Source: Quadrisphaera sp. RL12-1S (GTDB lineage Bacteria > Actinomycetota > Actinomycetes > Actinomycetales > Quadrisphaeraceae). Taken from it: DNA of 64,000 bases. Under the pieces are notes generated by a model. The model searched no databases. It was given only the letters and a program-made list of their open reading frames with translations, and was not told the origin of the DNA. A program made the position numbers and the translations under genes. How positions within the stretch are numbered: the stretch's first letter is position 1; each line of letters opens with the position of its first letter. Positions 1 to 64,000 of this stretch are shown here, one piece after another. The stretch spans positions 62,001-126,000 of the forward strand of contig NZ_JACNME010000004.1 in NCBI RefSeq assembly GCF_014270065.1, written 5' to 3'.

Positions 1-1
1 C

Positions 2-1063
2 GGCACCGTCGACGCCACCGCGCTGTGGGTGTGCCTGCTGCACGACGCCTGGCGCTGGGGCCTGCCCGCCGCCGACGTCGAGCCGCTGCTGGGCCACCTG
101 GAGCGGGCGCTGGAGTGGATGGCGCGCGCCGCGGACCGCGGCGACGGCTTCCTGCGCTACGCGGGCGCGGGGGCGGGCACCGGGCTCGCCAACCAGGGCT
201 GGAAGGACTCCGGCGACGCCGTGCAGTGGTCCGACGGCCGCCTGGCGGCGGGACCGATAGCGCTGTGCGAGGTGCAGGGGTACGCCCACGAGGCGGCGCT
301 CGGCGCTGCCGCGCTGCTCGACGCCTTCCGGCGCAGCGGCGGGGACCGCTGGCGCGCGTGGGCCGCCGACCTGGCCACCCGGTTCCGGGAGCGGTTCTGG
401 GTGGAGGGGGAGCTGGGCCGCCACGTGGCCATCGCGCTGGACGCCACCGGTGCGCCGGTCGACTCCGTCACGTCCAACCCCGGGCACCTGCTGGGCACCG
501 GCCTGCTGAGCGCCGCCGAGTCGGCGCTGGTCGCGCGCCGGCTGGTGCAGCCCGACCTGGCCGAGGGCCGTGGCCTGCGGACGATGAGCTCGCTGATGGC
601 CGGGTACTCCCCGCTGAGCTACCACGGCGGCTCGGTGTGGACCCACGACACCGCGATCGCCATCACCGGCGCTGCCCGCGACGGGCACGCCGAGGCGGTG
701 TCGGTGCTGTCCACGGGCCTGCTCGAGGCCGCCGAGGCGTTCGGCTACCGGGTGCCCGAGCTGCACGGCGGCGAGGCGCGCTCCGGTCCCGGCGGCGTGC
801 CCGCGCCGGTGCCGTACCCCGCCTCGTGCCGGCCGCAGGCGTGGTCGGCGGCGTCCGCCGTGGCCGTGCTGGCGGCGGTGCTGGGCGTGCGGCCCGACGT
901 GCCCGGCGGCCACCTGGCGGTCGCGCCCGTGCCGGGCTCGCCCTTCGGGGCGCTCCAGGTGGCGGGCCTGCGGGTGGCGGGGTCTCCGCTGCGCGTCGCT
1001 GTGGACGGCGGCTCGGTGAGCCTCTCCGGTGAGGGCGCCGAGGGACTGGCCGTCTCCGCCTGA
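2..1063 (+). CDS. Amylo-alpha-1,6-glucosidase/glycogen debranching-type glycosidase, C-terminal part
   Basis: Partial gene: the frame is open from base 2, so the start lies outside the window; 353 residues are visible. The (alpha/alpha)6-barrel catalytic part of the MGH1-like/glycogen-debranching family is recognisable by NQGWKDSGD (roughly residue 64) and by YHGGSVWTHDTAI (about residue 209), equivalents of the family's conserved acid-containing motifs. Members hydrolyse alpha-1,6 or related glucosidic linkages in the cytoplasm. The C-terminus is a short beta-rich tail. The exact substrate cannot be told from this part. Confidence 0.85.
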   Translation, partial: GTVDATALWVCLLHDAWRWGLPAADVEPLLGHLERALEWMARAADRGDGFLRYAGAGAGTGLANQGWKDSGDAVQWSDGRLAAGPIALCEVQGYAHEAALGAAALLDAFRRSGGDRWRAWAADLATRFRERFWVEGELGRHVAIALDATGAPVDSVTSNPGHLLGTGLLSAAESALVARRLVQPDLAEGRGLRTMSSLMAGYSPLSYHGGSVWTHDTAIAITGAARDGHAEAVSVLSTGLLEAAEAFGYRVPELHGGEARSGPGGVPAPVPYPASCRPQAWSAASAVAVLAAVLGVRPDVPGGHLAVAPVPGSPFGALQVAGLRVAGSPLRVAVDGGSVSLSGEGAEGLAVSA

Positions 1064-1132
1064 CGGGGTGCCTGACGGGGTGTCGGTGGGCGCTGGTGCA
1101 CTGCTCCCCGTGATCGAGCCCGTGATGCACCC

Positions 1133-1501
1133 GTGAGCGCGCACGTGCCCCCCGGCTGGCCGCGCGAGGTCCACCCGCCGGACACCGACGGGTTCGTCCG
1201 CACCGCCAGCGCCTGGCTGCTGGACCTCTGCCCGCCCGACTACCGCGCGCACGACGTGCTGGTCCGCCACCCGCTCGTGCTGGCGGTGCTGGCGGGCCAC
1301 CACGTCGCGGCGCAGGCCCAGGGCCAGCGGCGGGCCGTGGCCACGCTGCGCACCGACCTCGCCGGCGCCGTGGGCGTCGACGTGGTGGAGCGGGCCCTGG
1401 ACGCCCTCGACTCCGAGCAGGCCCGCCTGGCCGCCGCCTCCCGAGGCGTCGCCCTCGTGGCGGAGGCGCTGCGCGGGGTGCGGCGCCCGCCCCGGCTGTG
1501 A
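1133..1501 (+). CDS. Small conserved actinobacterial protein, unknown function
   Basis: 122 residues, GTG start, ending 43 bases before the earliest in-frame start of dxs. Mostly helical, with an Ala/Leu/Arg-rich second half predicted to form long amphipathic helices; no signal peptide, no membrane segment, no recognised motif. Its third-position GC matches the neighbours, so it looks like a real gene. Short helical proteins of this kind often sit beside dxs in actinobacteria (recalled, not checked). Function unknown. Confidence 0.6.
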   Translation: MSAHVPPGWPREVHPPDTDGFVRTASAWLLDLCPPDYRAHDVLVRHPLVLAVLAGHHVAAQAQGQRRAVATLRTDLAGAVGVDVVERALDALDSEQARLAAASRGVALVAEALRGVRRPPRL

Positions 1502-1599
1502 GGCCCCCCACCGGGTGACGTCCGGCACACCGGTCCGGCAGGTGTGCAGGTGGTGTGCGGGACCTGGCGCGCTCGGCGGGTGCGATCAGCGCCGCTGCC

Positions 1600-1605
1600 T
1601 AGACT
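1600..1605 (+). promoter_or_regulatory. Probable -10 box of dxs
   Basis: TAGACT matches the actinobacterial -10 consensus and lies 58 bases before the chosen dxs start at 1664, leaving a 5' leader that contains a GGGAGGG ribosome-binding site at 1651-1657. No clear -35 element is visible. Confidence 0.4.
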
Positions 1606-1663
1606 CGGCTCTCGCACCGCCCCGCACCCCGCGCGGCGGCGCAGCACGAGGGGAGGGCAGCCG

Positions 1664-3634
1664 GTGGGCCTGCTGCCGCAGATCACGAGTCCGCGCGACC
1701 TGCGCCGCCTGTCCGTCGCCGAGGTGCGCGAGCTGGCGGACGAGGTCCGGACCTTCCTCGTGCGCGAGGTCAGCCGCACCGGGGGGCACCTCGGGCCCAA
1801 CCTCGGCGTGGTCGAGCTGACGCTGGCGATCCACCGCACGTTCGACTCCCCGCGCGACGCCGTCGTCTTCGACACCGGCCACCAGTCGTACGTCCACAAG
1901 CTGCTCACCGGCCGCCAGGACTTCTCCGGCCTGCGCAAGCGCGGCGGCCTGGCGGGCTACCCGAGCCGGGAGGAGTCCGCCCACGACGTCGTGGAGAACT
2001 CCCACGCCTCCACCTCGCTGAGCTGGGCGCACGGGATCGCGCAGGGCTTCGCCCTGCAGGGCCAGGCCGACCGGCACGTCGTCGCCGTCATCGGCGACGG
2101 CGCGCTCACCGGCGGCATGGCGTGGGAGGCGCTGAACAACATCGCCGCGGACGCCGACCGCCGCCTGGTGGTCGTCGTCAACGACAACGGCCGCTCCTAC
2201 GCGCCGACCATCGGCGGCATGGCCCACCACCTCGCCACCCTGCGCACCACGCGCGGCTACGAGCGCTTCCTCGAGTGGGGCAAGGCCACCCTCGCCCGCG
2301 GCGGGGCGCCGGGCCGGATGGCCTACGACACCCTCCACGGGATGAAGAAGGGCCTCAAGGACTTCGTGGCCCCGCAGGGCCTCTTCGAGGACCTCGGCAT
2401 GAAGTACATCGGCCCGGTCGACGGGCACGACGTCGAGGCGCTCGAGCACGCGCTCGGCCGGGCCAAGGCCTTCGGCGGCCCGGTGATCGTGCACGCCATG
2501 ACCCGCAAGGGCAACGGCTTCTCCGCCGCGGAGACCGACGAGGCCGACAGGTTCCACGCCGTCGGCGTCATCGACCCCGACACCGGCCAGTCCCTGGCGC
2601 CCGCCGGCGCGGCACCGACCTGGACCAAGGTCTTCGCCGAGGAGATGGTCGAGGTCGGCCGCCGCCGCGCCGACGTCGTCGGCATCACCGCCGCGATGCT
2701 CATCCCGGTGGGCCTGCACCGCTTCGCCGCCGAGCACCCCGACCGCGTCATCGACGTGGGCATCGCCGAGCAGCACGCCACCACGGCCGCCGCCGGTCTG
2801 GCGTACACGGGCCTGCACCCGGTGGTGGCGGTCTACTCGACCTTCCTCAACCGCGCCTTCGACCAGGTGCTGCTCGACGTCGCCCTCCACCGCGCGGGCG
2901 TGACGTTCGTGCTGGACCGCGCCGGCATCACCGGGGACGACGGCCCCAGCCACCACGGCATCTGGGACATGAGCCTGCTCGCCGTGGTGCCGGGACTGCG
3001 CCTGGCGGCCCCGCGCGACGCCGCGACGCTGCGCGAGGAGCTCGCCGAGGCGCTCGACGTCGACGACGCCCCCACGGTGCTGCGGTTCTCCAAGGGAGCC
3101 GCCCCCGAGTCCGTCCCGGCGCTGGAGCGCGTGGGCGGCGCCCACGGCGTGGACGTGCTGGCCCGCACGGGCTCCAGCGGCACCGGCTCCGACGGGGAGC
3201 CCGCCCAGCGCGACGTGCTGGTGGTCGCGGTCGGCGCGTTCGCCCCGCTGGCCCTGGAGGTGGCGGAGCGGCTCGCCGCGCACGGCATCAGCGCGACCGT
3301 CGTCGACCCGCGCTGGGTGCTGCCCGTGCACGAGGCCGTCGTCGACCTGGCCCGCGGCCACCGCCTCGTGCTCACCGTCGAGGACGGGGTGCGCACCGGC
3401 GGCGTCGGCGCCTGCACCACGCAGGCCCTGGCCGACGCCGGCGTGGAGGTCCCGGTGAGCGTCGTCGGGGTGCCCGTGCGGTTCTGGGAGCACGGCAGCC
3501 GCGCCCAGGTGCTGGCCGCCGCGGGCCTCACCGCCCAGGACATCGCCCGCGGGGTGGCCGAGCGGGTGGCCGGGCTGCCCCCGGCCGAGCCGGCGGGCGA
3601 GCGGCCCGGCGCGCCCTTGGCCGAGCGGAGCTGA
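1664..3634 (+). CDS. dxs: 1-deoxy-D-xylulose-5-phosphate synthase
   Basis: Condenses pyruvate and glyceraldehyde 3-phosphate to DXP, the first step of the MEP isoprenoid pathway, using thiamine diphosphate and Mg2+. 656 residues from the GTG at 1664, which follows GGGAGGG by 6 bases; an earlier in-frame start at 1544 would add 40 residues unlike the family. Visible family motifs: [10 protein letters not shown] near residue 70, the ThDP motif GDGALTGG near 144, and the catalytic-glutamate segment GIAEQHAT near 365 at the start of the pyrimidine-binding domain, followed by the transketolase C-terminal domain. Full length and intact. Confidence 0.97.
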
Positions 3635-3653
3635 CCCGCGCCACCCTGTCGGG

Positions 3654-4730
3654 GTGGACGACGAGACGGCGCTGACGGTCACCCGCCCGGAGCTGGAGCG
3701 CGCCGCCGAGCGGGCCGGTGTGCCGCAGGCCGCCGACGCGCTCTGGGCGGCGCTGGTGGAGCGTTCCGACGCCCCGCCCGTGGCAGGCGAGCCCCCGGCG
3801 CACCGGTTCCGGTGCACCGACGAGCCCCCGCCCGGTCAGCGCTCCCGCGCGGCCGAGGTGGCCGTGTACACCGGCGGCGTCATCGCGCTGCTGGCGATGT
3901 CGGTGTTCGCCGGGTCCGGCTGGGCCCAGTACGGCCCGGGGGCCGGCCTGGGGATCGTCAGCGGCTACCTCGTGGTGTTCGTGGTGCTGGCCGAGCTGCT
4001 CCGCCACCGGGCCCGGCGCAGCGGGACCGGGCGCAGCGGGACCGGGACGGCGGCCGCCGGGGTGGTGGCCGCGGTGGCCGTCTGCACGGTGCCGCTGGTC
4101 GTCTTCGCCGCCCACGCCGCCACCGGAGCCCTGGGCGCGCCGCCCTACGCCGACTACGACGCCTTCGCGGACTGGGGCGGCTCGGCCTGGATGGTGATGG
4201 AGGTGTCGGCGCTGGTGGCCGCGGTGGCGGCGTGGGCTCGCCACCGCACGAGCTTCCTGCTGGCGCCCCTGGTGGCGGCGCTCGGCTCGCTGGTGCTCGA
4301 CCTCGGCGACGCGCTGAGCAGCGGCAGCGGGAGCGACCTGGGGCGCCAGGTGGCCGCGTGGCTGCTGGCCGTCGGCCTGGCCGCGGCGGGGGTGGCGCTC
4401 GACCGGAGGTCTCTGCGGCGCGAGGCCTTCTGGCCCCACCTCGGCGCGCTGCTGGCCGCTGGCCTGGCGGTGGCGCTCCTCGAGATCGGCGGGACGCCGA
4501 CGGCGGTGGCCTTCCTCGTGCTCGGCGCCGCGGCCATCGCCGCCGGGGTGGCGCTGGACCGGAGGGTGCACCTGGCGCTCGGCGGGCTCTACCTCGTGGG
4601 GGCGCTGTCGTACGTCGCCCTCGACGTGTTCGGCGACACCGTGCTGTTCGCCCCGGTGCTCGCCGCGACCGGCCTCCTCGTCCTGCTCGGCGGCGTGCTG
4701 CTGGCCCGGCGGCGCCGCAGCCCGCGGTGA
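3654..4730 (+). CDS. Multi-spanning membrane protein of unknown function
   Basis: 358 residues from GTG 3654, 19 bases after dxs, so possibly in the same transcript. A hydrophilic N-terminus of about 70 residues precedes roughly eight hydrophobic segments packed in Ala/Val/Leu-rich stretches, with short basic loops (RRRSPR at the end). No catalytic or transport motif is visible. The N-terminal part resembles a soluble helical cap. Function unknown; DUF2157-like proteins have a similar build but I cannot assign it. Confidence 0.75.
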   Translation: MDDETALTVTRPELERAAERAGVPQAADALWAALVERSDAPPVAGEPPAHRFRCTDEPPPGQRSRAAEVAVYTGGVIALLAMSVFAGSGWAQYGPGAGLGIVSGYLVVFVVLAELLRHRARRSGTGRSGTGTAAAGVVAAVAVCTVPLVVFAAHAATGALGAPPYADYDAFADWGGSAWMVMEVSALVAAVAAWARHRTSFLLAPLVAALGSLVLDLGDALSSGSGSDLGRQVAAWLLAVGLAAAGVALDRRSLRREAFWPHLGALLAAGLAVALLEIGGTPTAVAFLVLGAAAIAAGVALDRRVHLALGGLYLVGALSYVALDVFGDTVLFAPVLAATGLLVLLGGVLLARRRRSPR

Positions 4731-4733
4731 CGG

Positions 4734-5234
4734 TCAGCCGGCCTGCTGCTCGAGGGCCGTGCGCAGCGCCTCCAGCGTCCGGGGCATCCCCCGGTGCGCC
4801 GCCTGCGTGCGCTGCTCGACCTCCGCGCCGGCCCGCTCGCCGTAGCGCTCGCCGAAGACGCGGATGCCGTCCTCCAGGAACTCCCACCGCTCGGTGAGCC
4901 GCGTGCCGCCTTCGACGGGCTCCAGCTCGTAGGTCCACCGCACGAGACCCTCGCCGACCAGCCAGCTGAAGCGCCGGCCCGGCACCGCCTCCTCGACGGT
5001 GCAGCGGGTCTCCCATGTGCGCTCGGGGGTCTGGTTGCGGCCGGTGAAGCGGTCACCCGGCTGCGGCCCCTGCGGGCCGGGCGGCGCGTCCCACCAGCAC
5101 CCGACGACGACGTCGCTGTGCTCGCCGGTCCGCGTGACGTCGCTGACCAGCGCGTACACGGCCGCCGGGGTCGCCGCGACCACCGTGGACGCGGAGTGGG
5201 TGCGGGCCGGTGCGGACGTGGGGCGCGAGGTCAC
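4734..5234 (-). CDS. SRPBCC-fold (polyketide cyclase/START-like) protein
   Basis: 166 residues. The order of elements (AATPAAVYALVSDVTRTGEH at about residue 19, then a WWDAPPGPQ loop and a long C-terminal helix) is that of small Bet v1-like ligand-binding proteins. Such proteins bind hydrophobic ligands; the ligand here is unknown. The GTG start at 5234 lies exactly 6 bases after a TAGCGT -10 box (5241-5246, minus strand) and has no Shine-Dalgarno, so the mRNA is probably leaderless. Convergent with the preceding membrane-protein gene, 3 bases apart. Confidence 0.8.
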   Translation of the reverse strand: MTSRPTSAPARTHSASTVVAATPAAVYALVSDVTRTGEHSDVVVGCWWDAPPGPQGPQPGDRFTGRNQTPERTWETRCTVEEAVPGRRFSWLVGEGLVRWTYELEPVEGGTRLTERWEFLEDGIRVFGERYGERAGAEVEQRTQAAHRGMPRTLEALRTALEQQAG

Positions 5235-5254
5235 CCGAGCACGCTAGACCCGCC

Positions 5255-6178
5255 CTAGCGGACCCAGCGCGGGGCCAGCGCCACCTCGTCGCGCGTCACC
5301 AGCGCCGGTCGCGACAGCCCCCGGCGGTCGGGGTCCGTGGCCGCCCAGGCGGCGGTGACGAAGTCGGCGTCGATGCGGGCGAGGTCGGTCCAGCCGCGGT
5401 CCCGCGAGGGGACCGCCACCACGCGCAGCCCGGTGCCGTCCGCCTCGGCCAGCCACCGCCGCAGCGGCGCCGACGCCAGCAGCGTCAGCGCGTCGCAGCC
5501 GTCGGTGGGCTCCACCACCGTCACGGCCTGCGCGGGGCCGCGGTCCGGGTCCTGCCGGGCCTCGTGCTCGACCACCCGGCCGCGCAGCTCGCGCTCCACG
5601 TGCTGCGCCGCCGCGCGGCCGGCCGCCTCCAGGTGGGCCGCGGCGGAGCGCCAGGCGCCGTCCGCGTCGAAGGGTCGCTCACCCGCGGCGGCAGCCTCGA
5701 CGTCGAGGCGCTCCAGCAGGTCCGGCCACAGCGGCACCGGGTCCGCCTCACCCGGGACGGCGCCCACCAGCCCCAGACCCACGTCGAGAGCGCCGCCGAG
5801 GACGCTCGCCCGCACCCAGGCCGGCCCGGGGTGCAGCGCCGCGCCACGGGGCAGCGCCAGCGGGCGCAGGCAGCCGTGCAGCGCCCGGCGGTCCACGGCG
5901 GCGTGGGCCCGCAGCCAGCTGCGCAGGCGCGGACGGGTGTCAGGGTCGTTGGGGGCGCGGTCGCCGAGCACCACGGCGCCGGCGCGTGCCGAGAGGTCGC
6001 GCGGTCCGCGGGGACCGGTCAGGCGCAGACCGTCCGCGGTGGGCAGCAGGTCGACGTCGTCGAGCACGCACACCTCCAGCAGCGCCTGGCGCAGGCGCAG
6101 CTGCTGAGCCGCCGCCGCGTCACCGGGGGCCACGGGCGCCGGGCCGCCGTCGGCGGTCGCTGCGGGGTCGGGGAGCAC
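5255..6178 (-). CDS. Conserved hypothetical protein, about 307 residues
   Basis: Reads from a GTG at 6178 (an in-frame GTG at 6251 is an alternative that would add a Gly-rich tail). The product is Ala/Arg/Leu-rich, soluble, and dominated by WxxA, LRR and PALVTRDEVAL-type helical and strand segments; no known motif was recognised. The reading frame stays open upstream to 7840 only because it is the shadow of the opposite-strand permease. Lies 20 bases upstream of the SRPBCC start on the same strand. Function unknown. Confidence 0.6.
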   Translation of the reverse strand: MLPDPAATADGGPAPVAPGDAAAAQQLRLRQALLEVCVLDDVDLLPTADGLRLTGPRGPRDLSARAGAVVLGDRAPNDPDTRPRLRSWLRAHAAVDRRALHGCLRPLALPRGAALHPGPAWVRASVLGGALDVGLGLVGAVPGEADPVPLWPDLLERLDVEAAAAGERPFDADGAWRSAAAHLEAAGRAAAQHVERELRGRVVEHEARQDPDRGPAQAVTVVEPTDGCDALTLLASAPLRRWLAEADGTGLRVVAVPSRDRGWTDLARIDADFVTAAWAATDPDRRGLSRPALVTRDEVALAPRWVR

Positions 6179-6382
6179 CTGGCGACCGTAGCCACCGCCG
6201 CCCGGGCCGCCCCCGGCGAGAGGGCCGTCCGGGGGGCTGTGCGCGCGCACGGGGGGCTGCCCGAGCGCCGGGTCACCCTCGGCGACCCGCCGTGACCCTG
6301 CCGGGGTGCTGCCGGGGTGCTGTCGGGGGCCCCGTGTCTCCCGGTTGGCGGGCCAGCGCCAGGGGGACCAGGATCGCGGGCC

Positions 6383-7900
6383 GTGAGTCTGTGGCGCACC
6401 AAGTCCGTCGAGGCGTCGATCGCCGACACCGAGGAGCCGGAGCACGCCCTCAAGAAGGGCCTCGGGGCGCTCGACCTCGTCGTGTTCGGCGTGGGCGTGA
6501 GCGTCGGGGCCGGCATCTTCGTGCTCACCGGCCAGGCCGCTGCCTCGAGCGCCGGACCGGCCGTGGCGCTGTCGTTCGTCATCGCCGCCGTGGCCTGCGC
6601 GCTGGCGGCGGTCTGCTACGCCGAGTTCGCCAGCACCGTCCCGGTGGCCGGCAGCGCCTACACGTTCTCCTTCGCCACCCTCGGAGAGCTGGTGGCCTGG
6701 ACCATCGGGTGGGACCTGGTCCTGGAGTTCGTGGTGGGCGCGGCCGCGGTCTCGACGTCGTTCTCCGCCTACCTGCAGGTGGTGCTCGGGCAGGTCGGCA
6801 TCACGCTGCCCGCGGCCGTCTCCAGCCGCGAGGACGGTCTGGTCGACCTGCCCGCCGCGCTGCTCGTGCTGGCGCTCACGGCGGTCATCGCCACCGGCAT
6901 CAGGCTCTCCAGCCGCCTCAACCAGGTGCTCACCGCCGTCAAGGTGGGCGTGGTGCTGCTGGTCGTCGTGGTCGGGGCCTCCTACGTCTCCACGGCCAAC
7001 TGGTCGCCGTTCGTCCCGCCGGCGCAGGGCGCCGCCACCTCCGGCGGGGGTGAGGAGGGCGTGCTGCTGACGCCGCTCGTGCAGACGCTGTTCGGCCTGG
7101 AGCCGTCGGTGTTCGGGGTGGGCGGTGTGGTCGCGGCCGCAGCCCTGGTGTTCTTCGCCTTCATCGGCTTCGACGTGGTGGCCACCACCGCCGAGGAGAC
7201 CCGCCGGCCCCAGCGGGACGTGCCCATCGGCATCCTCGGCTCCCTCGCCGTGGTGACCGTGCTGTACGTCGCGGTGTCGCTGGTCATCACGGGCGTGCGG
7301 CCCTACACCGAGATCGACCCCGCCGACGGCGCGCCGCTGGCGACCGCCTTCACCGCCATCGGAGTCGGCTGGATGGGCTCGGTGGTGGCGGTCGGCGCCT
7401 GCCTCGGCCTCGTCGCCGTCACGATGATCCTCATCATCGGCCAGACCCGCGTCGCCTTCGCGATGGCCCGCGACGGGCTGCTGCCGCGGTCGCTGGCCCG
7501 CACCGACCCGCGCACCGGCACCCCGGTGCGCATCACGGTCATCACGGGGACGGTCATCGCCCTGCTCGCAGCCCTCGTCCCGCTGTCCGAGCTGAGCCTG
7601 CTGGTGAACATCGGCACGCTGTTCGCCTTCGTCCTCGTCTCGGTGGGCGTGGTCGTGCTGCGCCGCACCCGCCCCGACCTGCAGCGCTCCTTCCGCGTGC
7701 CCGCGGTGGGGGTGGTGGCGGCGCTGTCGGTGGTCGCCTGCCTCTACCTCATGCTCAACCTCACGCTCGAGACGTGGCTGAGGTTCCTGGTGTGGATGGC
7801 GGTCGGCTACGTCTTCTACTTCGCCTACTCCCGTCGGCACAGCGTCCTGGCCACCTTCCCCGCCCGGTCGAGCGGGTCGAGCGGGACGAGCCGGTCATGA
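6383..7900 (+). CDS. APC-superfamily amino-acid permease (CAT/YfnA-like)
   Basis: 505 residues, inner-membrane transporter, about twelve to thirteen hydrophobic segments. The family signature GVGVSVGAGIFVLTG near residue 36 is the TM1 substrate-binding stretch of cationic-amino-acid-transporter-like permeases, and FIGFDVVATTAEE (about residue 260) is typical TM6. The GTG at 6383 was chosen because the protein then starts with the family's short LWRTKS-type cytoplasmic N-terminus; upstream codons give unrelated residues. Substrate not predictable. Followed 142 bases later by a second, differently classed permease. Confidence 0.9.
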   Translation: MSLWRTKSVEASIADTEEPEHALKKGLGALDLVVFGVGVSVGAGIFVLTGQAAASSAGPAVALSFVIAAVACALAAVCYAEFASTVPVAGSAYTFSFATLGELVAWTIGWDLVLEFVVGAAAVSTSFSAYLQVVLGQVGITLPAAVSSREDGLVDLPAALLVLALTAVIATGIRLSSRLNQVLTAVKVGVVLLVVVVGASYVSTANWSPFVPPAQGAATSGGGEEGVLLTPLVQTLFGLEPSVFGVGGVVAAAALVFFAFIGFDVVATTAEETRRPQRDVPIGILGSLAVVTVLYVAVSLVITGVRPYTEIDPADGAPLATAFTAIGVGWMGSVVAVGACLGLVAVTMILIIGQTRVAFAMARDGLLPRSLARTDPRTGTPVRITVITGTVIALLAALVPLSELSLLVNIGTLFAFVLVSVGVVVLRRTRPDLQRSFRVPAVGVVAALSVVACLYLMLNLTLETWLRFLVWMAVGYVFYFAYSRRHSVLATFPARSSGSSGTSRS

Positions 7901-8042
7901 CGGCGCCTCGCCCCCCGGGCGCTCGGCGCCCGACAGGAGCACCCTGGGCACCCGGGGCGCTGGCGCCGGGGGGCGGCCCCACCGCGCCGGGTCACGCTCC
8001 TGCTGTGGGGCTCGGTCAGACCGCTCGAGGAAGGACGTGACG

Positions 8043-9455
8043 ATGTCGACACGCACCGACGACCAGTCAGCGGCCGCAGGGGGTCCCTCGGGTCCGGGCC
8101 TGCAGAAGGGCCTGAGCCAGCGGCACCTCACGATGATCGCCATCGGCGGCGTCATCGGGGCGGGCCTGTTCGTGGGCTCCGGCGAGGTGATCCGCACCAC
8201 CGGGCCGGGGGCGTTCCTCACCTACGCCCTCACCGGCGTGCTGGTGATCCTCGTGATGCGGATGCTGGGGGAGATGGCCACGGCCAACCCCGGCACGGGC
8301 TCGTTCAGCGACTACGCCCGCTCCGCGCTGGGGAACTGGGCGGGCTTCTCCACGGCGTGGCTCTACTGGTACTTCTGGGTCATCGTCGTCGGCTTCGAGG
8401 CCGTGGCGGGAGCGCGGATCATCCAGCTGTACGCCCCCGCCCTGCCCCTCTGGCTCATCTCGCTCGTGCTCATGGTGCTCATGACCGTGACCAACCTGGT
8501 CTCGGTGCGCTCGTTCGGGGAGTTCGAGTACTGGTTCGCCGGCATCAAGGTGGCGGCGATCGTGCTGTTCCTCCTGCTGGGAGGCCTGTTCGTCCTCGGC
8601 GCGTGGCCCGGGGCGTCGACGGACTTCTCCGGCCTCACCACCGGCGCGCAGGGACCCACGGGCTTCTTCCCCCACGGGGTCGGGGCGGTCTTCAGCTCGA
8701 TCGTCGTCGTCGTCTTCTCGATGGTGGGGGCGGAGATCGCGACGATCGCGGCCGCGGAGTCGAAGGACCCGGTCAAGGCCGTCGCCCGGGCCACCCGCAG
8801 CGTGGTGGTGCGCGTGGCGATCTTCTTCGTGGGGTCGATCTTCCTGCTGGTGTGCATCGTCCCGTGGGACTCCGAGGAGCTGCGGGCCTCCCCGTACGCC
8901 GCTGCGCTGGGCCAGATGGGCATCCCGTACGCGCCGCTGGTGATGAACCTCGTGGTGCTCACCGCCGTGCTGAGCTGCCTGAACTCCGGCCTCTACACCG
9001 CCTCGCGGATGCTCTTCGTGCTGGCCGACCGCCACGAGGCGCCGAAGGCGCTGGTGCGCCTCGGCCCCAGCGGCGTGCCGCGGGCGGCCATCCTCACGTC
9101 CACGGTGGTCGGCTTCCTGTGCGTCGTCGCGGCGGCCATCGACCCCGAGGGCGTCTTCCTGTTCCTGCTGAACTCCTCCGGCGCGGTGATCCTCTTCGTC
9201 TACCTGCTCATCGCCGTGAGCCAGCTGGTGCTGCGCCGGCGCACCGACCCGGAGTGGCTGGTGGTGAGGATGTGGCTGTTCCCAGTGCTGACGATCGTCG
9301 CGATCGCCGCCATCGTGGCCATCCTCGTGGCGATGGGCTTCAACGCGGACACGCGCACGCAGCTGTTCCTCAGCCTCGGCAGCTGGGCGGTGTTCCTCCT
9401 GCTGTTCGCCGCCACCGCGGGCCGGCGCCGCGCCGCCCGGGAGCGTCAGAGGTGA
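8043..9455 (+). CDS. AAT-family amino-acid permease
   Basis: 470 residues with twelve hydrophobic segments. LSQRHLTMIAIGGVIGAGLF at the N-terminus is the hallmark of the AAT group (GABA, aromatic, D-Ser/D-Ala/Gly permeases of gamma-proteobacteria and actinobacteria). ATG 8043 is preferred over GTG 8037 because AGGAAGG at 8028-8034 is 8 bases before the ATG but only 2 before the GTG. Proton-coupled uptake of a neutral or aromatic amino acid is the usual role; the exact substrate is not readable from sequence. Confidence 0.9.
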   Translation: MSTRTDDQSAAAGGPSGPGLQKGLSQRHLTMIAIGGVIGAGLFVGSGEVIRTTGPGAFLTYALTGVLVILVMRMLGEMATANPGTGSFSDYARSALGNWAGFSTAWLYWYFWVIVVGFEAVAGARIIQLYAPALPLWLISLVLMVLMTVTNLVSVRSFGEFEYWFAGIKVAAIVLFLLLGGLFVLGAWPGASTDFSGLTTGAQGPTGFFPHGVGAVFSSIVVVVFSMVGAEIATIAAAESKDPVKAVARATRSVVVRVAIFFVGSIFLLVCIVPWDSEELRASPYAAALGQMGIPYAPLVMNLVVLTAVLSCLNSGLYTASRMLFVLADRHEAPKALVRLGPSGVPRAAILTSTVVGFLCVVAAAIDPEGVFLFLLNSSGAVILFVYLLIAVSQLVLRRRTDPEWLVVRMWLFPVLTIVAIAAIVAILVAMGFNADTRTQLFLSLGSWAVFLLLFAATAGRRRAARERQR

Positions 9456-9471
9456 GCGGCATCATGACGGC

Positions 9472-11376
9472 GTGAGCATCGAGGGCACCGCCTGGGGCGT
9501 CCTGTACAAGACCGCCTACGGCCAGCAGGACCAGCGGCCCTTCTCCCGCGCCACCCTGCGGCGCGTCCTGGAGTTCGCCCGGCCGCACCGGGCGCGGATC
9601 GGCTGGTTCCTGCTGGTCGGGGTGGTGCAGGCCGCGCTGACGGTGGCCACGCCCCTGCTGGCGGGGCGGGTGGTGCAGGCCATCACCGAGCGCGAGGCGT
9701 CCTCGGTGGTGGTGGGCCTGGCGGTGCTCATCGCCGTCATCGCCGTCCTCGAGGCGGGCACCAGCATGCTCAGCCGCTGGCTGTCCTCCACGCTGGGGGA
9801 GTCGGTCATCCTGGACCTGCGCACCACCGTCTACGACCACGTGCAGCGCCAGCCGGTCGCCTTCTTCACCCGCACCCGCACCGGGGCCCTGGTGAGCCGG
9901 CTCAACTCCGACGTGCTCGGCGCCCAGCGCGCCTTCAGCGACACCCTCGTCGGCGTCGTCTCCAACACGGTGACCCTCCTGCTCACCCTCGGCGTCATGC
10001 TGGCGCTGAGCTGGCCGATCACCGTGCTCGCGCTGGTGCTCCTGCCGCTGTTCCTCATCCCCGCCCGCCGGGTGGGGCGGCGCCTGGCGGGCCTGCAGCG
10101 CGAGGCCGCCGGGCACAACGCCGCCATGACCGACCAGACCACCGAGCGGTTCTCCGCCGCCGGCGCCACCCTGGTCAAGCTCATGGGAGACCCGGCCCGC
10201 GAGTCCGCCGAGTACGCCGCGCGCGCCGAGCGCGTCCGCGACATCGGCGTGCGCACCGCCGTCGTCTCCTTCTCCTTCGTCACCGCCCTCGTGCTGGTCT
10301 CCGCCCTGGCCCTCGCGCTCGTCTACGGGCTGGGGGGCTTCCTCGCGCTGCGCGGCACCCTGGAGGCGGGCACCGTGGTGAGCCTGGCGCTGCTGCTCAC
10401 CCGCCTCTACGCGCCCCTGACGGCCCTGGCGAGCGCCCGCCTCGACGTCATGCAGGCCCTGGTCAGCTTCGAGCGGGTCTTCGAGGTGCTCGACCTCGAA
10501 CCGCTGGTGCGCGAACGGCCCGACCCGGTGCCCCTGCCCGACGGGCCGCTCGCGGTGGAGCTCGACCGGGTCTGCTTCTCCTACCCCTCCGCCGAGCAGG
10601 TCTCGCTGGCGTCCCTGGAGGACGTCGCCGTGCTCGACCCCCGCGGCGGCACGCAGGTGCTCCACGGCGTCTCCTTCCGCGCCGAGCCCGGCCAGGTGGT
10701 AGCGCTCGTCGGCTCGTCCGGGGCGGGGAAGTCCACCACCGCGTCGCTGCTGCCGCGCCTGTACGACGTCGACACCGGGGCCGTCCGCCTGGGCGGGGTG
10801 GACGTGCGCGACCTCTCCTTCGCCGACCTGCGCTCGGCCGTCGGCGTGGTCACCCAGGACGGGCACCTCTTCCACGAGTCCCTGCGCACCAACCTCCAGC
10901 TCGCCGCCCCCGGGGCCACCGACGCCCAGCTCTGGGACGCCCTGGACCGCGCCCGCCTGCGCACCGTGGTCGAGGAGCTGCCCGACGGCCTGGACACCGT
11001 GGTCGGCGAGCGCGGCTACCGCCTCTCCGGCGGCGAGCGCCAGCGCCTGACCATCGCCCGCCTGCTGCTGGCCTCGCCCCGCGTCGTCGTCCTCGACGAG
11101 GCCACCGCCCACCTCGACTCCACCTCCGAGGCCGCCGTGCAGGCGGCGCTGTCCGAGGCGCTCGCGGGCCGGACCGCCCTGGTCATCGCCCACCGGCTCT
11201 CCACGGTGCGCTCGGCGGACCTCATCCTCGTGGTGGAGCACGGCCGCGTCGTCGAGCGGGGCACGCACCCCGAGCTGCTCGCGCTGGGCGGCCGGTACGC
11301 CGAGCTGCACGCCACCCAGTTCGCCGCTGGCGACGACGACGACCTGCGCCGCCAGGGGGAGCCCAGCCGTGCCTGA
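9472..11376 (+). CDS. ABC exporter, fused membrane and ATPase domains
   Basis: 634-residue half-transporter that should homodimerise or pair with another half. Six transmembrane helices fill residues 35-330; the nucleotide-binding domain has Walker A GSSGAGKST at about 414, the signature LSGGERQR at 518 and Walker B VVVLDEAT at 539. An unusual insert of some 20 residues (SAEQVSLASLEDVAVLDP) lies in the A-loop region just before the Walker A domain core. Type IV exporters of this class move drugs, lipids or peptides out of the cell. The stop overlaps the next start by 8 bases, so the two genes are probably co-transcribed. Confidence 0.93.
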   Translation: MSIEGTAWGVLYKTAYGQQDQRPFSRATLRRVLEFARPHRARIGWFLLVGVVQAALTVATPLLAGRVVQAITEREASSVVVGLAVLIAVIAVLEAGTSMLSRWLSSTLGESVILDLRTTVYDHVQRQPVAFFTRTRTGALVSRLNSDVLGAQRAFSDTLVGVVSNTVTLLLTLGVMLALSWPITVLALVLLPLFLIPARRVGRRLAGLQREAAGHNAAMTDQTTERFSAAGATLVKLMGDPARESAEYAARAERVRDIGVRTAVVSFSFVTALVLVSALALALVYGLGGFLALRGTLEAGTVVSLALLLTRLYAPLTALASARLDVMQALVSFERVFEVLDLEPLVRERPDPVPLPDGPLAVELDRVCFSYPSAEQVSLASLEDVAVLDPRGGTQVLHGVSFRAEPGQVVALVGSSGAGKSTTASLLPRLYDVDTGAVRLGGVDVRDLSFADLRSAVGVVTQDGHLFHESLRTNLQLAAPGATDAQLWDALDRARLRTVVEELPDGLDTVVGERGYRLSGGERQRLTIARLLLASPRVVVLDEATAHLDSTSEAAVQAALSEALAGRTALVIAHRLSTVRSADLILVVEHGRVVERGTHPELLALGGRYAELHATQFAAGDDDDLRRQGEPSRA

Positions 11377-12511
11377 CGCCACCCCCACCGCCGTGGCGGA
11401 CCTCACCGCCGACGACGTCGCGCGGCTGCGCCTGGTGTCCCAGCGGCTCGTGGCCCACCCCTCGCTGGAGGTGCCGGCGGACCCGGCGGCCGCGGTGGCG
11501 CACCTCCTGGCGGTGCAGGCGCAGGACCTGCCCGCCGCGCACGTCGCCGTCGCCAGCCGCACCCCGGTCCGCGACGCCGCGGCCGTGCGCGCCGCCCTCG
11601 ACGACGGCCGCCTCGTGCGCACCTGGCCGATGCGCGGCACCCTGCACCTGCTCACCGCGGCCGACGCCGGCTGGGTGACGCGCCTGCTCGGGCCGCGCGC
11701 CGTCCAGGCGGCGGCCAAGCGCATGCGCGACGCGGGCCTGGACGAGGCGGCCTTCGAGCGCGCCCTGGCCGTGGCGCGCGAGCTGCTCGCCGCCGGTCCC
11801 GCCAGCCGCGAGGAGCTGGGCCGCGCGTGGACCGCCGCTGGGTTCGAGCCGGGCACGTCCACCACCTACCGCCTCCTCAACCACCTGGCCACCTGCGGGG
11901 AGCTGGTGCTGGGGCCCCTGCGGGGCACCGACCAGCTGGTGGTGCTGGCCGACGCCTGGCTGCCCGACGGCGCCCGCCGCGAGGACGAGCCCGAGGAGGC
12001 GCTGCTCGCCGACCTCGCCGCCCGCTACCTCGCGGGCCACGGACCCGCCTCCGTCGCCGACCTCGTGCGGTGGACCCACCAGACCGCCGGGGCGGCGGGC
12101 CGGGCCGTCGCCGCGGTGCACGCCGCCGGGCGCCTGGTGGCCGTGACCTGCGAGGGCCGCACGCTGCTCGGCGGCCCCGAGCTGGCCGACCTCGTGGGTG
12201 ACCTCGACGCGGTCCGCGACGCCACCCGCGGCGTGCTGCTCACCGCGGCGTTCGACGAGCTGGTGCTCGGGTACGCCGACCGCACCGCCACGCTGGCGCG
12301 GGAGGACGAGGCGCTCGTGGTGCCCGGGGGCAACGGGATGTTCAAGCCGGTGGTGGTGGTCGACGGCCGCGCCGCGGGCACGTGGGCGCGCGCGGGCAGC
12401 CGGCGGGACCGGCTGGTGGTCACGCCGTTCGGTGCGCCGCTGCCGCCCGCCGTCGGGGCGGCCTGCCAGGAGGCGTTCGCCGCTCTGCCCGCGGCCCTGC
12501 CCGGTCGCTGA
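11369..12511 (+). CDS. Winged-helix DNA-binding protein of the AlkZ/YcaQ (HTH_42) family
   Basis: 380 residues, GTG start overlapping the ABC exporter stop. The family comprises DNA glycosylases that remove bulky or cross-linking alkyl adducts (AlkZ of azinomycin producers, YcaQ/AlkX). The catalytic QxQ motif is present as VQAQD (about residue 50), followed by the conserved WPMRGTLHLL segment (about 88) and three winged-helix units. Coupling to a drug exporter would fit defence against a DNA-alkylating compound, but this is inference; many HTH_42 proteins are uncharacterised. Confidence 0.85.
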   Translation: MPDATPTAVADLTADDVARLRLVSQRLVAHPSLEVPADPAAAVAHLLAVQAQDLPAAHVAVASRTPVRDAAAVRAALDDGRLVRTWPMRGTLHLLTAADAGWVTRLLGPRAVQAAAKRMRDAGLDEAAFERALAVARELLAAGPASREELGRAWTAAGFEPGTSTTYRLLNHLATCGELVLGPLRGTDQLVVLADAWLPDGARREDEPEEALLADLAARYLAGHGPASVADLVRWTHQTAGAAGRAVAAVHAAGRLVAVTCEGRTLLGGPELADLVGDLDAVRDATRGVLLTAAFDELVLGYADRTATLAREDEALVVPGGNGMFKPVVVVDGRAAGTWARAGSRRDRLVVTPFGAPLPPAVGAACQEAFAALPAALPGR

Positions 12512-12547
12512 GCAGCACCGCCGCAGCGCCAGGACGAGGCCGCAGGG

Positions 12548-14017
12548 TCAGGCCCAGACCGGGTCCGACGGGGTGAGGCCGGCCTGCCACACGGGCGCGC
12601 CCAGCGGCCGGACCACCGTCACGGAGCCGGCCGGAGAGGGCAGCTCCACGAGGTAGCGCTCCAGGTCGGAGGGGCGCAGGCCCTCGCTGGGCGGGAGCTG
12701 GGAGGACACCTGCTGGGACAGCAGCCAGCGGGCCAGCCCCGCCAGCGACACGTGCGCGTGCCAGGACGCGGCGGCGCCGGAGGCGGAGGCGGCCCGGCGC
12801 AGCGCCAGGCCGCGCATCACGGCGGCCGCGAGCAGGTGCCCCGCGGCGTGGTCCAGGGCCTGCACGGGCAGGGCGCCGGGGGAGCCGTCGGCCCCGCCGG
12901 TCATCACGGCGATGCCGGTGGCGGCCTGGACCACCGAGTCGAAGCCGCGGCGCTGCGCCCAGGGCCCGCGCCGACCCCACGCCGACAGGGACGCCACCAC
13001 GAGGTGCGGGTGCCGCTCGGCCAGGTCCTCCTCGCCCAGGCCCACCCGGTCCAGCGCCCCCGGCCGGTACCCGTGCACAAGCACGTCCGCGCCGCTGAGC
13101 AGCTCCTCCAGGCGCCGCCGACCGTCACCGGAGGTGACGTCCAGCTCCGCCCAGCGCTTGCCGGAGCCGGTCTCCAGCAGTGACGCGCGCGCCTCCGGCA
13201 GGTGCGGCGGGTCGAGCCGGAGCACGTCGGCCCCCCACGCCGCCAGCGCCCGGGTGCCTGTGGGACCGGCGATGACCCTCGTGAGGTCCAGCACGCGAGC
13301 GCCCCTGATCCCCGGCGCCCGCCGCACGGACGGGGACGGAGACGCGGACGCGGACGCGGTCCGGGAACCGCCGGGGAGCACCACGCGCCGCAGGTCCACC
13401 AGCGGCGCGTCCGCCAGCGCCGCCCCCTGGGGGGAGGCCGCCCACTCGTGCGGGGTGCGCACGGCGGCCACCACACCGCCCCGGGCCACCACCAGCTCCT
13501 CCACCTCGAGCGACTGCCGCTCCAGCAGCGCCGCGCGCACCGCGGCCTCGGCCTTCCCGTCCGAGGTCTGCGCCGCCCCGTCCACGCCCAGCGCGGCCAG
13601 CAACGACGCCCGGTGGTGCGGGTAGTTGGCGTGGACGCGCACCCAGCTGTCCGCGGTGGGGAAGAAGCGCGACAGCGGGGCGAACCCACCGGCGGCCGGG
13701 ACGCCGTCCAGGCGCAGCAGCGCCTCGCTGGCGAAGTCAGCGGCGACGTGGCGGGCGTCGACCGCCAGCTGCCCGTCTCCCGGGGGAGCTGCGCCCGCCT
13801 CCAGCGCCGCGCCCGACGGTCCGACGGCGGCCAGCCGGTGCACGGTGGCCGCGGCCACCGCCAGCGCCTCCACCGGCAGCGGGCTCACCAGGCCCGTGGT
13901 GCCGCCGACGCGGACGGTGCGGAGGTCGGCGGGGTCGCCGCGCAGGTCCCTCCAGAGCTGGTGCAGGAGACCTCCGGCCACACCGCCATGGTGGTCGGTG
14001 CCCACCCGCGGGGCCAC
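12548..14017 (-). CDS. CaiB/BaiF-type CoA transferase (long actinobacterial form)
   Basis: 489 residues from GTG 14017 (GTG 14005 is possible; neither has a clear ribosome-binding site). The canonical class III CoA-transferase start, ARVLDLTRVIAGPTGTRALA, appears only at about residue 236; residues 1-230 are the other family domain, containing SWVRVHANYPHHRAS and SPQGAALA motifs. This order is seen in a mycobacterial/actinobacterial subgroup of acyl-CoA transferases. The linker is encoded by a GACGCG hexanucleotide repeat (13341-13358). Substrate unknown. Directly downstream of a tetR gene, 31 bases. Confidence 0.85.
   Translation of the reverse strand: MAPRVGTDHHGGVAGGLLHQLWRDLRGDPADLRTVRVGGTTGLVSPLPVEALAVAAATVHRLAAVGPSGAALEAGAAPPGDGQLAVDARHVAADFASEALLRLDGVPAAGGFAPLSRFFPTADSWVRVHANYPHHRASLLAALGVDGAAQTSDGKAEAAVRAALLERQSLEVEELVVARGGVVAAVRTPHEWAASPQGAALADAPLVDLRRVVLPGGSRTASASASPSPSVRRAPGIRGARVLDLTRVIAGPTGTRALAAWGADVLRLDPPHLPEARASLLETGSGKRWAELDVTSGDGRRRLEELLSGADVLVHGYRPGALDRVGLGEEDLAERHPHLVVASLSAWGRRGPWAQRRGFDSVVQAATGIAVMTGGADGSPGALPVQALDHAAGHLLAAAVMRGLALRRAASASGAAASWHAHVSLAGLARWLLSQQVSSQLPPSEGLRPSDLERYLVELPSPAGSVTVVRPLGAPVWQAGLTPSDPVWA
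13341..13358. repeat. (GACGCG)3 hexanucleotide repeat in CoA-transferase linker
   Basis: Three perfect 6-bp units followed by related GACGG(G) units code for an Ala-Ser/Pro-Ser linker between the two CoA-transferase domains. Repeat-number change would alter linker length without shifting the frame. Confidence 0.7.
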
Positions 14018-14048
14018 CCCGCGCGCGTCGGCGCTGGTCGGGCGCGCG

Positions 14049-14657
14049 TCAGGCCCGGGTCAGCTGGTCCAGCCGCCCCCGCAGCAGCGCCTGCGCCGCG
14101 CCCGCGGAGCGGCGGTGCGGCCAGGTGACCAGCCCGAAGGCCAGCCCGTCCACGAGGGCGTGGAGCTCGGCGGCGCGGCGGGTCCGCTCGGCGAACGCGA
14201 GACCCGCCGGGGACAGGGCGCTCACCACGCGGTGGCACAGCCCGCGCAGCCCCGCGTCGACGGCGTCCGCCGCGCGGCGCAGCGCGGGCGAGGCGGTGGC
14301 CGTGGCGCTGCGGGCGAGGTAGGCGTAGCAGACCGCGACCTCGGGCCGGTCGGCGTCGCTGAGGGGCACCACCTGCGCCAGCTGGGCCAGCGCGTCACCG
14401 ACGGCGTCCCCGGTGACGGGCGCCTCGGCCACCCGCTGGCGGACCACCACCACCGCGCGCCGCAGCGCCGCGGCGTGCAGCTCGTCCTGCGTGGCGAAGA
14501 CGCGGGTCACCGCCCCGAGGGAGCTCCCCGCCTCGGCGGCGACGGACCTGGCGCTCACCGCGTCGAGCCCGTCGCGGACCGCCACGCGCCACAGGGCCGC
14601 CACGAGCGCGGCCCGCCGCGCCGCCAGCTCAGCAGCCGGTCCCGTCGCCGAGGTCAC
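14049..14657 (-). CDS. TetR-family transcriptional regulator
   Basis: 202 residues. The N-terminal helix-turn-helix is AVSARSVAAEAGSSLGAVTR at about 34-53, followed by a helical ligand-binding domain with no recognised effector signature. GTG 14657 sits 7 bases after a TAGCGT -10 box (14665-14670, minus strand), implying a leaderless mRNA. A GTTCCGGAAC palindrome lies just upstream of the -10, which suggests autoregulation. The CoA transferase downstream on the same strand is its most likely target or operon partner. Confidence 0.9.
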   Translation of the reverse strand: MTSATGPAAELAARRAALVAALWRVAVRDGLDAVSARSVAAEAGSSLGAVTRVFATQDELHAAALRRAVVVVRQRVAEAPVTGDAVGDALAQLAQVVPLSDADRPEVAVCYAYLARSATATASPALRRAADAVDAGLRGLCHRVVSALSPAGLAFAERTRRAAELHALVDGLAFGLVTWPHRRSAGAAQALLRGRLDQLTRA

Positions 14658-14680
14658 GACGACGACGCTAGCGGGACGCG

Positions 14681-14702
14681 CGTTCCGGAACAGGCGTTCT
14701 GG
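14681..14702. promoter_or_regulatory. Candidate TetR operator
   Basis: Perfect 10-bp palindrome GTTCCGGAAC (14682-14691) within two direct repeats CGTTCCGG (14681) and CGTTCTGG (14695), 14 bp apart, placed 12 bases upstream of the tetR -10 box. Placement and symmetry suit an autorepressor site; binding is inferred. Confidence 0.4.
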
Positions 14703-14731
14703 CCTTCCCGGCGCCGGAACGGGCGTCCCGG

Positions 14732-15631
14732 TCAGCGGCTGAGCCGGGCCAGCACCGCGTCCGCGAGGCGTTCGGCCGCGCCGGGCGCGTGGTCGAGGAA
14801 GAGCGAGGGCTCCACCAGCTCCAGCTCCAGCACGCGCGGGAGGCCGTCGTCGTCCAGCAGCAGGTCCACCCGGGCGTACAGCGGGGCCGGTGCCCCCGCG
14901 GCCCGGGCGCGCCGGGTCGCCTCGGCCACCACCGCCCGCCCGAGCTCGGCCTCGGCCGCTGACGGCTCCCGCGGCGCCATCTCCTCCTGCGCGAACAGCC
15001 CCTCCACCAGCCCGCCGCCCGCCGGCAGCAGCGCGCCCTTGCGCATCGCGTGGCTGAGGCGGCCGTCGAGGAAGACCAGCGCCGTCTCCCCGACCTCGTC
15101 CACGGCGGCCAGGTACGGCTGCACGAGCACCGAGCGCCCACCGGCCTGCACGGCCCGCACGTGGGCGCGCGAGCGGTCCGCCTCGTGGGCGCCGAGCCGC
15201 AGCGTGTCGCGGGAGCCGGCGGAGACCGCGGGCTTCACCACGTGCTCGACCCCGAGGAAGGGGTGCTCGGCCGCGGCGCCCACCTCGACGAACGCGCTGG
15301 GGACCACCGGCAGCCCGGCCGCCTCCAGGTCGAGGAGGTAGTGCTTGTCGGTGGACCACTCCAGCAGCGGCAGCGGGTTGAGCAGAGCGGTGGCGGACGC
15401 CGTGCGCGCCGCCCAGGCGAGGAACTCCGCCCGGCGCGGGGCGTAGTCCCAGGTGGACCTCACCACCGCGAGGTCGACGCGGTCCCAGCGCGCGTCGTCG
15501 TCCCAGACCACGGGCTGCGCGTCGGCGCCGCGGGCGCGCAGGGCGGACAGCAGGAGCTGTCCCTCGTCGTCGAGATCGGGCACCTCGGAGCAGGTGACCA
15601 GCGCGACCGCGGGGGAGGAGGGGAGGATCAT
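14732..15631 (-). CDS. ATP-grasp enzyme, RimK/glutathione-synthetase-like
   Basis: 299 residues from ATG 15631 (a GTG at 15643 would add four). It has the layout of ATP-grasp ligases: an N-terminal substrate domain with VVRSTWDYAPRRAEF (about residue 57), the ATP-binding KPAVSAGSRDT segment (about 137) and the metal-binding end motif VLELELVEPSLFLD (about 270). These enzymes couple ATP hydrolysis to carboxylate-amine ligation in peptide or small-molecule synthesis. The substrate is unknown and no partner gene is adjacent: tetR lies downstream and the GGDEF gene is divergent. Confidence 0.85.
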   Translation of the reverse strand: MILPSSPAVALVTCSEVPDLDDEGQLLLSALRARGADAQPVVWDDDARWDRVDLAVVRSTWDYAPRRAEFLAWAARTASATALLNPLPLLEWSTDKHYLLDLEAAGLPVVPSAFVEVGAAAEHPFLGVEHVVKPAVSAGSRDTLRLGAHEADRSRAHVRAVQAGGRSVLVQPYLAAVDEVGETALVFLDGRLSHAMRKGALLPAGGGLVEGLFAQEEMAPREPSAAEAELGRAVVAEATRRARAAGAPAPLYARVDLLLDDDGLPRVLELELVEPSLFLDHAPGAAERLADAVLARLSR

Positions 15632-15739
15632 GGAGACGAGCGTCACACAGCCGGAGCCCTCAAGGACGACCACCCCGCTGCCGAGGACCGGAGGGTGCAC
15701 GCCTTCACCCCGCGTCGGCCCGCTGAGGCCGCTCGGTGG

Positions 15740-16786
15740 ATGAGTGCTGCCCTCTTCGCCTGCGCCGTGCTCATGCTCCTCACGGCCGTGCCCGTCGCCG
15801 ACCACGTCGCCGGCCTCGTGGTGGTGGGGGCCGCCGGGCTGGGCTGCGGCGCGGGGGCCCTCGCCTGCCTGCGCGGCTGGACGCCCGGAGGGCGTTGGTG
15901 GGCCGCGGTGCTCCTGTCCTCGGTGGTGTTCATCGTGGTGGCGGACCTCGTCACCCGTGACGCCACCGCCACCGGCCTGGTCTTCCTGCTCGTGCCACCG
16001 CTGCTGGCCGCCGCCCAGCTCCCCGTCCGGGGGGCCTGGACCACCGCCGCCGCGAGCGTGACCGGCCTGGCGGTGGTGGTGGTCTCGCTGCTGCCGCCGG
16101 AGCGGGCTCTGGTGGACGGCGTCAACGTGGCCGCCTTCGTGGTGCTGGTGACCTGGCTGGTCTCGCGCGGCCAGGTGCGCACCGAGGCCCTGGTGTCCGA
16201 GCTCGAGCAGCAGGCCGCGGTCGACCCGCTCACCGGGCTGGTCACCCGCCGCGTGCTGGACGACGCCGTCCGCTCGGCCCTGGGCGGGTCGGCCGCCGCG
16301 CGCGGCAACGCCCTGGTCATCATCGACCTCGACAGGTTCAAGACCGTCAACGACACCTGGGGCCACCCGGTCGGTGACGCGGCCATCACCCACGTGGGGC
16401 ACCTCCTGCGGCAGGCGTGCGGCCCGGGTGCGGTGGTCTGCCGCCTGGGCGGCGACGAGCTGGCGGCCCTGCTGCCCGGCTGTTCGGCCGCCACCGCGGC
16501 CCAGGTGGCCCGCGAGCTGGTGGTGCTCGTGCGGTCCACCCCGCTGGTCCTGCCCGACGGGCGCGAGATCGGCCTGACCGTCAGCGCGGGGGCGGCCCAC
16601 TTCCCGCAGCACGCCAGCGAGGTCGAGGGGCTGTACCGCGCCGCGGACGCCGCGCTCTACCGCGCCAAGCGCGCCGGCAGGGACCGGGCTGCGCTCTGGA
16701 GCGACGACGACGGTGACGCCGGCGCCGCGACAGTCCCCGTCCCCGTCCCCGTCCCCGTCCCCGTCACAGGGTCACGGAGCCGCTGA
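15740..16786 (+). CDS. Membrane-anchored GGDEF-domain protein (probable diguanylate cyclase)
   Basis: 348 residues: about six transmembrane segments (residues 1-140), a short coiled stretch, then a GGDEF domain starting at DPLTGLVTRR. The active-site motif is GGDEL (237-241) rather than GGDEF, which still retains the Gly-Gly-Asp-Glu needed for GTP and metal binding, so c-di-GMP synthesis is plausible. The RxxD inhibitory site expected upstream is replaced by GPGA. The C-terminus is a (VP)5 tail from five CCCCGT repeats that overlaps the convergent PhzF-like gene by 23 bases. Confidence 0.88.
   Translation: MSAALFACAVLMLLTAVPVADHVAGLVVVGAAGLGCGAGALACLRGWTPGGRWWAAVLLSSVVFIVVADLVTRDATATGLVFLLVPPLLAAAQLPVRGAWTTAAASVTGLAVVVVSLLPPERALVDGVNVAAFVVLVTWLVSRGQVRTEALVSELEQQAAVDPLTGLVTRRVLDDAVRSALGGSAAARGNALVIIDLDRFKTVNDTWGHPVGDAAITHVGHLLRQACGPGAVVCRLGGDELAALLPGCSAATAAQVARELVVLVRSTPLVLPDGREIGLTVSAGAAHFPQHASEVEGLYRAADAALYRAKRAGRDRAALWSDDDGDAGAATVPVPVPVPVPVTGSRSR
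16735..16764. repeat. (CCCCGT)5 hexanucleotide tandem repeat
   Basis: Five perfect 6-bp units. On the plus strand they encode alternating Pro and Val near the end of the GGDEF protein; the last base is also the last base of the PhzF-like stop codon on the minus strand. Slippage in whole units keeps the plus-strand frame. Confidence 0.9.
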
Positions 16787-17648
16787 CCCCCACCACCGTC
16801 GCGCCGCCGACCCACACCCGCTCGCCCTCGCGGGCCACGTGCACCCGGCCGCGCCGGCCCAGCGCCGTCCCCTGGGAGGCGGTGTACCTGTCGGGCAGGC
16901 GGACCGTCGCCTCCCCGGAGGTGAGCCACTGGCCCACCCCGGCGTTGAGGCTGCCGGTGACGGGGTCCTCCCACCAGGCGCCGTCCTCCCTGGCGAAGGC
17001 GCGCACCTCCACGGCCGCCCCGTCCGGGCCGGTCCCGCCGGGGTGGGCCCCGACCAGGCCGATGTCGGAGGGACCGTCCTGGCCCGCACCACGGGTGCTG
17101 GCGGCGAGCACGGCGTGCGCGTCCTCCAGCAGCAGGGCCACCCAGCCGGGCCCGTTGTCCACCCAGGCCGCGTCCAGCACGTCACCGGCGCGCAGGCCCA
17201 CGGACGACGCGGCCGCCACGAGGTCGGCCGGGTCGACGGGGCCTCTGCGCACCAGGGGCGGCGCCTCGAAGGCGAGCACCTCCCGGTCGTCGTCGTCGAG
17301 CGAGCGGCGGACCGTGACCAGCCCCGCCCCGCACTCCTGCACCACCACGCCGTCGCGCTGGGGGACACCGCCGGCCTCCAGCCACGCACGGGCGGACCCC
17401 AGCGTCGGGTGTCCGGCGAACGGCAGCTCCCGGCCCGGGGTGAAGATCCGCAGCCGGTAGTCGGCGCCGTCCGCCGCGCCCTGCGGCGTGGGGGGCAGCA
17501 GGAACGTCGTCTCGGACAGCTGGGTCCAGCGGGCGAACGCGCGCAGGGCGTCGTCGTCGAGCCCGTCCGCGTCGTGGACGACGGCGACCGCGTTGCCGCG
17601 GGTCAGCTCGCGGGTGAAGACGTCGACCTGCGTGAAGCGCCTGGTCAC
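16764..17648 (-). CDS. PhzF-family isomerase/epimerase-like protein
   Basis: 294 residues, the usual size for this diaminopimelate-epimerase-fold family. Key family points: VDVFTRELTRGNAVAVV at the N-terminus (the GNPxAVV motif, here with Ala for Pro), the catalytic glutamate in LSETTF (E46), GHPTLGSARAW, and EDPVTGS (about residue 209) carrying the conserved Asp. PhzF itself isomerises DHHA in phenazine synthesis, but no other phz gene is present, so this is a PhzF-like enzyme of unknown substrate. Convergent and overlapping with the GGDEF gene. Confidence 0.88.
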   Translation of the reverse strand: MTRRFTQVDVFTRELTRGNAVAVVHDADGLDDDALRAFARWTQLSETTFLLPPTPQGAADGADYRLRIFTPGRELPFAGHPTLGSARAWLEAGGVPQRDGVVVQECGAGLVTVRRSLDDDDREVLAFEAPPLVRRGPVDPADLVAAASSVGLRAGDVLDAAWVDNGPGWVALLLEDAHAVLAASTRGAGQDGPSDIGLVGAHPGGTGPDGAAVEVRAFAREDGAWWEDPVTGSLNAGVGQWLTSGEATVRLPDRYTASQGTALGRRGRVHVAREGERVWVGGATVVGVSGSVTL

Positions 17649-17664
17649 GGGTGGGTCAGCCGGG

Positions 17665-18087
17665 TCAGCGGGGCTCGAGCAGCACCACGGGGATGACCCG
17701 CGGGGCGGCCTTGACCTCGTACTCGGCGAAGCCGGGGGAGCGGCGCTTCTGCTCCTCCCACACGGCGTCGCGCTCCTCGCCGTGCAGCTCGCGCGCGTGC
17801 ACGGCCACCTCGCGGCCGCCGTGCTCGGCGCCGACCTCGGCGGTGGTGTCGGGGGAGGCCAGGAGGTTGGCGTACCACTCGGGGTGGGTCGGGGCGCCGG
17901 CCTTGGAGGCGAACACCGCGAAGGCCCCGCCCACCTGCTGGAACACCAGCGGGGCGACGTGCTCGGAGCCGGAGCGCCGGCCCCGGTGGTGCACGAGGAT
18001 CATCGGCGCCCCCTCGAAGGGCGGGCCGACGCGACCCTCGTTCTCGCGGAACTCCCGGATGACGCGCGTGTTGAAGTCCTCAGCCAC
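17665..18087 (-). CDS. Deazaflavin (F420)-dependent nitroreductase-like protein (DDN family)
   Basis: 140 residues, the standard length of this split beta-barrel family. PMILVHHRGRRSGSEHVAPL (about residue 28) is the family's cofactor-binding strand-loop, and HPEWYANLLASPD (about 68) its second hallmark. Members bind F420 or a flavin and reduce quinones, nitro compounds or unsaturated substrates. GTG 18087 lies exactly 6 bases after a CATGCT -10 box (minus strand), consistent with a leaderless message. Ends 16 bases before the PhzF-like gene start, so the two are probably co-transcribed. Confidence 0.9.
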   Translation of the reverse strand: MAEDFNTRVIREFRENEGRVGPPFEGAPMILVHHRGRRSGSEHVAPLVFQQVGGAFAVFASKAGAPTHPEWYANLLASPDTTAEVGAEHGGREVAVHARELHGEERDAVWEEQKRRSPGFAEYEVKAAPRVIPVVLLEPR

Positions 18088-18126
18088 GGCGCCAGCATGC
18101 CCCTCGCCAGGCCGGGAGTGCGGGAG

Positions 18127-18160
18127 GGGGCTGCCCGGAACGGGTGTTCCGGGCAGCCCC
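18127..18160 (-). terminator. Intrinsic terminator-like hairpin after the beta-oxidation operon
   Basis: Perfect 14-bp stem GGGGCTGCCCGGAA / TTCCGGGCAGCCCC with a 6-nt loop, five bases past the stop of the fadB-type gene. There is no strong T-tract, as is usual in high-GC actinobacteria. Confidence 0.85.
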
Positions 18161-18165
18161 GAGCC

Positions 18166-20334
18166 TCACGCGGGGACGGAGGCGACGCCGCGGGGGAGGA
18201 ACCGCTGTCCCGTGACGCGCTCGGACACCCCGGCGCGGTCCAGCAGCGGCAGGATGCCGCCCAGGTGCGCCGGCCAGCCCGCGCCCAGCTGCAGGCACAG
18301 GTCGATGTCGCGCGGGTCGGAGACCACGCCCTCGTCGAGCATCCGGCGCGCCTCGTCCGCGAGGGCCTCCAGCACGCGGTCGCGCACCTGCTCCTGCGTG
18401 GAGGGGCTGTCCCCGAGCACCAGCAGCTCCTGGGCGGCCGGGGTCAGCGTGCGCGTGCCCTTCTCGTAGACGCCGGGCAGCCCGGCCTCGACGATCCGCC
18501 CCAGGTTGGCCGAGACGGGGAAGCGCTCCGGGAACGCCGCGTGCAGCGACTCGGCCACGTGCAGCGCCACCGCCGGACCCACGAGGCCCAGCAGCTCGAA
18601 GTTGCTCATCGGCAGGCCCAGGGAGTCCAGCGCCGCCTCGGCCACCTCCACCGGTGTGCCCTCGTCGACGACGACGCTGGCCTCGCTCATGAACCGCGTG
18701 AGCAGCCGGTTCACCACGAACGCCGGGGCGTCCTGCACGAGCACGCAGCTCTTGCGCAGCCCCTTGCCCACCGCGAAGGCGGTGGCGAGGGTGACGTCGT
18801 CCGTCGGCGTCTCGCCGGTGGTCCGCACGACCTCCACCAGCGGCATGACGGCCACGGGGTTGAAGAAGTGGAACCCGACCAAGCGCTCCGGGTGCTCCAG
18901 CGCTCGGGCCATCGCCGTCACCGACAGCGAGGACGTGTTGGTCATGAGCACGCAGTCCTCCCCGACCACCTGCTCCACGGCCCGGAACACGTCCTGCTTG
19001 ACGGCCAGCTCCTCGAACACCGCCTCGATGACGAGGTCGGCGTCACCGAACGCCGCCGCCGTGTCGGTAGTGCCGGTGACGTTCGCCGTGAGCCGCTGCG
19101 CCGCGCCGTCGGACAGGCGCCCCTTCTCGCGGAGCTTGGCGATCTCGCCGTGCACCCACGCCACGCCCTTGGCCACGCGGGCCTCGTCGAGGTCGGTGAG
19201 GACGACGGGCACCTTGAGCTGCCGCGCGAACACCAGCGCCAGCTGGCTGGCCATGAGGCCGGCGCCCACCACGCCGACCTTGCCGACCGGCCGCGCGAGC
19301 TTCGGGTTGGGCGCCCCCGCGGGCTTCTTCGCCCGGCGCTGCACGAGGTCGAAGGAGTAGACGCCGGAGCGGAACTCATCGGTCATGATCAGCTCGGCGA
19401 GGGCGTCGTCCTCGGCGGCGAACGCCGCCTCCCGTCCCTGCTCGCCCACGTCGGTGCGAGCGCGGGCCAGCAGGTCCAGCGCCCGGTACGGCGCCGGAGC
19501 CGCCCCGTGGAGCTTGGCGTCCACGGCGGCTCGGGTGGCGGCGAGCACGCCGTCCCAGAGCCGCTGGTCGCGGCTGACCTCGGCACGGTCGACGACGACG
19601 TCGCCGTCCACCACGCGCGCCGCCCACCGCAGGGACTCCTCGAGGAAGTCGGGGGAGTCGAGGACCACGTCCACGACGCCCAGCTCCAGGGCCTGCTGCG
19701 CGGTGAGGGTCTTGTGCGAGGCGGGGTTGGCGATGACCACCTGCACGGCCTTCTCGATGCCGATGAGCGCGGGCAGCAGGTGCGTGCCGCCCCAGCCCGG
19801 CACCAAGCCGAGGGCGACCTCGGGCAGCGCCAGCCCGCGCGCCACGGACGACGCCGTGCGGTACGTGCAGTGCAGCGCCACCTCCAGGCCGCCGCCCATG
19901 GCGGGGCCGCCGACGAACGCGAACGACGGCACGCCGAGCTCGCCCAGGCGGCGCAGCTGGTCGTGACCGTGCTTGGCGACGGCGCGGGCCTCGCCGGGGG
20001 AGCTGATGCGGGCGACGTCCTTGAGGTCGGCGCCGACGGCGAAGACGAACGGCTTGCCGGTGATCGCCACCGCCTTCACCGCACCCTCGCGCACCCGGGC
20101 CTCGACGGCGTCGAGGGTGTCCCGCAGCTGCAGCAGGCCCGCGGGGCCGAGCGTGGTCGGGCGGCGGTGATCCTCGGGGTCGTCCGGGGAGTTGTCCATC
20201 GTGATGAGCGCGAGCGAGCCCTCCAGGCCCGGGCGGAGGGCCGCGAGCGGCACCTCCTGCCACGGGAAGAAGGTGACGCGCTCGGACCCGCTGGGGTCGA
20301 CGAGGTCCTCGGGACGCACGGTCTGCGCGCTCAT
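18166..20334 (-). CDS. Bifunctional enoyl-CoA hydratase/3-hydroxyacyl-CoA dehydrogenase (FadB/FadJ type)
   Basis: 722 residues. N-terminal crotonase domain with the oxyanion-hole region AVGADLKD, GGGLEVALH and the LPEVALGLVPGWGGTHLLP segment carrying both catalytic-region motifs; then an NAD-binding domain beginning VGVVGAGLMASQLA near residue 350, TNTSSLSVTAMA, the catalytic GFHFFNPVAVMPLVEVV, and a C-terminal dimerisation domain. Performs steps two and three of fatty-acid beta-oxidation in complex with the thiolase. ATG 20334 overlaps the thiolase stop by four bases (ATGA), so translation is coupled. Confidence 0.96.
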   Translation of the reverse strand: MSAQTVRPEDLVDPSGSERVTFFPWQEVPLAALRPGLEGSLALITMDNSPDDPEDHRRPTTLGPAGLLQLRDTLDAVEARVREGAVKAVAITGKPFVFAVGADLKDVARISSPGEARAVAKHGHDQLRRLGELGVPSFAFVGGPAMGGGLEVALHCTYRTASSVARGLALPEVALGLVPGWGGTHLLPALIGIEKAVQVVIANPASHKTLTAQQALELGVVDVVLDSPDFLEESLRWAARVVDGDVVVDRAEVSRDQRLWDGVLAATRAAVDAKLHGAAPAPYRALDLLARARTDVGEQGREAAFAAEDDALAELIMTDEFRSGVYSFDLVQRRAKKPAGAPNPKLARPVGKVGVVGAGLMASQLALVFARQLKVPVVLTDLDEARVAKGVAWVHGEIAKLREKGRLSDGAAQRLTANVTGTTDTAAAFGDADLVIEAVFEELAVKQDVFRAVEQVVGEDCVLMTNTSSLSVTAMARALEHPERLVGFHFFNPVAVMPLVEVVRTTGETPTDDVTLATAFAVGKGLRKSCVLVQDAPAFVVNRLLTRFMSEASVVVDEGTPVEVAEAALDSLGLPMSNFELLGLVGPAVALHVAESLHAAFPERFPVSANLGRIVEAGLPGVYEKGTRTLTPAAQELLVLGDSPSTQEQVRDRVLEALADEARRMLDEGVVSDPRDIDLCLQLGAGWPAHLGGILPLLDRAGVSERVTGQRFLPRGVASVPA

Positions 20335-21554
20335 GCCGCCTGCTCCTTCGCTCCGTCGGCCGATCCGTCGAAGTGGGGGTTCTCCCACAGCACCGCGCCG
20401 CCCTGGCCCAGGCCCACGCACATCGCGGTGAGGCCGTAGCGGACGTCGGGGCGCTGGGCGAACTGCCGGGCCAGCTGGGTCATGAGCCGCACGCCGGAGC
20501 TGGCCAGCGGGTGGCCGACGGCTATGGCGCCGCCCCACGGGTTGACGCGCTCGTCGTCGTCGGCGATGCCGAAGTGGTCGGTGAAGGCCAGCACCTGCAC
20601 GGCGAAGGCCTCGTTGAGCTCGAACAGGCCGATGTCGTCGATGGTCAGGCCGGTCTTGGCCAGCAGCTTCTCCGTGGCGGGCACGGGCCCGATGCCCATG
20701 ACCGCCGGGTCCACCCCGGCGAAGGCGAAGCCGGCCATCCGCATCGCCACTGACAGGCCCAGCTCGGCCGCGGTCTCGCCGGAGGCGAGCAGGCACATCG
20801 TGGCGCCGTCGTTGAGGCCCGCGGCGTTGCCGGCGGTCACGCGGCCGTGCGGGCGGAACGGGGTCTTCAGCCCGGCCAGCTGCTCCACGGTGGTGCCTGG
20901 GCGCGGCGGCTCGTCCGCCGTCGCCAGGCCCCACCCCTTCTGGGCGTGGCGGGTGGCCATCGGCACGAGGTCGGGCTGGACGTCGCCGCGCTCGTAGGCG
21001 GCGGCGAGCTTGGCCTGGCTGCCCGCGGCGAACGCGTCGGCGCGCTCGCGGGTCAGCTGCGGGTACCGGTCGTGGATGTTCTCCGCGGTGCGGCCCATGA
21101 CCAGGGCGTCGCCGTCGACGATCCGGTCCGCGACGAAGCGCGGGTTCGGGGCGAAGTTCGCGCCGAGCGGGTGGCGGCCCATGTGCTCGACGCCGCCGGC
21201 CAGCACCGCGTCGTAGGCGCCGGCCGCGATGCCCGACGCCGTCGTCGTCACCGCCGTCATGGCGCCGGCGCACATCCTGTCGATGGCGAACCCGGGCACC
21301 GACTGCGGCAGGCCGGCGAGCATGCCGGCGCTGCGGCCGAGGGTGAGGCCCTGGTCGCCCTCCTGGGTGGTGGCCGCGATGGCCACCTCGTCGATGCGCT
21401 CCGGCGGGAGCGAGGGGTTGCGGCGCAGGACCTCGCGCAGCAGCCGGACGACCATGTCGTCGGCGCGGGTCTGCGCGTACATCCCCTTCTCGCCGGCCCT
21501 GCCGAACGGTGTGCGCACACCGTCCACGAACACCACGTCGCGCCCTGAGAGCAC
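20331..21554 (-). CDS. Acetyl-CoA acyltransferase (thiolase, FadA type)
   Basis: 407 residues; final thiolytic step of beta-oxidation. Active-site residues are visible: acylated Cys95 in DRMCAGAM, His in the NEAFAVQ and GGAIAVGHPLASSG segments, and the second Cys in MCVGLGQGG at the C-terminus. GTG 21554 was chosen because GAGGAGG lies 5-6 bases before it on the minus strand. First gene of a two-gene operon with the hydratase/dehydrogenase, followed by a strong hairpin. Confidence 0.96.
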   Translation of the reverse strand: MLSGRDVVFVDGVRTPFGRAGEKGMYAQTRADDMVVRLLREVLRRNPSLPPERIDEVAIAATTQEGDQGLTLGRSAGMLAGLPQSVPGFAIDRMCAGAMTAVTTTASGIAAGAYDAVLAGGVEHMGRHPLGANFAPNPRFVADRIVDGDALVMGRTAENIHDRYPQLTRERADAFAAGSQAKLAAAYERGDVQPDLVPMATRHAQKGWGLATADEPPRPGTTVEQLAGLKTPFRPHGRVTAGNAAGLNDGATMCLLASGETAAELGLSVAMRMAGFAFAGVDPAVMGIGPVPATEKLLAKTGLTIDDIGLFELNEAFAVQVLAFTDHFGIADDDERVNPWGGAIAVGHPLASSGVRLMTQLARQFAQRPDVRYGLTAMCVGLGQGGAVLWENPHFDGSADGAKEQAA

Positions 21555-21913
21555 GCCGACCTCCTCGTCGATGGACCACCTGTGCGGTACGAGAAGTACA
21601 CGGTACCTGCGGTACCGGGTTCTGGCCAACGACCCCGGTCTGAGTGGCAGGTGTTAGGGGCGTGAGGTAGACGCCTCGTGCTGGGCGGGGCTGCCAGCTG
21701 GCAGCCGGGCCGCCCACGGCGCTGTCGCGGTGGGCGGGGGACGTCGAGGGAGCGGTCCGTCGAGGTTCGTTCGCCGCGCCCGTGTGAGACGGATCACCGA
21801 ACAGGGCGACTGAGACTCGAGCACTAGGCGTGACGACGTCGGCCGCGGTGGCCCGACGACCGTCCGGTGAGCGGTCGTCTTGCGACACATCGCCAGCTGA
21901 AGCCCGCAGCTGA
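21555..21913. other. Gene-free stretch upstream of the thiolase
   Basis: 359 bases between the CGNR gene end and the thiolase start, both read leftward. It holds the thiolase ribosome-binding site, the GGTACC palindrome cluster, and otherwise no open frame with convincing codon use. Base composition is less extreme in GC than the flanking operon. Confidence 0.6.
21584..21617. promoter_or_regulatory. Candidate operator of the beta-oxidation operon
   Basis: A 17-bp palindrome CGGTACCTGCGGTACCG (21601-21617) and an adjacent shorter one, GGTAC-N4-GTAC (21586-21599), lie 30-63 bases upstream of the thiolase start. Repeated GTAC half-sites suggest two repressor dimers. A TetR-type FadR-like regulator is the obvious candidate; it is not encoded next door. 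Confidence 0.5.
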
Positions 21914-22444
21914 TCACATCCGTGCTCGGTGTCGCCTGACCGCTGAGCGGTTGGCGCACCGCACCGAGCAGTACCGCTGCCGCCCGTTCCGGCTCACGTC
22001 GACGACGACGTTGACGCACCCATCTCCCACCGCCGGCCCCGCAGCGCAGCGCCCGAGCCGTCCCATCCCTCGGGTCGTCAGGTGCAACGCGGTCCCCACG
22101 CTGATCACCGCCGCGAGCACCGCAGGCAGCGGCTGGTCGGGGTCGCGGTAGTGCAGGTGCCACCCCTCCCCGTGGTGGTCGGTCAGGCGCGGGTAAGCCG
22201 TCACCGCCGCCATCTGGGCGTTCAGCAGCCGGGCGCGCTCGTCGTCGTCCTCCGCGTCCACGACCGCCAGCCACCGGTCCAGCACCGCTCGGGTCGCCTC
22301 AAGATCACCCGGCGCGGGCGGGAAGGGCATTGTCATGCCGTGCTCGCGGGTGCGAGCGACCAGCTCCTCACGGGTAGAGGGCCAGTCATTGGCCAGGGAG
22401 GCCGCCAGCAGCACCGCGTACTGCCCGTAAGGGTTGAGATGCAC
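21914..22444 (-). CDS. CGNR zinc-finger protein (ABATE domain)
   Basis: 176 residues from GTG 22444. A putative stress-induced transcriptional regulator type: N-terminal ABATE domain (helical, DWPSTREELVARTREHG) and a C-terminal treble-clef zinc finger with CysCys pairs in GRCAA and RYCSVRCANRSAVRRHRAR, where the family CGNR motif reads CANR. A TGTAAT box lies 6 bases before the start on the minus strand. Divergent from the lysE-like gene with 69 bases between, an arrangement in which it may control that exporter; this is inference. Confidence 0.85.
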   Translation of the reverse strand: MHLNPYGQYAVLLAASLANDWPSTREELVARTREHGMTMPFPPAPGDLEATRAVLDRWLAVVDAEDDDERARLLNAQMAAVTAYPRLTDHHGEGWHLHYRDPDQPLPAVLAAVISVGTALHLTTRGMGRLGRCAAGPAVGDGCVNVVVDVSRNGRQRYCSVRCANRSAVRRHRARM

Positions 22445-22513
22445 AAGGGCATTACAGCAACGTGATCACATGACCCGCACCACCGGCTCCTGCTGCCCTT
22501 CCCGGATGACGAC

Positions 22514-23170
22514 GTGATCAGCACCGCCGCGGCCGCCGGGGTCGCACTCGTCGCCTTGGGCGTGGTGCTCAGCCCGGGACCCAACATGGTGTTCCTGCTC
22601 TCGCGGACCCTGGCCCAGGGCCGCCGCGCCGGGGCGTGGGGGCTGCTCGGAGTCGGGCTGGGGTTCGCGGCCTACCTGGTGGCCACCGTCGCCGGCTTGG
22701 CCGGGCTCTTCCAGGCGGTGCCGGTGGCCTTCGAAGTGGTCAAGACCGCTGGCGCGGTGTACCTGGGTTGGCTGGCGCTCCAGGCGGTGCGCTCCGGCGG
22801 GGGCCTCGCGACCGTCCCGGGCGGCCAGGGCTGTCCTGCCCGCCAGCACACCGCCGCGCGGTTGGTGGTGATGGGTCTGGTGACCAACCTGCTCAACCCG
22901 AAGATCGCGCTGATGTACGCGGCGCTGCTGCCGCAGTTCGTGCACCCCGGCCAGGGGTCTGCTCACCAGCAGCTGCTGCAGCTGGGGGCGGTGCAGATCG
23001 TGGTCGCCCTGAGCGTCAACGCTCTGATCGTGCTGGGCGCTGCGCGCCTGGCTGCCACCCTGCGGCGTCGTCCTCGGTGGATGCTGGCCCATCGGCTGAG
23101 CACCGCAGCGCTGCTGACGTACTTCGCGGTCAAGACGCTGCTGACCTCCGCCCCGCGGGCGGCCGCATGA
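22514..23170 (+). CDS. LysE/RhtB-family amino-acid exporter
   Basis: 218 residues, about six transmembrane segments. The family signature LSPGPNMVFLLSRTLAQGRR is at residues 19-38 and GLVTNLLNPKIALMYAALLP at about 120. Exports amino acids or homoserine lactone-like compounds. The GTG at 22514 is the only start that keeps the first helix intact. Confidence 0.92.
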   Translation: MISTAAAAGVALVALGVVLSPGPNMVFLLSRTLAQGRRAGAWGLLGVGLGFAAYLVATVAGLAGLFQAVPVAFEVVKTAGAVYLGWLALQAVRSGGGLATVPGGQGCPARQHTAARLVVMGLVTNLLNPKIALMYAALLPQFVHPGQGSAHQQLLQLGAVQIVVALSVNALIVLGAARLAATLRRRPRWMLAHRLSTAALLTYFAVKTLLTSAPRAAA

Positions 23171-23240
23171 GATGTGCACCGCCGTCGGCCCGCGTGGCCT
23201 CGGGTTGGCGTCGCACGGTCCGCGTCCAGCGTCCGGACGA

Positions 23241-23329
23241 GGATCCCATCTGCGACGGACCGGGGCTCCGGGCGTCACGAAGCCGCGAGGTGCACCGGGG
23301 CGGGCGGTCAGCGGTCCCCTGCTGCGACC
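23241..23329. repeat. Dispersed intergenic repeat, copy A (long form)
   Basis: 89 bp between the LysE-like gene and the tetR gene. Begins with core GGATCCCATCTGCGACGGA (23241-23259), passes through GCGGGCGGTCAGCGG, and ends with a second core-like GGTCCCCTGCTGCGACC (23313-23329). Copies B and C share both ends and the centre. Confidence 0.75.
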
Positions 23330-23368
23330 TGCCGCGGCATCGTCGGGGAAGGTCGCGCAGGCATCTGC

Positions 23369-23968
23369 TCAGCTGTCCCTCACCCCGCATCGAAGCGCGC
23401 GGAACATCACCTCGAGTCGCTCTGCGGTGTCCTGATGATCGGAGGCCAGCAAGAACCCCTCGATGACGAACGTGGCGAGGAGCTCTGCCTCCTGCCCCTC
23501 CATCGAGGTCGACTCCACGAGGGCTGCAGCAAGTGCTGGCTGGTGACGCCGCCACGAGCTCTGCCAGTAGCTGTGCAACGCCGGGGTGGAGTCGACCAGC
23601 GCCCGGAACTGGGCGAACTCGGCGGACTGCCTGCGCTGCTGGACGTCGTCCCTGCCCAAGAACCACTCCCGCAAAGCGCTCAGCGGGCTCGTGCCCTCCG
23701 CGCGATCGGTGACCGCAGCCAGGAGCGAGGCGATGACGTCGTCGTCCTCATCGAAGACGAGGGCCTCCTTGCTCTCGAAGTGGGCGAAGACGGTCGCGAC
23801 CGCGACATCGGCCCGCTCGGCGACCTCACGGATGCCGACGTCGTCGAAGCCGCGCGCCAGGAAGAGCTCCAGCGCTGCTGTCGCGATCGTCGCCCGCGTC
23901 TGAGCCTTCTTGCGCTCCCGCCGTCCCGGCCCGGAAGCGTCAGCCTTCGTCGAAGCCGTCATCGCCAC
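23369..23968 (-). CDS. TetR-family regulator, divergent from the TetX-like monooxygenase
   Basis: 199 residues. HTH at about 34-54 (VGIREVAERADVAVATVFAH), preceded by the basic RRERKKAQTRATIA arm. GTG 23968 sits 6 bases after a TAAGGT -10 (23975-23980, minus strand), so the message is probably leaderless; ATG 23962 is the alternative. The 104-bp divergent promoter contains a perfect 13-bp palindrome within the monooxygenase promoter, making this the likely repressor of that gene. Confidence 0.92.
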   Translation of the reverse strand: MAMTASTKADASGPGRRERKKAQTRATIATAALELFLARGFDDVGIREVAERADVAVATVFAHFESKEALVFDEDDDVIASLLAAVTDRAEGTSPLSALREWFLGRDDVQQRRQSAEFAQFRALVDSTPALHSYWQSSWRRHQPALAAALVESTSMEGQEAELLATFVIEGFLLASDHQDTAERLEVMFRALRCGVRDS

Positions 23969-24005
23969 ACGAACACCTTACAGGACAGGTCTGAGATCGT
24001 ACTCG

Positions 24006-24034
24006 TTGCAAAGTCAGAACCGTTCTGCTCTACT
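24006..24034 (+). promoter_or_regulatory. Promoter of the TetX-like gene with embedded operator palindrome
   Basis: -35 TTGCAA (24006-24011), 17-bp spacer, -10 TCTACT (24029-24034). The spacer contains CAGAACCGTTCTG (24015-24027), a perfect inverted repeat with a 1-bp centre, the classical position for a TetR repressor that blocks RNA polymerase. Confidence 0.6.
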
Positions 24035-24072
24035 TCTCCCAGTCGGCAGCACCAACGGAGACGGAGCGGGAC

Positions 24073-25224
24073 ATGACAGCAGCGAGCCTGAGCGGCAAGC
24101 GGATCGCGATCATCGGAGCAGGCCCTGGTGGGCTGACGTGCGCGCGCATCCTGCAGCGCAACGGCATCACCGTGACGGTCTACGACCGCGACGCCGACGA
24201 GCACGCCCGCAACCAGGGCGGGTCCCTGGACCTGCACGAAGACGACGGCCAGCTCGCGCTGCGCGAGGCCGGCCTGCTGACGGAGTTCTTCCAGCATGCG
24301 CGTCTGGAGGGGCAGGAGATGCGTCAGCTCAGCACCGATGGCCGCCTCCTGGGCCAGCACGTTCCCGCGGAGAGTGAGACCAGCGCCCCGGAGATCGACC
24401 GAGGGCAGCTGCGCTCCCTCCTGCTGCGTTCACTCTCACCGGGCACGGTGCAGTGGGGACGCGGGGTCGCCTCGATCACCGGCCCCTCCAGCGGACCGCG
24501 AACGATCGAGTTCCGAGACGGCAGCAGCACCGAGGCCGATCTGGTCATCGGTGCTGACGGCGCCCACTCCAAGGTCCGCGCCGCCGTCTCGCAGGCCAAG
24601 GCCATCTACTCCGGCGTCAACTTCCTCGAAGCGTGGTTCGACGACATGGAGACCGAGCACGCTGCCCTGGCCGCCTTCGTCGGCCAGGGCAGCGCCGTCG
24701 TCAACGACGCCGACGGCGCCATGTGGGCCCAGCGCAACAGCGGCGGCCACATGCGCGTGTACCTCGTGCGCCGACGACCCCTGGACTGGATGACCAAGCA
24801 CGGCCTGACCGCATCAGACACGGCGGGCATCCGCGCTCACCTGCTCCAGGAGTACGCCGGCTGGTCAGACGACGTGCTGAGGTTCGTCACCGACAACGAC
24901 GGCGAGTACGTCGACCGCCCCTTGTTCGTGCTGCCCGCTCCCCACGCGTGGGAGCACTGCGCATCGGTGACGCTGATCGGCGATGCCGCCCACCTGGTCC
25001 CACCGGTCGGCGTCGGAGTCAACCTCGCCATGCTCGACGCCTGCGAGCTGGCGCTGGCCCTCGTCCGCGAGCAGACCATCGACGACGCTGTGCGCGCCTA
25101 CGAAGCCGGGATGCTTCCCCGCTCCACCGAGCTCGCCATCGCCCTGGACGGCAAGGGGGACTTCCTGCTCACCGACGACGGCCCGCCCGAAGGTGCCGTC
25201 AACCCCGTTGAGCAGACCGCCTGA
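24073..25224 (+). CDS. TetX-like FAD-dependent monooxygenase
   Basis: 383 residues, a size and motif order like Tet(X). FAD/NADPH Rossmann motif GAGPGG (15-20), GGSLDLHEDDGQLALREAGL (about 50, closely matching Tet(X) [20 protein letters not shown]), APEIDRGQLRSLLLRSL and IGDAAHLVPPVGVGVN (from residue 301) which closes the flavin site. Tet(X) hydroxylates tetracyclines; whether this protein does so, or acts on another polyketide or phenolic, is not shown by sequence. ATG 24073 follows GGAG at a suitable distance. Divergent TetR; ABM-domain protein downstream. Confidence 0.9.
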   Translation: MTAASLSGKRIAIIGAGPGGLTCARILQRNGITVTVYDRDADEHARNQGGSLDLHEDDGQLALREAGLLTEFFQHARLEGQEMRQLSTDGRLLGQHVPAESETSAPEIDRGQLRSLLLRSLSPGTVQWGRGVASITGPSSGPRTIEFRDGSSTEADLVIGADGAHSKVRAAVSQAKAIYSGVNFLEAWFDDMETEHAALAAFVGQGSAVVNDADGAMWAQRNSGGHMRVYLVRRRPLDWMTKHGLTASDTAGIRAHLLQEYAGWSDDVLRFVTDNDGEYVDRPLFVLPAPHAWEHCASVTLIGDAAHLVPPVGVGVNLAMLDACELALALVREQTIDDAVRAYEAGMLPRSTELAIALDGKGDFLLTDDGPPEGAVNPVEQTA

Positions 25225-25343
25225 GGGCGTGGCCGTCTCATCACCGACCCCGACGACCCCACTCACGCCCCCGGATGCTGAGCCGGCCCCGACCGGTGAC
25301 CCATCCCTGCAGCTCGACGCAGTTCCCGAAAGGACAGACCTCC

Positions 25344-25652
25344 GTGAACGACCCCCTCATCCTCATCAACCCCTTCTCCATTCCCACCGACGCGGTCGAC
25401 GCCTTCGTCGAGCGCTGGGAGGAGAACACCCACGACCTTCGAAGCGCTCCCGGGTTCGGCGGCACGGTCCTGCATCGCGCCATCGACTCCACGGCGACGT
25501 TCCAACTGGTCAACATCGCCTACTGGGACAGCGAGGAAGCGTGGCGCGCTGCAACCGGCGACCGCCGCGTCGCCCCGGTCTCCACCCCCGCAGCAGCCTC
25601 GCGTCACCACATCACCCCCTATCCCGCGCTGTACCGCGTGATCTCGCGCTAG
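25344..25652 (+). CDS. Antibiotic biosynthesis monooxygenase (ABM)-domain protein
   Basis: 102 residues from GTG 25344, preceded by AAAGGA at about 25329-25334. A single ferredoxin-like ABM/dimeric alpha-beta barrel domain: INPFSIPTDAVDAFVERWEE, then an APGFGGTVLHRA strand-turn and YWDSEEAWRAA. Such proteins act as cofactor-free oxygenases or as small ligand-binding partners. It lies 119 bases after the TetX-like gene on the same strand and probably shares its regulation. Confidence 0.85.
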   Translation: MNDPLILINPFSIPTDAVDAFVERWEENTHDLRSAPGFGGTVLHRAIDSTATFQLVNIAYWDSEEAWRAATGDRRVAPVSTPAAASRHHITPYPALYRVISR

Positions 25653-25808
25653 CCAGTTCTACGGCCACCTGAACGGCTGCAAAAGCTGCCCTCGATGTCC
25701 CCAACGCCGAGGGCAGGCGTCATGAAGCGCCTGTGCTGACGGAGTCCCTGCCTGACGGGCTCGGCGCCGATCGCATGGACTTGAAGGGGCCCGAGTGCGC
25801 ACGGGTAG

Positions 25809-25894
25809 CGATCCGATCTGCGACGGACGACGGTCCCGAGCGCCGGGGCGCCGCGCTGTGCGCCAAGGCGGGCGGTCAGCGGTCCTCGGTGAGA
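25809..25894. repeat. Dispersed intergenic repeat, copy B (long form)
   Basis: 86 bp between the ABM gene and the DUF6869-like gene. Core GCGATCCGATCTGCGACGGA (25809-25828), then CCCGAGCGCCGGGG and AGGCGGGCGGTCAGCGGTCC as in copies A and C. The downstream gene's -10 box starts 19 bases after its end. Confidence 0.75.
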
Positions 25895-25924
25895 CGGCTC
25901 GGACAGGTTGGCTAGCGTCCGGGC

Positions 25925-26344
25925 ATGGACGTCGAGCGGACCCGCTTGGTCGAGGCCTACTGGCGGAACAACCGGCGCCTCACCGCCCGTACAGACGCCC
26001 CCGGGTCCCAGCCTGCTTCGTCGGCGGACAACACCGCCGACGAGGATGCCGACTTTTGGGCTGTCGAAGCCGTCGACGAGGCATCTCAGAGGTGGAGCGC
26101 CGCCGATGTCGTCGACCTGCTGGAGGACCTGCTCTCAGCCGACGACGCAGACCCCATCTACGTCGGCGCTGGCCCCCTCGAGGAGCTGCTCCATGAACGC
26201 CCCGAGGTGAGTTCCGTCGTCGCCGAGCGGTGTCGACGTTCGGACCTCGCTGAAAGGTGGCACGCCGCCCTGTCGACAGTCATATGGGACGAGCGGCATC
26301 TCCAAGAACTCGCACCGCTACGGCCCTGGCTGCCTTTGCCCTAA
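25925..26344 (+). CDS. Small acidic protein, DUF6869-like
   Basis: 139 residues. The central part, WSAADVVDLLEDLLSADDAD followed by VGAGPLEELLHE, resembles the DUF6869 family of uncharacterised small proteins. No membrane segment or signal peptide. ATG 25925 is exactly 6 bases after a TAGCGT -10 box (25913-25918) with no Shine-Dalgarno, so it is probably leaderless and has its own promoter. Function unknown. Confidence 0.7.
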   Translation: MDVERTRLVEAYWRNNRRLTARTDAPGSQPASSADNTADEDADFWAVEAVDEASQRWSAADVVDLLEDLLSADDADPIYVGAGPLEELLHERPEVSSVVAERCRRSDLAERWHAALSTVIWDERHLQELAPLRPWLPLP

Positions 26345-26575
26345 CCCTGCCCTCCACGAGGAACGGGCGAAGGCGCCGCGAGTTGGGACGGCTCCGGGCC
26401 GCCGGGGCGTCCGGGTGGCGGTCCCTCCGCGAGGCACGACCGCAGGGTGAAGCCACTCACCGAAGGTGGACACGGCGAAGCGTCGTCGACAAGATCGCCT
26501 GAACCGAGCTGTTGAGCCGGGGTGAACCATGCGGTCGCCGTCCAGCCGCAGCGACTACCGGCGGAGGCCCACGCC

Positions 26576-26962
26576 ATGGGAATGACCGTCTGGCTTGTCA
26601 AAGACTCCCCACGAGACCCCCGTCGCCACCACAAGAAGCCCAACAATCGGCGGACGAGGTCTGAAATCCGAAGCAGGACCTACGCCCCGCCAGTGGACTC
26701 CCTCGACGATGAGGAAGAGCTGACGCACTTCCTGGCCTTCCACCCCGTCGCGAGTGAGTTGCCGATGCTGTCCCGCTGGGATCCAGCTGGCCGGCCCTGG
26801 TGCCAAACGCCTGACGAAATTGAGTGGATCGCGGCTGAGGTGCAGCGGGCTCTGCTGCAGATTGAACCTGGAAGCCAGACGGGAGAAATGCTCGAGCAGC
26901 TGCTCGGGCTAGCACGTCGCGCGATGGCGGAAAACCTGCTCATGGAGGTCGCACCGGACTAG
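26576..26962 (+). CDS. Hypothetical protein, 128 residues
   Basis: ATG 26576 follows GGAGG (26563-26567) by 8 bases, the best ribosome-binding site in this stretch; an in-frame ATG at 26522 lacks one. Basic N-terminal third (RRHHKKPNNRRTRSEIR), acidic middle (DSLDDEEELTHFLAFH) and a helical C-terminus. No known family recognised. The 230 bases before it hold a weak relative of the dispersed repeat (CGGGGCGTCCGGGTGGCGGT, from about 26401). Confidence 0.6.
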   Translation: MGMTVWLVKDSPRDPRRHHKKPNNRRTRSEIRSRTYAPPVDSLDDEEELTHFLAFHPVASELPMLSRWDPAGRPWCQTPDEIEWIAAEVQRALLQIEPGSQTGEMLEQLLGLARRAMAENLLMEVAPD

Positions 26963-27207
26963 GCCTTGGGGCGGGCAGGGTGGTCAGCGTGCCGATGACC
27001 GGTTCAGGATCCCGGCTGAGACGGGCCGCGCCGCCAGCCATCACATCTCGCGGTAGGGGTGAGGGCGTCCGGGTAGAGGTCGGCGAACGACACACGATCG
27101 CGGTTATTCGTCGGTCCGGCCCGCACATGGCAATCGGTTGGTCACGGACGGTCCTCGGGGCCGTCGGCGCAGCCGCCACCGCAGACCGCCCGGTGCACTG
27201 GAGGCCC

Positions 27208-27245
27208 TTGACCCCACCACGGCGACACCCCGACGATCATCGTCG
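27208..27245 (+). promoter_or_regulatory. Promoter with palindrome in front of the paralogous pair
   Basis: -35 TTGACC (27208-27213), 18-bp spacer, -10 GACGAT (27232-27237), start codon GTG at 27245, 7 bases later. A perfect inverted repeat CGACGAT-C-ATCGTCG (27231-27245) covers the -10 and the transcription start, as a repressor site would. The flanking CCACCAC and GTGGTGG extend the symmetry. Confidence 0.5.
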
Positions 27246-27940
27246 TGGTGGCCTCCGCTGACGACCCTGCCTCTGGGACACCGGGCTCCGACTGGTCTCA
27301 GCACGTCGAGGACTGCGTCGACCTAGGCCGAGCCGCCGTCGATGACGGACTCCTTGCCAGCGCCACCTCCATCGAGACGGCGCTGATCGAACGCCGCTAC
27401 ACCCGCGGGCGCCGCGGCGGGCAGTGGGACCCACCGCCCGGACCGGCCTCAGGCGTCATCTCGCAGCTGACCCCGACGTCGGTGGACCTCCAGGCCGGCG
27501 GCCAGGACGACGACGCCCTCGCCACCACCGCAGAGGCGATCACCGACCGGCTCGTCACGCTCCTGGGCGTCCCTGACTCCCGTGGCCCGGTGCCGGACAC
27601 CGACCAGGTCGAGGCGCTGTGGGAGCGCCCGGACCTGGCGGTGGTGGTGAGCTTCCTGCCGTCGTGGTCCTCGCAGTGCAGCTTCGCCCCTGGGGTGACC
27701 CCCACGGGCACGCTCTGGCTGAGGCTGTCGCGCCCCGACGTCACCGACACCGAGGAAGACCCCGAGCGAGCCCGCCACCTGGCCCGGAACGGCTCCTCGG
27801 TGGAGCGCTGGCACGTAGCCGCTCAGGCGCCGCTGCCCAATGACGTGGTCGCCCTGCTGGAGAGCGACGAGGACCCCACCGTGGTTCGCGCCGTCCGCGC
27901 TGGAGCCGACCGGCGCAAGTGGTTGAGCACCCGGCCCTAG
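27245..27940 (+). CDS. Unknown protein, first of a tandem paralogous pair
   Basis: 231 residues from GTG 27245 (27248 possible). Soluble, acidic. Its last 45 residues (VERWHVAAQAPLPNDVVALL, then DEDPTVVRAVRAG) match the same region of the next protein (MQRWYLAAQDDLPADVVQAL, then DDEPAVVAALKA), and both contain an ERRYTRG/ERAGWRR-type segment near residue 40 with GGxW. Probably old tandem duplicates. The C-terminal unit resembles helical leucine-rich-variant repeats. Function unknown; an immunity-type role is one possibility among several. Confidence 0.7.
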   Translation: MVASADDPASGTPGSDWSQHVEDCVDLGRAAVDDGLLASATSIETALIERRYTRGRRGGQWDPPPGPASGVISQLTPTSVDLQAGGQDDDALATTAEAITDRLVTLLGVPDSRGPVPDTDQVEALWERPDLAVVVSFLPSWSSQCSFAPGVTPTGTLWLRLSRPDVTDTEEDPERARHLARNGSSVERWHVAAQAPLPNDVVALLESDEDPTVVRAVRAGADRRKWLSTRP

Positions 27941-27985
27941 CGGGGGGGCCACCACCCCTGCTCGCTGAACAGGAACGAGGTCGCT

Positions 27986-28675
27986 GTGCCCGAGAGCCCC
28001 CATCCTCTGACCAACCCCGCCCCGCCCACCGGTGTGATGCAGCTCGTCGAGGAGGCGGCCCATCGGGGACTGCTCAAGGACGGCGATTCGTTGGCTAGTG
28101 GCATCGAGCGCGCCGGGTGGCGCCGCGACACCCACGGCGGCTGGTGGACCTACGAGCCCGACCCGGCCTGGAGGCTCGGCTCGACGATCGACCCGGCCGA
28201 CGTGTCGATCTTCGCGACCGGCTCAGATGCTGTGGTCGCGGCTGCGGCTGACCAGGTTGCCTCCCACCTGACCGCAGGTGGCGTCGAAGGGCTGGTGGGC
28301 GGTGGGGCAGATGAGCTCGGTGTGCGCAGCTGGCGGGGGTCAGCGGTCAGCGTGGACCTGTACTTCTCGCCGACCAAGACCGTCGACTTCCCCGGCAAGA
28401 AGATCGAGATCCCCTGCTGCCTGCAGCTGGCGGTGGCGCGTCAGGACGCCCCCAGCGACCGTCAGCCATCCGACCACGAGCGGGCACGCCGGGCGGCCCA
28501 ATCAGGCACCCGCATGCAGCGGTGGTACCTCGCCGCTCAAGACGACCTCCCCGCCGACGTCGTCCAGGCGCTGGCCCTGGACGATGAGCCCGCGGTCGTG
28601 GCCGCCCTGAAGGCCAGCGCCGGCCAGCGAGAGCGTTGGCGCAAGCGCGTGGCTGACGGTGTGGAAGACGCCTGA
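27986..28675 (+). CDS. Unknown protein, second of the tandem paralogous pair
   Basis: 229 residues from GTG 27986, 45 bases after its paralogue, with GAGG about 8 bases upstream, so it is probably translated from the same transcript. Shares the N-terminal LLKDGDSLASGIERAGWRRD region and the C-terminal WYLAAQDDLPADVVQAL helix region with the first copy, while the middle has diverged (VDLYFSPTKTVDFPGKKIEI). No signal peptide. Function unknown. Confidence 0.72.
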   Translation: MPESPHPLTNPAPPTGVMQLVEEAAHRGLLKDGDSLASGIERAGWRRDTHGGWWTYEPDPAWRLGSTIDPADVSIFATGSDAVVAAAADQVASHLTAGGVEGLVGGGADELGVRSWRGSAVSVDLYFSPTKTVDFPGKKIEIPCCLQLAVARQDAPSDRQPSDHERARRAAQSGTRMQRWYLAAQDDLPADVVQALALDDEPAVVAALKASAGQRERWRKRVADGVEDA

Positions 28676-28753
28676 ACTCTGCTGGGCGCCTTGCAGGCCT
28701 CGGTACTGCGATGTACGCCGGGCTGACCATCACGACAGCGCCCTGACCGGAGA

Positions 28754-28843
28754 GGGATCCCCACTGCGACGGATGCCAGCCCCGAGCGCCAGGGAGTCGC
28801 GATGAGCCATGAGGCGGGTGGTCAGTGGTCGTCTCTGCGACGA
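28754..28843. repeat. Dispersed intergenic repeat, copy C (long form)
   Basis: 90 bp between the paralogous pair and the convergent hydrolase. Core GGGATCCCCACTGCGACGGA (28754-28773), CCCGAGCGCCAGGG, AGGCGGGTGGTCAGTGGTC, and the closing GTCTCTGCGACGA (28831-28843). Confidence 0.75.
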
Positions 28844-28900
28844 GCAGCACGGTGAGCTGCCCGTCGCCGAGGAGTCCTTGAGGTGCCCGATGAGTGGTGG

Positions 28901-29782
28901 CTACGGACTCGCCGGCACGTTGGCCGGCTCAGCCAAGAAGTCTTGTATCGCCCGCGTGACCTGCTGGGGTCGCTCCAGCGGCGGCAGGTGACCGGTATCG
29001 GCGAGGTCGAGGCGCTGCGCGCCGGGGATCCCCTCGGAGAGCAGGTCCGAGACCGCTTGGATGGCGGGTACGTCCTCCAGGCCGTTGATGACCAGCGTTG
29101 GAGCGGAGATCTCGACCAGCCTGTCGGATGCGAGCAGCGCAGGGACGCGCTCGGGGACTGGATGTTCGCTCCACTCGCGCTCGAAGATCCTCTCGAGCAT
29201 GACCAACGCCTGGTCCCACACGACGGCGTCCACGTCGGCTGCGGTGCGCCGCGGGCCGGCCACCATGATCCGCGCCTGCACCTCAGCCATGGCATGGATG
29301 TCCTCGGAGAGGATCTGCGTGGCCGTGCCAGCGGCGTAGGCCCGCAGCCGCGTTTCCGGGACGGCGGCCAGGAGCTCTTCGCGCACCTGCTGCTGCCACT
29401 CATGGGGCCAGGCATGCCCGAGTACCCCGGAGCTGATCAGCACCAGGCCAGCGACGCGCTCAGGGGCCTCCAGCGCGGCCTGCAAGGCATAGCCTCCGCC
29501 CATCGAGCAGCCCACCAGCACGCCGTCCTGGACGCCGAGGGCGTCCAGGAGCCCCAGCAGATCCTCGTGGTGTGCGTAGTCGCCCCGCGCTGGATCGGAG
29601 TCTCCGTACCCACGCCAGTCGTAGCGGATGACGCGGTGGTCGGCCGCTAGTGCGGTGAAGGGCCCGTCCCACATTCGCCGGTAGGCGATGCCGGCGTGTG
29701 AGAAGACGATGGCAGCGCCCTCACCTGCCTCCTCGAAAGCGATGTCGGCCTTGTCGATCCTCACCACCGGCATGATCCGCAT
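28901..29782 (-). CDS. Alpha/beta-fold hydrolase
   Basis: 293 residues (ATG 29782; ATG 29773 would remove three). Catalytic triad recognisable: nucleophile in GCSMGG (about residue 93), acid Asp in NGLEDVPA (about 237) and His in DTGHLPP (about 266). The FSHAGIAYRRMWDGP oxyanion-hole region and YDWRGYGDSDPARGDY are typical of the esterase/haloperoxidase-like group. Cytoplasmic; substrate unknown. Divergent from the next gene with 67 bases between. Confidence 0.9.
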   Translation of the reverse strand: MRIMPVVRIDKADIAFEEAGEGAAIVFSHAGIAYRRMWDGPFTALAADHRVIRYDWRGYGDSDPARGDYAHHEDLLGLLDALGVQDGVLVGCSMGGGYALQAALEAPERVAGLVLISSGVLGHAWPHEWQQQVREELLAAVPETRLRAYAAGTATQILSEDIHAMAEVQARIMVAGPRRTAADVDAVVWDQALVMLERIFEREWSEHPVPERVPALLASDRLVEISAPTLVINGLEDVPAIQAVSDLLSEGIPGAQRLDLADTGHLPPLERPQQVTRAIQDFLAEPANVPASP

Positions 29783-29849
29783 GCTCGCAGAGCGATGGTC
29801 TCGGTCAGCGCTCAGACGCTGACTACCGGCCCGCGCCTACAGTCCTCGT

Positions 29850-30365
29850 GTGCTGATCACTGCGTGGCGGCTGGAGATGCCTCAGGTGCCCGGGTACCGC
29901 TTCACGTGGCTGGGTCCCTACACCTCGCACTGGCTGACAGCCGAAGCCGAGGAGCTCGTGCGCTTCATGGACCACGAGCACAGCGCCACCCTGCCCGAAC
30001 CCCGCGACATGGGACTCTTCGCCCGTCATCGCGACGTTGGCGACCCCCTGCTGTGTGGCTGCGACTCCGAGGCTGGGCTGCGGGCGTGGTTCGGGGACTA
30101 CCTGCCTGCCCTGCAGCACCAAGGAGCCCACGTCGCCGCCTACACCGTTGACGAGGGCGGCATCGTCGACCGTGACGACCACCAGCTGATCTTCATCGAG
30201 AGTCGAGCGGAACTGGTGCAACGCCAGGGGAACTTGCCCTTCGCGCCGCTGGTGCGCAGTTCCGCAGGGTCCCGCCTGGCGGTGTACGCCGCCAATCCCG
30301 GGAAGTACGACTACGTCCCCGGCCAGTCGCGGTGGCAGTCCGCGCTCACGTCGTCGACGGAGTGA
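29850..30365 (+). CDS. Hypothetical protein, 171 residues
   Basis: GTG 29850 is 6 bases after TACAGT (29838-29843), suggesting a leaderless mRNA. Trp/Tyr-rich, soluble, with a YRFTWLGPYTSHWLTAEAEE N-terminal segment and a C-terminal FIESRAELVQRQGNLPF region. No family recognised; no signal or membrane segment. Codon use is that of a true gene. Confidence 0.65.
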   Translation: MLITAWRLEMPQVPGYRFTWLGPYTSHWLTAEAEELVRFMDHEHSATLPEPRDMGLFARHRDVGDPLLCGCDSEAGLRAWFGDYLPALQHQGAHVAAYTVDEGGIVDRDDHQLIFIESRAELVQRQGNLPFAPLVRSSAGSRLAVYAANPGKYDYVPGQSRWQSALTSSTE

Positions 30366-30437
30366 CCGGACGGGCGTCCGCGACGCCCGGATGAACAACT
30401 GAGGCTGCCCACCGGTGATCGCTCGTAGTGTTCGCAG

Positions 30438-31325
30438 ATGGTGGTGCGTGCAGCCGTCTTGTCCGATGTTCACGCCAACCCCTTCGCGCTGCGCGCAGTC
30501 CTGCAGGACGTGCGACGGGCTGGAGCCGACGTGATCGTCAACCTCGGGGACCTGGTGGCCGGTCCCTGGCCGGTGGAGACCGTCGAGGAGCTGTTCGCAG
30601 CGGGATTTCCGGTGGTTTCGGTCCGTGGCAACGGGGACCGCATGGTCGCTGACGCCTACGACCAGCGCCCCGGCTGGACCGATGACGTCCCGCCTCCCGC
30701 GCGGACGATGGTCACGTGGGCCGCCTCGCAGATCCGGCGGCAGGAGCGAGACCTGATCGGGTCGGCTCCTCTGCGGACCAGGCTGACCGTCGCCGGGCTC
30801 GGTGAGGTGGAGCTCTTCCACGCCACTGCCCGCAGCGATGAGGAGATCGTCCTGGAGACCACCGACGACGACGTCGCAGCGGAGGCGTTGCAAGCGCTGC
30901 TGCCGCGGCCATTCGCGTCCAGTGGGCAGGGTGGCGTCGAGGACTTCTACCCGTTGCTCGCGGTCAGCGGGCACACCCACCTGCCCACCGAACGGGTCGC
31001 GGGCGCGGTGCGCTGGGTCAACGCCGGCAGCGTGGGCAAGCCGTTCGACCACCCCAGTGCCTCGTGGATGCTGCTGGGGCCCGGCGTCGAGTGGCGGCGC
31101 ACCGACTACGACGTCGAGGCCGCTGCCGCAGCGGCACGCGCGTTGGCTCCTGCCCCTGGAGCAGTTCTTGAAGACGCGGCCCTCGAGGCGGTGGCTGAGG
31201 AGTTCATCGCCTCCCTGCGCCCAGGGGGGCGCCGGGAGGTGCTGGACGTCTTCGCGCCTCTGGCAGCTGCCACCTACGGGCACTGGGCCACTCGGTCTCG
31301 GCTGGACGTCCTCGACGGGGGATGA
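30438..31325 (+). CDS. Metallophosphoesterase (YfcE/calcineurin-like)
   Basis: 295 residues. The four metal-binding blocks are present: SDVHANP (about residue 9), NLGDLV (35), GNGD (63, where GNHD or GNCD is usual) and SGHTHLP (about 181) followed by NAGSVGKP. The fold hydrolyses phosphomono- or diesters with two metal ions. ATG 30438 lies 6 bases after a TAGTGT -10 (30426-30431) without a Shine-Dalgarno: leaderless. An extra C-terminal helical tail of about 60 residues follows the catalytic core. Confidence 0.9.
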   Translation: MVVRAAVLSDVHANPFALRAVLQDVRRAGADVIVNLGDLVAGPWPVETVEELFAAGFPVVSVRGNGDRMVADAYDQRPGWTDDVPPPARTMVTWAASQIRRQERDLIGSAPLRTRLTVAGLGEVELFHATARSDEEIVLETTDDDVAAEALQALLPRPFASSGQGGVEDFYPLLAVSGHTHLPTERVAGAVRWVNAGSVGKPFDHPSASWMLLGPGVEWRRTDYDVEAAAAAARALAPAPGAVLEDAALEAVAEEFIASLRPGGRREVLDVFAPLAAATYGHWATRSRLDVLDGG

Positions 31326-31423
31326 CCGCCGCCGCCCTCCGCACCAGGAGGGTGCCCGGTCGAGGATGGTCAACGAGACGCCAGCGACTCGCCGTCGCCT
31401 ACCCATCCCTGTAGACCTGCGCC

Positions 31424-32182
31424 GTGACCGAGGACCTCACCGCCGAGCTCGTCACCGACCGACCCCGCACACCCCAGCAGTGGGAAGACCTCTTCGCCGG
31501 CACCTGGCCCCCCTACATCGACGCAGACCCCATCGCCGCCGCAGCCCTGCCCGACGTCCACGCCACCTTCCCCGACCTGCAGGTGGCCCTCACCCGCCCC
31601 GCCGGGTACGACCACGACGAGCAGCTCGCCGGCGCCGCCTGGGGCGTCCCCATCGTCTGGGACGGCGACACCGAGCGACTGCCGGCCGGGTACAGCGACG
31701 CTCTCGTCCGGTCCCTGGATGACCGCACCCGCGGGGCGGTGGCCGACACGCTGGTGATCTGCGCTGCTCAGGTCCACCCCTCCTGCGCCCTCGCCGGCAC
31801 AGCGGCCCATCTGCTGGCCCACCTCATCCAGACCGCGGCCGAGCAGGGGCTGCGCAGGGTGGTCGCGCCGCTGCGCCTGACCGGCAAGCACCGCTACCCG
31901 CTGATCCCGATCGAGGTCTACGCGCGGTGGCGCCGACCGGACGGGGACGCCTTCGGCCCCTGGCTGAGGGCTCACGAGCGGATGGGCGCCAAGAAGCTGT
32001 CGACCACGGCGGCTTCTCAGTGCTTCCTCGGCTCGGTCGAGCAGTGGCAGACCTGGAGCGGACTGGACCTTCTCGCCAGCGGCGACTACGTCGTTGCTGG
32101 GGCACTCTCAACTCTGCGCATCGAGGTCGATGAGGACGCAGGGCGCCTTGACGAGCCGGGCGTGTGGGTCCGTCACCGGTGA
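31424..32182 (+). CDS. GNAT-like acyltransferase-fold protein, unknown substrate
   Basis: 252 residues. The region VVAPLRLTGKHRYPLIPIEV (about 146) followed by RWRRPDGDAFGPWLRAHERMGAKK resembles a group of actinobacterial GCN5-like N-acetyltransferase proteins; the usual Q/RxxGxG/A CoA loop is not obvious, so activity is uncertain. GTG 31424 follows TAGACC (31412-31417) by 6 bases, again without a Shine-Dalgarno. Confidence 0.65.
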   Translation: MTEDLTAELVTDRPRTPQQWEDLFAGTWPPYIDADPIAAAALPDVHATFPDLQVALTRPAGYDHDEQLAGAAWGVPIVWDGDTERLPAGYSDALVRSLDDRTRGAVADTLVICAAQVHPSCALAGTAAHLLAHLIQTAAEQGLRRVVAPLRLTGKHRYPLIPIEVYARWRRPDGDAFGPWLRAHERMGAKKLSTTAASQCFLGSVEQWQTWSGLDLLASGDYVVAGALSTLRIEVDEDAGRLDEPGVWVRHR

Positions 32183-32404
32183 CAAGCACGCCGGCGGCTG
32201 ACCGGACGGCGATCGGGACTGCCGCTGGCACCGTATGCCGCCAAGTGATCCTCAAACCAGACGTGGACGGACCACTGGCCCGGTCAAGAGCACCAGCCGT
32301 GTGCCGTCCTCGGCCTGCCAGGACTGGACCGACGAGGGCCTCAGTGTCGCGCGGTCGGCCGCACATCCAGTGACGCCGGCGTGAGCGGGAGGCATGCTGG
32401 GGGA

Positions 32405-33145
32405 GTGGGGACACCGCAAGCCGACGCGATGCGCGAGGTCGTGGCCCACGTCCACCCGGTGCTCACCGCCGCGGGGTTCCGCAAGCGCCGACACACCTTC
32501 AACCGCACCGTCGAGCGCGGCCTCGTCCACGTCATCAAGTACCAGCTCGGCCCTGCTGACCCGCCCGGCGTCGAGGAGGTCCCTGGGGTGCACATGAACC
32601 TGCGGGGCCTGTTCGACGTCTCGCTCGGGGTCTACATCGCCGAGTCTTGGCAGCTCCAACACGGCCGCCGCAGCGATCACGACCCAACGGCCGTCACCGG
32701 CCAGGCCGTGAAGGAGTGGGTGAACGACTACGACTGCGACATCCGCGAGGGGCTCGTCAGCGATGACCCGGCCTTGAACTGGATGTTCCCCCTGCACGAC
32801 CCGCAGTCCATGGCAGAGCTGCAGGTGCAGCTGCTGCACAGCGACGCCTTGCCGTGGCTGCAGCGCTTCAGCACGCGGCAGTCCATCCTCGAGCAGCTCG
32901 AGGCCGCGCCCGTGGACTCCCGCGACATCTGCGGTGATGCCGGCGCTGGCCCGGACCGTTTGCTGGCCGTGCGGATGCACCTGGGCGCCGGGAACCGGCA
33001 GTCAGCCCAGCAGCACTTTGAAGCGTGGGTGGCGCACTGCCGCGCAGAACTGGCCCCGGGAGCCGAGGACGACGGCCACCTGGAGTTCCTTGCGGAGTTC
33101 GCGGACTCGACGGGCCTGATGATGCCGTTGCGGGATGCGGTCTGA
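32405..33145 (+). CDS. DUF4304 domain protein
   Basis: 246 residues from GTG 32405, which is 6 bases after CATGCT (32393-32398). The N-terminal half matches DUF4304: VLTAAGFRKRRHTFNRTVER with a following beta-sheet (VIKYQLGPADPP, VHMNLRGLFDVSLGVYIAES). DUF4304 proteins are often found near polymorphic toxin immunity genes, but no toxin is visible here. Cytoplasmic, function unknown. Confidence 0.75.
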   Translation: MGTPQADAMREVVAHVHPVLTAAGFRKRRHTFNRTVERGLVHVIKYQLGPADPPGVEEVPGVHMNLRGLFDVSLGVYIAESWQLQHGRRSDHDPTAVTGQAVKEWVNDYDCDIREGLVSDDPALNWMFPLHDPQSMAELQVQLLHSDALPWLQRFSTRQSILEQLEAAPVDSRDICGDAGAGPDRLLAVRMHLGAGNRQSAQQHFEAWVAHCRAELAPGAEDDGHLEFLAEFADSTGLMMPLRDAV

Positions 33146-33210
33146 GCCCGACGGCGGCGCGTCGCGTCGGCGAGCACTGATGAGTGCTGCTGCTTCCGCT
33201 GGCCGGTGAG

Positions 33211-33228
33211 TGATCCCATCTGCGACGA
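33211..33228. repeat. Dispersed repeat, copy D (core only)
   Basis: TGATCCCATCTGCGACGA, in the gap after the DUF4304 gene. The remainder of the long element is not recognisable. Confidence 0.6.
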
Positions 33229-33306
33229 ACTGCGCCGTCGGCCGGTGGAGCGAGCCGAAAGGCCTACGGCGTCCGGTACACGGTCGGCTACCGGGCCGCC
33301 GGCCCT

Positions 33307-33560
33307 TCAGGTCAAGGGCAACCCACGCGTGGACGTGACGTGGTCTGTGACCGGTCCGGCGTAGTCACCCGTCGACAACGTCGCCGACGGCTCCACCATC
33401 ACGATCACCGCCCCTTCCACAGAGACCGGGCGGTGCTCCACACCCCGGGGCACGACGTGTACGACCTGCGGACCCAGCACCACCACGGTCTCCGCCCCCG
33501 CTGACCTCTGGTGCAGGTGCAGCTGCCCCGACAGCACCCGGACAGATGAGCCGCCACATG
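33307..33560 (-). pseudogene. Cupin-domain gene remnant (C-terminal part only)
   Basis: The frame reads VLSGQLHLHQRSAGAE, then VVHVVPRGVEHRPVS and MVEPSATLSTGD to a STRGLPLT end: the second half of a single-domain cupin, including the PRGxxH metal-site strand. The first half, which should carry the first HxH motif, is absent; upstream the frame runs into unrelated CGGSSVRV residues. No plausible start or ribosome-binding site. Best read as a decayed or truncated gene. Confidence 0.55.
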
Positions 33561-33636
33561 GACTCGCAGCGCACGGAGATCATGCACTCCGACTCCGCAG
33601 GCGCCCCGGAAGGCGGTGGTCAGCCTGCCGCTGATC

Positions 33637-34062
33637 TCAGTGCGTCCACGTGCGCAGGCGAGCGATCTCGTTCTGGTTGTGTCGCAGCACGAAGCCAGCC
33701 ACACGCCCGCTGATGGGAAGGAAGGTGATGGGTGTCCAACGCCGCCGACCATCCGCATCGCGCCACGTGACCGCTGGCCAGTCGGTGACGGCCACGACGG
33801 CATGACGCGGGATCGTCCGCGACCACAAGATCCCGTGGACGGTGACGCCGCGTGAGTCGCAACGGACCTGCAGACGTGGTGAACGCACGAGCACCACGAC
33901 TGCCAGCACCGCCAGGGGTAGGGCCGCAGCCTGGCTGAGCACGGGGACCGGCGGGTCGACGACGAGTGCGCCCGCTACCAGCGCAGCCGCCGGCGCCAGC
34001 AGCGCGCAGGCCACCTTGGTGATGGGCAACGGGGAGAGCACCACTGCCCCACCCAAGCTCAA
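33637..34062 (-). CDS. Small membrane protein with PH-like domain
   Basis: 141 residues: two hydrophobic segments at about 12-34 and 41-58, then a soluble tail RLQVRCDSRGVTVHGILWSR that looks like the bPH/PH domain strands of small actinobacterial membrane proteins. Function unknown. Convergent side faces the cupin remnant. Confidence 0.7.
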   Translation of the reverse strand: MSLGGAVVLSPLPITKVACALLAPAAALVAGALVVDPPVPVLSQAAALPLAVLAVVVLVRSPRLQVRCDSRGVTVHGILWSRTIPRHAVVAVTDWPAVTWRDADGRRRWTPITFLPISGRVAGFVLRHNQNEIARLRTWTH

Positions 34063-34098
34063 GATCGTGCTCGATCCAGCCGAATGACCACCCCGAGC

Positions 34099-34169
34099 GT
34101 CCTTCTCTGCGACGGACGGGCCGGGCGGCGTCCTGTCGAGGTGCGCCGGGACGTCCGGATGGCGGTCAC
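34099..34169. repeat. Dispersed repeat, copy E (intermediate form)
   Basis: Core CCTTCTCTGCGACGGACGGG, then CGAGGTGCGCCGGG and GGCGGTCACC, parallel to the centre of copy A (CGAGGTGCACCGGGGCGGGC, GCGGTCAGC). Sits between the PH-like gene and the next hypothetical gene. Confidence 0.6.
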
Positions 34170-34231
34170 CAAGCGTGCGGCTGCCGCTCCGGGGCGGCCT
34201 ACCTCAGCGGACTTGCGGCACCATCACTGCC

Positions 34232-34678
34232 ATGGCCGCAGACCAGCGCCGACGCTGTGCCCATGTGCTCGACGCAAGGACTGTCGTGCTCGTCATCGAC
34301 CGAGACGGAGAGGTCGACTACTACGCCACCGCCGCTGAGGCCGCTCGCGACATGGAAGCCATCGACGTCCGCGGCGAGGAGTACCTCGGCGTCTACGGCC
34401 TGGACGGCGAGGTCTACAGCGTGGGACTCACCGGGGAGCGGCACCACGAGGTGCCCGTTCTGACTGCGACCGGACAGCGTGACCTCGTCCGTCTTCGGGA
34501 ACTGCTGCAGGCGGCCCACGCACGTTCACCATCTCGGGTCACCACCGCGGACCCAGCGAGCTTCGTCAACGCGAGGGCGATGTGGGAGTGGGACCGACGC
34601 CGCCTGCGGTGGCCGAGGTGGCTCGATCGACGGCTGCATGGGACGGCACCTGCACTGCTGCCGACGCAGCAGCGGTGA
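34232..34678 (+). CDS. Hypothetical protein, 148 residues
   Basis: ATG 34232. Starts with a beta-rich domain (RTVVLVIDRDGEVDYYATAA, then YLGVYGLDGEVYSVGL) followed by an Arg/Trp-rich helical tail. No family recognised. Soluble. Bracketed by repeat copies E and F. Confidence 0.62.
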   Translation: MAADQRRRCAHVLDARTVVLVIDRDGEVDYYATAAEAARDMEAIDVRGEEYLGVYGLDGEVYSVGLTGERHHEVPVLTATGQRDLVRLRELLQAAHARSPSRVTTADPASFVNARAMWEWDRRRLRWPRWLDRRLHGTAPALLPTQQR

Positions 34679-34710
34679 CGGGATCCGCAGGGCCGACCGG
34701 TCCGGGCGGC

Positions 34711-34727
34711 GATCCCCTCTGCGACGA
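34711..34727. repeat. Dispersed repeat, copy F (core only)
   Basis: GATCCCCTCTGCGACGA between two convergent genes. Confidence 0.6.
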
Positions 34728-34808
34728 CCAGCGAACGTTGCCATCGGCGCATGACGAGAGCCGCAGCGTGCGGGCGGAGGTCGTCGACAGGGCAGGTGCG
34801 CGCTGGCC

Positions 34809-35162
34809 CTACGCGGGACCGAACGTGGCGGCCAGCACCCGCCAGGTCTCCCCGTCACGCACCCAGAGGCGGTTGTAGACCAGCCGTGCGCTGATCACGG
34901 ATCCCCCCTGCTCAGCTTCCACGAGGGCCGTCATGCGCGTGCGGCCCGTCGTGGGGCCTTCGTCGACGTCGAGGGTCTCCTGGACCAGGCTCCGCACGCG
35001 CAGTGCGCCGCTGCGATGGCTCTCGAGGTCGTCAGCCTTGGTGAAGACTCCGCCGTCGGGGCCCGCCGCCACGAGGCGCGGGTGCAGCAGCCCGTCCAGG
35101 GCATCGACGTCACCGTTGCGCTGGGCGGTCTGCAGCGCCTGTTCAGCCGTTGTGAGGTCCAC
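34809..35162 (-). CDS. NTF2-like (SnoaL/DUF4440) protein
   Basis: 117 residues with the single cone-shaped NTF2-like fold: LTTAEQALQTAQRNGDVDAL then LLHPRLVAAGPDG and a C-terminal RLWVRDGETWRVLAATF strand pair, typical of DUF4440-type ketosteroid-isomerase-like proteins. GTG 35162 is 6 bases after CAGTCT (minus strand). Ligand or reaction unknown. Confidence 0.85.
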   Translation of the reverse strand: MDLTTAEQALQTAQRNGDVDALDGLLHPRLVAAGPDGGVFTKADDLESHRSGALRVRSLVQETLDVDEGPTTGRTRMTALVEAEQGGSVISARLVYNRLWVRDGETWRVLAATFGPA

Positions 35163-35245
35163 AGCACCAGACTGCAGTCGGTCTGACGCGGCGCCAAGGG
35201 CTGTTTGTTGACGGTGAACGCCTCTGCCCAGCCAGCCCGTCGCAG

Positions 35246-35267
35246 GGGGATCCGTTCAGAGACGGAG
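35246..35267. repeat. Dispersed repeat, copy G (degenerate core)
   Basis: GGGGATCCGTTCAGAGACGGAG retains the GATCC and GACGGA ends of the core. Confidence 0.4.
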
Positions 35268-35413
35268 TGGAGGCCACCTACCGGCGGGCCCGACGAGCAC
35301 CGCGGCGTTCGGTGGACTGCCGTCGAGCGAGGCCGGGCGACCCGAGCCGTCGCCGTTCTGCCGACCCCGTCACGCTCTACGAGGAGCTGGCCGACCGGAG
35401 GCTCCGGGGCACA

Positions 35414-35935
35414 TCAGGAGCACGCGTCCTTCAGCTCGTAGCGAGTGGTCCCCACCGTGGAGTGCTCCACGCCCCTGGCGCTGTAGGTCATGGACATCGC
35501 CTGTGCCGAAGCATCCGCGTCGCTCAGTCGAGACACCTCCACGACCACGTCGTAGGTCGTGCCCGCCGCCAGCTGAGCCCCGGCGGCAGGCACGCGCCCT
35601 CTCCACGACGGGATGTCGACCGGCGGGCCGACGGAGCTGCCGATCCCCAGGCCGTCGATGGGGAAGACCACGGCATCGACCACCCTCAGGCCCTCGGGGT
35701 GGACGAGGCCCAGCGCCTCCACGGTGATCGGCCCCTGCGGCACCTGGACGACTTCGCCGAGGAGGATCGACCCTCCCTCGCGAAGCGGTGAGCACAGCAC
35801 CCCGCTGCCCCCTCCGCCGAGGTGCAGCGGACCCTCACCGACCTGCCCGCTGCCGAGGCTGGTGCCGATGACCACCGCGGCGAGGAGGAGCCATCGGCCG
35901 GGCGCCTTCACGTGCTTCGTCACGGTCTTCTCCAC
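35414..35935 (-). CDS. Exported or membrane-anchored hypothetical protein
   Basis: 173 residues from GTG 35935. N-terminal KHVKAPGRWLLLAAVVIGTS is a signal peptide or anchor; the rest is a beta-rich, Gly-containing extracytoplasmic domain with one Cys pair (VLCSP and DACS) that could form a disulphide. No known family. Confidence 0.65.
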   Translation of the reverse strand: MEKTVTKHVKAPGRWLLLAAVVIGTSLGSGQVGEGPLHLGGGGSGVLCSPLREGGSILLGEVVQVPQGPITVEALGLVHPEGLRVVDAVVFPIDGLGIGSSVGPPVDIPSWRGRVPAAGAQLAAGTTYDVVVEVSRLSDADASAQAMSMTYSARGVEHSTVGTTRYELKDACS

Positions 35936-36060
35936 CGATCCGGTCAGCGTCGACCCTCGACGGGCGACGGGCAGTCCCAGAGCAGCTGATCATGCCCCAC
36001 AACACGCTGGAAGGGAGGCGGCAGAGCGCCCCGACTCGCCGCTCCCCGCGCCGCACCTCG

Positions 36061-36090
36061 CCGCCGGTGTCCCGGCGCAGGGCCCGGCGG
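36061..36090 (-). terminator. Possible terminator hairpin after the potassium uptake genes
   Basis: CCGCCGG (36061-36067) and CCGGCGG (36084-36090) form a 7-bp stem immediately after the KtrA-type stop; the 16-nt loop is long, so this is a weak call. Confidence 0.4.
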
Positions 36091-36753
36091 TCAGTCCAGC
36101 TCGACGAAGCGCTCCACGTCAGACGGCTTGCCGGCGATGACGATGACCGAGCCGTAGCTGAGCACGGTGTCGTAGCCGGCGTGCGTGTACTGGCCCGAGC
36201 CCTCCGGCTTCACCGACACCACGGTCACGCGGTGGCGCGAGCGCAGCTTGGACTCACCGAGCGGCACGCCCACCAGGTCCCGCGGCGGCCGGGTCTTGGC
36301 CAGCACCCACTGCGGACCCAGCTCCACCCAGTCCTCCATGCGCCCGGAGACCAGGTGCGCGACGCGCTCGCCCATCTGCTGCTCGGGCAGCACCACGTGG
36401 TGGGCCCCCACCCGCCGCAGGATGGTGGCGTGCTGGTCGGACAGCGCCTTGGCCCAGATGGTCGGCACCTCCAGGTCCACCAGGACGGCGGTGGTGAGGA
36501 TGCTCGCCTCCAGGTGCGTGCCGATGCCCACCACGGCGCGCGGGAAGTCCTGGATGCCGATCTCGCGCAGCGCCTCCGGCACGGTGGTGTCCGCGGTGAT
36601 GACCTGGGGGAGCACCCCGGACAGCGACTGGACGACGTCGGCGCGGGCGTCCACCCCGATCACCTCGGTGCCCCCGCGGTGCAGCTCCAGGGCCAGGGCC
36701 GTGCCGAAGCGGCCCAGGCCCAGCACGGCGACGGGGTCTGCTCGTCTAGCCAA
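36091..36753 (-). CDS. ktrA: TrkA/KtrA-type potassium channel regulatory subunit
   Basis: 220 residues: RCK_N Rossmann domain with VAVLGLGRFGTALALEL at residues 8-24 and the acidic VIGVDARAD strand end that binds the nucleotide ribose, then a RCK_C domain. Binds ATP/ADP or NAD and c-di-nucleotides to gate the partner channel. It apparently uses a rare TTG start at 36753, preceded by GAGGAG at 10 bases, and overlaps the channel gene's stop by 8 bases; the next in-frame start would remove part of the Rossmann motif. Confidence 0.93.
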   Translation of the reverse strand: MARRADPVAVLGLGRFGTALALELHRGGTEVIGVDARADVVQSLSGVLPQVITADTTVPEALREIGIQDFPRAVVGIGTHLEASILTTAVLVDLEVPTIWAKALSDQHATILRRVGAHHVVLPEQQMGERVAHLVSGRMEDWVELGPQWVLAKTRPPRDLVGVPLGESKLRSRHRVTVVSVKPEGSGQYTHAGYDTVLSYGSVIVIAGKPSDVERFVELD

Positions 36754-38140
36754 CGATCATCCGCTCCTCGGGGAGGTGGTGGAGCTTCGCGCGCTCGCGC
36801 AGGGCGAGCGCCGAGGCCAGGGTCAGCGGGCCGATGCGCCCGATGTACATGAGCACCACGATGACCACGTGCGCCGCCGGCGGCAGGTCGGCGGTCACCC
36901 CCGTGGACAGCCCGACGGTGCCGAACGCCGAGACCGCCTCGAACAGCACGATGTCGGTGGGCTGGTCGGTGGTGGTGTGCAGCGCCAGCGTGCCGACGGC
37001 CACGAGGCCCATGCCGAGCAGGGCCACCGCGAGCGCCTGCCGCTGGGTGGTGGCGGGCACGCGGCGCCGGCCGACCTCGACGTCCTCGTCTCCCCGCAGC
37101 TCCGCCCAGAGCACGGCGGCGAGCAGCCCGAAGGTGGTGACCTTGATGCCGCCGGCGGTGCTGGCCGAGCCGCCGCCGATGAACATGAGGACGTCGGTGA
37201 CGAGCATCCCCTCGGGGGTCATGGCGCCGATGGGCACGGCGTTGAACCCGGCTGAGCCGGCCATGACGGCCAGGGTGAAGGCACCGACCGCCTGGTCGAC
37301 CGGGCCGAGCCCGCCGAGGGTGCCGGGGTTGGGGACCTCGAAGACGGCCATGAGCGCCGTCCCCACGGCGAGCAGCCAGAACGTCACCGTCACGGTGATG
37401 CGGGTGAGCACCGACCACGAGCGGGGGTGGCGCCAGCCGCCGTCGCGCAGGCCGCCGCGGGCCAGCTCGAAGACCACGGGGAAGCCGAGGCCGCCCAGCA
37501 GGGTCGCGGCGCAGATGAGCAGCAGGGTCACCGGGTCTTCGGCGTAGCGCTCGAGGCTGTCGCTGGCCAGGGAGAAGCCCGCGTTGTTGAAGGCCATGAC
37601 CGCGTAGAACACCGCGCGCCACGCGGTGCGCAGCACCGGCTCGCCGTCCAGCAGGGCCCACTTGCCGAACAGCAGGACGGCGAAGACCGCCTCCGAGACG
37701 AGGCTGAACGCGAAGACCGTGCGGATGACGCCCCGGACGTCACCGGCGCTGAGCGAGCGCGACTCCGCCTGCGCCACCAGCCGCGCGCGCAGGCCCAGGC
37801 GGCGCGAGAGCAGCAGCGCCAGCAGCGTGGCCGCGGTGGTGATGCCGAGGCCTCCCAGCTGCACCAGCAGCATGATCACGAGGTGGCCGCAGGTGGTCCA
37901 CGCGGTGCCGGTGTCGACGATGGACAGGCCCGTCACGGACACCGCGGAGGTGGCGGTGAAGACCGCGACGAGCACGTCCGCGCCGCCGTCGGTGTGCGCC
38001 ACGGGGAGCGACAGCAGCAGGGTCCCCACGGCGATGGCCGCCGCGAACCCGCCGGCGATGACCCGCCCGGGGTGGGGCGTCCCGCCGCGGGGCGTGCGCC
38101 GCAGCGGGCTGGCGGTGGGCTGGGCCGTGCTGTCGGGCAC
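36746..38140 (-). CDS. ktrB: TrkH/KtrB-type potassium uptake membrane subunit
   Basis: 464 residues, four repeated M1-P-M2 units. The first selectivity-filter loop is TSAVSVTGLSIVDTG (about residue 64-78); the later ones include FNNAGFSL, AGSAGFNAVPIG and GTVGLSTG. Forms the K+ (with Na+ or H+) translocating dimer gated by the KtrA ring encoded directly downstream with overlapping frames. GTG 38140 start. Confidence 0.95.
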   Translation of the reverse strand: MPDSTAQPTASPLRRTPRGGTPHPGRVIAGGFAAAIAVGTLLLSLPVAHTDGGADVLVAVFTATSAVSVTGLSIVDTGTAWTTCGHLVIMLLVQLGGLGITTAATLLALLLSRRLGLRARLVAQAESRSLSAGDVRGVIRTVFAFSLVSEAVFAVLLFGKWALLDGEPVLRTAWRAVFYAVMAFNNAGFSLASDSLERYAEDPVTLLLICAATLLGGLGFPVVFELARGGLRDGGWRHPRSWSVLTRITVTVTFWLLAVGTALMAVFEVPNPGTLGGLGPVDQAVGAFTLAVMAGSAGFNAVPIGAMTPEGMLVTDVLMFIGGGSASTAGGIKVTTFGLLAAVLWAELRGDEDVEVGRRRVPATTQRQALAVALLGMGLVAVGTLALHTTTDQPTDIVLFEAVSAFGTVGLSTGVTADLPPAAHVVIVVLMYIGRIGPLTLASALALRERAKLHHLPEERMIVG

Positions 38141-38309
38141 GGTCGCCCACCCTGCCAGAGGCCCGCGTCCGCCGTCGTCGTCCTCCTGGGCGACCGCCCA
38201 CCGGGTGGCGGTCGGGGTGGGCGGTGTGCGGTGGCCACGGCGCGCGGTGGAGGGTGGGGGTGTGCTCCCGCACAGCGGCGTGCGGGCGTGGGCTGACGAG
38301 GAGCGAGCA

Positions 38310-41300
38310 GTGGTCGTGGAGATGTCTCAGCAGGCAGCGCCGGAAGGCCGCCCTGAGGGGGTGCTGGACGCGGTGCGCGAGCCCGGGCGGGCCCGCGTGT
38401 GGGCGCAGGACCACCCGGGGGCGACGGTGACCTCGGGGACGACGACGGTGCGCGTGGTCACCGACGACATGCCCTTCCTCGTGGACAGCGTGCTGGCGGT
38501 GCTGGCGCACTCGGGGCGCTCGATCCGGCGCCTGTCCCACCCGCGCCACCTCGTGCGGCGCGACGCGCAGGGCCTGCTCGTGGAGGCCCGGCCCGCCGGG
38601 GGTGTCGACACGGCGGAGGACGGCGACGGCACCATCACCGAGAGCCACATCGAGGCCGAGGTGAGCCTGGACGGGGAGGACCCCGGTGGTGCCCGCCTCG
38701 TCGAGGCCGTCAGCGGGGTCCTGCAGGACGTCCGGGCGGCCGTGGAGGACTGGGACCCCATGCGGCGGCGGGCCCAGGAGCTGGCCACCGCGCTGGTCGA
38801 GGACCCGGCCGCCGGCGGCGACGAGGACGAGCGCCGCCGCGCCGCCGCGTTCCTGTCCTGGATGGCGCAGGACCGGTTCACCTTCCTGGGGCACCGGGTC
38901 TACGACGCGCGGGCGGCCGAGGACGGCTCCGGTCCCACCGGGCGGACGGTGCTGGACGGCCGCGAGGCCGGTGCGCTGGGCGTCTCGAGGTTCCGGCCGG
39001 CCCGCCGGGGCCTGGAGGCCGAGACCGGCGAGCGGGGCGGTCCCGCGCCGGTGCTGGTGGTCTGGAAGGCCTCCGCCCGCGCCACCGTGCACCGGCCCTC
39101 GCACCTGGACTGCGTGGCCGTCCGCCTGGTCGACGACCAGGGCCGGGTGGTGCGCGAGCACCGGTTCCTGGGGCTGTTCACCTCCTCGGCGCGCAACGAG
39201 CCGCTCCTGGACGTGCCGGTGGTCGCGGACAAGGTGCGCACGGTGCTGCGCCGCGCGGGCGTGCGGTCTCAGGACCACGCCGGGCGCGACCTCATCAGCG
39301 TGCTGGAGACCCTCCCGCGCGACGAGCTGCTGCAGGCCGACGCGACGTGGATCACCGAGACCTCCCTGGCCGTGCTCGACCTCAAGGAGCGCCGCCGGAC
39401 CCGCCTGTTCCTGCGCCACGAGCGCCAGGACCGGGTGGTCTCGTGCCTGGTCTACCTGCCGCGGGACCGCTACACGACCGGGGTCGGCCACCGGGTCGGG
39501 CAGCGCCTGCTGGAGGCCCTCGGCGGGGCGGAGGTCGAGCAGACGCTGCAGGTCTCGGAGTCTGTGCTGGCGCGCCTGCACTACGTGGTCCGCGCCGGTG
39601 AGGGGCAGCGGCTGGTCGGCACCGACCAGCTCGACCGCTCCGCGCTGGAGCGCTCCGTGGCGGCCCTCACGCGGTCCTGGCAGGACGCGCTGGTCGAGGC
39701 GGCGCAGGAGGCCGAGCCCGGTGACGAGGAGCGCGTGGCGCGGTGGGCGGACGGGATACCCGACTCCTACCGCTCCACCACGGCGCCCGCCGACGCCCTC
39801 GTGGACCTGCGCCGCTGCCAGGAGGTGCTGGACGGCCCCGAGGGCCGCCCCGTCCTGGAGCTGCGCCGCGACGACGACGCACCGCCCACCGACCGGCGCC
39901 TGGTGTTCTACCGCTCCCGCCCGGAGACGCTGACCTCGATGATGCCGGTGCTCACCAACCTCGGGGTGGAGGTGCTCGAGGAGGTCCCGCACCGCCTGCA
40001 GGACGCCGACGGGCGGCGCGTGTGGATCGAGGACCTGCGGCTGCGCTTCCCGGAGCGGAGCACCCGCCCGGGCGTCGACACCCGGGCGCAGGGGCGCCGC
40101 TTCTGCGACGCCTACGCCGCGGTGGCCCAGGGCCAGGCCGAGACCGACTCGCTGGACCGCCTGGTCCTCGCGGCCGGGCTGACCTGGCGGCAGGTCGCCC
40201 TGGTGCGGGCGTGGACGAAGTACCTGCGCCAGGTGGGGCTGGCGTACAGCCCCGAGGGCGTCGCGGACGTCCTGCTGGCGTCCACCGGCGTGGTGCGCCT
40301 GGTGGTGAACCTCTTCGAGGCGCGCTTCGCGCCCCTGCGCTCCGGCGGTGAGGACCGCGCCGACCTCGTCGACGCCCTCGAGGAGGAGGTCGGCGCTGCG
40401 CTGGACCGGGTGGAGAGCCTCGACGCCGACCGCGTGCTGCGCTCCCTGCTGTCGGTGGTCAGGGCCGTGGTGCGCACCAACGCCTACCAGCACGACCAGC
40501 ACAGCCCGGACGGCCAGCCGCCTGCGCACCTGTCCTTCAAGCTGGCGCCGCGGCTCGTGGCAGGGATGCCCGAGCCGGCCCCGCACGCGGAGGTGTGGGT
40601 GTACTCCCCGCGGGTGGAGGGCGTGCACCTGCGCTACGGCGAGGTCGCGCGCGGCGGGCTGCGCTGGTCGGACCGCCGCGAGGACTTCCGCACCGAGGTG
40701 CTCGGCCTGGTCAAGGCGCAGGTGGTCAAGAACGCCGTCATCGTGCCGACGGGCGCGAAGGGCGGCTTCGTGGCCAAGCAGCTGCCGGACCCGGCCCGCG
40801 ACCGCGAGGGCTGGTGGGCGGAGGGCACCGCCTGCTACCGCACCTTCATCTCGGGGCTGCTGGACGTCACCGACGACCTGCGCACCACCGAGGGCGAGGA
40901 CGGCCGCCTGGTCCGGGAGGTGGTGCCGCCGGCCGACGTCGTGAGGTACGACGGCGACGACTACTACCTCGTGGTGGCCGCCGACAAGGGCACCGCCACC
41001 TTCTCCGACACCGCCAACGAGATCGCCCTGGCGCGCGGCTTCTGGCTGGGCGACGCGTTCGCCTCCGGCGGGTCCGTCGGCTACGACCACAAGGCCATGG
41101 GCATCACCGCCCGCGGGGCGTGGGAGAGCGTGCGCCGCCACTTCCGCGAGCTCGGGCACGACACCCAGACCGAGCCCTTCACGGTGGTGGGCGTGGGGGA
41201 CATGAGCGGTGACGTGTTCGGCAACGGGATGCTGCTGTCCGAGCAGGTGCGCCTGGTCGCGGCGTTCGACCACCGGCACGTCTTCCTCGACCCCGACCCC

Positions 41301-43097
41301 GACCCCGGGGTCTCCCACGCCGAGCGAGCGCGGCTGTTCGCGCTGCCGCGCTCGTCCTGGGCCGACTACGACCGCTCCCTGATCTCCGCGGGCGGCGGCG
41401 TCCACTCCCGCACCGCCAAGTCGGTGCCGGTCAGCCCGCAGGTGGCGCGCCGGCTCGGCCTGGACCCCTCCACCACGGCGCTGTCACCGGTGGACCTGCT
41501 GCGGGCGGTGCTCGCGGCTCCGGTGGACCTGTTCTGGAACGGCGGCATCGGCACCTACGTCAAGGCCTCCACCGAGAGCCACGCCGACGCGGGCGACAAG
41601 GCCAACGACGCCATCCGCATCGACGGTCGGGACCTGCGCGCCCGCGTGGTGGGGGAGGGCGGCAACCTCGGCTTGACCCAGCGGGGGCGCATCGAGGCGG
41701 CCCAGCTCGGGTGCGAGGGCCGGGGCGTCAAGCTCAACACCGACGCCATCGACAACTCCGCGGGCGTCGACTGCAGCGACCACGAGGTCAACATCAAGAT
41801 CCTCCTGGACCAGCTGGTGGCCCGCGGGCAGCTGGACGGCGCCGACCGCGACGCGACGCTGCTGCGGATGACCGACGAGGTCGGCCACCTGGTGCTGCGC
41901 GACAACTACGACCAGAACGTCGCGCTGAGCGTGGAGGGCGCCCTGGCGCCCGCCCTGCTCCCGGCCCACCGCCGGTTCCTGGCCGAGCTGGACCGCACCG
42001 GGGTGGTGGACCTGCAGCTGGAGGCGCTGCCCACCCCGGCCGAGCTGGACCGCCGGGCCCGTGACGGCGGCGGGCTGACCGCGCCGGAGCTGTCGGTGCT
42101 CATCGCCCACGCGAAGATCACCCTCGGTCGGGCCGTGCTGGCCAGCTCCCTGCCGGACGAGGAGTGGGTCGCGGCGACCCTGCGCGGCTACTTCCCCGCC
42201 GAGCTCGGCGAGCGCTTCGGCGACCACCTCGCCGACCACCCGCTGCGCCGCGAGATCGCCACCACCGTGCTGGTCAACCGCGTGGTGGGCCTGGGAGGCC
42301 TGACGTTCGCGTTCCGCGCCGCGGAGGAGACCGGGGCCGAGGCCGCCGACGTGGTGCGGGCCTTCGTGGTGGCCGCCCGGGTGTTCGGCCTGCCCGAGCG
42401 CGCCGCCGCGGTGGAGGAGCTGGACGGGCGCGTGCCCGTGGCCGCGCAGGTGCGCCTGCGCTCGGTGCACCAGCGGCTGCTCGACCGGGCCGTCCGCTGG
42501 CTGCTGCACACCCGGCCCGAGGGCGTCGACGTGCCCGCGGAGGTCGCGCGCTTCGCCCCGCAGGTCGCCCGCCTCGCCCCCGCGGTGGACGGCCTCATCG
42601 GCGGCGCCGACCTGCGCACCGTCGAGGGCGACACCGCCGAGCTGGTGGCCCTGGGCGTGCCCTCCGGCGAGGCGCGCCGCACGGCCGCCCTGCTGTCCCT
42701 GTTCCCGCTGCTGGAGATCATCGACATCGCCACCCGCGGGAGGCACGACGTCGACCTCGTCGCGCGGGCCTGGTTCGAGATCTCGCGCGCCTACGACATC
42801 GAGACCCTGCTGCTGGGCATCAGCGCGCTGCCGCGCGAGGACGGCTGGCAGGTGCTCGCGCGGGCTTCGCTGCGCGACGACCTCTACAGCGTGCACCGCG
42901 AGCTCACCCAGGCGCTCCTGCGCGAGCAGCCCGCGCCCGGCAGCGTCACCGACCGGGTGGCGGCGATGCGCGACAGGTTCCGCGACGTGGCGGTGCGCAC
43001 CGAGGACGACGACGCCCCGCACGACCTCACGTCGCTGACGGTGTCGCTGTGGTCGCTGCGGTCCCACGCCCGCTCCCTGCAGCGCTCGGCCGTCTAG
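38310..43097 (+). CDS. NAD-specific glutamate dehydrogenase (large, GDH_1/180-kDa class)
   Basis: 1595 residues, the size typical of the ~180-kDa class. GTG 38310 has GAGGAGC 7-8 bases upstream; ATG 38322 is less likely. An N-terminal ACT-like part (VVTDDMPFLVDSVLAVLAHSGRS), a long regulatory region, then the catalytic domain around residues 780-1240 with RGGLRWSDRREDFRTEV, VKNAVIVPTGAKGGFVAKQL (substrate-binding lysine region) and VGVGDMSGDVFGNGML. Oxidatively deaminates glutamate to 2-oxoglutarate, feeding the TCA cycle. Monocistronic with a strong 3' hairpin. Confidence 0.96.
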   Translation: MVVEMSQQAAPEGRPEGVLDAVREPGRARVWAQDHPGATVTSGTTTVRVVTDDMPFLVDSVLAVLAHSGRSIRRLSHPRHLVRRDAQGLLVEARPAGGVDTAEDGDGTITESHIEAEVSLDGEDPGGARLVEAVSGVLQDVRAAVEDWDPMRRRAQELATALVEDPAAGGDEDERRRAAAFLSWMAQDRFTFLGHRVYDARAAEDGSGPTGRTVLDGREAGALGVSRFRPARRGLEAETGERGGPAPVLVVWKASARATVHRPSHLDCVAVRLVDDQGRVVREHRFLGLFTSSARNEPLLDVPVVADKVRTVLRRAGVRSQDHAGRDLISVLETLPRDELLQADATWITETSLAVLDLKERRRTRLFLRHERQDRVVSCLVYLPRDRYTTGVGHRVGQRLLEALGGAEVEQTLQVSESVLARLHYVVRAGEGQRLVGTDQLDRSALERSVAALTRSWQDALVEAAQEAEPGDEERVARWADGIPDSYRSTTAPADALVDLRRCQEVLDGPEGRPVLELRRDDDAPPTDRRLVFYRSRPETLTSMMPVLTNLGVEVLEEVPHRLQDADGRRVWIEDLRLRFPERSTRPGVDTRAQGRRFCDAYAAVAQGQAETDSLDRLVLAAGLTWRQVALVRAWTKYLRQVGLAYSPEGVADVLLASTGVVRLVVNLFEARFAPLRSGGEDRADLVDALEEEVGAALDRVESLDADRVLRSLLSVVRAVVRTNAYQHDQHSPDGQPPAHLSFKLAPRLVAGMPEPAPHAEVWVYSPRVEGVHLRYGEVARGGLRWSDRREDFRTEVLGLVKAQVVKNAVIVPTGAKGGFVAKQLPDPARDREGWWAEGTACYRTFISGLLDVTDDLRTTEGEDGRLVREVVPPADVVRYDGDDYYLVVAADKGTATFSDTANEIALARGFWLGDAFASGGSVGYDHKAMGITARGAWESVRRHFRELGHDTQTEPFTVVGVGDMSGDVFGNGMLLSEQVRLVAAFDHRHVFLDPDPDPGVSHAERARLFALPRSSWADYDRSLISAGGGVHSRTAKSVPVSPQVARRLGLDPSTTALSPVDLLRAVLAAPVDLFWNGGIGTYVKASTESHADAGDKANDAIRIDGRDLRARVVGEGGNLGLTQRGRIEAAQLGCEGRGVKLNTDAIDNSAGVDCSDHEVNIKILLDQLVARGQLDGADRDATLLRMTDEVGHLVLRDNYDQNVALSVEGALAPALLPAHRRFLAELDRTGVVDLQLEALPTPAELDRRARDGGGLTAPELSVLIAHAKITLGRAVLASSLPDEEWVAATLRGYFPAELGERFGDHLADHPLRREIATTVLVNRVVGLGGLTFAFRAAEETGAEAADVVRAFVVAARVFGLPERAAAVEELDGRVPVAAQVRLRSVHQRLLDRAVRWLLHTRPEGVDVPAEVARFAPQVARLAPAVDGLIGGADLRTVEGDTAELVALGVPSGEARRTAALLSLFPLLEIIDIATRGRHDVDLVARAWFEISRAYDIETLLLGISALPREDGWQVLARASLRDDLYSVHRELTQALLREQPAPGSVTDRVAAMRDRFRDVAVRTEDDDAPHDLTSLTVSLWSLRSHARSLQRSAV

Positions 43098-43130
43098 CAC
43101 GCCGGGGCGGGAGAGCGCTGCTCGTGATCG

Positions 43131-43169
43131 CACCACCTGGTGGGCTGGGCGAGCCCTCCAGGTGGTGCT
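43131..43169 (+). terminator. Strong terminator-like hairpin after glutamate dehydrogenase
   Basis: GCACCACCTGG (43131-43141) pairs with CCAGGTGGTGC (43159-43169); the inner GGGCT/AGCCC continues the stem after one T-T mismatch, leaving a 5-nt loop. 33 bases after the stop codon. Confidence 0.85.
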
Positions 43170-43345
43170 CGCGCAGGCATCGCGGTCAGGTGCACGGCCC
43201 GCTGCCCACGCGATGGCGGCCACAGGTCCGCACGGGCGCTGCGGGGCTTCGGCGACGCCGACGCAGGGGAACCCCTTGGTGCCCCGGTCGGGCCGCAGAG
43301 AGGCGCCTGGGGTCGCTCAGGACCAGGTCAGAGGCTGTTCCTGAC

Positions 43346-43375
43346 TTGCCCACCCGAACACCTGTACGGTAAGAT
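43346..43375 (+). promoter_or_regulatory. Promoter of the DUF222/HNH gene
   Basis: -35 TTGCCC (43346-43351), 18-bp spacer, -10 TAAGAT (43370-43375); the ATG at 43383 follows 7 bases later with no ribosome-binding site, indicating a leaderless transcript. Confidence 0.6.
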
Positions 43376-43382
43376 CACCGGC

Positions 43383-45581
43383 ATGAGCCAGGTGGACGGG
43401 CGCCCCGAGCAGACGCCCCCACCTGCCCATGTCGCTGGTGCTGCCGATGCCACCGACGCCACTGGGGTTCCACTGCCGCTGCCCAGGCGCCGCCGCCGGC
43501 GCCGCGTCACCGGGGTGATGACCCGGCCACCGCTGCGCGGACCGCGCCCGGAGCGCCACCGACCCGCTCGCGACGCCGTGGAAGCCGCCGGTCGCCTACC
43601 CGGCCCTGCGCAGCTGAGTGAGACCGAACTGCGCTGCGCCTACGACCACCTCGATGAGCACCTGCGCCCCGTGCCTGGTCCCGACGATGCCACCGACGCC
43701 GTCGTGTTCGCCTTCTGCTGCTGGCTGGCCGGCCAGGACGAGGCCGGTCGGGCGCTGGTCGCGGCGGTGCGCGCCGAGCGCGAGGACGTGGCCACCGCCG
43801 CGCGGGTGCTGACCCGGATGCGCACCAAGGAAGCCCTCATCGGCTCGATCCAGGCCGAGCGGATCGAAGACCTCGCCGCGTTGGCGCCGCTGTACCGCCG
43901 CGCCCGCCGCGGTCCCGCCCTCCTCGACGACGGTGGCGGTGGCGTGGGTGCGGCGTTCGCCGCCCAAGCGCAGGCGGTGGCTGCGGAGGGGTTGGAGGAC
44001 CTGGTCGCTGAGCTGGCTCCGGCGCTGGGGTGGACGGAGTACACCGCCCGCGCGCAGGTGCTGCTGGCCGCGCGGGTGGTGGCGGTGATGCCGCACGCGT
44101 TGGACCGTCTGGCTGCGGGGCAGCTGAGCATGGCGGGGCTGACCGCGACCGCCAACCGCCTCGCCGAGGTGGACCCGGTGGCGGCGGCGACGATCGACGA
44201 GCACCTGTTCGGCCCCGAGGCGGTCGGGGTGGAGCTGACCCTGGCGAGCCTGCGCGAGGAGGTCGACCACCAGGTGCACCTGCACGACCCTGCGGCGGCG
44301 ACCGAGCGGGCTGCGCGCAAGACCAGCGCACGGCGGGTGTGCTACACCGCGCTGGGCGACGGGCAGGCCAAGCTGAGCCTGATCGGACCGGTCACCGCGG
44401 TGGCCGCGGTAGCACTGAAGGTGCGAGCGGCGGCCAGGGCGAACCTGGCCGCCGCCCGCGACGCCGCCCGCCGGGGTGAGCCCGCCCCCGGGGGTGGGGA
44501 CCCCTACGCCGATGACGCCGACCAGCCTGATGAGCGGCCCCTGGGCGCGCACGCCTTCGACGCCGCCGTCACCGCGCTGAGCGCGGTGCGCCCGAGCGCG
44601 TTGGACGCCTCCAGCGCGGGGTGGGCCGCGGGCACGAGCGTGGAGATCCGCATCTCCTTGCCCGCGCTGGTCGGGGTGGACGAGGATCCGGGGTACGTCG
44701 AGGGGTACGGGTGGGTGCCGCCGTGGCTGGTCCGGGCGGGCCTGCGCTGGGGTGGGTGCCGGTTGCGGCGGGTGCTGACCGATCCCTTCACCGGTGACCT
44801 CATCGCCGTGGACGGGCACACCTACCCCGCCTCCTGGCTGACCGACCCCGGCCCCGACACCCCCGGCCCCGACGGTCCGGGTGGTCCGGGTGGCGACGGC
44901 GGACCACCACCGCAGCAGCCACCGCAGCAGCCACCGCAGCAGCCACCGCCGGCTCCGACAACCGGTGGGAGGCGGGCCGGGTTCTTCAAGGGCCGACCGA
45001 TCCAGCAGCTGCCACCACCAGATCTCGACACCCATCCCGACGTCGGTGGTGCTGGTGAGCCTGCCGATCCCTGCACGGCGGGGACCTGTGAGCCGGTCGA
45101 CCCCGCCACCTGCCCCCTGGGAGCCATCGGCGGCGGCCCTCACGACCCACCCGAGGCGCTGCGCCGCCACCTCAGCGCGCTGTGGGGCACCTCCACCGGT
45201 CCCGGGGACCTCCTGCCCGCCCACCAGGCGGACCTGGACCACGTCACTCCCTGGGGGCAGCTGCCCGGCCAGGGCGGTCCGACGTGCGCGTGCAACCTGG
45301 ACCCCAAGTCCCGCCGCTGGCACCGGCGCAAGCACGCCGGGGATGCCCGCACCGCCGCCGGCGTGGCGTGGAGCGCGCGCTGGCAGCACTGGCGGTGCAC
45401 CGCCGGGCACGCCCACTGGCGCTCCCCCCTCGGCCTGGACCACGTCACCCGCCCCCGGCCGTACACCGACCCGATCCCGCGCTACCGCGCGTGGGCACCA
45501 CCACCGCGGGTGCCGGCGACCGGTCCGGTGCGCAGGCCGGTCGACCCCACCCGCGGCTTCCCCGCCGAGCCGCCGTTCTAG
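43383..45581 (+). CDS. DUF222 and HNH-endonuclease domain protein
   Basis: 732 residues, start placed by the promoter 7 bases upstream. Layout: basic N-terminus (PRRRRRRRVTG), helical DUF222 domain (about 70-430), a Pro/Gln repeat linker from three CCACCGCAGCAG units (44907-44942), and a C-terminal HNH nuclease with LDHVTPW, CACNLDPKSRRWHRRKHAG; the usual NLxxLCRxHH spacing is altered to NLDPKSRRWH. Four extra Cys in the CTAGTCEPVDPATC stretch may bind zinc. This family is abundant in actinobacteria, of unknown role, sometimes linked to mobile elements. Confidence 0.9.
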   Translation: MSQVDGRPEQTPPPAHVAGAADATDATGVPLPLPRRRRRRRVTGVMTRPPLRGPRPERHRPARDAVEAAGRLPGPAQLSETELRCAYDHLDEHLRPVPGPDDATDAVVFAFCCWLAGQDEAGRALVAAVRAEREDVATAARVLTRMRTKEALIGSIQAERIEDLAALAPLYRRARRGPALLDDGGGGVGAAFAAQAQAVAAEGLEDLVAELAPALGWTEYTARAQVLLAARVVAVMPHALDRLAAGQLSMAGLTATANRLAEVDPVAAATIDEHLFGPEAVGVELTLASLREEVDHQVHLHDPAAATERAARKTSARRVCYTALGDGQAKLSLIGPVTAVAAVALKVRAAARANLAAARDAARRGEPAPGGGDPYADDADQPDERPLGAHAFDAAVTALSAVRPSALDASSAGWAAGTSVEIRISLPALVGVDEDPGYVEGYGWVPPWLVRAGLRWGGCRLRRVLTDPFTGDLIAVDGHTYPASWLTDPGPDTPGPDGPGGPGGDGGPPPQQPPQQPPQQPPPAPTTGGRRAGFFKGRPIQQLPPPDLDTHPDVGGAGEPADPCTAGTCEPVDPATCPLGAIGGGPHDPPEALRRHLSALWGTSTGPGDLLPAHQADLDHVTPWGQLPGQGGPTCACNLDPKSRRWHRRKHAGDARTAAGVAWSARWQHWRCTAGHAHWRSPLGLDHVTRPRPYTDPIPRYRAWAPPPRVPATGPVRRPVDPTRGFPAEPPF
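44907..44942 (+). repeat. Three tandem 12-bp units (CCACCGCAGCAG)
   Basis: Perfect tandem units encoding Pro-Pro-Gln-Gln between the DUF222 and HNH domains. Confidence 0.85.
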
Positions 45582-45693
45582 CGAGCGGCTTCAAAGGGCG
45601 CGTCTGCTCCTGCGCTGCAACGAGGACGACGACGGCGGCGTCGTGCACGCGGAGGCCCCGATGACGGGGCGCGTCTGACAGGAGGCCAGCGCG

Positions 45694-46512
45694 GTGGGTG
45701 GTCGACGGCTGGTGGGCCGCGCAGCGGCGGCGCGGGCGCTGGCGGCGCTCGTCGTCGTCCTGGTCGTCGCGGGGGTGGGCGCGGGGCCGGCCAGCGCAGC
45801 CGGCCGTCCGCCGGCCGGTGTGACGGCGGTGGGGACGGTCCCACCGCAGGTGCAGGCCGCCTACGACGGGGAGCTCCTGCGCCAGCTCGTCGTGGCCGCC
45901 GGAGGTGGGAGCGGGCAGGTGCGCGCGGGCACGGTCCACCAGCTCTTCACGTTCACGCAGGAGTTCGTGGAGGGGCGCAGCACCGGTGACCCGGTGCGCG
46001 CGGAGCAAGCGTGGGTCGCGGGGTACGAGGTCGACGGCGAGCCCGCGGGGTGGCAGCAGACGTACCTCGACGACAGTGGTGCCGTCCGCTCGTCGGGGAC
46101 CAACCCCGACCCGCTCGGAGCCCGGGCGTTCCTCGACACCACGGCGGTGGCGCTGGTGCAGGTGCCGTCGGAGGGGGAGTTCTTCACGCTGGTCGACGGC
46201 GTGGTGACCCCGCTGCGGACCCAGTCGTGGGACACCGCGCTCGGCCCGCGCAGCCTGGCGCAGGTGCAGGCGGACTTCGCCGTCTCCCGTGCCGAGACCG
46301 CTGCGGCGTACGCCTGCTGCACCCCGGCGGACGCCTGCGCCGGTGGGTCGAGCAGCGGCGGGACCGCAGGCGGTGGCGGCGGGGCCTCCTGCGGTCCGGG
46401 CCTGCCGAGCCCGGGGGTGCTCGCCCTCGCGGCGGCAGCGGTCCTGCTCGCCGCCGGCACCGGGTGGACCGCGCTGAGCCGCCGTCGTTGCGCCCCCGGG
46501 GGGCGCAGCTGA
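45694..46512 (+). CDS. Exported, C-terminally anchored protein of unknown function
   Basis: 272 residues; GTG 45694 follows AGGAGG by 8-9 bases. Sec signal peptide at residues 12-36 with a likely cut after ASA; an extracytoplasmic domain of about 190 residues; a Gly/Ser-rich linker with a CCTPADAC cysteine cluster; a transmembrane helix at about 238-258 and the basic tail RRRCAPGGRS. The Leu/Pro-less anchor is not an LPXTG site, so it stays in the membrane. Function unknown. Confidence 0.75.
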   Translation: MGGRRLVGRAAAARALAALVVVLVVAGVGAGPASAAGRPPAGVTAVGTVPPQVQAAYDGELLRQLVVAAGGGSGQVRAGTVHQLFTFTQEFVEGRSTGDPVRAEQAWVAGYEVDGEPAGWQQTYLDDSGAVRSSGTNPDPLGARAFLDTTAVALVQVPSEGEFFTLVDGVVTPLRTQSWDTALGPRSLAQVQADFAVSRAETAAAYACCTPADACAGGSSSGGTAGGGGGASCGPGLPSPGVLALAAAAVLLAAGTGWTALSRRRCAPGGRS

Positions 46513-46885
46513 CAGCGGCTCGGCGCACTCGGCCGCGCCCGGGACCTCAGCGGCTGCCGTCCAGCGCGGCAGGGGCCAGCGGAGCGGTCACCCACCGGGA
46601 GGTGCCCAGCACACCCGCACCCACGACCACCACCAGCGCCGCCCACGCCACGGTCGATCGCACGGCGCTCCAGCCGTTCCCCACACCGCCGGGACCGGGG
46701 TCATGTCCGCAGTCTGGCGCGCAGCGACCACCAGCGGTGCGCTGCCGCACCGGTGCACACCGCTGCACACCGCGCCAGCGGCCGCTGCAGCAGCCGCGCT
46801 CGCCGGCTCACCAGACCTGCACCACGGCGGTCACCGCCAGGTGCCGCTCGAGCAGCCCGTCTCCAGGACGAGCGGTGGGCGGGGC
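46513..46885. other. Gene-poor stretch before the MerR-type regulator
   Basis: About 370 bases. The only candidate coding element is a 45-residue frame on the minus strand from GTG 46684 to 46547 with one hydrophobic segment (VAWAALVVVVGAGVLG); its start lacks a ribosome-binding site. Otherwise nothing recognisable. Confidence 0.5.
46547..46684 (-). CDS. Possible single-span small membrane protein
   Basis: 45 residues from GTG 46684: a short basic N-terminus, one transmembrane segment of about 17 residues and a TSRWVTAPLAP tail. Plausible by composition only; no ribosome-binding site, and the opposite strand is also non-coding here. Low confidence. Confidence 0.3.
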   Translation of the reverse strand: MGNGWSAVRSTVAWAALVVVVGAGVLGTSRWVTAPLAPAALDGSR

Positions 46886-46916
46886 TTGACCCTCACGTGA
46901 CGTCAGGGCCCACGGT
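46886..46916 (+). promoter_or_regulatory. MerR-type autoregulated promoter
   Basis: -35 TTGACC (46886-46891), a 19-bp spacer and -10-like CACGGT (46911-46916). The spacer is the near-perfect palindrome CCCTCACGTGACGTCAGGG (46890-46908). Long spacer plus palindrome between -35 and -10 is the MerR-family arrangement. Transcription would start at or near GTG 46924. Confidence 0.7.
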
Positions 46917-46923
46917 GGTCCTC

Positions 46924-47712
46924 GTGACCGCACCGCACCTCACCGTGGGCCGCGTGGCCGAGCTGACCGGCGTCAGCGTCCGCACGCTGCACCACTACGA
47001 CGCCGTCGGGCTGGTGCGCCCCTCGGGGCGCACCCCCGCGGGCTACCGCCTGTACTCCGCCGACGACGTCGAGCGGCTGCAGGCGGTGGTCGTGTACCGC
47101 CGCCTCGGGTTCTCCCTGGAGGAGGTCGGTGCGCTGCTGGCGGCCGACGGCGAGGAGCTCGTCGACCACCTGCGGCGCCAGCGCGACGCGGTCACGGCCC
47201 GGCTGCGGGAGGACGCAGACCTCCTCGCGGCGATCGAGAGAGCACTGGAGGCGAGGATGACCGGGATCCAGCTGACCCCCGCCGAGCAGCGCGAGCTGTT
47301 CGGCGACTCGTTCAGCGAGGACTACGCCGTCGAGGCGCACGAGCGCTGGGGGCGGACCGAGCAGTGGGCGCAGTCGCAGCAGCGCACCGCGGCGTACACG
47401 AAGGCGGACTGGGAGCAGGTGAAGGCCGAGGGCGACGCCCTCAACGCCGCCTTCGCCGAGCTGCTGGCCGCGGGGGAGCCCGCCGACGGCGACGCCGCCA
47501 CCGCCGTGGCCGAGCGGCACCGCCTGCACGTGTGCGAGCGCTTCTACGACATGGACCACGCGATGCACCGGTCGGTGAGCCAGCTCTACGTGGACGACCC
47601 GCGCTTCACCGCCACCTACGAGGCGGTCGCCCCCGGGCTGGCCCAGTACGTCCGCGACGCCGCCCACGCCAACGCCGCCCGGCACGGCGTCACCGGGGGG
47701 TGCGCCGGGTGA
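46924..47712 (+). CDS. MerR-family regulator with TipAS antibiotic-recognition domain
   Basis: 262 residues from GTG 46924 (GTG 46915 also in frame). Winged HTH at residues 5-75 (VGRVAELTGVSVRTLHHYDA, then YRLYSADDVERLQ), a coiled-coil dimerisation helix, and a C-terminal TipAS domain (FGDSFSEDYAVEAHERWGRT to HRLHVCERFYDMDHAMHRS). TipA-type proteins bind thiopeptides and other drugs and activate their own long-spacer promoter, which is present just upstream. Only its own gene is an evident target. Confidence 0.92.
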   Translation: MTAPHLTVGRVAELTGVSVRTLHHYDAVGLVRPSGRTPAGYRLYSADDVERLQAVVVYRRLGFSLEEVGALLAADGEELVDHLRRQRDAVTARLREDADLLAAIERALEARMTGIQLTPAEQRELFGDSFSEDYAVEAHERWGRTEQWAQSQQRTAAYTKADWEQVKAEGDALNAAFAELLAAGEPADGDAATAVAERHRLHVCERFYDMDHAMHRSVSQLYVDDPRFTATYEAVAPGLAQYVRDAAHANAARHGVTGGCAG

Positions 47713-47728
47713 TCGGCCGGCCGGCCGA

Positions 47729-48706
47729 TCAGGCGGGGCAGCCGGCGACCCCCGGGGCAGCACCCGTGCTGGCCAGCGCCTGGGCGGAGCGGCCCGCCCG
47801 GCACTGCTCCAGGACCTCCTGCGCTGACAGCTCGCCCTGGTAGGCGCTGAACCACGCGAGGTCGCCGACGAGCTGTCCGGGCCCGGCTCCGGCGGACGCC
47901 CAGGACGACAGGTCGTCCTGGGCCACCCGCAGGACGGCCCGGGTGTAGGCGCTCCCCCTGGACCCCGCCGGGTCGTCCGCGCGCAGCTGGCCGTCCAGGT
48001 AGAGCCGCAGGCCGGCGGGGGACTGCACCAGCGCGACGTGGTGCCAGCGGCCGTCCGCCCAGTCCACCCCGACCGCGGTGCGCAGGACGACGCGGGCGGA
48101 GCCCGACGGCGCCACCCCGGCGACCACCCGCCCGCTGCCGTCGAGGAAGACGACCCTGTCGCGCACCACCGGGGCCCCGGCGGCCGGGGCGGCGTCTCGC
48201 ACCTCGACGAGCAGTCCCTGGCGGGTCGTGGTGCGGAACCACAGCTGGACGCTGAGGACGGCGTCGGCGGCGATGCTGGTCGCGTACTGCATCTGGGCAC
48301 CCCCCGAGCCGGTCCCGAGGGCCACGGCGCGCCCGGTCCCGCCGGTGGTCTGGGCGTCTCTGGGGCACGGTCCGTCGGTGGTGGACCCCCTGGTGGTGCC
48401 GGTGTCCCAGACCCCACCGGCGTAGGCCGCCGCGCCGCCGGCACCACGACCGCTCAGCGCGGCCGTGCTGCCGTCCTGCAGGGACCACAGCAGGGGGGCG
48501 CGGTGCTGCGCCCGCGCGTCGACGGCGGCGTCCTGGCAGCGGAACCACGTGCTCGAGGTCGCCGTCGTCGTCGTCGCGGGGGAGGCCGTCGCCGCGGTGA
48601 AGGCCGAGCTCGCCCCCGGCGCCGAGACGGCGAGGAGCACGGCGAGGAGCACGGTGAGGAGGATCGCCACGGCGGTGGGTGCGCGCCCGCGCCCGGTGCT
48701 GCTCAC
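47729..48706 (-). CDS. Exported LamG-domain protein with SipW-type signal
   Basis: 325 residues. N-terminal hydrophobic signal (about 10-35) ends in SSAFTAATASPAT, the camelysin/TasA-like A-F-T-A pattern of SipW-dependent signals; residues 150-300 form a LamG/concanavalin-type jelly roll (VLSVQLWFRTTTRQGLLVEV, DGRWHHVALVQSPAGLRLYLDG). A Cys-containing C-terminus follows. GTG 48706 overlaps the signal-peptidase stop by four bases, so translation is coupled. Likely a surface carbohydrate- or matrix-binding protein. Confidence 0.85.
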   Translation of the reverse strand: MSSTGRGRAPTAVAILLTVLLAVLLAVSAPGASSAFTAATASPATTTTATSSTWFRCQDAAVDARAQHRAPLLWSLQDGSTAALSGRGAGGAAAYAGGVWDTGTTRGSTTDGPCPRDAQTTGGTGRAVALGTGSGGAQMQYATSIAADAVLSVQLWFRTTTRQGLLVEVRDAAPAAGAPVVRDRVVFLDGSGRVVAGVAPSGSARVVLRTAVGVDWADGRWHHVALVQSPAGLRLYLDGQLRADDPAGSRGSAYTRAVLRVAQDDLSSWASAGAGPGQLVGDLAWFSAYQGELSAQEVLEQCRAGRSAQALASTGAAPGVAGCPA

Positions 48707-49539
48707 GGCCGCAGCGCCGCGGCGACGGAGGGACTCGCGCGCAGCTGCAGGACAGCGCCCTCCCAGCGCCGCGGCACGCGGAGGGACGCCACCTGGCCGT
48801 AGCGCAGGTCGACCTGGCCGACGACGGCCTGCTGGCCGCCCACGACCGCCGTGGCGGTGACGTGCTGCGGCAGCAGCCCGGTGGAGACCACCCGCACGTC
48901 GTGACCGGCTGGGCCGAGGACCACCGCCGACCCGCCCCAGGGGTGCACCAGCACCGTGGTGACCAGGAACGCGACCGAGCAGGCGGCCAGGCGCGCCGGT
49001 CCGCGCCAGCTGGCGGGCAGGCCCCTCGCGGCTGCTCCCGCCGCGAGCGCCGCGAGCAGCAGCGGCAGGGCGCGCAGGGCGAACCCGGCGGCGGGCAGGA
49101 CCACGGCCACCCGCCCCACCAGCGCGGCCCGCTCCAGCGGCCAGGGGTCCTCGGCGGTGTTCAGGTCCCCCCGGGTGCGCCACTGCCCGTCCGCCCCGCG
49201 CGCGACGCGGTGCACGTGGACGGCTGCGCCGTCCTGCGGCGGCACGAACGCGACGAGGTCCCCCGGCACCAGGCCGCCGAGCGGGGCCGGCGTCGTGACC
49301 ACCAGGGACCCGACGGGGGCCGCTGACCCCATCGAGGGTGACTCGATGACCCACAGCCGGGCTCCGGAGCCCACCACCGCGGCGACGGCCAGCGCGGTGA
49401 GCAGCAGGCACACCGTCACGGCCACCGGGGTGCGCCGCCCGCGGGAGAGCGCCCCGGGGACCGGTCGGGCGTGCCGGGCGTGTCGGGGCGGGGCGCTGCG
49501 CCGCTGGGGCCCGGACCCGGTCAGGAGGAGAACGTCCAC
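48703..49539 (-). CDS. sipW: ER-type (SipW-like) signal peptidase I
   Basis: 278 residues. Membrane segment at about 40-58, nucleophile Ser69 in ESPSM, then GDLVAFVPP and His110 in HVHRV where bacterial enzymes have Lys: this Ser/His dyad marks the archaeal/ER/SipW type. The TRGDLNTAEDPWPL box (122-135) agrees. Two further hydrophobic segments (about 150 and 185) and a C-terminal beta domain are extra. It should cleave the signals of its two operon neighbours. Start overlaps the upstream gene end by 19 bases. Confidence 0.88.
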   Translation of the reverse strand: MDVLLLTGSGPQRRSAPPRHARHARPVPGALSRGRRTPVAVTVCLLLTALAVAAVVGSGARLWVIESPSMGSAAPVGSLVVTTPAPLGGLVPGDLVAFVPPQDGAAVHVHRVARGADGQWRTRGDLNTAEDPWPLERAALVGRVAVVLPAAGFALRALPLLLAALAAGAAARGLPASWRGPARLAACSVAFLVTTVLVHPWGGSAVVLGPAGHDVRVVSTGLLPQHVTATAVVGGQQAVVGQVDLRYGQVASLRVPRRWEGAVLQLRASPSVAAALRP

Positions 49540-50183
49540 GTCAGGGGTTGTGAGGCGGTCAGTCCCTGGACGGTGTTGTCAGCACCGGTGGAGGGGAAGG
49601 TCACGCTCACCACGACCGTCAGCGACGCTCCGGGTGCCACCGGCACGGGGGCGAGCGCCGTGGTCCCGGACAGGCCCGAGAGCGCACCGGTGTACACGGT
49701 CGCCCCGCCTGGACCGGTGGTGGCGATGTCCACGCGCAGTGCGGAGCACAGGTCACCCGAGCCGGAGGCGGTGGCGCCGCTGGCGCGAGCGCTCGTGCAG
49801 GGCGCGGCGGTGAGGGTCGCCGCGGTCGCCGCGACGCTCCCCCGGTTGGTCAGGGTGACGGTCTTGGTGCTCGACCCGCCCGGGACGAGCAGGCCGCCGC
49901 CGTACTTGTTGATGGTCGAGCAGGTGGAGGACCCGGAGTCGGTGGTGGTCCCCGCCCCGGTGCTGGCGCAGGAGGTGCCGTCGGAGGACTCCACCAGGAC
50001 CAGGGTCCCCGTCGTGGCCGAGTTGGGGTCGTTCCGCACAGCGACGGTGAAGGCGGAGACGGCGCTGCCGGCCGTCAGGGTCGCGGCGGTGACGGTCAGC
50101 ACGGCCGCGGACGCCCACGCGAGCACCGTGCCGCGGCGGCTGGAGCGCCGGTCGTCCGGGGTGTTGCGGCGGTGGTTCGGCAC
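49521..50183 (-). CDS. Camelysin/TasA-like exported protein with SipW-type signal
   Basis: 220 residues from GTG 50183. Basic N-terminus, hydrophobic core VLAWASAAVLTVTAATLTAG, then SAVSAFTVAVRND, the SipW-dependent cleavage pattern. The mature part is Thr/Ser/Gly-rich beta sandwich with several Cys, resembling CalY/TasA-type secreted proteins that in Bacillus form matrix fibres. First gene of the operon with the signal peptidase and LamG protein. Fibre formation here is inferred. Confidence 0.75.
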   Translation of the reverse strand: MPNHRRNTPDDRRSSRRGTVLAWASAAVLTVTAATLTAGSAVSAFTVAVRNDPNSATTGTLVLVESSDGTSCASTGAGTTTDSGSSTCSTINKYGGGLLVPGGSSTKTVTLTNRGSVAATAATLTAAPCTSARASGATASGSGDLCSALRVDIATTGPGGATVYTGALSGLSGTTALAPVPVAPGASLTVVVSVTFPSTGADNTVQGLTASQPLTWTFSS

Positions 50184-50293
50184 ACCCCTCGATCGGCCCG
50201 TGTCCCGGCGCGGCTGAGCGGTTGGTCGTCCACGACATGTCTGCTCTTCGAGGGCGCCCTCAGCTGCGCCGGCGGACGCGGGGTCCTCGCCAC

Positions 50294-50344
50294 CGCGCCG
50301 TCGAGTTCCTGCCGACTCCCGCGCGGGAGGGGCTCGACGGCGCG
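50294..50344. promoter_or_regulatory. Compound stem-loop in the divergent intergenic region
   Basis: Outer 12-bp perfect stem CGCGCCGTCGAG (50294-50305) / CTCGACGGCGCG (50333-50344) enclosing a perfect 14-bp palindrome CTCCCGCGCGGGAG (50316-50329). It sits between the camelysin-like operon (leftward) and the EamA gene (rightward), 43 bases before the latter, so could be a leader structure or operator; a terminator role is unlikely by position. Confidence 0.5.
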
Positions 50345-50387
50345 GAGCGGAGTGCCCGGGCGCGCAGGATGGCGCTGTGATGAGCAC

Positions 50388-51305
50388 GTGAACCGCCGCT
50401 CCGCCCTGCTCTTCGCCGGCCTCGGCATCGCCTGGGGCGTGCCGTACCTCTTCATCGCCATCGCCGTCACCGAGCTGGAGCCGTCGGTGCTGGTGCTGGC
50501 CCGCACGGCGCTCGGCGCGCTGCTCCTGCTGCCCCTGGCGCTGCTGCGCGGCGAGGTCGGCCCGGCGCTGCGCCACTGGCCGGCGCTGCTCGTCTACACG
50601 GTCGCCGAGGTGCTCGTGCCCTGGCTGCTGCTGGCCCGCGCCGAGAGGTCGCTGCCCAGCTCCACCACGGCGCTGCTCATCGCCGCGGTCCCTCTGGTCG
50701 GGCTGGCGGTGGCCGCCCTGGCCCGCCGCGCCCGGCTCGACGACTCCCCGCGCCGCCCCCTCGGGGGCCGCGGCGTGCTGGGCCTGGCCGTCGGCAGCCT
50801 CGGGGTCGCCGCGCTCGTGGGCGTCTCCCTGACCGGCGCCGACCCGGTGGCGGTGCTGGAGATGGCGGTGGTGGTGGTCTGCTACGCCGTCGGCGCGTGG
50901 GTGCTCGGCGCGCGCCTGCGCGACGTCCCCAGCGCCGGCGTCATGGCGTGCTCGCTGGCGGTCTCCGCGCTGGTGTACCTGCCGGTGGTGCTGCTCGGGC
51001 CCGGCCTGCCGGCGCAGCTGCCGTCGGGGCCGGTGGTCCTCGCCGTCGTCGTCCTCGGGGTGGTGTGCACGGCGGGGGCGTTCCTGCTGTTCGGGGCCCT
51101 GGTGGCGGCCGTCGGCGCGGTCCGCACCACCACGGTGGTGTACGTGAACCCGCTCGTCGCGGTGGTCGCCGGAGCCCTCGTGCTGGGAGAGCGTCTCACC
51201 GCGTGGACCGCCGTGGGGGCCGTGCTCGTGCTGGCCGGGTCGGTGCTGGCGACGGCGCCGCCGCGCCGCCGGGCCGCGGCGGACCCGGCCGTCGCCGCGA
51301 CCTGA
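50388..51305 (+). CDS. EamA-family (DMT superfamily) transporter
   Basis: 305 residues, ten hydrophobic segments forming two EamA repeats (about 1-140 and 150-290). GIAWGVPYLFIAIAVTELEP in the first helix pair and TTTVVYVNPLVAVVAGALVL in the last are typical. Such proteins export metabolites or amino acids. GTG 50388; no strong ribosome-binding site. Convergent with the ClC gene, 3 bases between. Confidence 0.9.
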   Translation: MNRRSALLFAGLGIAWGVPYLFIAIAVTELEPSVLVLARTALGALLLLPLALLRGEVGPALRHWPALLVYTVAEVLVPWLLLARAERSLPSSTTALLIAAVPLVGLAVAALARRARLDDSPRRPLGGRGVLGLAVGSLGVAALVGVSLTGADPVAVLEMAVVVVCYAVGAWVLGARLRDVPSAGVMACSLAVSALVYLPVVLLGPGLPAQLPSGPVVLAVVVLGVVCTAGAFLLFGALVAAVGAVRTTTVVYVNPLVAVVAGALVLGERLTAWTAVGAVLVLAGSVLATAPPRRRAAADPAVAAT

Positions 51306-51308
51306 GCC

Positions 51309-52730
51309 TCAGACGCCGGCTGGCTCCTCCAGCCGCACGGGGGTGACCGGGGCGGCCCCGGCGCGCTCCTCGCGGCGCGTGAGCTTCAGCGTGTAGACGG
51401 TGCCGTGGGAGAGCATCCGCGAGACCGCGGTGGCCGGCACCACGGCCAGCGCCAGCGGCAGCAGGAGCGCGGGCGCCGCGGTGAGCTCGAAGAGCATCAC
51501 CGCGCCGGTGATGGGGGCCCGGGTGGAGCCGGCGAAGGTCGCGGCCATGCCCACCACGGCGAACAGCGCGGTGTGCCCGGCCAGGGACGGGTCGAGCCAG
51601 GCGGCCGCGTCGCCGAACGCCGCACCCGCCATCGCCCCGACGAACAGCGACGGGGCGAACACCCCGCCCGACCCGCCGATGCCGAGCGTCAGGGACGTGG
51701 CGAGCACCTTGGCCAGGAGCAGCACCAGCAGGGCGCCCAACGCGATGCCCCCGTAGACCGACCTCTCGAGCACGGGGTAGCCCACGCCGTACATCTGCGG
51801 CACGGCCAGCAGCAGCAGGCCCAGGGCGAGCCCGCCGACCGCGGGGCGCGCCCACTCCGGGCCGCGGGTCCTGCCCCACAGGGCGTCGCACGCGTCCTCG
51901 ACGAGGTAGACCACCCGTGCGAAGCCGATGCCGACGGCGCCGGCGAACACGCCGAGCAGCAGCACGAGCAGGTAGTCCTCGGGGCGGATGGCGCCCAGGT
52001 GCGGCAGGGCGATGAACGGGGCGTCGCCGAAGGCGGCGCGGCCGATGAGCGCGGCGATGACCGAGGAGATCGTCACCGCGCCGAAGGAGACGGGGGAGAA
52101 GTCCTGCAGGAGCAGCTCGAGGGAGAAGAAGATGCCTCCGAGGGGGGCGTTGAAGGTGGCCGCGACGCCGCCCGCGGCGCCGCAGGCGACCAGCGTGGAC
52201 AGCCGCGAGCCCGGCAGCCGCATCCGCTGCCCGAGCGCGGAGCCCAGGGCGGAGCCGATCTGGATGATCGGCCCCTCGCGGCCCACCGACCCGCCCGAGC
52301 CGATGCAGATGGCGCTGGCCAGGGCCTTGACCGCCGCCACGCTGCCGCGGATGCGGCCCCCGTTCGAGCTGATGGCGCGCATGACCTCCGGGACGCCGTG
52401 GCCGCGGGCCTCGGGGGCGAAGCGCTGCACGAGCGGCCCGTAGAGCAGGCCGCCGATGGCGGGCGCGAGGACGACGAAGCCCGCTCCGAGCCACGGGACC
52501 CACGGGTGGGCGGGGTGGCCGACGACGGCCGAGTAGTCCTCGTGGCCGCTGAACACCCACGTGGCCGCGTGGATGAGCCAGCGGAAGACGACGGCGGCCA
52601 GCCCCGCGCCCACGCCGATGAGCACGGCGGGCAGGGCCAGGCGCAGCACCTGACCGTCGAAGCCGGCCCCGAGGCCGAACCGACGAGAGGGGGTGGGGGA
52701 CGACGACGGAGCCGAGGGCGATGCTTGCAC
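51309..52730 (-). CDS. ClC-family chloride transporter/channel
   Basis: 473 residues, typical length of CBS-less bacterial ClCs. Selectivity motifs: GSGGSVGREGP (144-154, gating Glu152), GIGGSGGVFAPSLFVG and the FNAPLGGIFFSLELLLQDF helix. In E. coli ClC the last has the proton glutamate E203; here Leu occupies that place, while the preceding Glu is kept. The GSGIP chloride-site motif reads GHGVP. It may therefore not be a classical 2Cl-/H+ antiporter. GTG 52730 lies inside a palindrome discussed separately. Preceded by marR on the same strand. Confidence 0.93.
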   Translation of the reverse strand: MQASPSAPSSSPTPSRRFGLGAGFDGQVLRLALPAVLIGVGAGLAAVVFRWLIHAATWVFSGHEDYSAVVGHPAHPWVPWLGAGFVVLAPAIGGLLYGPLVQRFAPEARGHGVPEVMRAISSNGGRIRGSVAAVKALASAICIGSGGSVGREGPIIQIGSALGSALGQRMRLPGSRLSTLVACGAAGGVAATFNAPLGGIFFSLELLLQDFSPVSFGAVTISSVIAALIGRAAFGDAPFIALPHLGAIRPEDYLLVLLLGVFAGAVGIGFARVVYLVEDACDALWGRTRGPEWARPAVGGLALGLLLLAVPQMYGVGYPVLERSVYGGIALGALLVLLLAKVLATSLTLGIGGSGGVFAPSLFVGAMAGAAFGDAAAWLDPSLAGHTALFAVVGMAATFAGSTRAPITGAVMLFELTAAPALLLPLALAVVPATAVSRMLSHGTVYTLKLTRREERAGAAPVTPVRLEEPAGV

Positions 52731-52738
52731 GAGTGCAA
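52725..52738. promoter_or_regulatory. Palindrome over the ClC start, candidate MarR operator
   Basis: TTGCAC-GA-GTGCAA, perfect 6-bp arms, flanked by partly symmetric ATGC and ATGT. It covers the ClC start codon (52728-52730) and lies 49 bases after the marR stop. TTGCA/TGCAA half-sites are common MarR-family targets. If this is an operator at the transcription start, the ClC mRNA is leaderless or the true start lies further in. Confidence 0.5.
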
Positions 52739-52786
52739 ATGTACGCCTTCGGCAATCAGGTGGTCCAGGGGGCTCCCCGACAGCTC

Positions 52787-53242
52787 TCAGCCGCCGTAGG
52801 GCGACAGCTCCTCCGGCAGCGGTTCGTCAGCGGCGCGGCGGAACGCGGCCGCCCCGCGAGCCAGGAGCGCGCGGTCCCGGGGTGCCATGCGCGCCACCAC
52901 CCGGGCGAGCTCGGCCCGTCGCCGGTCGGTGACCTCGCGCACCAGGCGCTGACCGGCCTCGGTGGCCGTCACCAGCACCTCCCGCCGGTCCGAGGCTCCG
53001 GCGCGCCGCTCCAGCCACCCGCCGGCGACGAGCCGGTCCACCGAGCGCGTCAGCGTCGACCCGCCCACCGCGAGCCGCTCGGCCAGGTCGCTGGAGCGCA
53101 CCGGGCCCAGCTCGCTGGCCAGCACGAGCAGCCGGAACTGGGGGACCGTGACCTCCTCGAGCGCCGGGGCCAGCGAGCGCGCCACCACACCGAGCAGCGC
53201 GCGCGAGGCGGCCACGAGGTCCTCCACGCCGTCGTCGTCCAT
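52787..53242 (-). CDS. MarR-family transcriptional regulator
   Basis: 151 residues from ATG 53242 (GTG 53245 also possible). Winged HTH with VRSSDLAERLAVGGSTLTRS (about 48-67) and the wing AGASDRREVLVTATEAG. No cysteine sensor near the N-terminus, so probably ligand-responsive rather than redox-responsive. It is followed 57 bases later by the ClC gene in the same direction, with the candidate operator between. Confidence 0.92.
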   Translation of the reverse strand: MDDDGVEDLVAASRALLGVVARSLAPALEEVTVPQFRLLVLASELGPVRSSDLAERLAVGGSTLTRSVDRLVAGGWLERRAGASDRREVLVTATEAGQRLVREVTDRRRAELARVVARMAPRDRALLARGAAAFRRAADEPLPEELSPYGG

Positions 53243-53271
53243 CACGGAGCCATCATCGGCGTGCCCCTCCG

Positions 53272-54132
53272 TCAGGCGAGCAGCGCCCGCAGCTGACGGG
53301 CGAAGCGCTCGGGGTCTCCGCCCATCCACGGCACCCAGTCGACGTGGCCGCCGGTCACCATCGCCGCCTCCCGGTCGAGCAGGGCCGCCACCCCCTCGGC
53401 GCCGCGGCGGGCCAGCTGCCGCCCCGACTCGCGCCCCGCGGCCAGCACGACGCGCGCGCCGGCGGCCTCGGCGGCCCGCAGGCCCTCGACGTCGACGTCG
53501 TACCCGCAGACCGTGAGCAGCCCCTTGTCGAGCATGCGCGTCATCGCCACCACGTGCTGGTCGGTGGGGTCCGCCGGCGGGTGGGGGTCGGTGGCGTGGT
53601 CGCTGCCCTCGGGGGCCTCGAAGCCGGCGAGCGCCATGAACGCCCCCATGGCGGGCCAGACGCCCTGGGCGTGCAGGGTGGTGACGACCCGCTCGGCGTC
53701 CGCCCGGCGCTCCGCGCCGTCGGGCAGCGCGCCGAACAGCGGCGGCTCGTGGGCCACGAGCATGCGCAGCCGGTCCGGGTGGCGCGCCGCGAACGCCAGG
53801 CCGGTCACCGCGCCGCCGCTGGAGCCGAACACGTCCGCGCGGGCGTCCGGACCTGCCACGGCGTCCAGCAGCGCTGCGACGTCGTCGGCGAGGCGGTCGG
53901 GGTCGGCGTCGTCGTCGGGGTCGTCCAGGGGGCTCGCGCCGAAGCCGCGCGGGTCGTGCAGGAGCACCCGGTGGTCGGTGGCGAGGTGCGCGCCGAGGTC
54001 GCGGAAGTCGTCAGCGCCCGCGGGGTGGCCGACGAGGACGACGACGGGTGCGCCGTCCGGGCCGGCCAGCTCGTGGTGCAGGTGCGCGCCGGGCACGTCG
54101 AGGGTGCCGCTGGTCCAGGTGGTGCCGCTCAT
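53272..54132 (-). CDS. Alpha/beta hydrolase beside the IclR regulator
   Basis: 286 residues. Nucleophile in VFGSSGGAV (about residue 103), HDPRGFGASP strand-loop and a C-terminal TGGHVDWVPW with the catalytic His. ATG 54132 has GGAGGG 10 bases upstream; an earlier ATG at 54165 overlaps the iclR stop as ATGA. Its coupling to iclR suggests a hydrolytic step (ester, lactone or C-C bond) in the pathway encoded to the right. Confidence 0.85.
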   Translation of the reverse strand: MSGTTWTSGTLDVPGAHLHHELAGPDGAPVVVLVGHPAGADDFRDLGAHLATDHRVLLHDPRGFGASPLDDPDDDADPDRLADDVAALLDAVAGPDARADVFGSSGGAVTGLAFAARHPDRLRMLVAHEPPLFGALPDGAERRADAERVVTTLHAQGVWPAMGAFMALAGFEAPEGSDHATDPHPPADPTDQHVVAMTRMLDKGLLTVCGYDVDVEGLRAAEAAGARVVLAAGRESGRQLARRGAEGVAALLDREAAMVTGGHVDWVPWMGGDPERFARQLRALLA

Positions 54133-54161
54133 GCCGTGCTGACCCTCCTCGCTCGCGGGAC

Positions 54162-54986
54162 TCATCGCCGGGCGCTCGGGACGCGCAGCTCGGAGGGCAC
54201 CGCCTGCAGCCGCGCCAGGTCGGCGCTGATGGCGGCGGCCGTCTCCAGCAGCAGCGGGAGGTGGTGCTCCACGAGCGTCTCCATGGACGTCTCCAGCGCG
54301 TGCGCGTTGACGTTGACAGCCGCCACCACGCGACCCGCGGCGCCGCGCACGGGGGCGGCGACCGAGCGGACCGCGGGCGCGAGCTGCTGGTCGGTGGTGG
54401 CCCACCCGCGGTCGCGCACGAGCGCCAGCTCCTCCTCGAGGGCGGCGGTGTCCACGGGGGCGGCGGTGGTGACGCCGGAGCGGGACGGCGCGGCGAGCAC
54501 CCGGCGCAGCTCGTCGGTCGGCAGGTCGGCGAGCAGCACCTTGCCCAGTGACGTGACGGCGGCCGGGAAGCGCGTCCCGACGTCGGCGCGCAGCGTCACC
54601 AGCTTGGGGACGGCCACCCGGGCCACGTACACGACGTCCGACCCGTCCAGCTGCGCCACCGAGCACGACTCCCCGGTGGCGTCGACCAGCTGGCGCAGGT
54701 GGTGCTGCGCCGCGTCCCACACGCCGCTCGCCGTGACGTACGCCAGCCCCAGGTCGAGCACGCGCGGCGTCAGGGAGAACGCGCCGGCCTCGGCGCGCAC
54801 GTACCCGAGGTCGGCGAGGGTGAGCAGGATGCGGTGGGCCGTGGGGCGGGCCAGGCCGGCGCGCTCGGCCACCTCGCTCAGCGCCAGCGAGGGCGCGCCG
54901 GTGCCCAGGGCCCGGATGACGTCGAGGCCGCGGGCGACCGCCTCGACGAAGTCGGGGCTGGTCCGGTGCCGTCCGGTCTCGCGCAC
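54162..54986 (-). CDS. IclR-family regulator (PcaR/PobR-like)
   Basis: 274 residues from GTG 54986, with GAGGAGG 9 bases upstream. N-terminal winged HTH (FVEAVARGLDVIRALG, then LALSEVAERAGLARPTAHRI) and an IclR effector domain (AAQHHLRQLVDATGESCSVA to the NVNAHALE C-terminal segment). The subgroup controls aromatic catabolism (protocatechuate, p-hydroxybenzoate). It is divergent from the CoA-transferase/LigAB operon across a 186-bp promoter containing a matching palindrome. Confidence 0.94.
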   Translation of the reverse strand: MRETGRHRTSPDFVEAVARGLDVIRALGTGAPSLALSEVAERAGLARPTAHRILLTLADLGYVRAEAGAFSLTPRVLDLGLAYVTASGVWDAAQHHLRQLVDATGESCSVAQLDGSDVVYVARVAVPKLVTLRADVGTRFPAAVTSLGKVLLADLPTDELRRVLAAPSRSGVTTAAPVDTAALEEELALVRDRGWATTDQQLAPAVRSVAAPVRGAAGRVVAAVNVNAHALETSMETLVEHHLPLLLETAAAISADLARLQAVPSELRVPSARR

Positions 54987-55087
54987 GCCGCCGTGCCTCC
55001 TCGTCGTCCGGTGCCGTCGTCCTGGGGTCGTCGCAGCAGCATGGCACCTCGCCGCGCCCCGGCTGGAGGGTGCGGTGGAGCGGCCCG

Positions 55088-55147
55088 TTGACCGGGCGGC
55101 GCTGCGGGTGCAGCATGGGTCTGTCCGCACAGCGGACACTCGTCCGC
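55088..55147 (+). promoter_or_regulatory. Catabolic operon promoter with IclR operator candidates
   Basis: -35 TTGACC (55088-55093), 17-bp spacer, -10-like CAGCAT (55111-55116), then the perfect palindrome TGTCCGC-ACA-GCGGACA (55122-55138) at the expected start site and a third half-site GTCCGC at 55142-55147. Position downstream of the -10 suggests repression by the divergent IclR protein, relieved by a pathway intermediate. Confidence 0.6.
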
Positions 55148-55172
55148 TGATGCTCGAGTGCTCGGAGGGTCG

Positions 55173-56372
55173 ATGACGACCGACGCCACGACCGCCCGCG
55201 GTGCCCTGGAGGGCCTGCTGGTCGCCGACTTCTCCCGCGTGCTGGCCGGGCCCTACGCCACCCAGCTCATGGGCGACCTGGGCGCCACCGTGGTCAAGGT
55301 CGAGGCCCCCGCGGGGGACGAGACCCGCGGCTGGGCGCCGCCCGAGCGCGACGGCGTGTCCACGTACTACCTGGGCATCAACCGCAACAAGGCCGACGTC
55401 GTCCTGGACTTCCGGGACGACGGCGACCGCGCGCTGGCCCAGGAGCTGGCCCGGCGCGCCGACGTCGTCATCGAGAACTTCAAGCCCGGCGGCCTGGCCA
55501 AGTTCGGCCTCGACTACGCGAGCACCGCGGCCACCAACCCCGGTGTCGTCTACGCCTCCATCAGCGGCTTCGGCAGCGCCGGCGGGGCCGCTCTGCCCGG
55601 GTACGACCTCATCGTCCAGGCCGCCTCGGGTCTCATGAGCCTGACCGGAGACCCCGACGGGCAGGCGTACCGGTCGGGGGTGTCCGTCTTCGACATCATG
55701 ACCGGGATGCAGGCCACCATCGGCGTGCTCGCGGCGCTGCGGCACCGGGAGGCGACCGGGCAGGGCCAGCACGTGGAGGTGAACCTGCTCTCCACGGCGC
55801 TGTCGGCGATGGCCAACCACTCCTCGACGTTCATCGCGGCCGGTCAGGTGCCGTTCCGGATGGGCAACGCCCACCCCTCGCTGTTCCCCTACGAGCCGCT
55901 GGCCACCGCCGACGGCGAGCTGGTGGTGGTGGCCGCGAACAACGCCCAGTTCGCCAAGCTCGCCGCCGCGCTGGGCGTGCCGGAGCTGGTGGCGGACCCC
56001 CGCTTCGCGGCCACCGAGGACCGCAACCGGAACCGCGAGCAGCTGCGCCCCCTGCTGCTGCAGGCCCTCGCCCAGCGCACCAGCCAGGAGTGGTTCGAGG
56101 TGCTCACCGCCGCGGGGGTGGCGTGCGGGCCCATCAACACCATCGACGGCGGGGTCGCGCTGGCCGAGCAGCTGGGCCTGGACCCGGTGGTGCACGTCGG
56201 CGAGGGAGACGCCGCGGTGCCGGTGGTCCGCAACCCGATCCGGCTGTCGCGGACCCCGGCCACCTACCGCACCCCGCCCCCCGCCCTCGGCGCCGACGAC
56301 GACGCCGTGCGCGCGTGGCTGGCCGGACCGGCCGAGGCCCCGCTCGGCGAGCGACCGGGGGAGGGCCGGTGA
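55173..56372 (+). CDS. CaiB/BaiF-family CoA transferase
   Basis: 399 residues, canonical class III CoA transferase: LVADFSRVLAGPYATQLMGD at about 15, catalytic Asp in SVFDIMTG (about 173), GQGQHVEVNLLSTALS and the C-terminal LGLDPVVHVGEG. It moves CoA between carboxylic acids. ATG 55173 has GGAGG a few bases upstream. First gene of the operon; its stop overlaps the lyase start (GTGA). Substrate probably a di- or tricarboxylic ring-cleavage product, inferred from context. Confidence 0.94.
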   Translation: MTTDATTARGALEGLLVADFSRVLAGPYATQLMGDLGATVVKVEAPAGDETRGWAPPERDGVSTYYLGINRNKADVVLDFRDDGDRALAQELARRADVVIENFKPGGLAKFGLDYASTAATNPGVVYASISGFGSAGGAALPGYDLIVQAASGLMSLTGDPDGQAYRSGVSVFDIMTGMQATIGVLAALRHREATGQGQHVEVNLLSTALSAMANHSSTFIAAGQVPFRMGNAHPSLFPYEPLATADGELVVVAANNAQFAKLAAALGVPELVADPRFAATEDRNRNREQLRPLLLQALAQRTSQEWFEVLTAAGVACGPINTIDGGVALAEQLGLDPVVHVGEGDAAVPVVRNPIRLSRTPATYRTPPPALGADDDAVRAWLAGPAEAPLGERPGEGR

Positions 56373-57193
56373 GCGAGCGGCCGGTGTACGAGACCGCGCT
56401 GGGCGCCTCCAGCCGGGAGACCATCACGCTGCTCGGCCACGACCTCGCGCGCGACGTCATGGGGACCGTCGGCTTCGGGGAGCTGGCCTACTGGCTGGCC
56501 ACGCAGCGCCGCCCCACCCCGGGGCAGACCCGGCTCTTCGAGGCGGTGCTGGCGGCCCTGGCCGACCACGGCTTCACGCCCACGGCCATCGTCACGCGGC
56601 TGACGTACCTGTCCGCACCGGACTCGGTGCAGGGCGCGCTGGCCGCCGGCCTGCTGGGCGGTGGCTCGCGCTTCCTCGGGGTCACCGAGGACTGCGGCCG
56701 GTTCCTGCGCGCCGCCCTGGTCCGGGCGGCCGCGGACGGCCCGCTGCCCGCGAGCGGCGACGACGCCGGCTGGGACGCCCTCGCCCGCGAGGCGCTGACC
56801 GCGGAGCACGGGGCCGGGCGGCGCATCCCCGGGCTCGGCCACCACGTCCACAAGGACGGCGACCCCCGCACCCCGCGGCTGCAGCAGGTCGCCGCCGAGG
56901 AGGGGCTGGTCGGACCGCACCTGGCGCTGTTCACCGCGATCGGCCGGGTGGCTCCGGAGGTGCTCGGCAAGACGCTTCCGCTCAACGGGGCCGGCACCTG
57001 CGGGGCGGTGCTGGCAGACCTGGGCCTGCCGCTGGAGCTGCTGCGCGGCTTCGCGCTGCTGGCCCGCACCGCCGGCCTGATCGGGCAGCTCGCGGAGGAG
57101 CTGCGCCACCCGGTGGGCAACGACGTGTTCCTCGCCGTCGACCTCAACAACCGCTCGGTGCCGCCCGACCCGCTGCCCGAGCAGCAGCTGTAG
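56369..57193 (+). CDS. Citryl-CoA-lyase-like protein (citrate synthase fold)
   Basis: 274 residues, short single-module member. RIPGLGHHVHKDGDPRTPRL (about 150) corresponds to the GFGHRVYKxxDPR motif of citrate synthase and carries the oxaloacetate-binding His; LPLNGAGTCGAVLADLGLP (about 207) corresponds to the LNVDG segment, with the catalytic Asp replaced by Ala, which fits a CoA-thioester lyase rather than a synthase. Translationally coupled to the CoA transferase, so the pair likely activates and splits a hydroxy-acid. Confidence 0.8.
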   Translation: MSERPVYETALGASSRETITLLGHDLARDVMGTVGFGELAYWLATQRRPTPGQTRLFEAVLAALADHGFTPTAIVTRLTYLSAPDSVQGALAAGLLGGGSRFLGVTEDCGRFLRAALVRAAADGPLPASGDDAGWDALAREALTAEHGAGRRIPGLGHHVHKDGDPRTPRLQQVAAEEGLVGPHLALFTAIGRVAPEVLGKTLPLNGAGTCGAVLADLGLPLELLRGFALLARTAGLIGQLAEELRHPVGNDVFLAVDLNNRSVPPDPLPEQQL

Positions 57194-57247
57194 CCCGCCC
57201 CACGCACGCGCCCGCCCACGACGACGTCGGTCAAGGAAGGAGACGAC

Positions 57248-58111
57248 ATGGCCCGGCTCTCGGCCGTGCTCGCGACCACGCACCACCCGTTCTTCCACAA
57301 GATCACCGAGCTGACCCCGCCGGAGGAGCAGCCGCCGTTCGCCGCGGAGTGGAAGCGCAAGGTCCTCGCCTACCGCGAGACCCTCACCGCCGCGCAGCCC
57401 GACGTCCTGGTGATGGTCGGCTCGGACCACTTCCACCAGTTCTTCGCCGACAACTACCCGACGTTCCTCATCGGCAAGCAGGCCCGCTACGACGCGACCT
57501 TCTACAACGAGGTCCGCGAGTTCTCGATGCCGACCTACGAGCTGGAGGGCCACGAGGAGCTGTCGGGCTTCATGTTCCAGGGGCTGCTGGACCGCGGGTT
57601 CGACTTCTCCATCAGCCACGAGCTGAAGATCGACCACTCGATCATCTGCCCCATCATCACCACCCGGCCGCAGGCCGACCTGCCGGTGGTGCCGGTCTAC
57701 ACCAACATCTTCGCCCCGCCGCTGCCGAGCGCGAAGCGCTTCTACGACCTGGGGCGGGCGATCCGCTCGATCATCGACGAGTGGCCGAGCGACCTCACGG
57801 TGGCCGCGGTGGGCTCCGGGCACCTGTCGCTGGAGCTGGGTGGGCCGCGCATGTTCGGCGAGCACGGCCCGGACCCGGAGTGGGACCTGCAGGCCATCCG
57901 CTGGCTGGCCGAGGGCGACGTCGACGCGATCCTCGAGGACGTCACGTGGGAGTCGATGACGGCGGCCGGCAACGCCACCCCCGGCTACCTCGACCTGGTG
58001 CTCATGCTCGGGATCGCGGGGCCGACCAGAGCCGCCTACGTCGACGACCTCGACCTGTTCCACACCCGCGAGATGTACATGACCTGGTACCCCGGAGGTG
58101 ACCCGCGGTGA
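57248..58111 (+). CDS. ligB: Extradiol dioxygenase catalytic subunit (LigB-like)
   Basis: 287 residues; GGAAGGAGA lies 5-8 bases before ATG 57248. LigB superfamily fold with iron ligands suggested by THHPFFHK at residues 11-18 and a later Glu, plus SDHFHQFF (about 60) and the catalytic His in GSGHLSLELGG (about 195). Ring-cleaves catecholic or related heteroaromatic diols with Fe(II) and O2, meta to the hydroxyls. Its stop overlaps the LigA-like start. Confidence 0.9.
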   Translation: MARLSAVLATTHHPFFHKITELTPPEEQPPFAAEWKRKVLAYRETLTAAQPDVLVMVGSDHFHQFFADNYPTFLIGKQARYDATFYNEVREFSMPTYELEGHEELSGFMFQGLLDRGFDFSISHELKIDHSIICPIITTRPQADLPVVPVYTNIFAPPLPSAKRFYDLGRAIRSIIDEWPSDLTVAAVGSGHLSLELGGPRMFGEHGPDPEWDLQAIRWLAEGDVDAILEDVTWESMTAAGNATPGYLDLVLMLGIAGPTRAAYVDDLDLFHTREMYMTWYPGGDPR

Positions 58112-58485
58112 GCAAGTACGCCGTGAACAAGTTCCTGTACCAGGTCGACGGCGACCCTGCGCTGCTGGCGGAGTACAAGGCCGACCCGGCGGCGCTCGTC
58201 GCCCGGTGGGAGACCGAGATCGGCCCCTGGCTGGGCACCGGGGCGCGCACGGTGGAGCGCACCTCGTGGATCTCGCTCACCGACGCCGAGCGGCGCGCGC
58301 TCGTCGAGCACGACTACGTGGCCCTCTTCGAGATGGGGGCCCACTTCTTCCTCATGCTGACGATCTTCATCGCCCTCTACGACGAGGAGTACGCCGCCCG
58401 CTCCGGTCCGCTGAGCTTCCAGCGCGAGTACGCCGCCAAGCTCTCCGCCTGGACCGGCAGGGAGCACCCCAGCGTCGCCCTCTGA
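58108..58485 (+). CDS. ligA: Extradiol dioxygenase small subunit (LigA-like)
   Basis: 125 residues, all-helical LigA fold (protocatechuate 4,5-dioxygenase alpha-subunit family): MSKYAVNKFLYQVDGDPALL start and LVEHDYVALFEMGAHFFLML. Lids the LigB active site. GTG 58108 overlaps the LigB stop (GTGA). The presence of both subunits supports an active LigAB-type enzyme; the substrate may be protocatechuate, gallate or a pyridine diol. Confidence 0.9.
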   Translation: MSKYAVNKFLYQVDGDPALLAEYKADPAALVARWETEIGPWLGTGARTVERTSWISLTDAERRALVEHDYVALFEMGAHFFLMLTIFIALYDEEYAARSGPLSFQREYAAKLSAWTGREHPSVAL

Positions 58486-58539
58486 CGCACCAGCCACGCC
58501 CCGACCCCACCCCCAGCACCGCCGGCGAAGGAGCCGTCC

Positions 58540-59979
58540 ATGAGCGCCACCGTTGTCCGCCACGCCCTCGTCCTCACCATGGACGACGCCCACACCGTGC
58601 TCCGGGACGCCGACGTGCTCGTCGTCGACGACCGCATCGCCGAGGTCGGCGGGCCCGGCCAGCGCCTGTCGGTGCCCGAGGGCACCGAGGAGCTCGACGG
58701 CAGCGGCGGCATCCTCATGCCGGGCATGATCGACACCCACCGCCACCTGTGGCAGACGGCCATGCGCGCCTACGGCGCCGACTGGACGCTCACGCAGTAC
58801 TTCGTCTGGTACTACCTCGAGCACGGCGTGGCCTTCCGCCCCGAGGACGTCGCCACCGGCAACGCCCTGTCGGCCCTCGACGCCCTGGACGCGGGGGTCA
58901 CCACCACCGTCGACTGGTCGCACGGGCTGCGCACCACCGACCACGCCGAAGCGGCCATCGGCGCGCTGGCGGCGTCACCGGGCCGGTTCGTCTTCGCCCC
59001 CGGCAACATCTTCGGCGCCCCGTGGGAGTGGGCGAACAGCGCGGACTTCCGCGCCTTCATGGCCCGCCACCGCGAGGCGCACCCCCGGATCGGGTTCCAG
59101 CTGGCGTTCGACGTCACGGGTGACCCGGCGTTCCCCGAGAAGGCCGCCTACGAGGCCGCGCGCGAGATGGACCTGTCCGTCACCACGCACGCCGGGGTGT
59201 GGGGCGCCACCAACGACGACGGCATCCGGCTCGCCCACGAGCACGGCCTCCTGCGCCCCGGCGACGTGTACGTGCACGCCGCGACGCTCTCGGACGACTC
59301 CTACCAGCGCATCGCCGCCACCGGCGGCACCATCTCGCTGTCCACGGAGAGCGAGCAGAGCTGCGGCCAGGGCTACCCGCCCGCCATGAAGGTGCGCGAG
59401 CACGGCATCGGGGCCTCGCTGTCGGTGGACACCAGCGTGTGGTTCTCCTCCGACCTGTTCGCCGCGATGCGCTCCACGCTCGGCGCCGACCGCTCCTGGG
59501 AGCACACCAGGGCCCACGAGACCGGCGCCACGGTGACCCACTCGCACCTGCGCGCCGAGCAGGTGGTCGAGTGGGCCACCCGCGGCGGCGCGCGGGCGCT
59601 GGGCCTGGACGGCGTGGTCGGCCAGGTGAAGGCCGGCCTCAAGGCGGACCTGGTGCTGCTCAAGAACGACCACTCGCCGTCGATGTTCCCGGTCCTCAAC
59701 CCCTACGGCCACGTCGTCTTCCAGGTGGGCCGCGGTGACGTGCACACGGTGCTCGTCGACGGCGCGGTGGTGAAGCGCGACGGCCGCCTGGTCGGCGCCG
59801 ACCTCGCCGGCCTGCGGGCGGCGGCCGAGGGCACGGTCGAGCACCTGCGCTCCTCCCTCGGCGAGGAGGTCTGGCAGGCGGGCATGAACCCCGAGGTGCC
59901 GCAGACCGAGATCCTCGACAACCCCTACCAGTACACGGAGTACCGCAGCGCGGCCACGCACTCCGCCGCCGGGGCCTGA
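58540..59979 (+). CDS. ATZ/TRZ-type amidohydrolase
   Basis: 479 residues; GGCGAAGGAG upstream of ATG 58540. Metal-dependent amidohydrolase with DTHRHLWQ (65-72), THAGVWG (about 214), VHAATLSDD (about 246) and the metal Asp in SVDTSVWFS (about 299). Relatives deaminate or hydrolyse s-triazines, guanine, 8-oxoguanine or cytosine. In a ring-cleavage operon this hints at a nitrogen heterocycle substrate or an amide intermediate. Last gene of the operon. Confidence 0.92.
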   Translation: MSATVVRHALVLTMDDAHTVLRDADVLVVDDRIAEVGGPGQRLSVPEGTEELDGSGGILMPGMIDTHRHLWQTAMRAYGADWTLTQYFVWYYLEHGVAFRPEDVATGNALSALDALDAGVTTTVDWSHGLRTTDHAEAAIGALAASPGRFVFAPGNIFGAPWEWANSADFRAFMARHREAHPRIGFQLAFDVTGDPAFPEKAAYEAAREMDLSVTTHAGVWGATNDDGIRLAHEHGLLRPGDVYVHAATLSDDSYQRIAATGGTISLSTESEQSCGQGYPPAMKVREHGIGASLSVDTSVWFSSDLFAAMRSTLGADRSWEHTRAHETGATVTHSHLRAEQVVEWATRGGARALGLDGVVGQVKAGLKADLVLLKNDHSPSMFPVLNPYGHVVFQVGRGDVHTVLVDGAVVKRDGRLVGADLAGLRAAAEGTVEHLRSSLGEEVWQAGMNPEVPQTEILDNPYQYTEYRSAATHSAAGA

Positions 59980-60022
59980 CACCGGGCTCGGGGCCGGTCG
60001 CCGGCGCGGGGGGACGGGGCGG

Positions 60023-60388
60023 TCAGGCGGCGAGGGCCTGGACGACGGCGGGAGAGGCGACCGGCGCGAGGCTGACCACCGGCTCGGCCAGGGCGAGGTC
60101 CGCGGCCACGGCGCGCAGCAGGACCGCCTGCGGCAGCGACAGCGAGCGGCACACCGCGCGCAGCACCTCCGACGACGCCTCCGCCAGGCCGCGCTCCACC
60201 TGCGACAGGTGCCCGGTGGAGACGCCCGCGGAGGTCGCGACCTCCTTGAGCGACCTGCCCTGCGCCGTCCTCGCCCGCCGCAGCCGCGCACCGACCACCT
60301 GCCGCAGCAGGGGCGCCGCGCTCGGCGGTGCGTCCGCGGGGACGGCGTGCAGCAGGCGCTCGGCCCGCGGCGTCCGCGCGCGGCTCAC
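60023..60388 (-). CDS. clgR: ClgR-like XRE-family regulator
   Basis: 121 residues: [20 protein letters not shown], then the helix-turn-helix [20 protein letters not shown] and [14 protein letters not shown], which match the ClgR/PopR pattern of actinobacteria that activates clp protease genes. Acidic/Pro-rich C-terminus ending ALAA, a possible Clp degron, as in ClgR proteins that are themselves Clp substrates. GTG 60388 overlaps the epimerase stop by four bases. Confidence 0.88.
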
Positions 60389-61419
60389 CGCGGGCTCCCG
60401 GCCGTGGCGGCGTCCAGCAGCTGGCGCTCCAGGTCCTCCGGCAGCCCCGGCACCGGCCGGTCCGCCCTCGGCTCGGGCGCGTCGTCGGCGCTCCGCAGCC
60501 ACGCCCACGTGTCGGCCACCGTGTCGTGGACCGACGTCTGGACGAGCCCGGTCTCCTGGGCGCGGACGGTCGCGACGTCCCAGGCCGTCGCGGCCACCTC
60601 CCGCGGCAGCCAGTAGGGCAGGTGCACCCACGGCTGCACGCCGGCGGCGAGCAGCCGCTCCTCGGGGACCTCCACCAGCTCCGCCGCCGCACCCACCACC
60701 TGCGCGCACGTCCGCAGCAGCCCGCCGAGCGTGGTCGTCCCGGCGCGCGCGGTGGCGTTGACCGGGCCCGCCCAGCCGGACTCCGCACCGCGCACGAGCC
60801 AGTCCGCCAGGTCCCGCGCGTCCACGAGGGCCACCGGCTGCTCCAGCGCCCCGTCGCCGGGCACCACGACGCGCCCGCCGCGCGCCAGGCGGCGCAGCCA
60901 CCACGCCAGGCGGCCGACGTCGTCGCCGGGTCCCGCGATGAGGCCCGCGCGCGCCAGGAGCACCGGCCCGCGCACCGCGGCGGTGAGCACCCGCTCGGCG
61001 TGCGCCTTCACCGGGCCGTAGGCGTCGGCGTCCGCGCCGTCGGAGGGCACCTCGGGCCAGGCGGGCTCGTCGTCCGTGGGCAGCGGTCCCGGCGGCCACG
61101 CCGCGCACGCGTTGAGGCTGCTCACGAGGGCGTAGGCGCCCACGTCCGCCAGCGCGGCAGCCGCCTGCTCCGCAGCCGCCCGGCTCTGGCAGGAGGTGTC
61201 GACGACGACGTCGGGCCGCCAGCCCCGCTGCGCCGCTCCGCCCAGGGCCGCGGCGAGCGAGCTCGGGTCGTCCCGGTCTCCGTGCAGGGCCAGCACGCCC
61301 TCCGGCGGACGGCCGGACAGGCCGCGCGTGAACGTGGCCACCTCGTGGCCGCGGCGCACGGCGGCGCCCACCACGTGGCGCCCCAGGAAGCGCGTCCCAC
61401 CGAGCACGAGCAGCCGCAT
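60385..61419 (-). CDS. NAD-dependent epimerase/dehydratase-family protein
   Basis: 344 residues, extended short-chain dehydrogenase fold: [20 protein letters not shown] carries the GGTxFxG nucleotide motif. The catalytic YxxxK appears as YGPVKAHAE (about 143), Tyr and Lys retained. Resembles actinobacterial reductases of the RNA-binding-protein/CSP41-like epimerase group. Substrate unknown. Co-transcribed with clgR downstream. Confidence 0.9.
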
Positions 61420-61482
61420 GGGACCAGCAGGCCCGCCGGCGGCCCGCGTCGTCAAGCCGCGTTCACCGCGGGTGAACCCCGG

Positions 61483-62751
61483 TCAGCCCACCGCCGCGCG
61501 CCGCCGGCGGCGGAGCACCGGCTCGTGCCGGCGCCCGTTGAGCCACGCGCCCACCCACGTCCCGCGCACGAGCAGGTCGTAGCTCAGCAGCAGCAGCGGG
61601 ACCGCCACCACCCACGCGCCCACCAGCTGCACCGAGGGCCACCAGCCGGTCTTGGCGAGCAGCAGCTGGACCACCGCGGTCAGCGGCAGGTGCGCGATGT
61701 AGACCCAGTACGAGGAGTCCGCCAGGTACCGCACCACGCGCGACCCGCCGGCGAGCGCCCGCAGGAACAGGCCCACCAGGCCGTAGCACCAGCACCACCC
61801 CGCCAGCGCCGACAGGGGGGCGTTCAGGCCGAGGGGAGCGGTGTCCTCCAGCAGCACCACCAGCGGCGTCAGCACCAGCGCCGCACCGAGGTGCACCGGC
61901 CAGCTGGTGACGAGCTTCGACAGCGCGTCGGGACGGGCGTGCAGGAACCACCCGACCACGAACGCCCCCGTGTACGCGGTGACGGTGGACGGCAGGACGT
62001 CGAGGTGGGAGGGCTGCACCACCCCGTAGCGCGCCGAGCCCTGCTGCAGCAGCGCGCTCCAGTACGGCAGCGCGGCCAGCACCACGCCCCCGGGCAGCAC
62101 GAGCACCGCGCCGGTGCGGTCCGCCCAGCGCTCGGCGCGCTCGCGGCCCGCGCAGGCCACGACCAGGGCCCTCACCACCAGCACGATGACGATGACCTGC
62201 ACCAGCACCCACAGGAACCACAGGTGCGCCGGGTCCCTGAACAGCCAGAACGGGATGCCGGAGGGCAGGGGCGGCAGCGGTTCCGGGTCTCCGCGCAGGC
62301 GCCGGGCCAGCTCCTCGATGCCGATGATCGACAGCAGGACCAGCGGGCTGAAGACCGCCAGCGGGAGCAGGATCCGCTGGGCGCGGTCCGTGGCGTAGGC
62401 GCGGACGCCGCGGCGGCTGAGCACCAGGCGCCCGAAGTACCCCGCCAGCATCATGAAGAGCACCATGCGGAACAGGTGGATCACAGTGGTCGCGGCGTCC
62501 GCGGCGGGAGCGAACACCGGGTCCGGCCGGAACCAGACGGTGCCCGGGAGGAAGGGCGAGAGGGTGTGCAGCACGATGCCGAGCCCGAGCGCCACGGCGC
62601 GCAGCGCGTCCAGGCCGTGCAGCCGCGCACCCTGGGTCGCGGAGGTCGCAGGGGTCGCGGGGGCCGTGGGGGACGGGGCGGGCGACGGCGTCTCGGTCTG
62701 CGGAGCCGACGGCCCCGGGGCGGCGGCCGCCGCCCCCGAGTGGGTCGTCAC
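61483..62751 (-). CDS. Acyltransferase-3 family membrane protein
   Basis: 422 residues, about ten to eleven hydrophobic segments after a 45-residue Ala/Pro/Thr-rich cytoplasmic tail. RLHGLDALRAVALGLGIVLH at about 43-62 is the family's first-helix motif; the Arg-Ala and His residues are those usually conserved. Transfers acyl groups to surface sugars or peptidoglycan (OpgC/OafA relatives). GTG 62751 start; divergent from the alkyl-DNA repair gene. Confidence 0.92.
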   Translation of the reverse strand: MTTHSGAAAAAPGPSAPQTETPSPAPSPTAPATPATSATQGARLHGLDALRAVALGLGIVLHTLSPFLPGTVWFRPDPVFAPAADAATTVIHLFRMVLFMMLAGYFGRLVLSRRGVRAYATDRAQRILLPLAVFSPLVLLSIIGIEELARRLRGDPEPLPPLPSGIPFWLFRDPAHLWFLWVLVQVIVIVLVVRALVVACAGRERAERWADRTGAVLVLPGGVVLAALPYWSALLQQGSARYGVVQPSHLDVLPSTVTAYTGAFVVGWFLHARPDALSKLVTSWPVHLGAALVLTPLVVLLEDTAPLGLNAPLSALAGWCWCYGLVGLFLRALAGGSRVVRYLADSSYWVYIAHLPLTAVVQLLLAKTGWWPSVQLVGAWVVAVPLLLLSYDLLVRGTWVGAWLNGRRHEPVLRRRRRAAVG

Positions 62752-62868
62752 CCCCCGACGCTACGTGATGAACCCCTCCTCGACCGAGTGGAAGCGGAAG
62801 CCGCACGGGCCTGCGGGGCGTCCGCAAGCGGAGTGCCGCGCCCGGGTGCGGGCGCCTAGCGTCGCGGT

Positions 62869-63822
62869 GTGGTGCTCGAGATGACGGTCCCCGCTGGTCC
62901 CCGGCCCGCCGGTCGCGGAGGCGGCGGCCGTGACGCCGGCAGTGACGACGTCCAAGACGACGGCGGAGCGCGCGAGCGCGTGCTGCGGGCGTGCCGCGCG
63001 ATGGACGACGCCGGCGGGCCTCTGCCCCTGGAGGATCTGGCGGCACTGGCCGGGTGGAGCACGCGGCAGCTGGGGCGCCGCTTCGCCGAGGTGCTCGGCA
63101 CCTCCCCGCGCGCCTACGGCGAGGCGCTGCGCACGCAGCGGCTGCGTCCGGCGCTGCGGGAGGGCCGCGCAGAGGGCGGCACCGTGCTCGACGCGGCGTT
63201 CACCGCCGGGTACGGCTCGGTGCGCGCCTTCTACGAGCAGGGCGCCGCCCGCCTGGGCATGACGCCGTCGCAGTACGCCGCCGGAGGCACGGGCGAGCGG
63301 CTGCTGTGGTCGGCCGGGCCGGCCGACGTGGGCGGCGTCGAGGGGCGCCGGGTGCTCGTCGTCGTCTCGCTGACCGGGGTGGTGGCGGTCCGGATCGGCG
63401 ACGACGACGACGCGCTGCTCGCCGAGGTGGCCGCCGAGCTGCCGCTCGCCGAGCTCGACCACGAGCCGGAGGTTCTCATCGACGTGGTGGCCGCCGTCGC
63501 GGCCCTGGCCCGCGGGACCGGGAGCGGCGCCCCGGGCGGCGGCGCCCCGCTGCCGCTGGACGTGCGCGGCACCGCGTTCCAGGCGGCGGTGTGGGCGGCG
63601 CTGCGGCGCATCCCCGCCGGCGAGACGCGCTCCTACGCCGAGGTCGCCGCGGAGCTGGGCCGCCCCACCGCGGTGCGGGCGGTGGCCCGGGCCTGCGCGA
63701 CCAACCCCGCAGCCCTGGTGACCCCGTGCCACCGCGTGGTGCGCTCGGACGGCGGCCTGGGCGGCTTCCGGTGGGGGCTGGAGGTCAAGCGGGCCCTCCT
63801 GGCCGCGGAGCGCGGAGCCTGA
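62869..63822 (+). CDS. AraC-HTH/methylated-DNA--cysteine methyltransferase fusion
   Basis: 317 residues. GTG 62869 is 6 bases after TAGCGT (62857-62862). An AraC-type HTH (LPLEDLAALAGWSTRQLGRR at about 49-68), then an Ada/Ogt ribonuclease-like domain and the active site PCHRVVRSDGG with the acceptor Cys (about residue 286). It lacks the Ada N-terminal zinc domain with its methyl-accepting Cys, so it resembles AdaA-less fusions: repair of O6-alkylguanine plus possible transcription control. Confidence 0.93.
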   Translation: MVLEMTVPAGPRPAGRGGGGRDAGSDDVQDDGGARERVLRACRAMDDAGGPLPLEDLAALAGWSTRQLGRRFAEVLGTSPRAYGEALRTQRLRPALREGRAEGGTVLDAAFTAGYGSVRAFYEQGAARLGMTPSQYAAGGTGERLLWSAGPADVGGVEGRRVLVVVSLTGVVAVRIGDDDDALLAEVAAELPLAELDHEPEVLIDVVAAVAALARGTGSGAPGGGAPLPLDVRGTAFQAAVWAALRRIPAGETRSYAEVAAELGRPTAVRAVARACATNPAALVTPCHRVVRSDGGLGGFRWGLEVKRALLAAERGA

Positions 63823-63877
63823 GGCGGTCTGCCACCGGTGCTGCCCGCCGCGCCCGGGGCCGTGGCATCCTCCCGGC

Positions 63878-64000
63878 GTGGCGGGGCTGATCGGGGCTGA
63901 GGAGTTCGGCGGGGACGGCGTGCACGTGGAGCGCCACCGCGACGGCTCCGTGCGCGCCCGCGGCCCCGTGCTTGACGGCAAGCCGGAGGGCTACTGGGAG
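63878..64000 (+). CDS. MORN/YwqK-like protein, N-terminal part
   Basis: 41 residues before the window ends. FGGDGVHVERHRDGSVRARG then VLDGKPEGYWE is the repeat pattern of YwqK/MORN-type beta-hairpin proteins. GTG 63878 follows CATCCT (63866-63871) by exactly 6 bases, as in other genes here. Function unknown; YwqK homologues are often tested as antitoxins or structural repeats. Confidence 0.6.
   Translation, partial: MAGLIGAEEFGGDGVHVERHRDGSVRARGPVLDGKPEGYWE

Follow-up and report, generated by a model that had tools for sequence, protein, structure and literature searches.

A SipW-like signal peptidase encoded between TasA-like and LamG-domain exported proteins: a putative fibre operon with fused relatives in the Actinomycetota

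An operon of Quadrisphaera sp. RL12-1S encodes, in this order, a TasA-like exported protein, an ER-type signal peptidase and a LamG-domain exported protein, and probably constitutes a dedicated peptidase for a TasA-like fibre together with a LamG donor-strand partner that serves as a TapA-like starter or tip. Peptidase and LamG domain recur side by side elsewhere in the phylum, in part fused into a single chain. The window analysed is the whole 64,000-nucleotide stretch of contig NZ_JACNME010000004.1 that spans positions 62,001 to 126,000.

Results

Three overlapping genes on the minus strand

The operon occupies 50183-47729 on the minus strand, and its three genes and total span are exactly those given by the first-pass annotation. 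The TasA-like protein P0001 (220 aa) is encoded at 49521..50183, the peptidase P0002 (278 aa) at 48703..49539 and the LamG protein P0003 (325 aa) at 47729..48706, each on the minus strand and each with GTG as its start codon. With the start used here, P0001 and P0002 overlap by 19 nt, and the start of P0003 overlaps the stop of P0002 by 4 nt (GTGA). On one side the operon is bordered by a MerR-type regulator gene that converges on it (stop at 47710-47712), on the other by a divergent gene resembling a membrane transporter, with its start called at 50388. Sigma-70 and terminator scans revealed no promoter or terminator of the operon by consensus. At P0001, the gene caller favoured a frame on the opposite strand (49471-50217) with a nearly equal GC3 (0.92 versus 0.93). 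The minus strand is favoured for P0001 because relatives at 32-41% identity occur in the same gene setting.

P0001 had been described as TasA- or camelysin-like. Taken alone, it is not matched by the TasA or camelysin models of Pfam or NCBIfam (PF12389, NF046066), but a wider profile suggests a remote likeness to TasA: relatives were aligned from four other modules, and for an 18-row TasA-like profile that includes P0001 the only PDB matches at E<0.01 are TasA structures (5of1, E=0.0027; 8aur, E=0.0028). A 5-row P0001 profile does not reach TasA and matches AbpX of archaeal bundling pili at E=0.17, and the P0001 relative in locus L164 approaches PF12389 with 20.6 bits against a cut-off of 22.5. 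The predicted signal peptide (50055..50183, minus strand) contains a hydrophobic segment at residues 20-38 and is placed to end at S43/A44-F45 by analogy with TasA. Based on the alignment and on the TasA structure papers, the following stretch (49995..50054, minus strand) is the predicted N-terminal donor strand.

The catalytic residues proposed at first pass for P0002, Ser69 and His110, were located by script in an SPSM box (codon 49333..49335, minus strand) and a VHRV box (codon 49210..49212, minus strand), and neither column varies in alignments A1 and A2. The archaeal-type model TIGR02228 matches P0002 at E=4.7e-10 with 39.6 bits, under its cut-off of 51.85, and the Bacillus SipW model NF046067 scores 13.1 bits against a cut-off of 190. 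Alignment, profile search and tree place P0002 in an SPSM subfamily; it is called ER-type from its catalytic residues and tree position and is not filed as a TIGR02228 equivalog. The protein has hydrophobic segments at residues 39-57, 144-162 and 180-198. A C-terminal beta domain (residues 204-270; 48730..48930, minus strand) is predicted outside the membrane after the third segment, from a single-sequence AlphaFold model that is poor overall (pLDDT 53.5; 52-80 in this domain) and that gave no Foldseek match at E<0.001. A search for related loci with P0002 returned a single distant locus (L006), which belongs to the Actinomycetota. Elsewhere in the window's genome (G000), a second ER-type peptidase lies with its own TasA-like protein at C9, with no LamG within the 14 kb read there, and three more peptidase genes (L003, L090 and L091) belong by resemblance to the ordinary bacterial type.

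In P0003, Laminin_G_3 (PF13385) scores 40.9 bits against a gathering cut-off of 27.6 and covers residues 143-298 (47813..48280, minus strand). Its predicted signal peptide (48605..48706, minus strand) has one hydrophobic segment, at residues 11-29, with a cut placed by analogy at S34/A35-F36. The single-sequence AlphaFold model of P0003 was too poor for use (pLDDT 37.3). No TapA model in Pfam or NCBIfam matched this protein, and either library may hold none.

A common cut-site motif

The "SAFT" pattern noted at first pass is present in both exported proteins, at A44-F45 and A35-F36: P0001 (..SAVS/AFTVAV..) and P0003 (..GASS/AFTAAT..) have in common a hydrophobic signal that ends in S/A-F-T. 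Mature TasA, according to two structure papers, starts with A-F at residue 28, and its F29 belongs to the donor strand (PMC9674648, PMC10151520). For the housekeeping peptidase LepB, a further study describes hindrance by an aromatic residue or Phe at P2', with none of 143 verified LepB substrates carrying an aromatic residue there (PMC10269814). The predicted S/A-F-T sites should suit the housekeeping peptidase poorly, because their Phe is the P2' residue. Among 21 pairs judged by eye, Phe occupies P2' in 19 TasA-like proteins and 17 partners. As a control, LamG proteins from loci that lack a peptidase were inspected, and 14 of 16 have no A-F site after the signal. The exceptions by eye, L178 and L179, carry an A-A-F signal that the regular expression missed, and the stretches fetched around them contain no peptidase.

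Recurrence as separate genes and as fusions

Conservation of the three-gene order had been named at first pass as a check; no other genome in the sample of the window's own family showed this order, yet the pairing recurs across 13 families of the phylum. In a family sample of 13 genomes, peptidase matches occur in 12 and LamG relatives in 11, and a LamG gene beside such a peptidase is present in G000 only and absent from the other 12. The family LamG matches outside G000 all lie in frames of at least 831 aa. One congener locus read on both sides (L070) contains a TasA-like gene, another gene and the peptidase, with no LamG; two others (L069, L073) are interrupted by contig ends. Within the order (198 genomes, including the window's), relatives of P0002 occur in 25 genomes, of P0003 in 36 and of P0001 in 2. 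A profile scan found no LamG in the 26 loci around 29 foreign peptidase matches of the order, where contig ends hide the downstream side of L073 and L094, nor in L228 and L229. Most of the P0003 matches read in the order are large LamG proteins with beta-propellers and an ordinary signal; ten such loci taken with wider flanks (L079-L088) show no peptidase nearby.

Across the class, relatives of P0003 were detected in 56 of 394 genomes and led to L165 (in G392), L163 and further loci. Separate genes in the window's order are present in L165, L216 and L217. In L211, L214, L215, L218 and L219 the peptidase is followed by LamG, the TasA-like gene lying outside what was read, and in L212 the TasA-like gene is on the other strand. 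Profiles for the peptidase and for LamG, derived from these loci, were applied to every locus of 4000 bases or more, 95 in total: 40 contain both, 17 LamG only, 37 the peptidase only and one neither. Of the 40, thirteen (L181-L193) duplicate places already counted, which leaves 27 modules. A 28th, L247 (G690), was too short for the scan and has a LamG domain (78.7 bits, Pfam) behind the peptidase and a TasA-like gene upstream. This gives 28 modules, spread over 24 genomes from 13 families, with peptidase and LamG fused in 15 and separate in 13; since the 95 loci had been picked through LamG or peptidase searches, these numbers are counts and not frequencies. The Pfam LamG cut-off is passed by 19 of 20 scanned modules and failed by that of G240.

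The fused form was followed with a profile of eight fusions (A1), a match being taken as full-length when it extends from model position 30 or below to 477 or above. Full-length peptidase-LamG fusions occur in at least 13 of the 394 class genomes, in six families, and in at least 1 of 178 genomes of the phylum sample outside the class (G642), with up to 4 or 8 candidates scored in each genome. Of the A1 tallies (at least 212 of 394 and at least 14 of 178 genomes), the other matches are not full-length, and those read are LamG-only, peptidase-only or have another or a split passenger. L247 (G690) comes from this last group and is a fusion as well, the fifteenth. A TasA-like gene lies directly upstream in all 15 fusions. 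The residue equivalent to P2' at the site before LamG is, by eye, Phe in 13 of the 15, Tyr in L169 and Met in L168.

By hydropathy, most fusions have a first membrane segment ahead of the catalytic part; a second segment and a charged stretch come next, and a further segment leads to the site and LamG. L163 has a beta domain between two further membrane segments, and extra segments are called in L163, L171 and L223. The mean hydropathy of the last segment reaches 1.5 in 13 of 14 fusions and is 1.29 in L227 (L247 is outside this set). As judged from these profiles, such a topology would put LamG on the outer side of the membrane, preceded by a site that could be cut. Other passengers follow the same kind of signal in L220 (Ig-like domains), L221 (short, of unknown type), L248 and L251. 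The general device may thus be a peptidase with a passenger, LamG being the passenger that was searched for.

In a tree of 66 peptidase domains (with L247, L248 and L251 outside it), the LamG-linked peptidases form three well-supported sets: the window's own (6 rows, 100/98), one of separate-gene modules (6 rows, 99/91) and one with most fusions (20 rows, 100/99). The last comprises 13 fused peptidases, 2 separate ones and 5 without LamG, L220 and L221 among these five. LamG is not essential to the scheme, since these 5 of 20 peptidases lack it and some have other passengers.

As a check less prone to selection bias, profile A2, made from five SPSM-type peptidases, was run on the 394 genomes. 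It matches 100 of them at E<=1e-12, and six reach model position 252 or beyond of 287 (G248, G207, G392, G554, G000 and G240); in the ranking, G240 (E=7.7e-67) is followed by a partial match at 2.3e-24. All six full-length relatives of P0002 lie beside TasA-like and LamG genes. Five had first been found through LamG, and G240 is new and stood outside the profile. Its locus encodes the peptidase, two TasA-like proteins and a further protein in which a LamG-like middle is framed by ends resembling TasA. Pfam sees no LamG in this middle, which the LamG profile made here matches at E=1.6e-15 over nearly its whole length. A LamG domain between a TasA-like N- and C-terminus was seen by eye in L172, L175 and L243, from genomes G207, G248 and G240.

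Matched N-termini within modules

To compare each TasA-like protein with its partner, roughly the first 22 mature residues were cut out manually, anchored on the A-F position, and the first three were dropped. Over 21 modules from 12 families, the mean own-pair score is 28.6, compared with 13.9 across families, and none of 20000 shuffles is as high. Removal of L172 and L175 (TasA-inserted LamG) and L178 (a pair without a peptidase) leaves 18 modules from 9 families, with an own-pair mean of 27.8, 15.0 across families and 9.6 for shuffled residues; one of 20000 shuffles is as high. Both sets exclude L211, L214, L215, L218 and L219, which offer no reliable TasA-like N-terminus, as well as L243, L245 and L247 (read later) and L220 and L221 (other passengers). 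Both include L168, represented by a TasA-like gene that lies some 1 kb upstream although the locus has another closer to the module. Where one genome contains two modules, the own pair beats the swapped pair in all four comparisons over two genomes, one of them by only 8 versus 7.

The proposal that LamG replaces TapA thus finds backing on average and little in the operon that gave rise to it: partner N-termini mimic their cognate TasA-like protein as a mean over 18-21 modules, but the window's own pair is weak. Beyond AFT, the P0001/P0003 match is near background (9.5 versus 6.8), a value that 40% of foreign TasA-like proteins also reach. The pairs of L167, L226, L178, L212 and L217 likewise do not stand out. 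A common make-up or common descent of both N-termini could add to the matching signal. In Bacillus, AFHDI of TapA mimics AFNDI of TasA (PMC10151520).

Discussion

The arrangement described above suggests a scheme in which the ER-type peptidase exclusively serves two proteins exported by Sec, whose S/A-F-T sites suit it. Cleavage would bare an A-F-x-x N-terminal strand on both proteins, and donor-strand exchange would polymerise the TasA-like protein into a fibre. The LamG protein would start or cap that fibre, as TapA does, because its own closed beta-sandwich would allow strand donation only, and it would bear a lectin-like head that may bind a ligand. In the fusions, cleavage at an internal site of the same kind is predicted, either in cis or by an adjacent molecule, and in other relatives LamG appears to be built into the TasA-like subunit itself. 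A wider proposal is offered tentatively: that self-processing fibre systems of this kind are widespread in the phylum, with a SipW-type peptidase and its lectin substrate in one chain, the lectin cut free at a TasA-type site and LamG, with its copy of the cognate donor strand, acting as tip or starter. The window would then represent the split, three-gene form.

An arrangement without a common fibre has to be weighed against this. The peptidase might process both proteins while LamG is an independent secreted or wall-bound lectin that binds matrix or polysaccharide, so that the export route but not the fibre is common to the two. The signal motif and the linkage need only a common peptidase; SipW-class motifs reach past the cut site, and such a motif could alone explain matched N-termini, which in the window's own pair match weakly. 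Even so, this reading appears rather unlikely: the match persists in mature residues 4-22 and distinguishes the two modules where a single genome has both, and LamG appears inserted in TasA-like proteins of three loci. Alternatively, LamG could be a sensor or targeting domain that stays attached to the peptidase, the internal A-F site of the fusions remaining uncut, as the one-frame fusions and the beta ectodomain that SPSM peptidases bear themselves would allow. Such a role is improbable given that LamG is a separate gene in 13 modules and that the fusions read keep an exported-protein motif at their internal site.

The pairing is missing from the rest of the family and the genome has three ordinary-looking peptidase genes, as would be expected of a chance neighbourhood in which the housekeeping peptidase handles both proteins like any other Sec substrate. 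Set against 28 modules, 15 fusions, a subfamily with the linkage in six of six cases and the lack of an A-F site in 14 of 16 LamG proteins read away from peptidases, chance is very hard to credit. The preferred reading therefore remains that of a dedicated peptidase with a TasA-like subunit and a LamG donor-strand partner. The first-pass description of a SipW-type peptidase with its two probable substrates in one operon carries over in that the enzyme is SipW-like, has two likely substrates in the same operon and is linked to LamG in 13 families and fused to it in 15 modules, but the enzyme is not the equivalog of Bacillus SipW.

Detailed knowledge of TasA-type fibres comes from Bacillus and archaea. 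Like tapA-sipW-tasA of B. subtilis, the operon combines an ER-type peptidase with two exported proteins that start with A-F, one of them TasA-like, in overlapping genes. It differs in having LamG instead of the Ig-fold TapA, in gene order, in the SPSM-subfamily peptidase with a beta ectodomain and in its relatives with peptidase-LamG fusions. The sipW-calY (camelysin) operons of Bacillus cereus also pair SipW with TasA-like exported proteins, but those are without LamG; there the second camelysin has been proposed to take the place of TapA (PMC10151520). With the archaeal-type signal peptidase I of TIGR02228, P0002 has in common the Ser and His boxes, a GD..D motif and membrane anchors, whereas it has SPSM instead of SGSM, an extra membrane segment and the beta domain. 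TasA fibres and AbpX pili give the best PDB matches of the TasA-like profiles, at the level of a weak sequence match. On these grounds the module of TasA-like protein, SipW-like peptidase and LamG appears to extend the TasA/SipW kind, and the fusions predict self-processing.

A literature search of titles and abstract beginnings, for which most subscription papers and bioRxiv preprints were outside the scope, found no pairing of SipW with LamG or of TasA, signal peptidase and LamG. For an export system, a peptidase made as one polypeptide with the substrate it cuts would be unusual. If the enzyme-lectin proteins cut themselves apart, they would represent a new sticky-end route for surface fibres, and the cut site might serve as a tool for lectin display. 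Finally, TafC (NF052521) was considered as a named relative of the fusions and rejected: its cut-off is reached in none of 15 genomes, G000 among them, and the literature search yielded nothing on it. The LamG-like end of this model weakly matches some fusions and also unrelated LamG proteins, one of them in Methanosarcina.

Related peptidase loci and other features of the window

A predicted beta ectodomain is present in the SPSM-type signal peptidases, as seen at 48730-48930 of the window and in an alignment of five members of this subfamily (A2). Its conserved NTGLLP-like motif resembles a motif of the TasA-like proteins. The peptidase of the window lacks a fourth membrane segment, whereas the other members of A2 have one. 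A second ER-type peptidase, of 300 aa, is encoded in the same genome on contig C9 at about 70000-72000 (L001 / L089). This enzyme is accompanied by its own TasA-like protein, TYAAFSSTSTVT..., and no LamG protein was found in the 14 kb read there.

At four further loci (L220, L221, L248 and L251), an ER-type peptidase is fused, via the same kind of signal, to passenger domains other than LamG; the passenger in L220 consists of Ig-like domains (Pfam). Fusion of peptidase and passenger is perhaps a general architecture. By eye, multiple TasA-like genes are seen at each of the peptidase loci L075 and L104 (family f20). Visual inspection also suggests that the frames holding LamG homologs in L050 and L054 have N-termini resembling those of minor type IV pilins, which would be a different route for placing LamG on a filament.

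Within the window, a perfect 20-bp palindrome, gatcggccggccggccgatc (47711-47730), overlaps two stop codons, one belonging to the LamG gene and the other to the convergent MerR-type gene. This palindrome may be a two-way terminator, but a terminator scan detected none. Finally, the GC content at 22000-36000 is about 0.67-0.73, versus mostly 0.73-0.80 in the rest of the window. This lower-GC stretch, which holds numerous short, unrelated genes, is perhaps acquired DNA.
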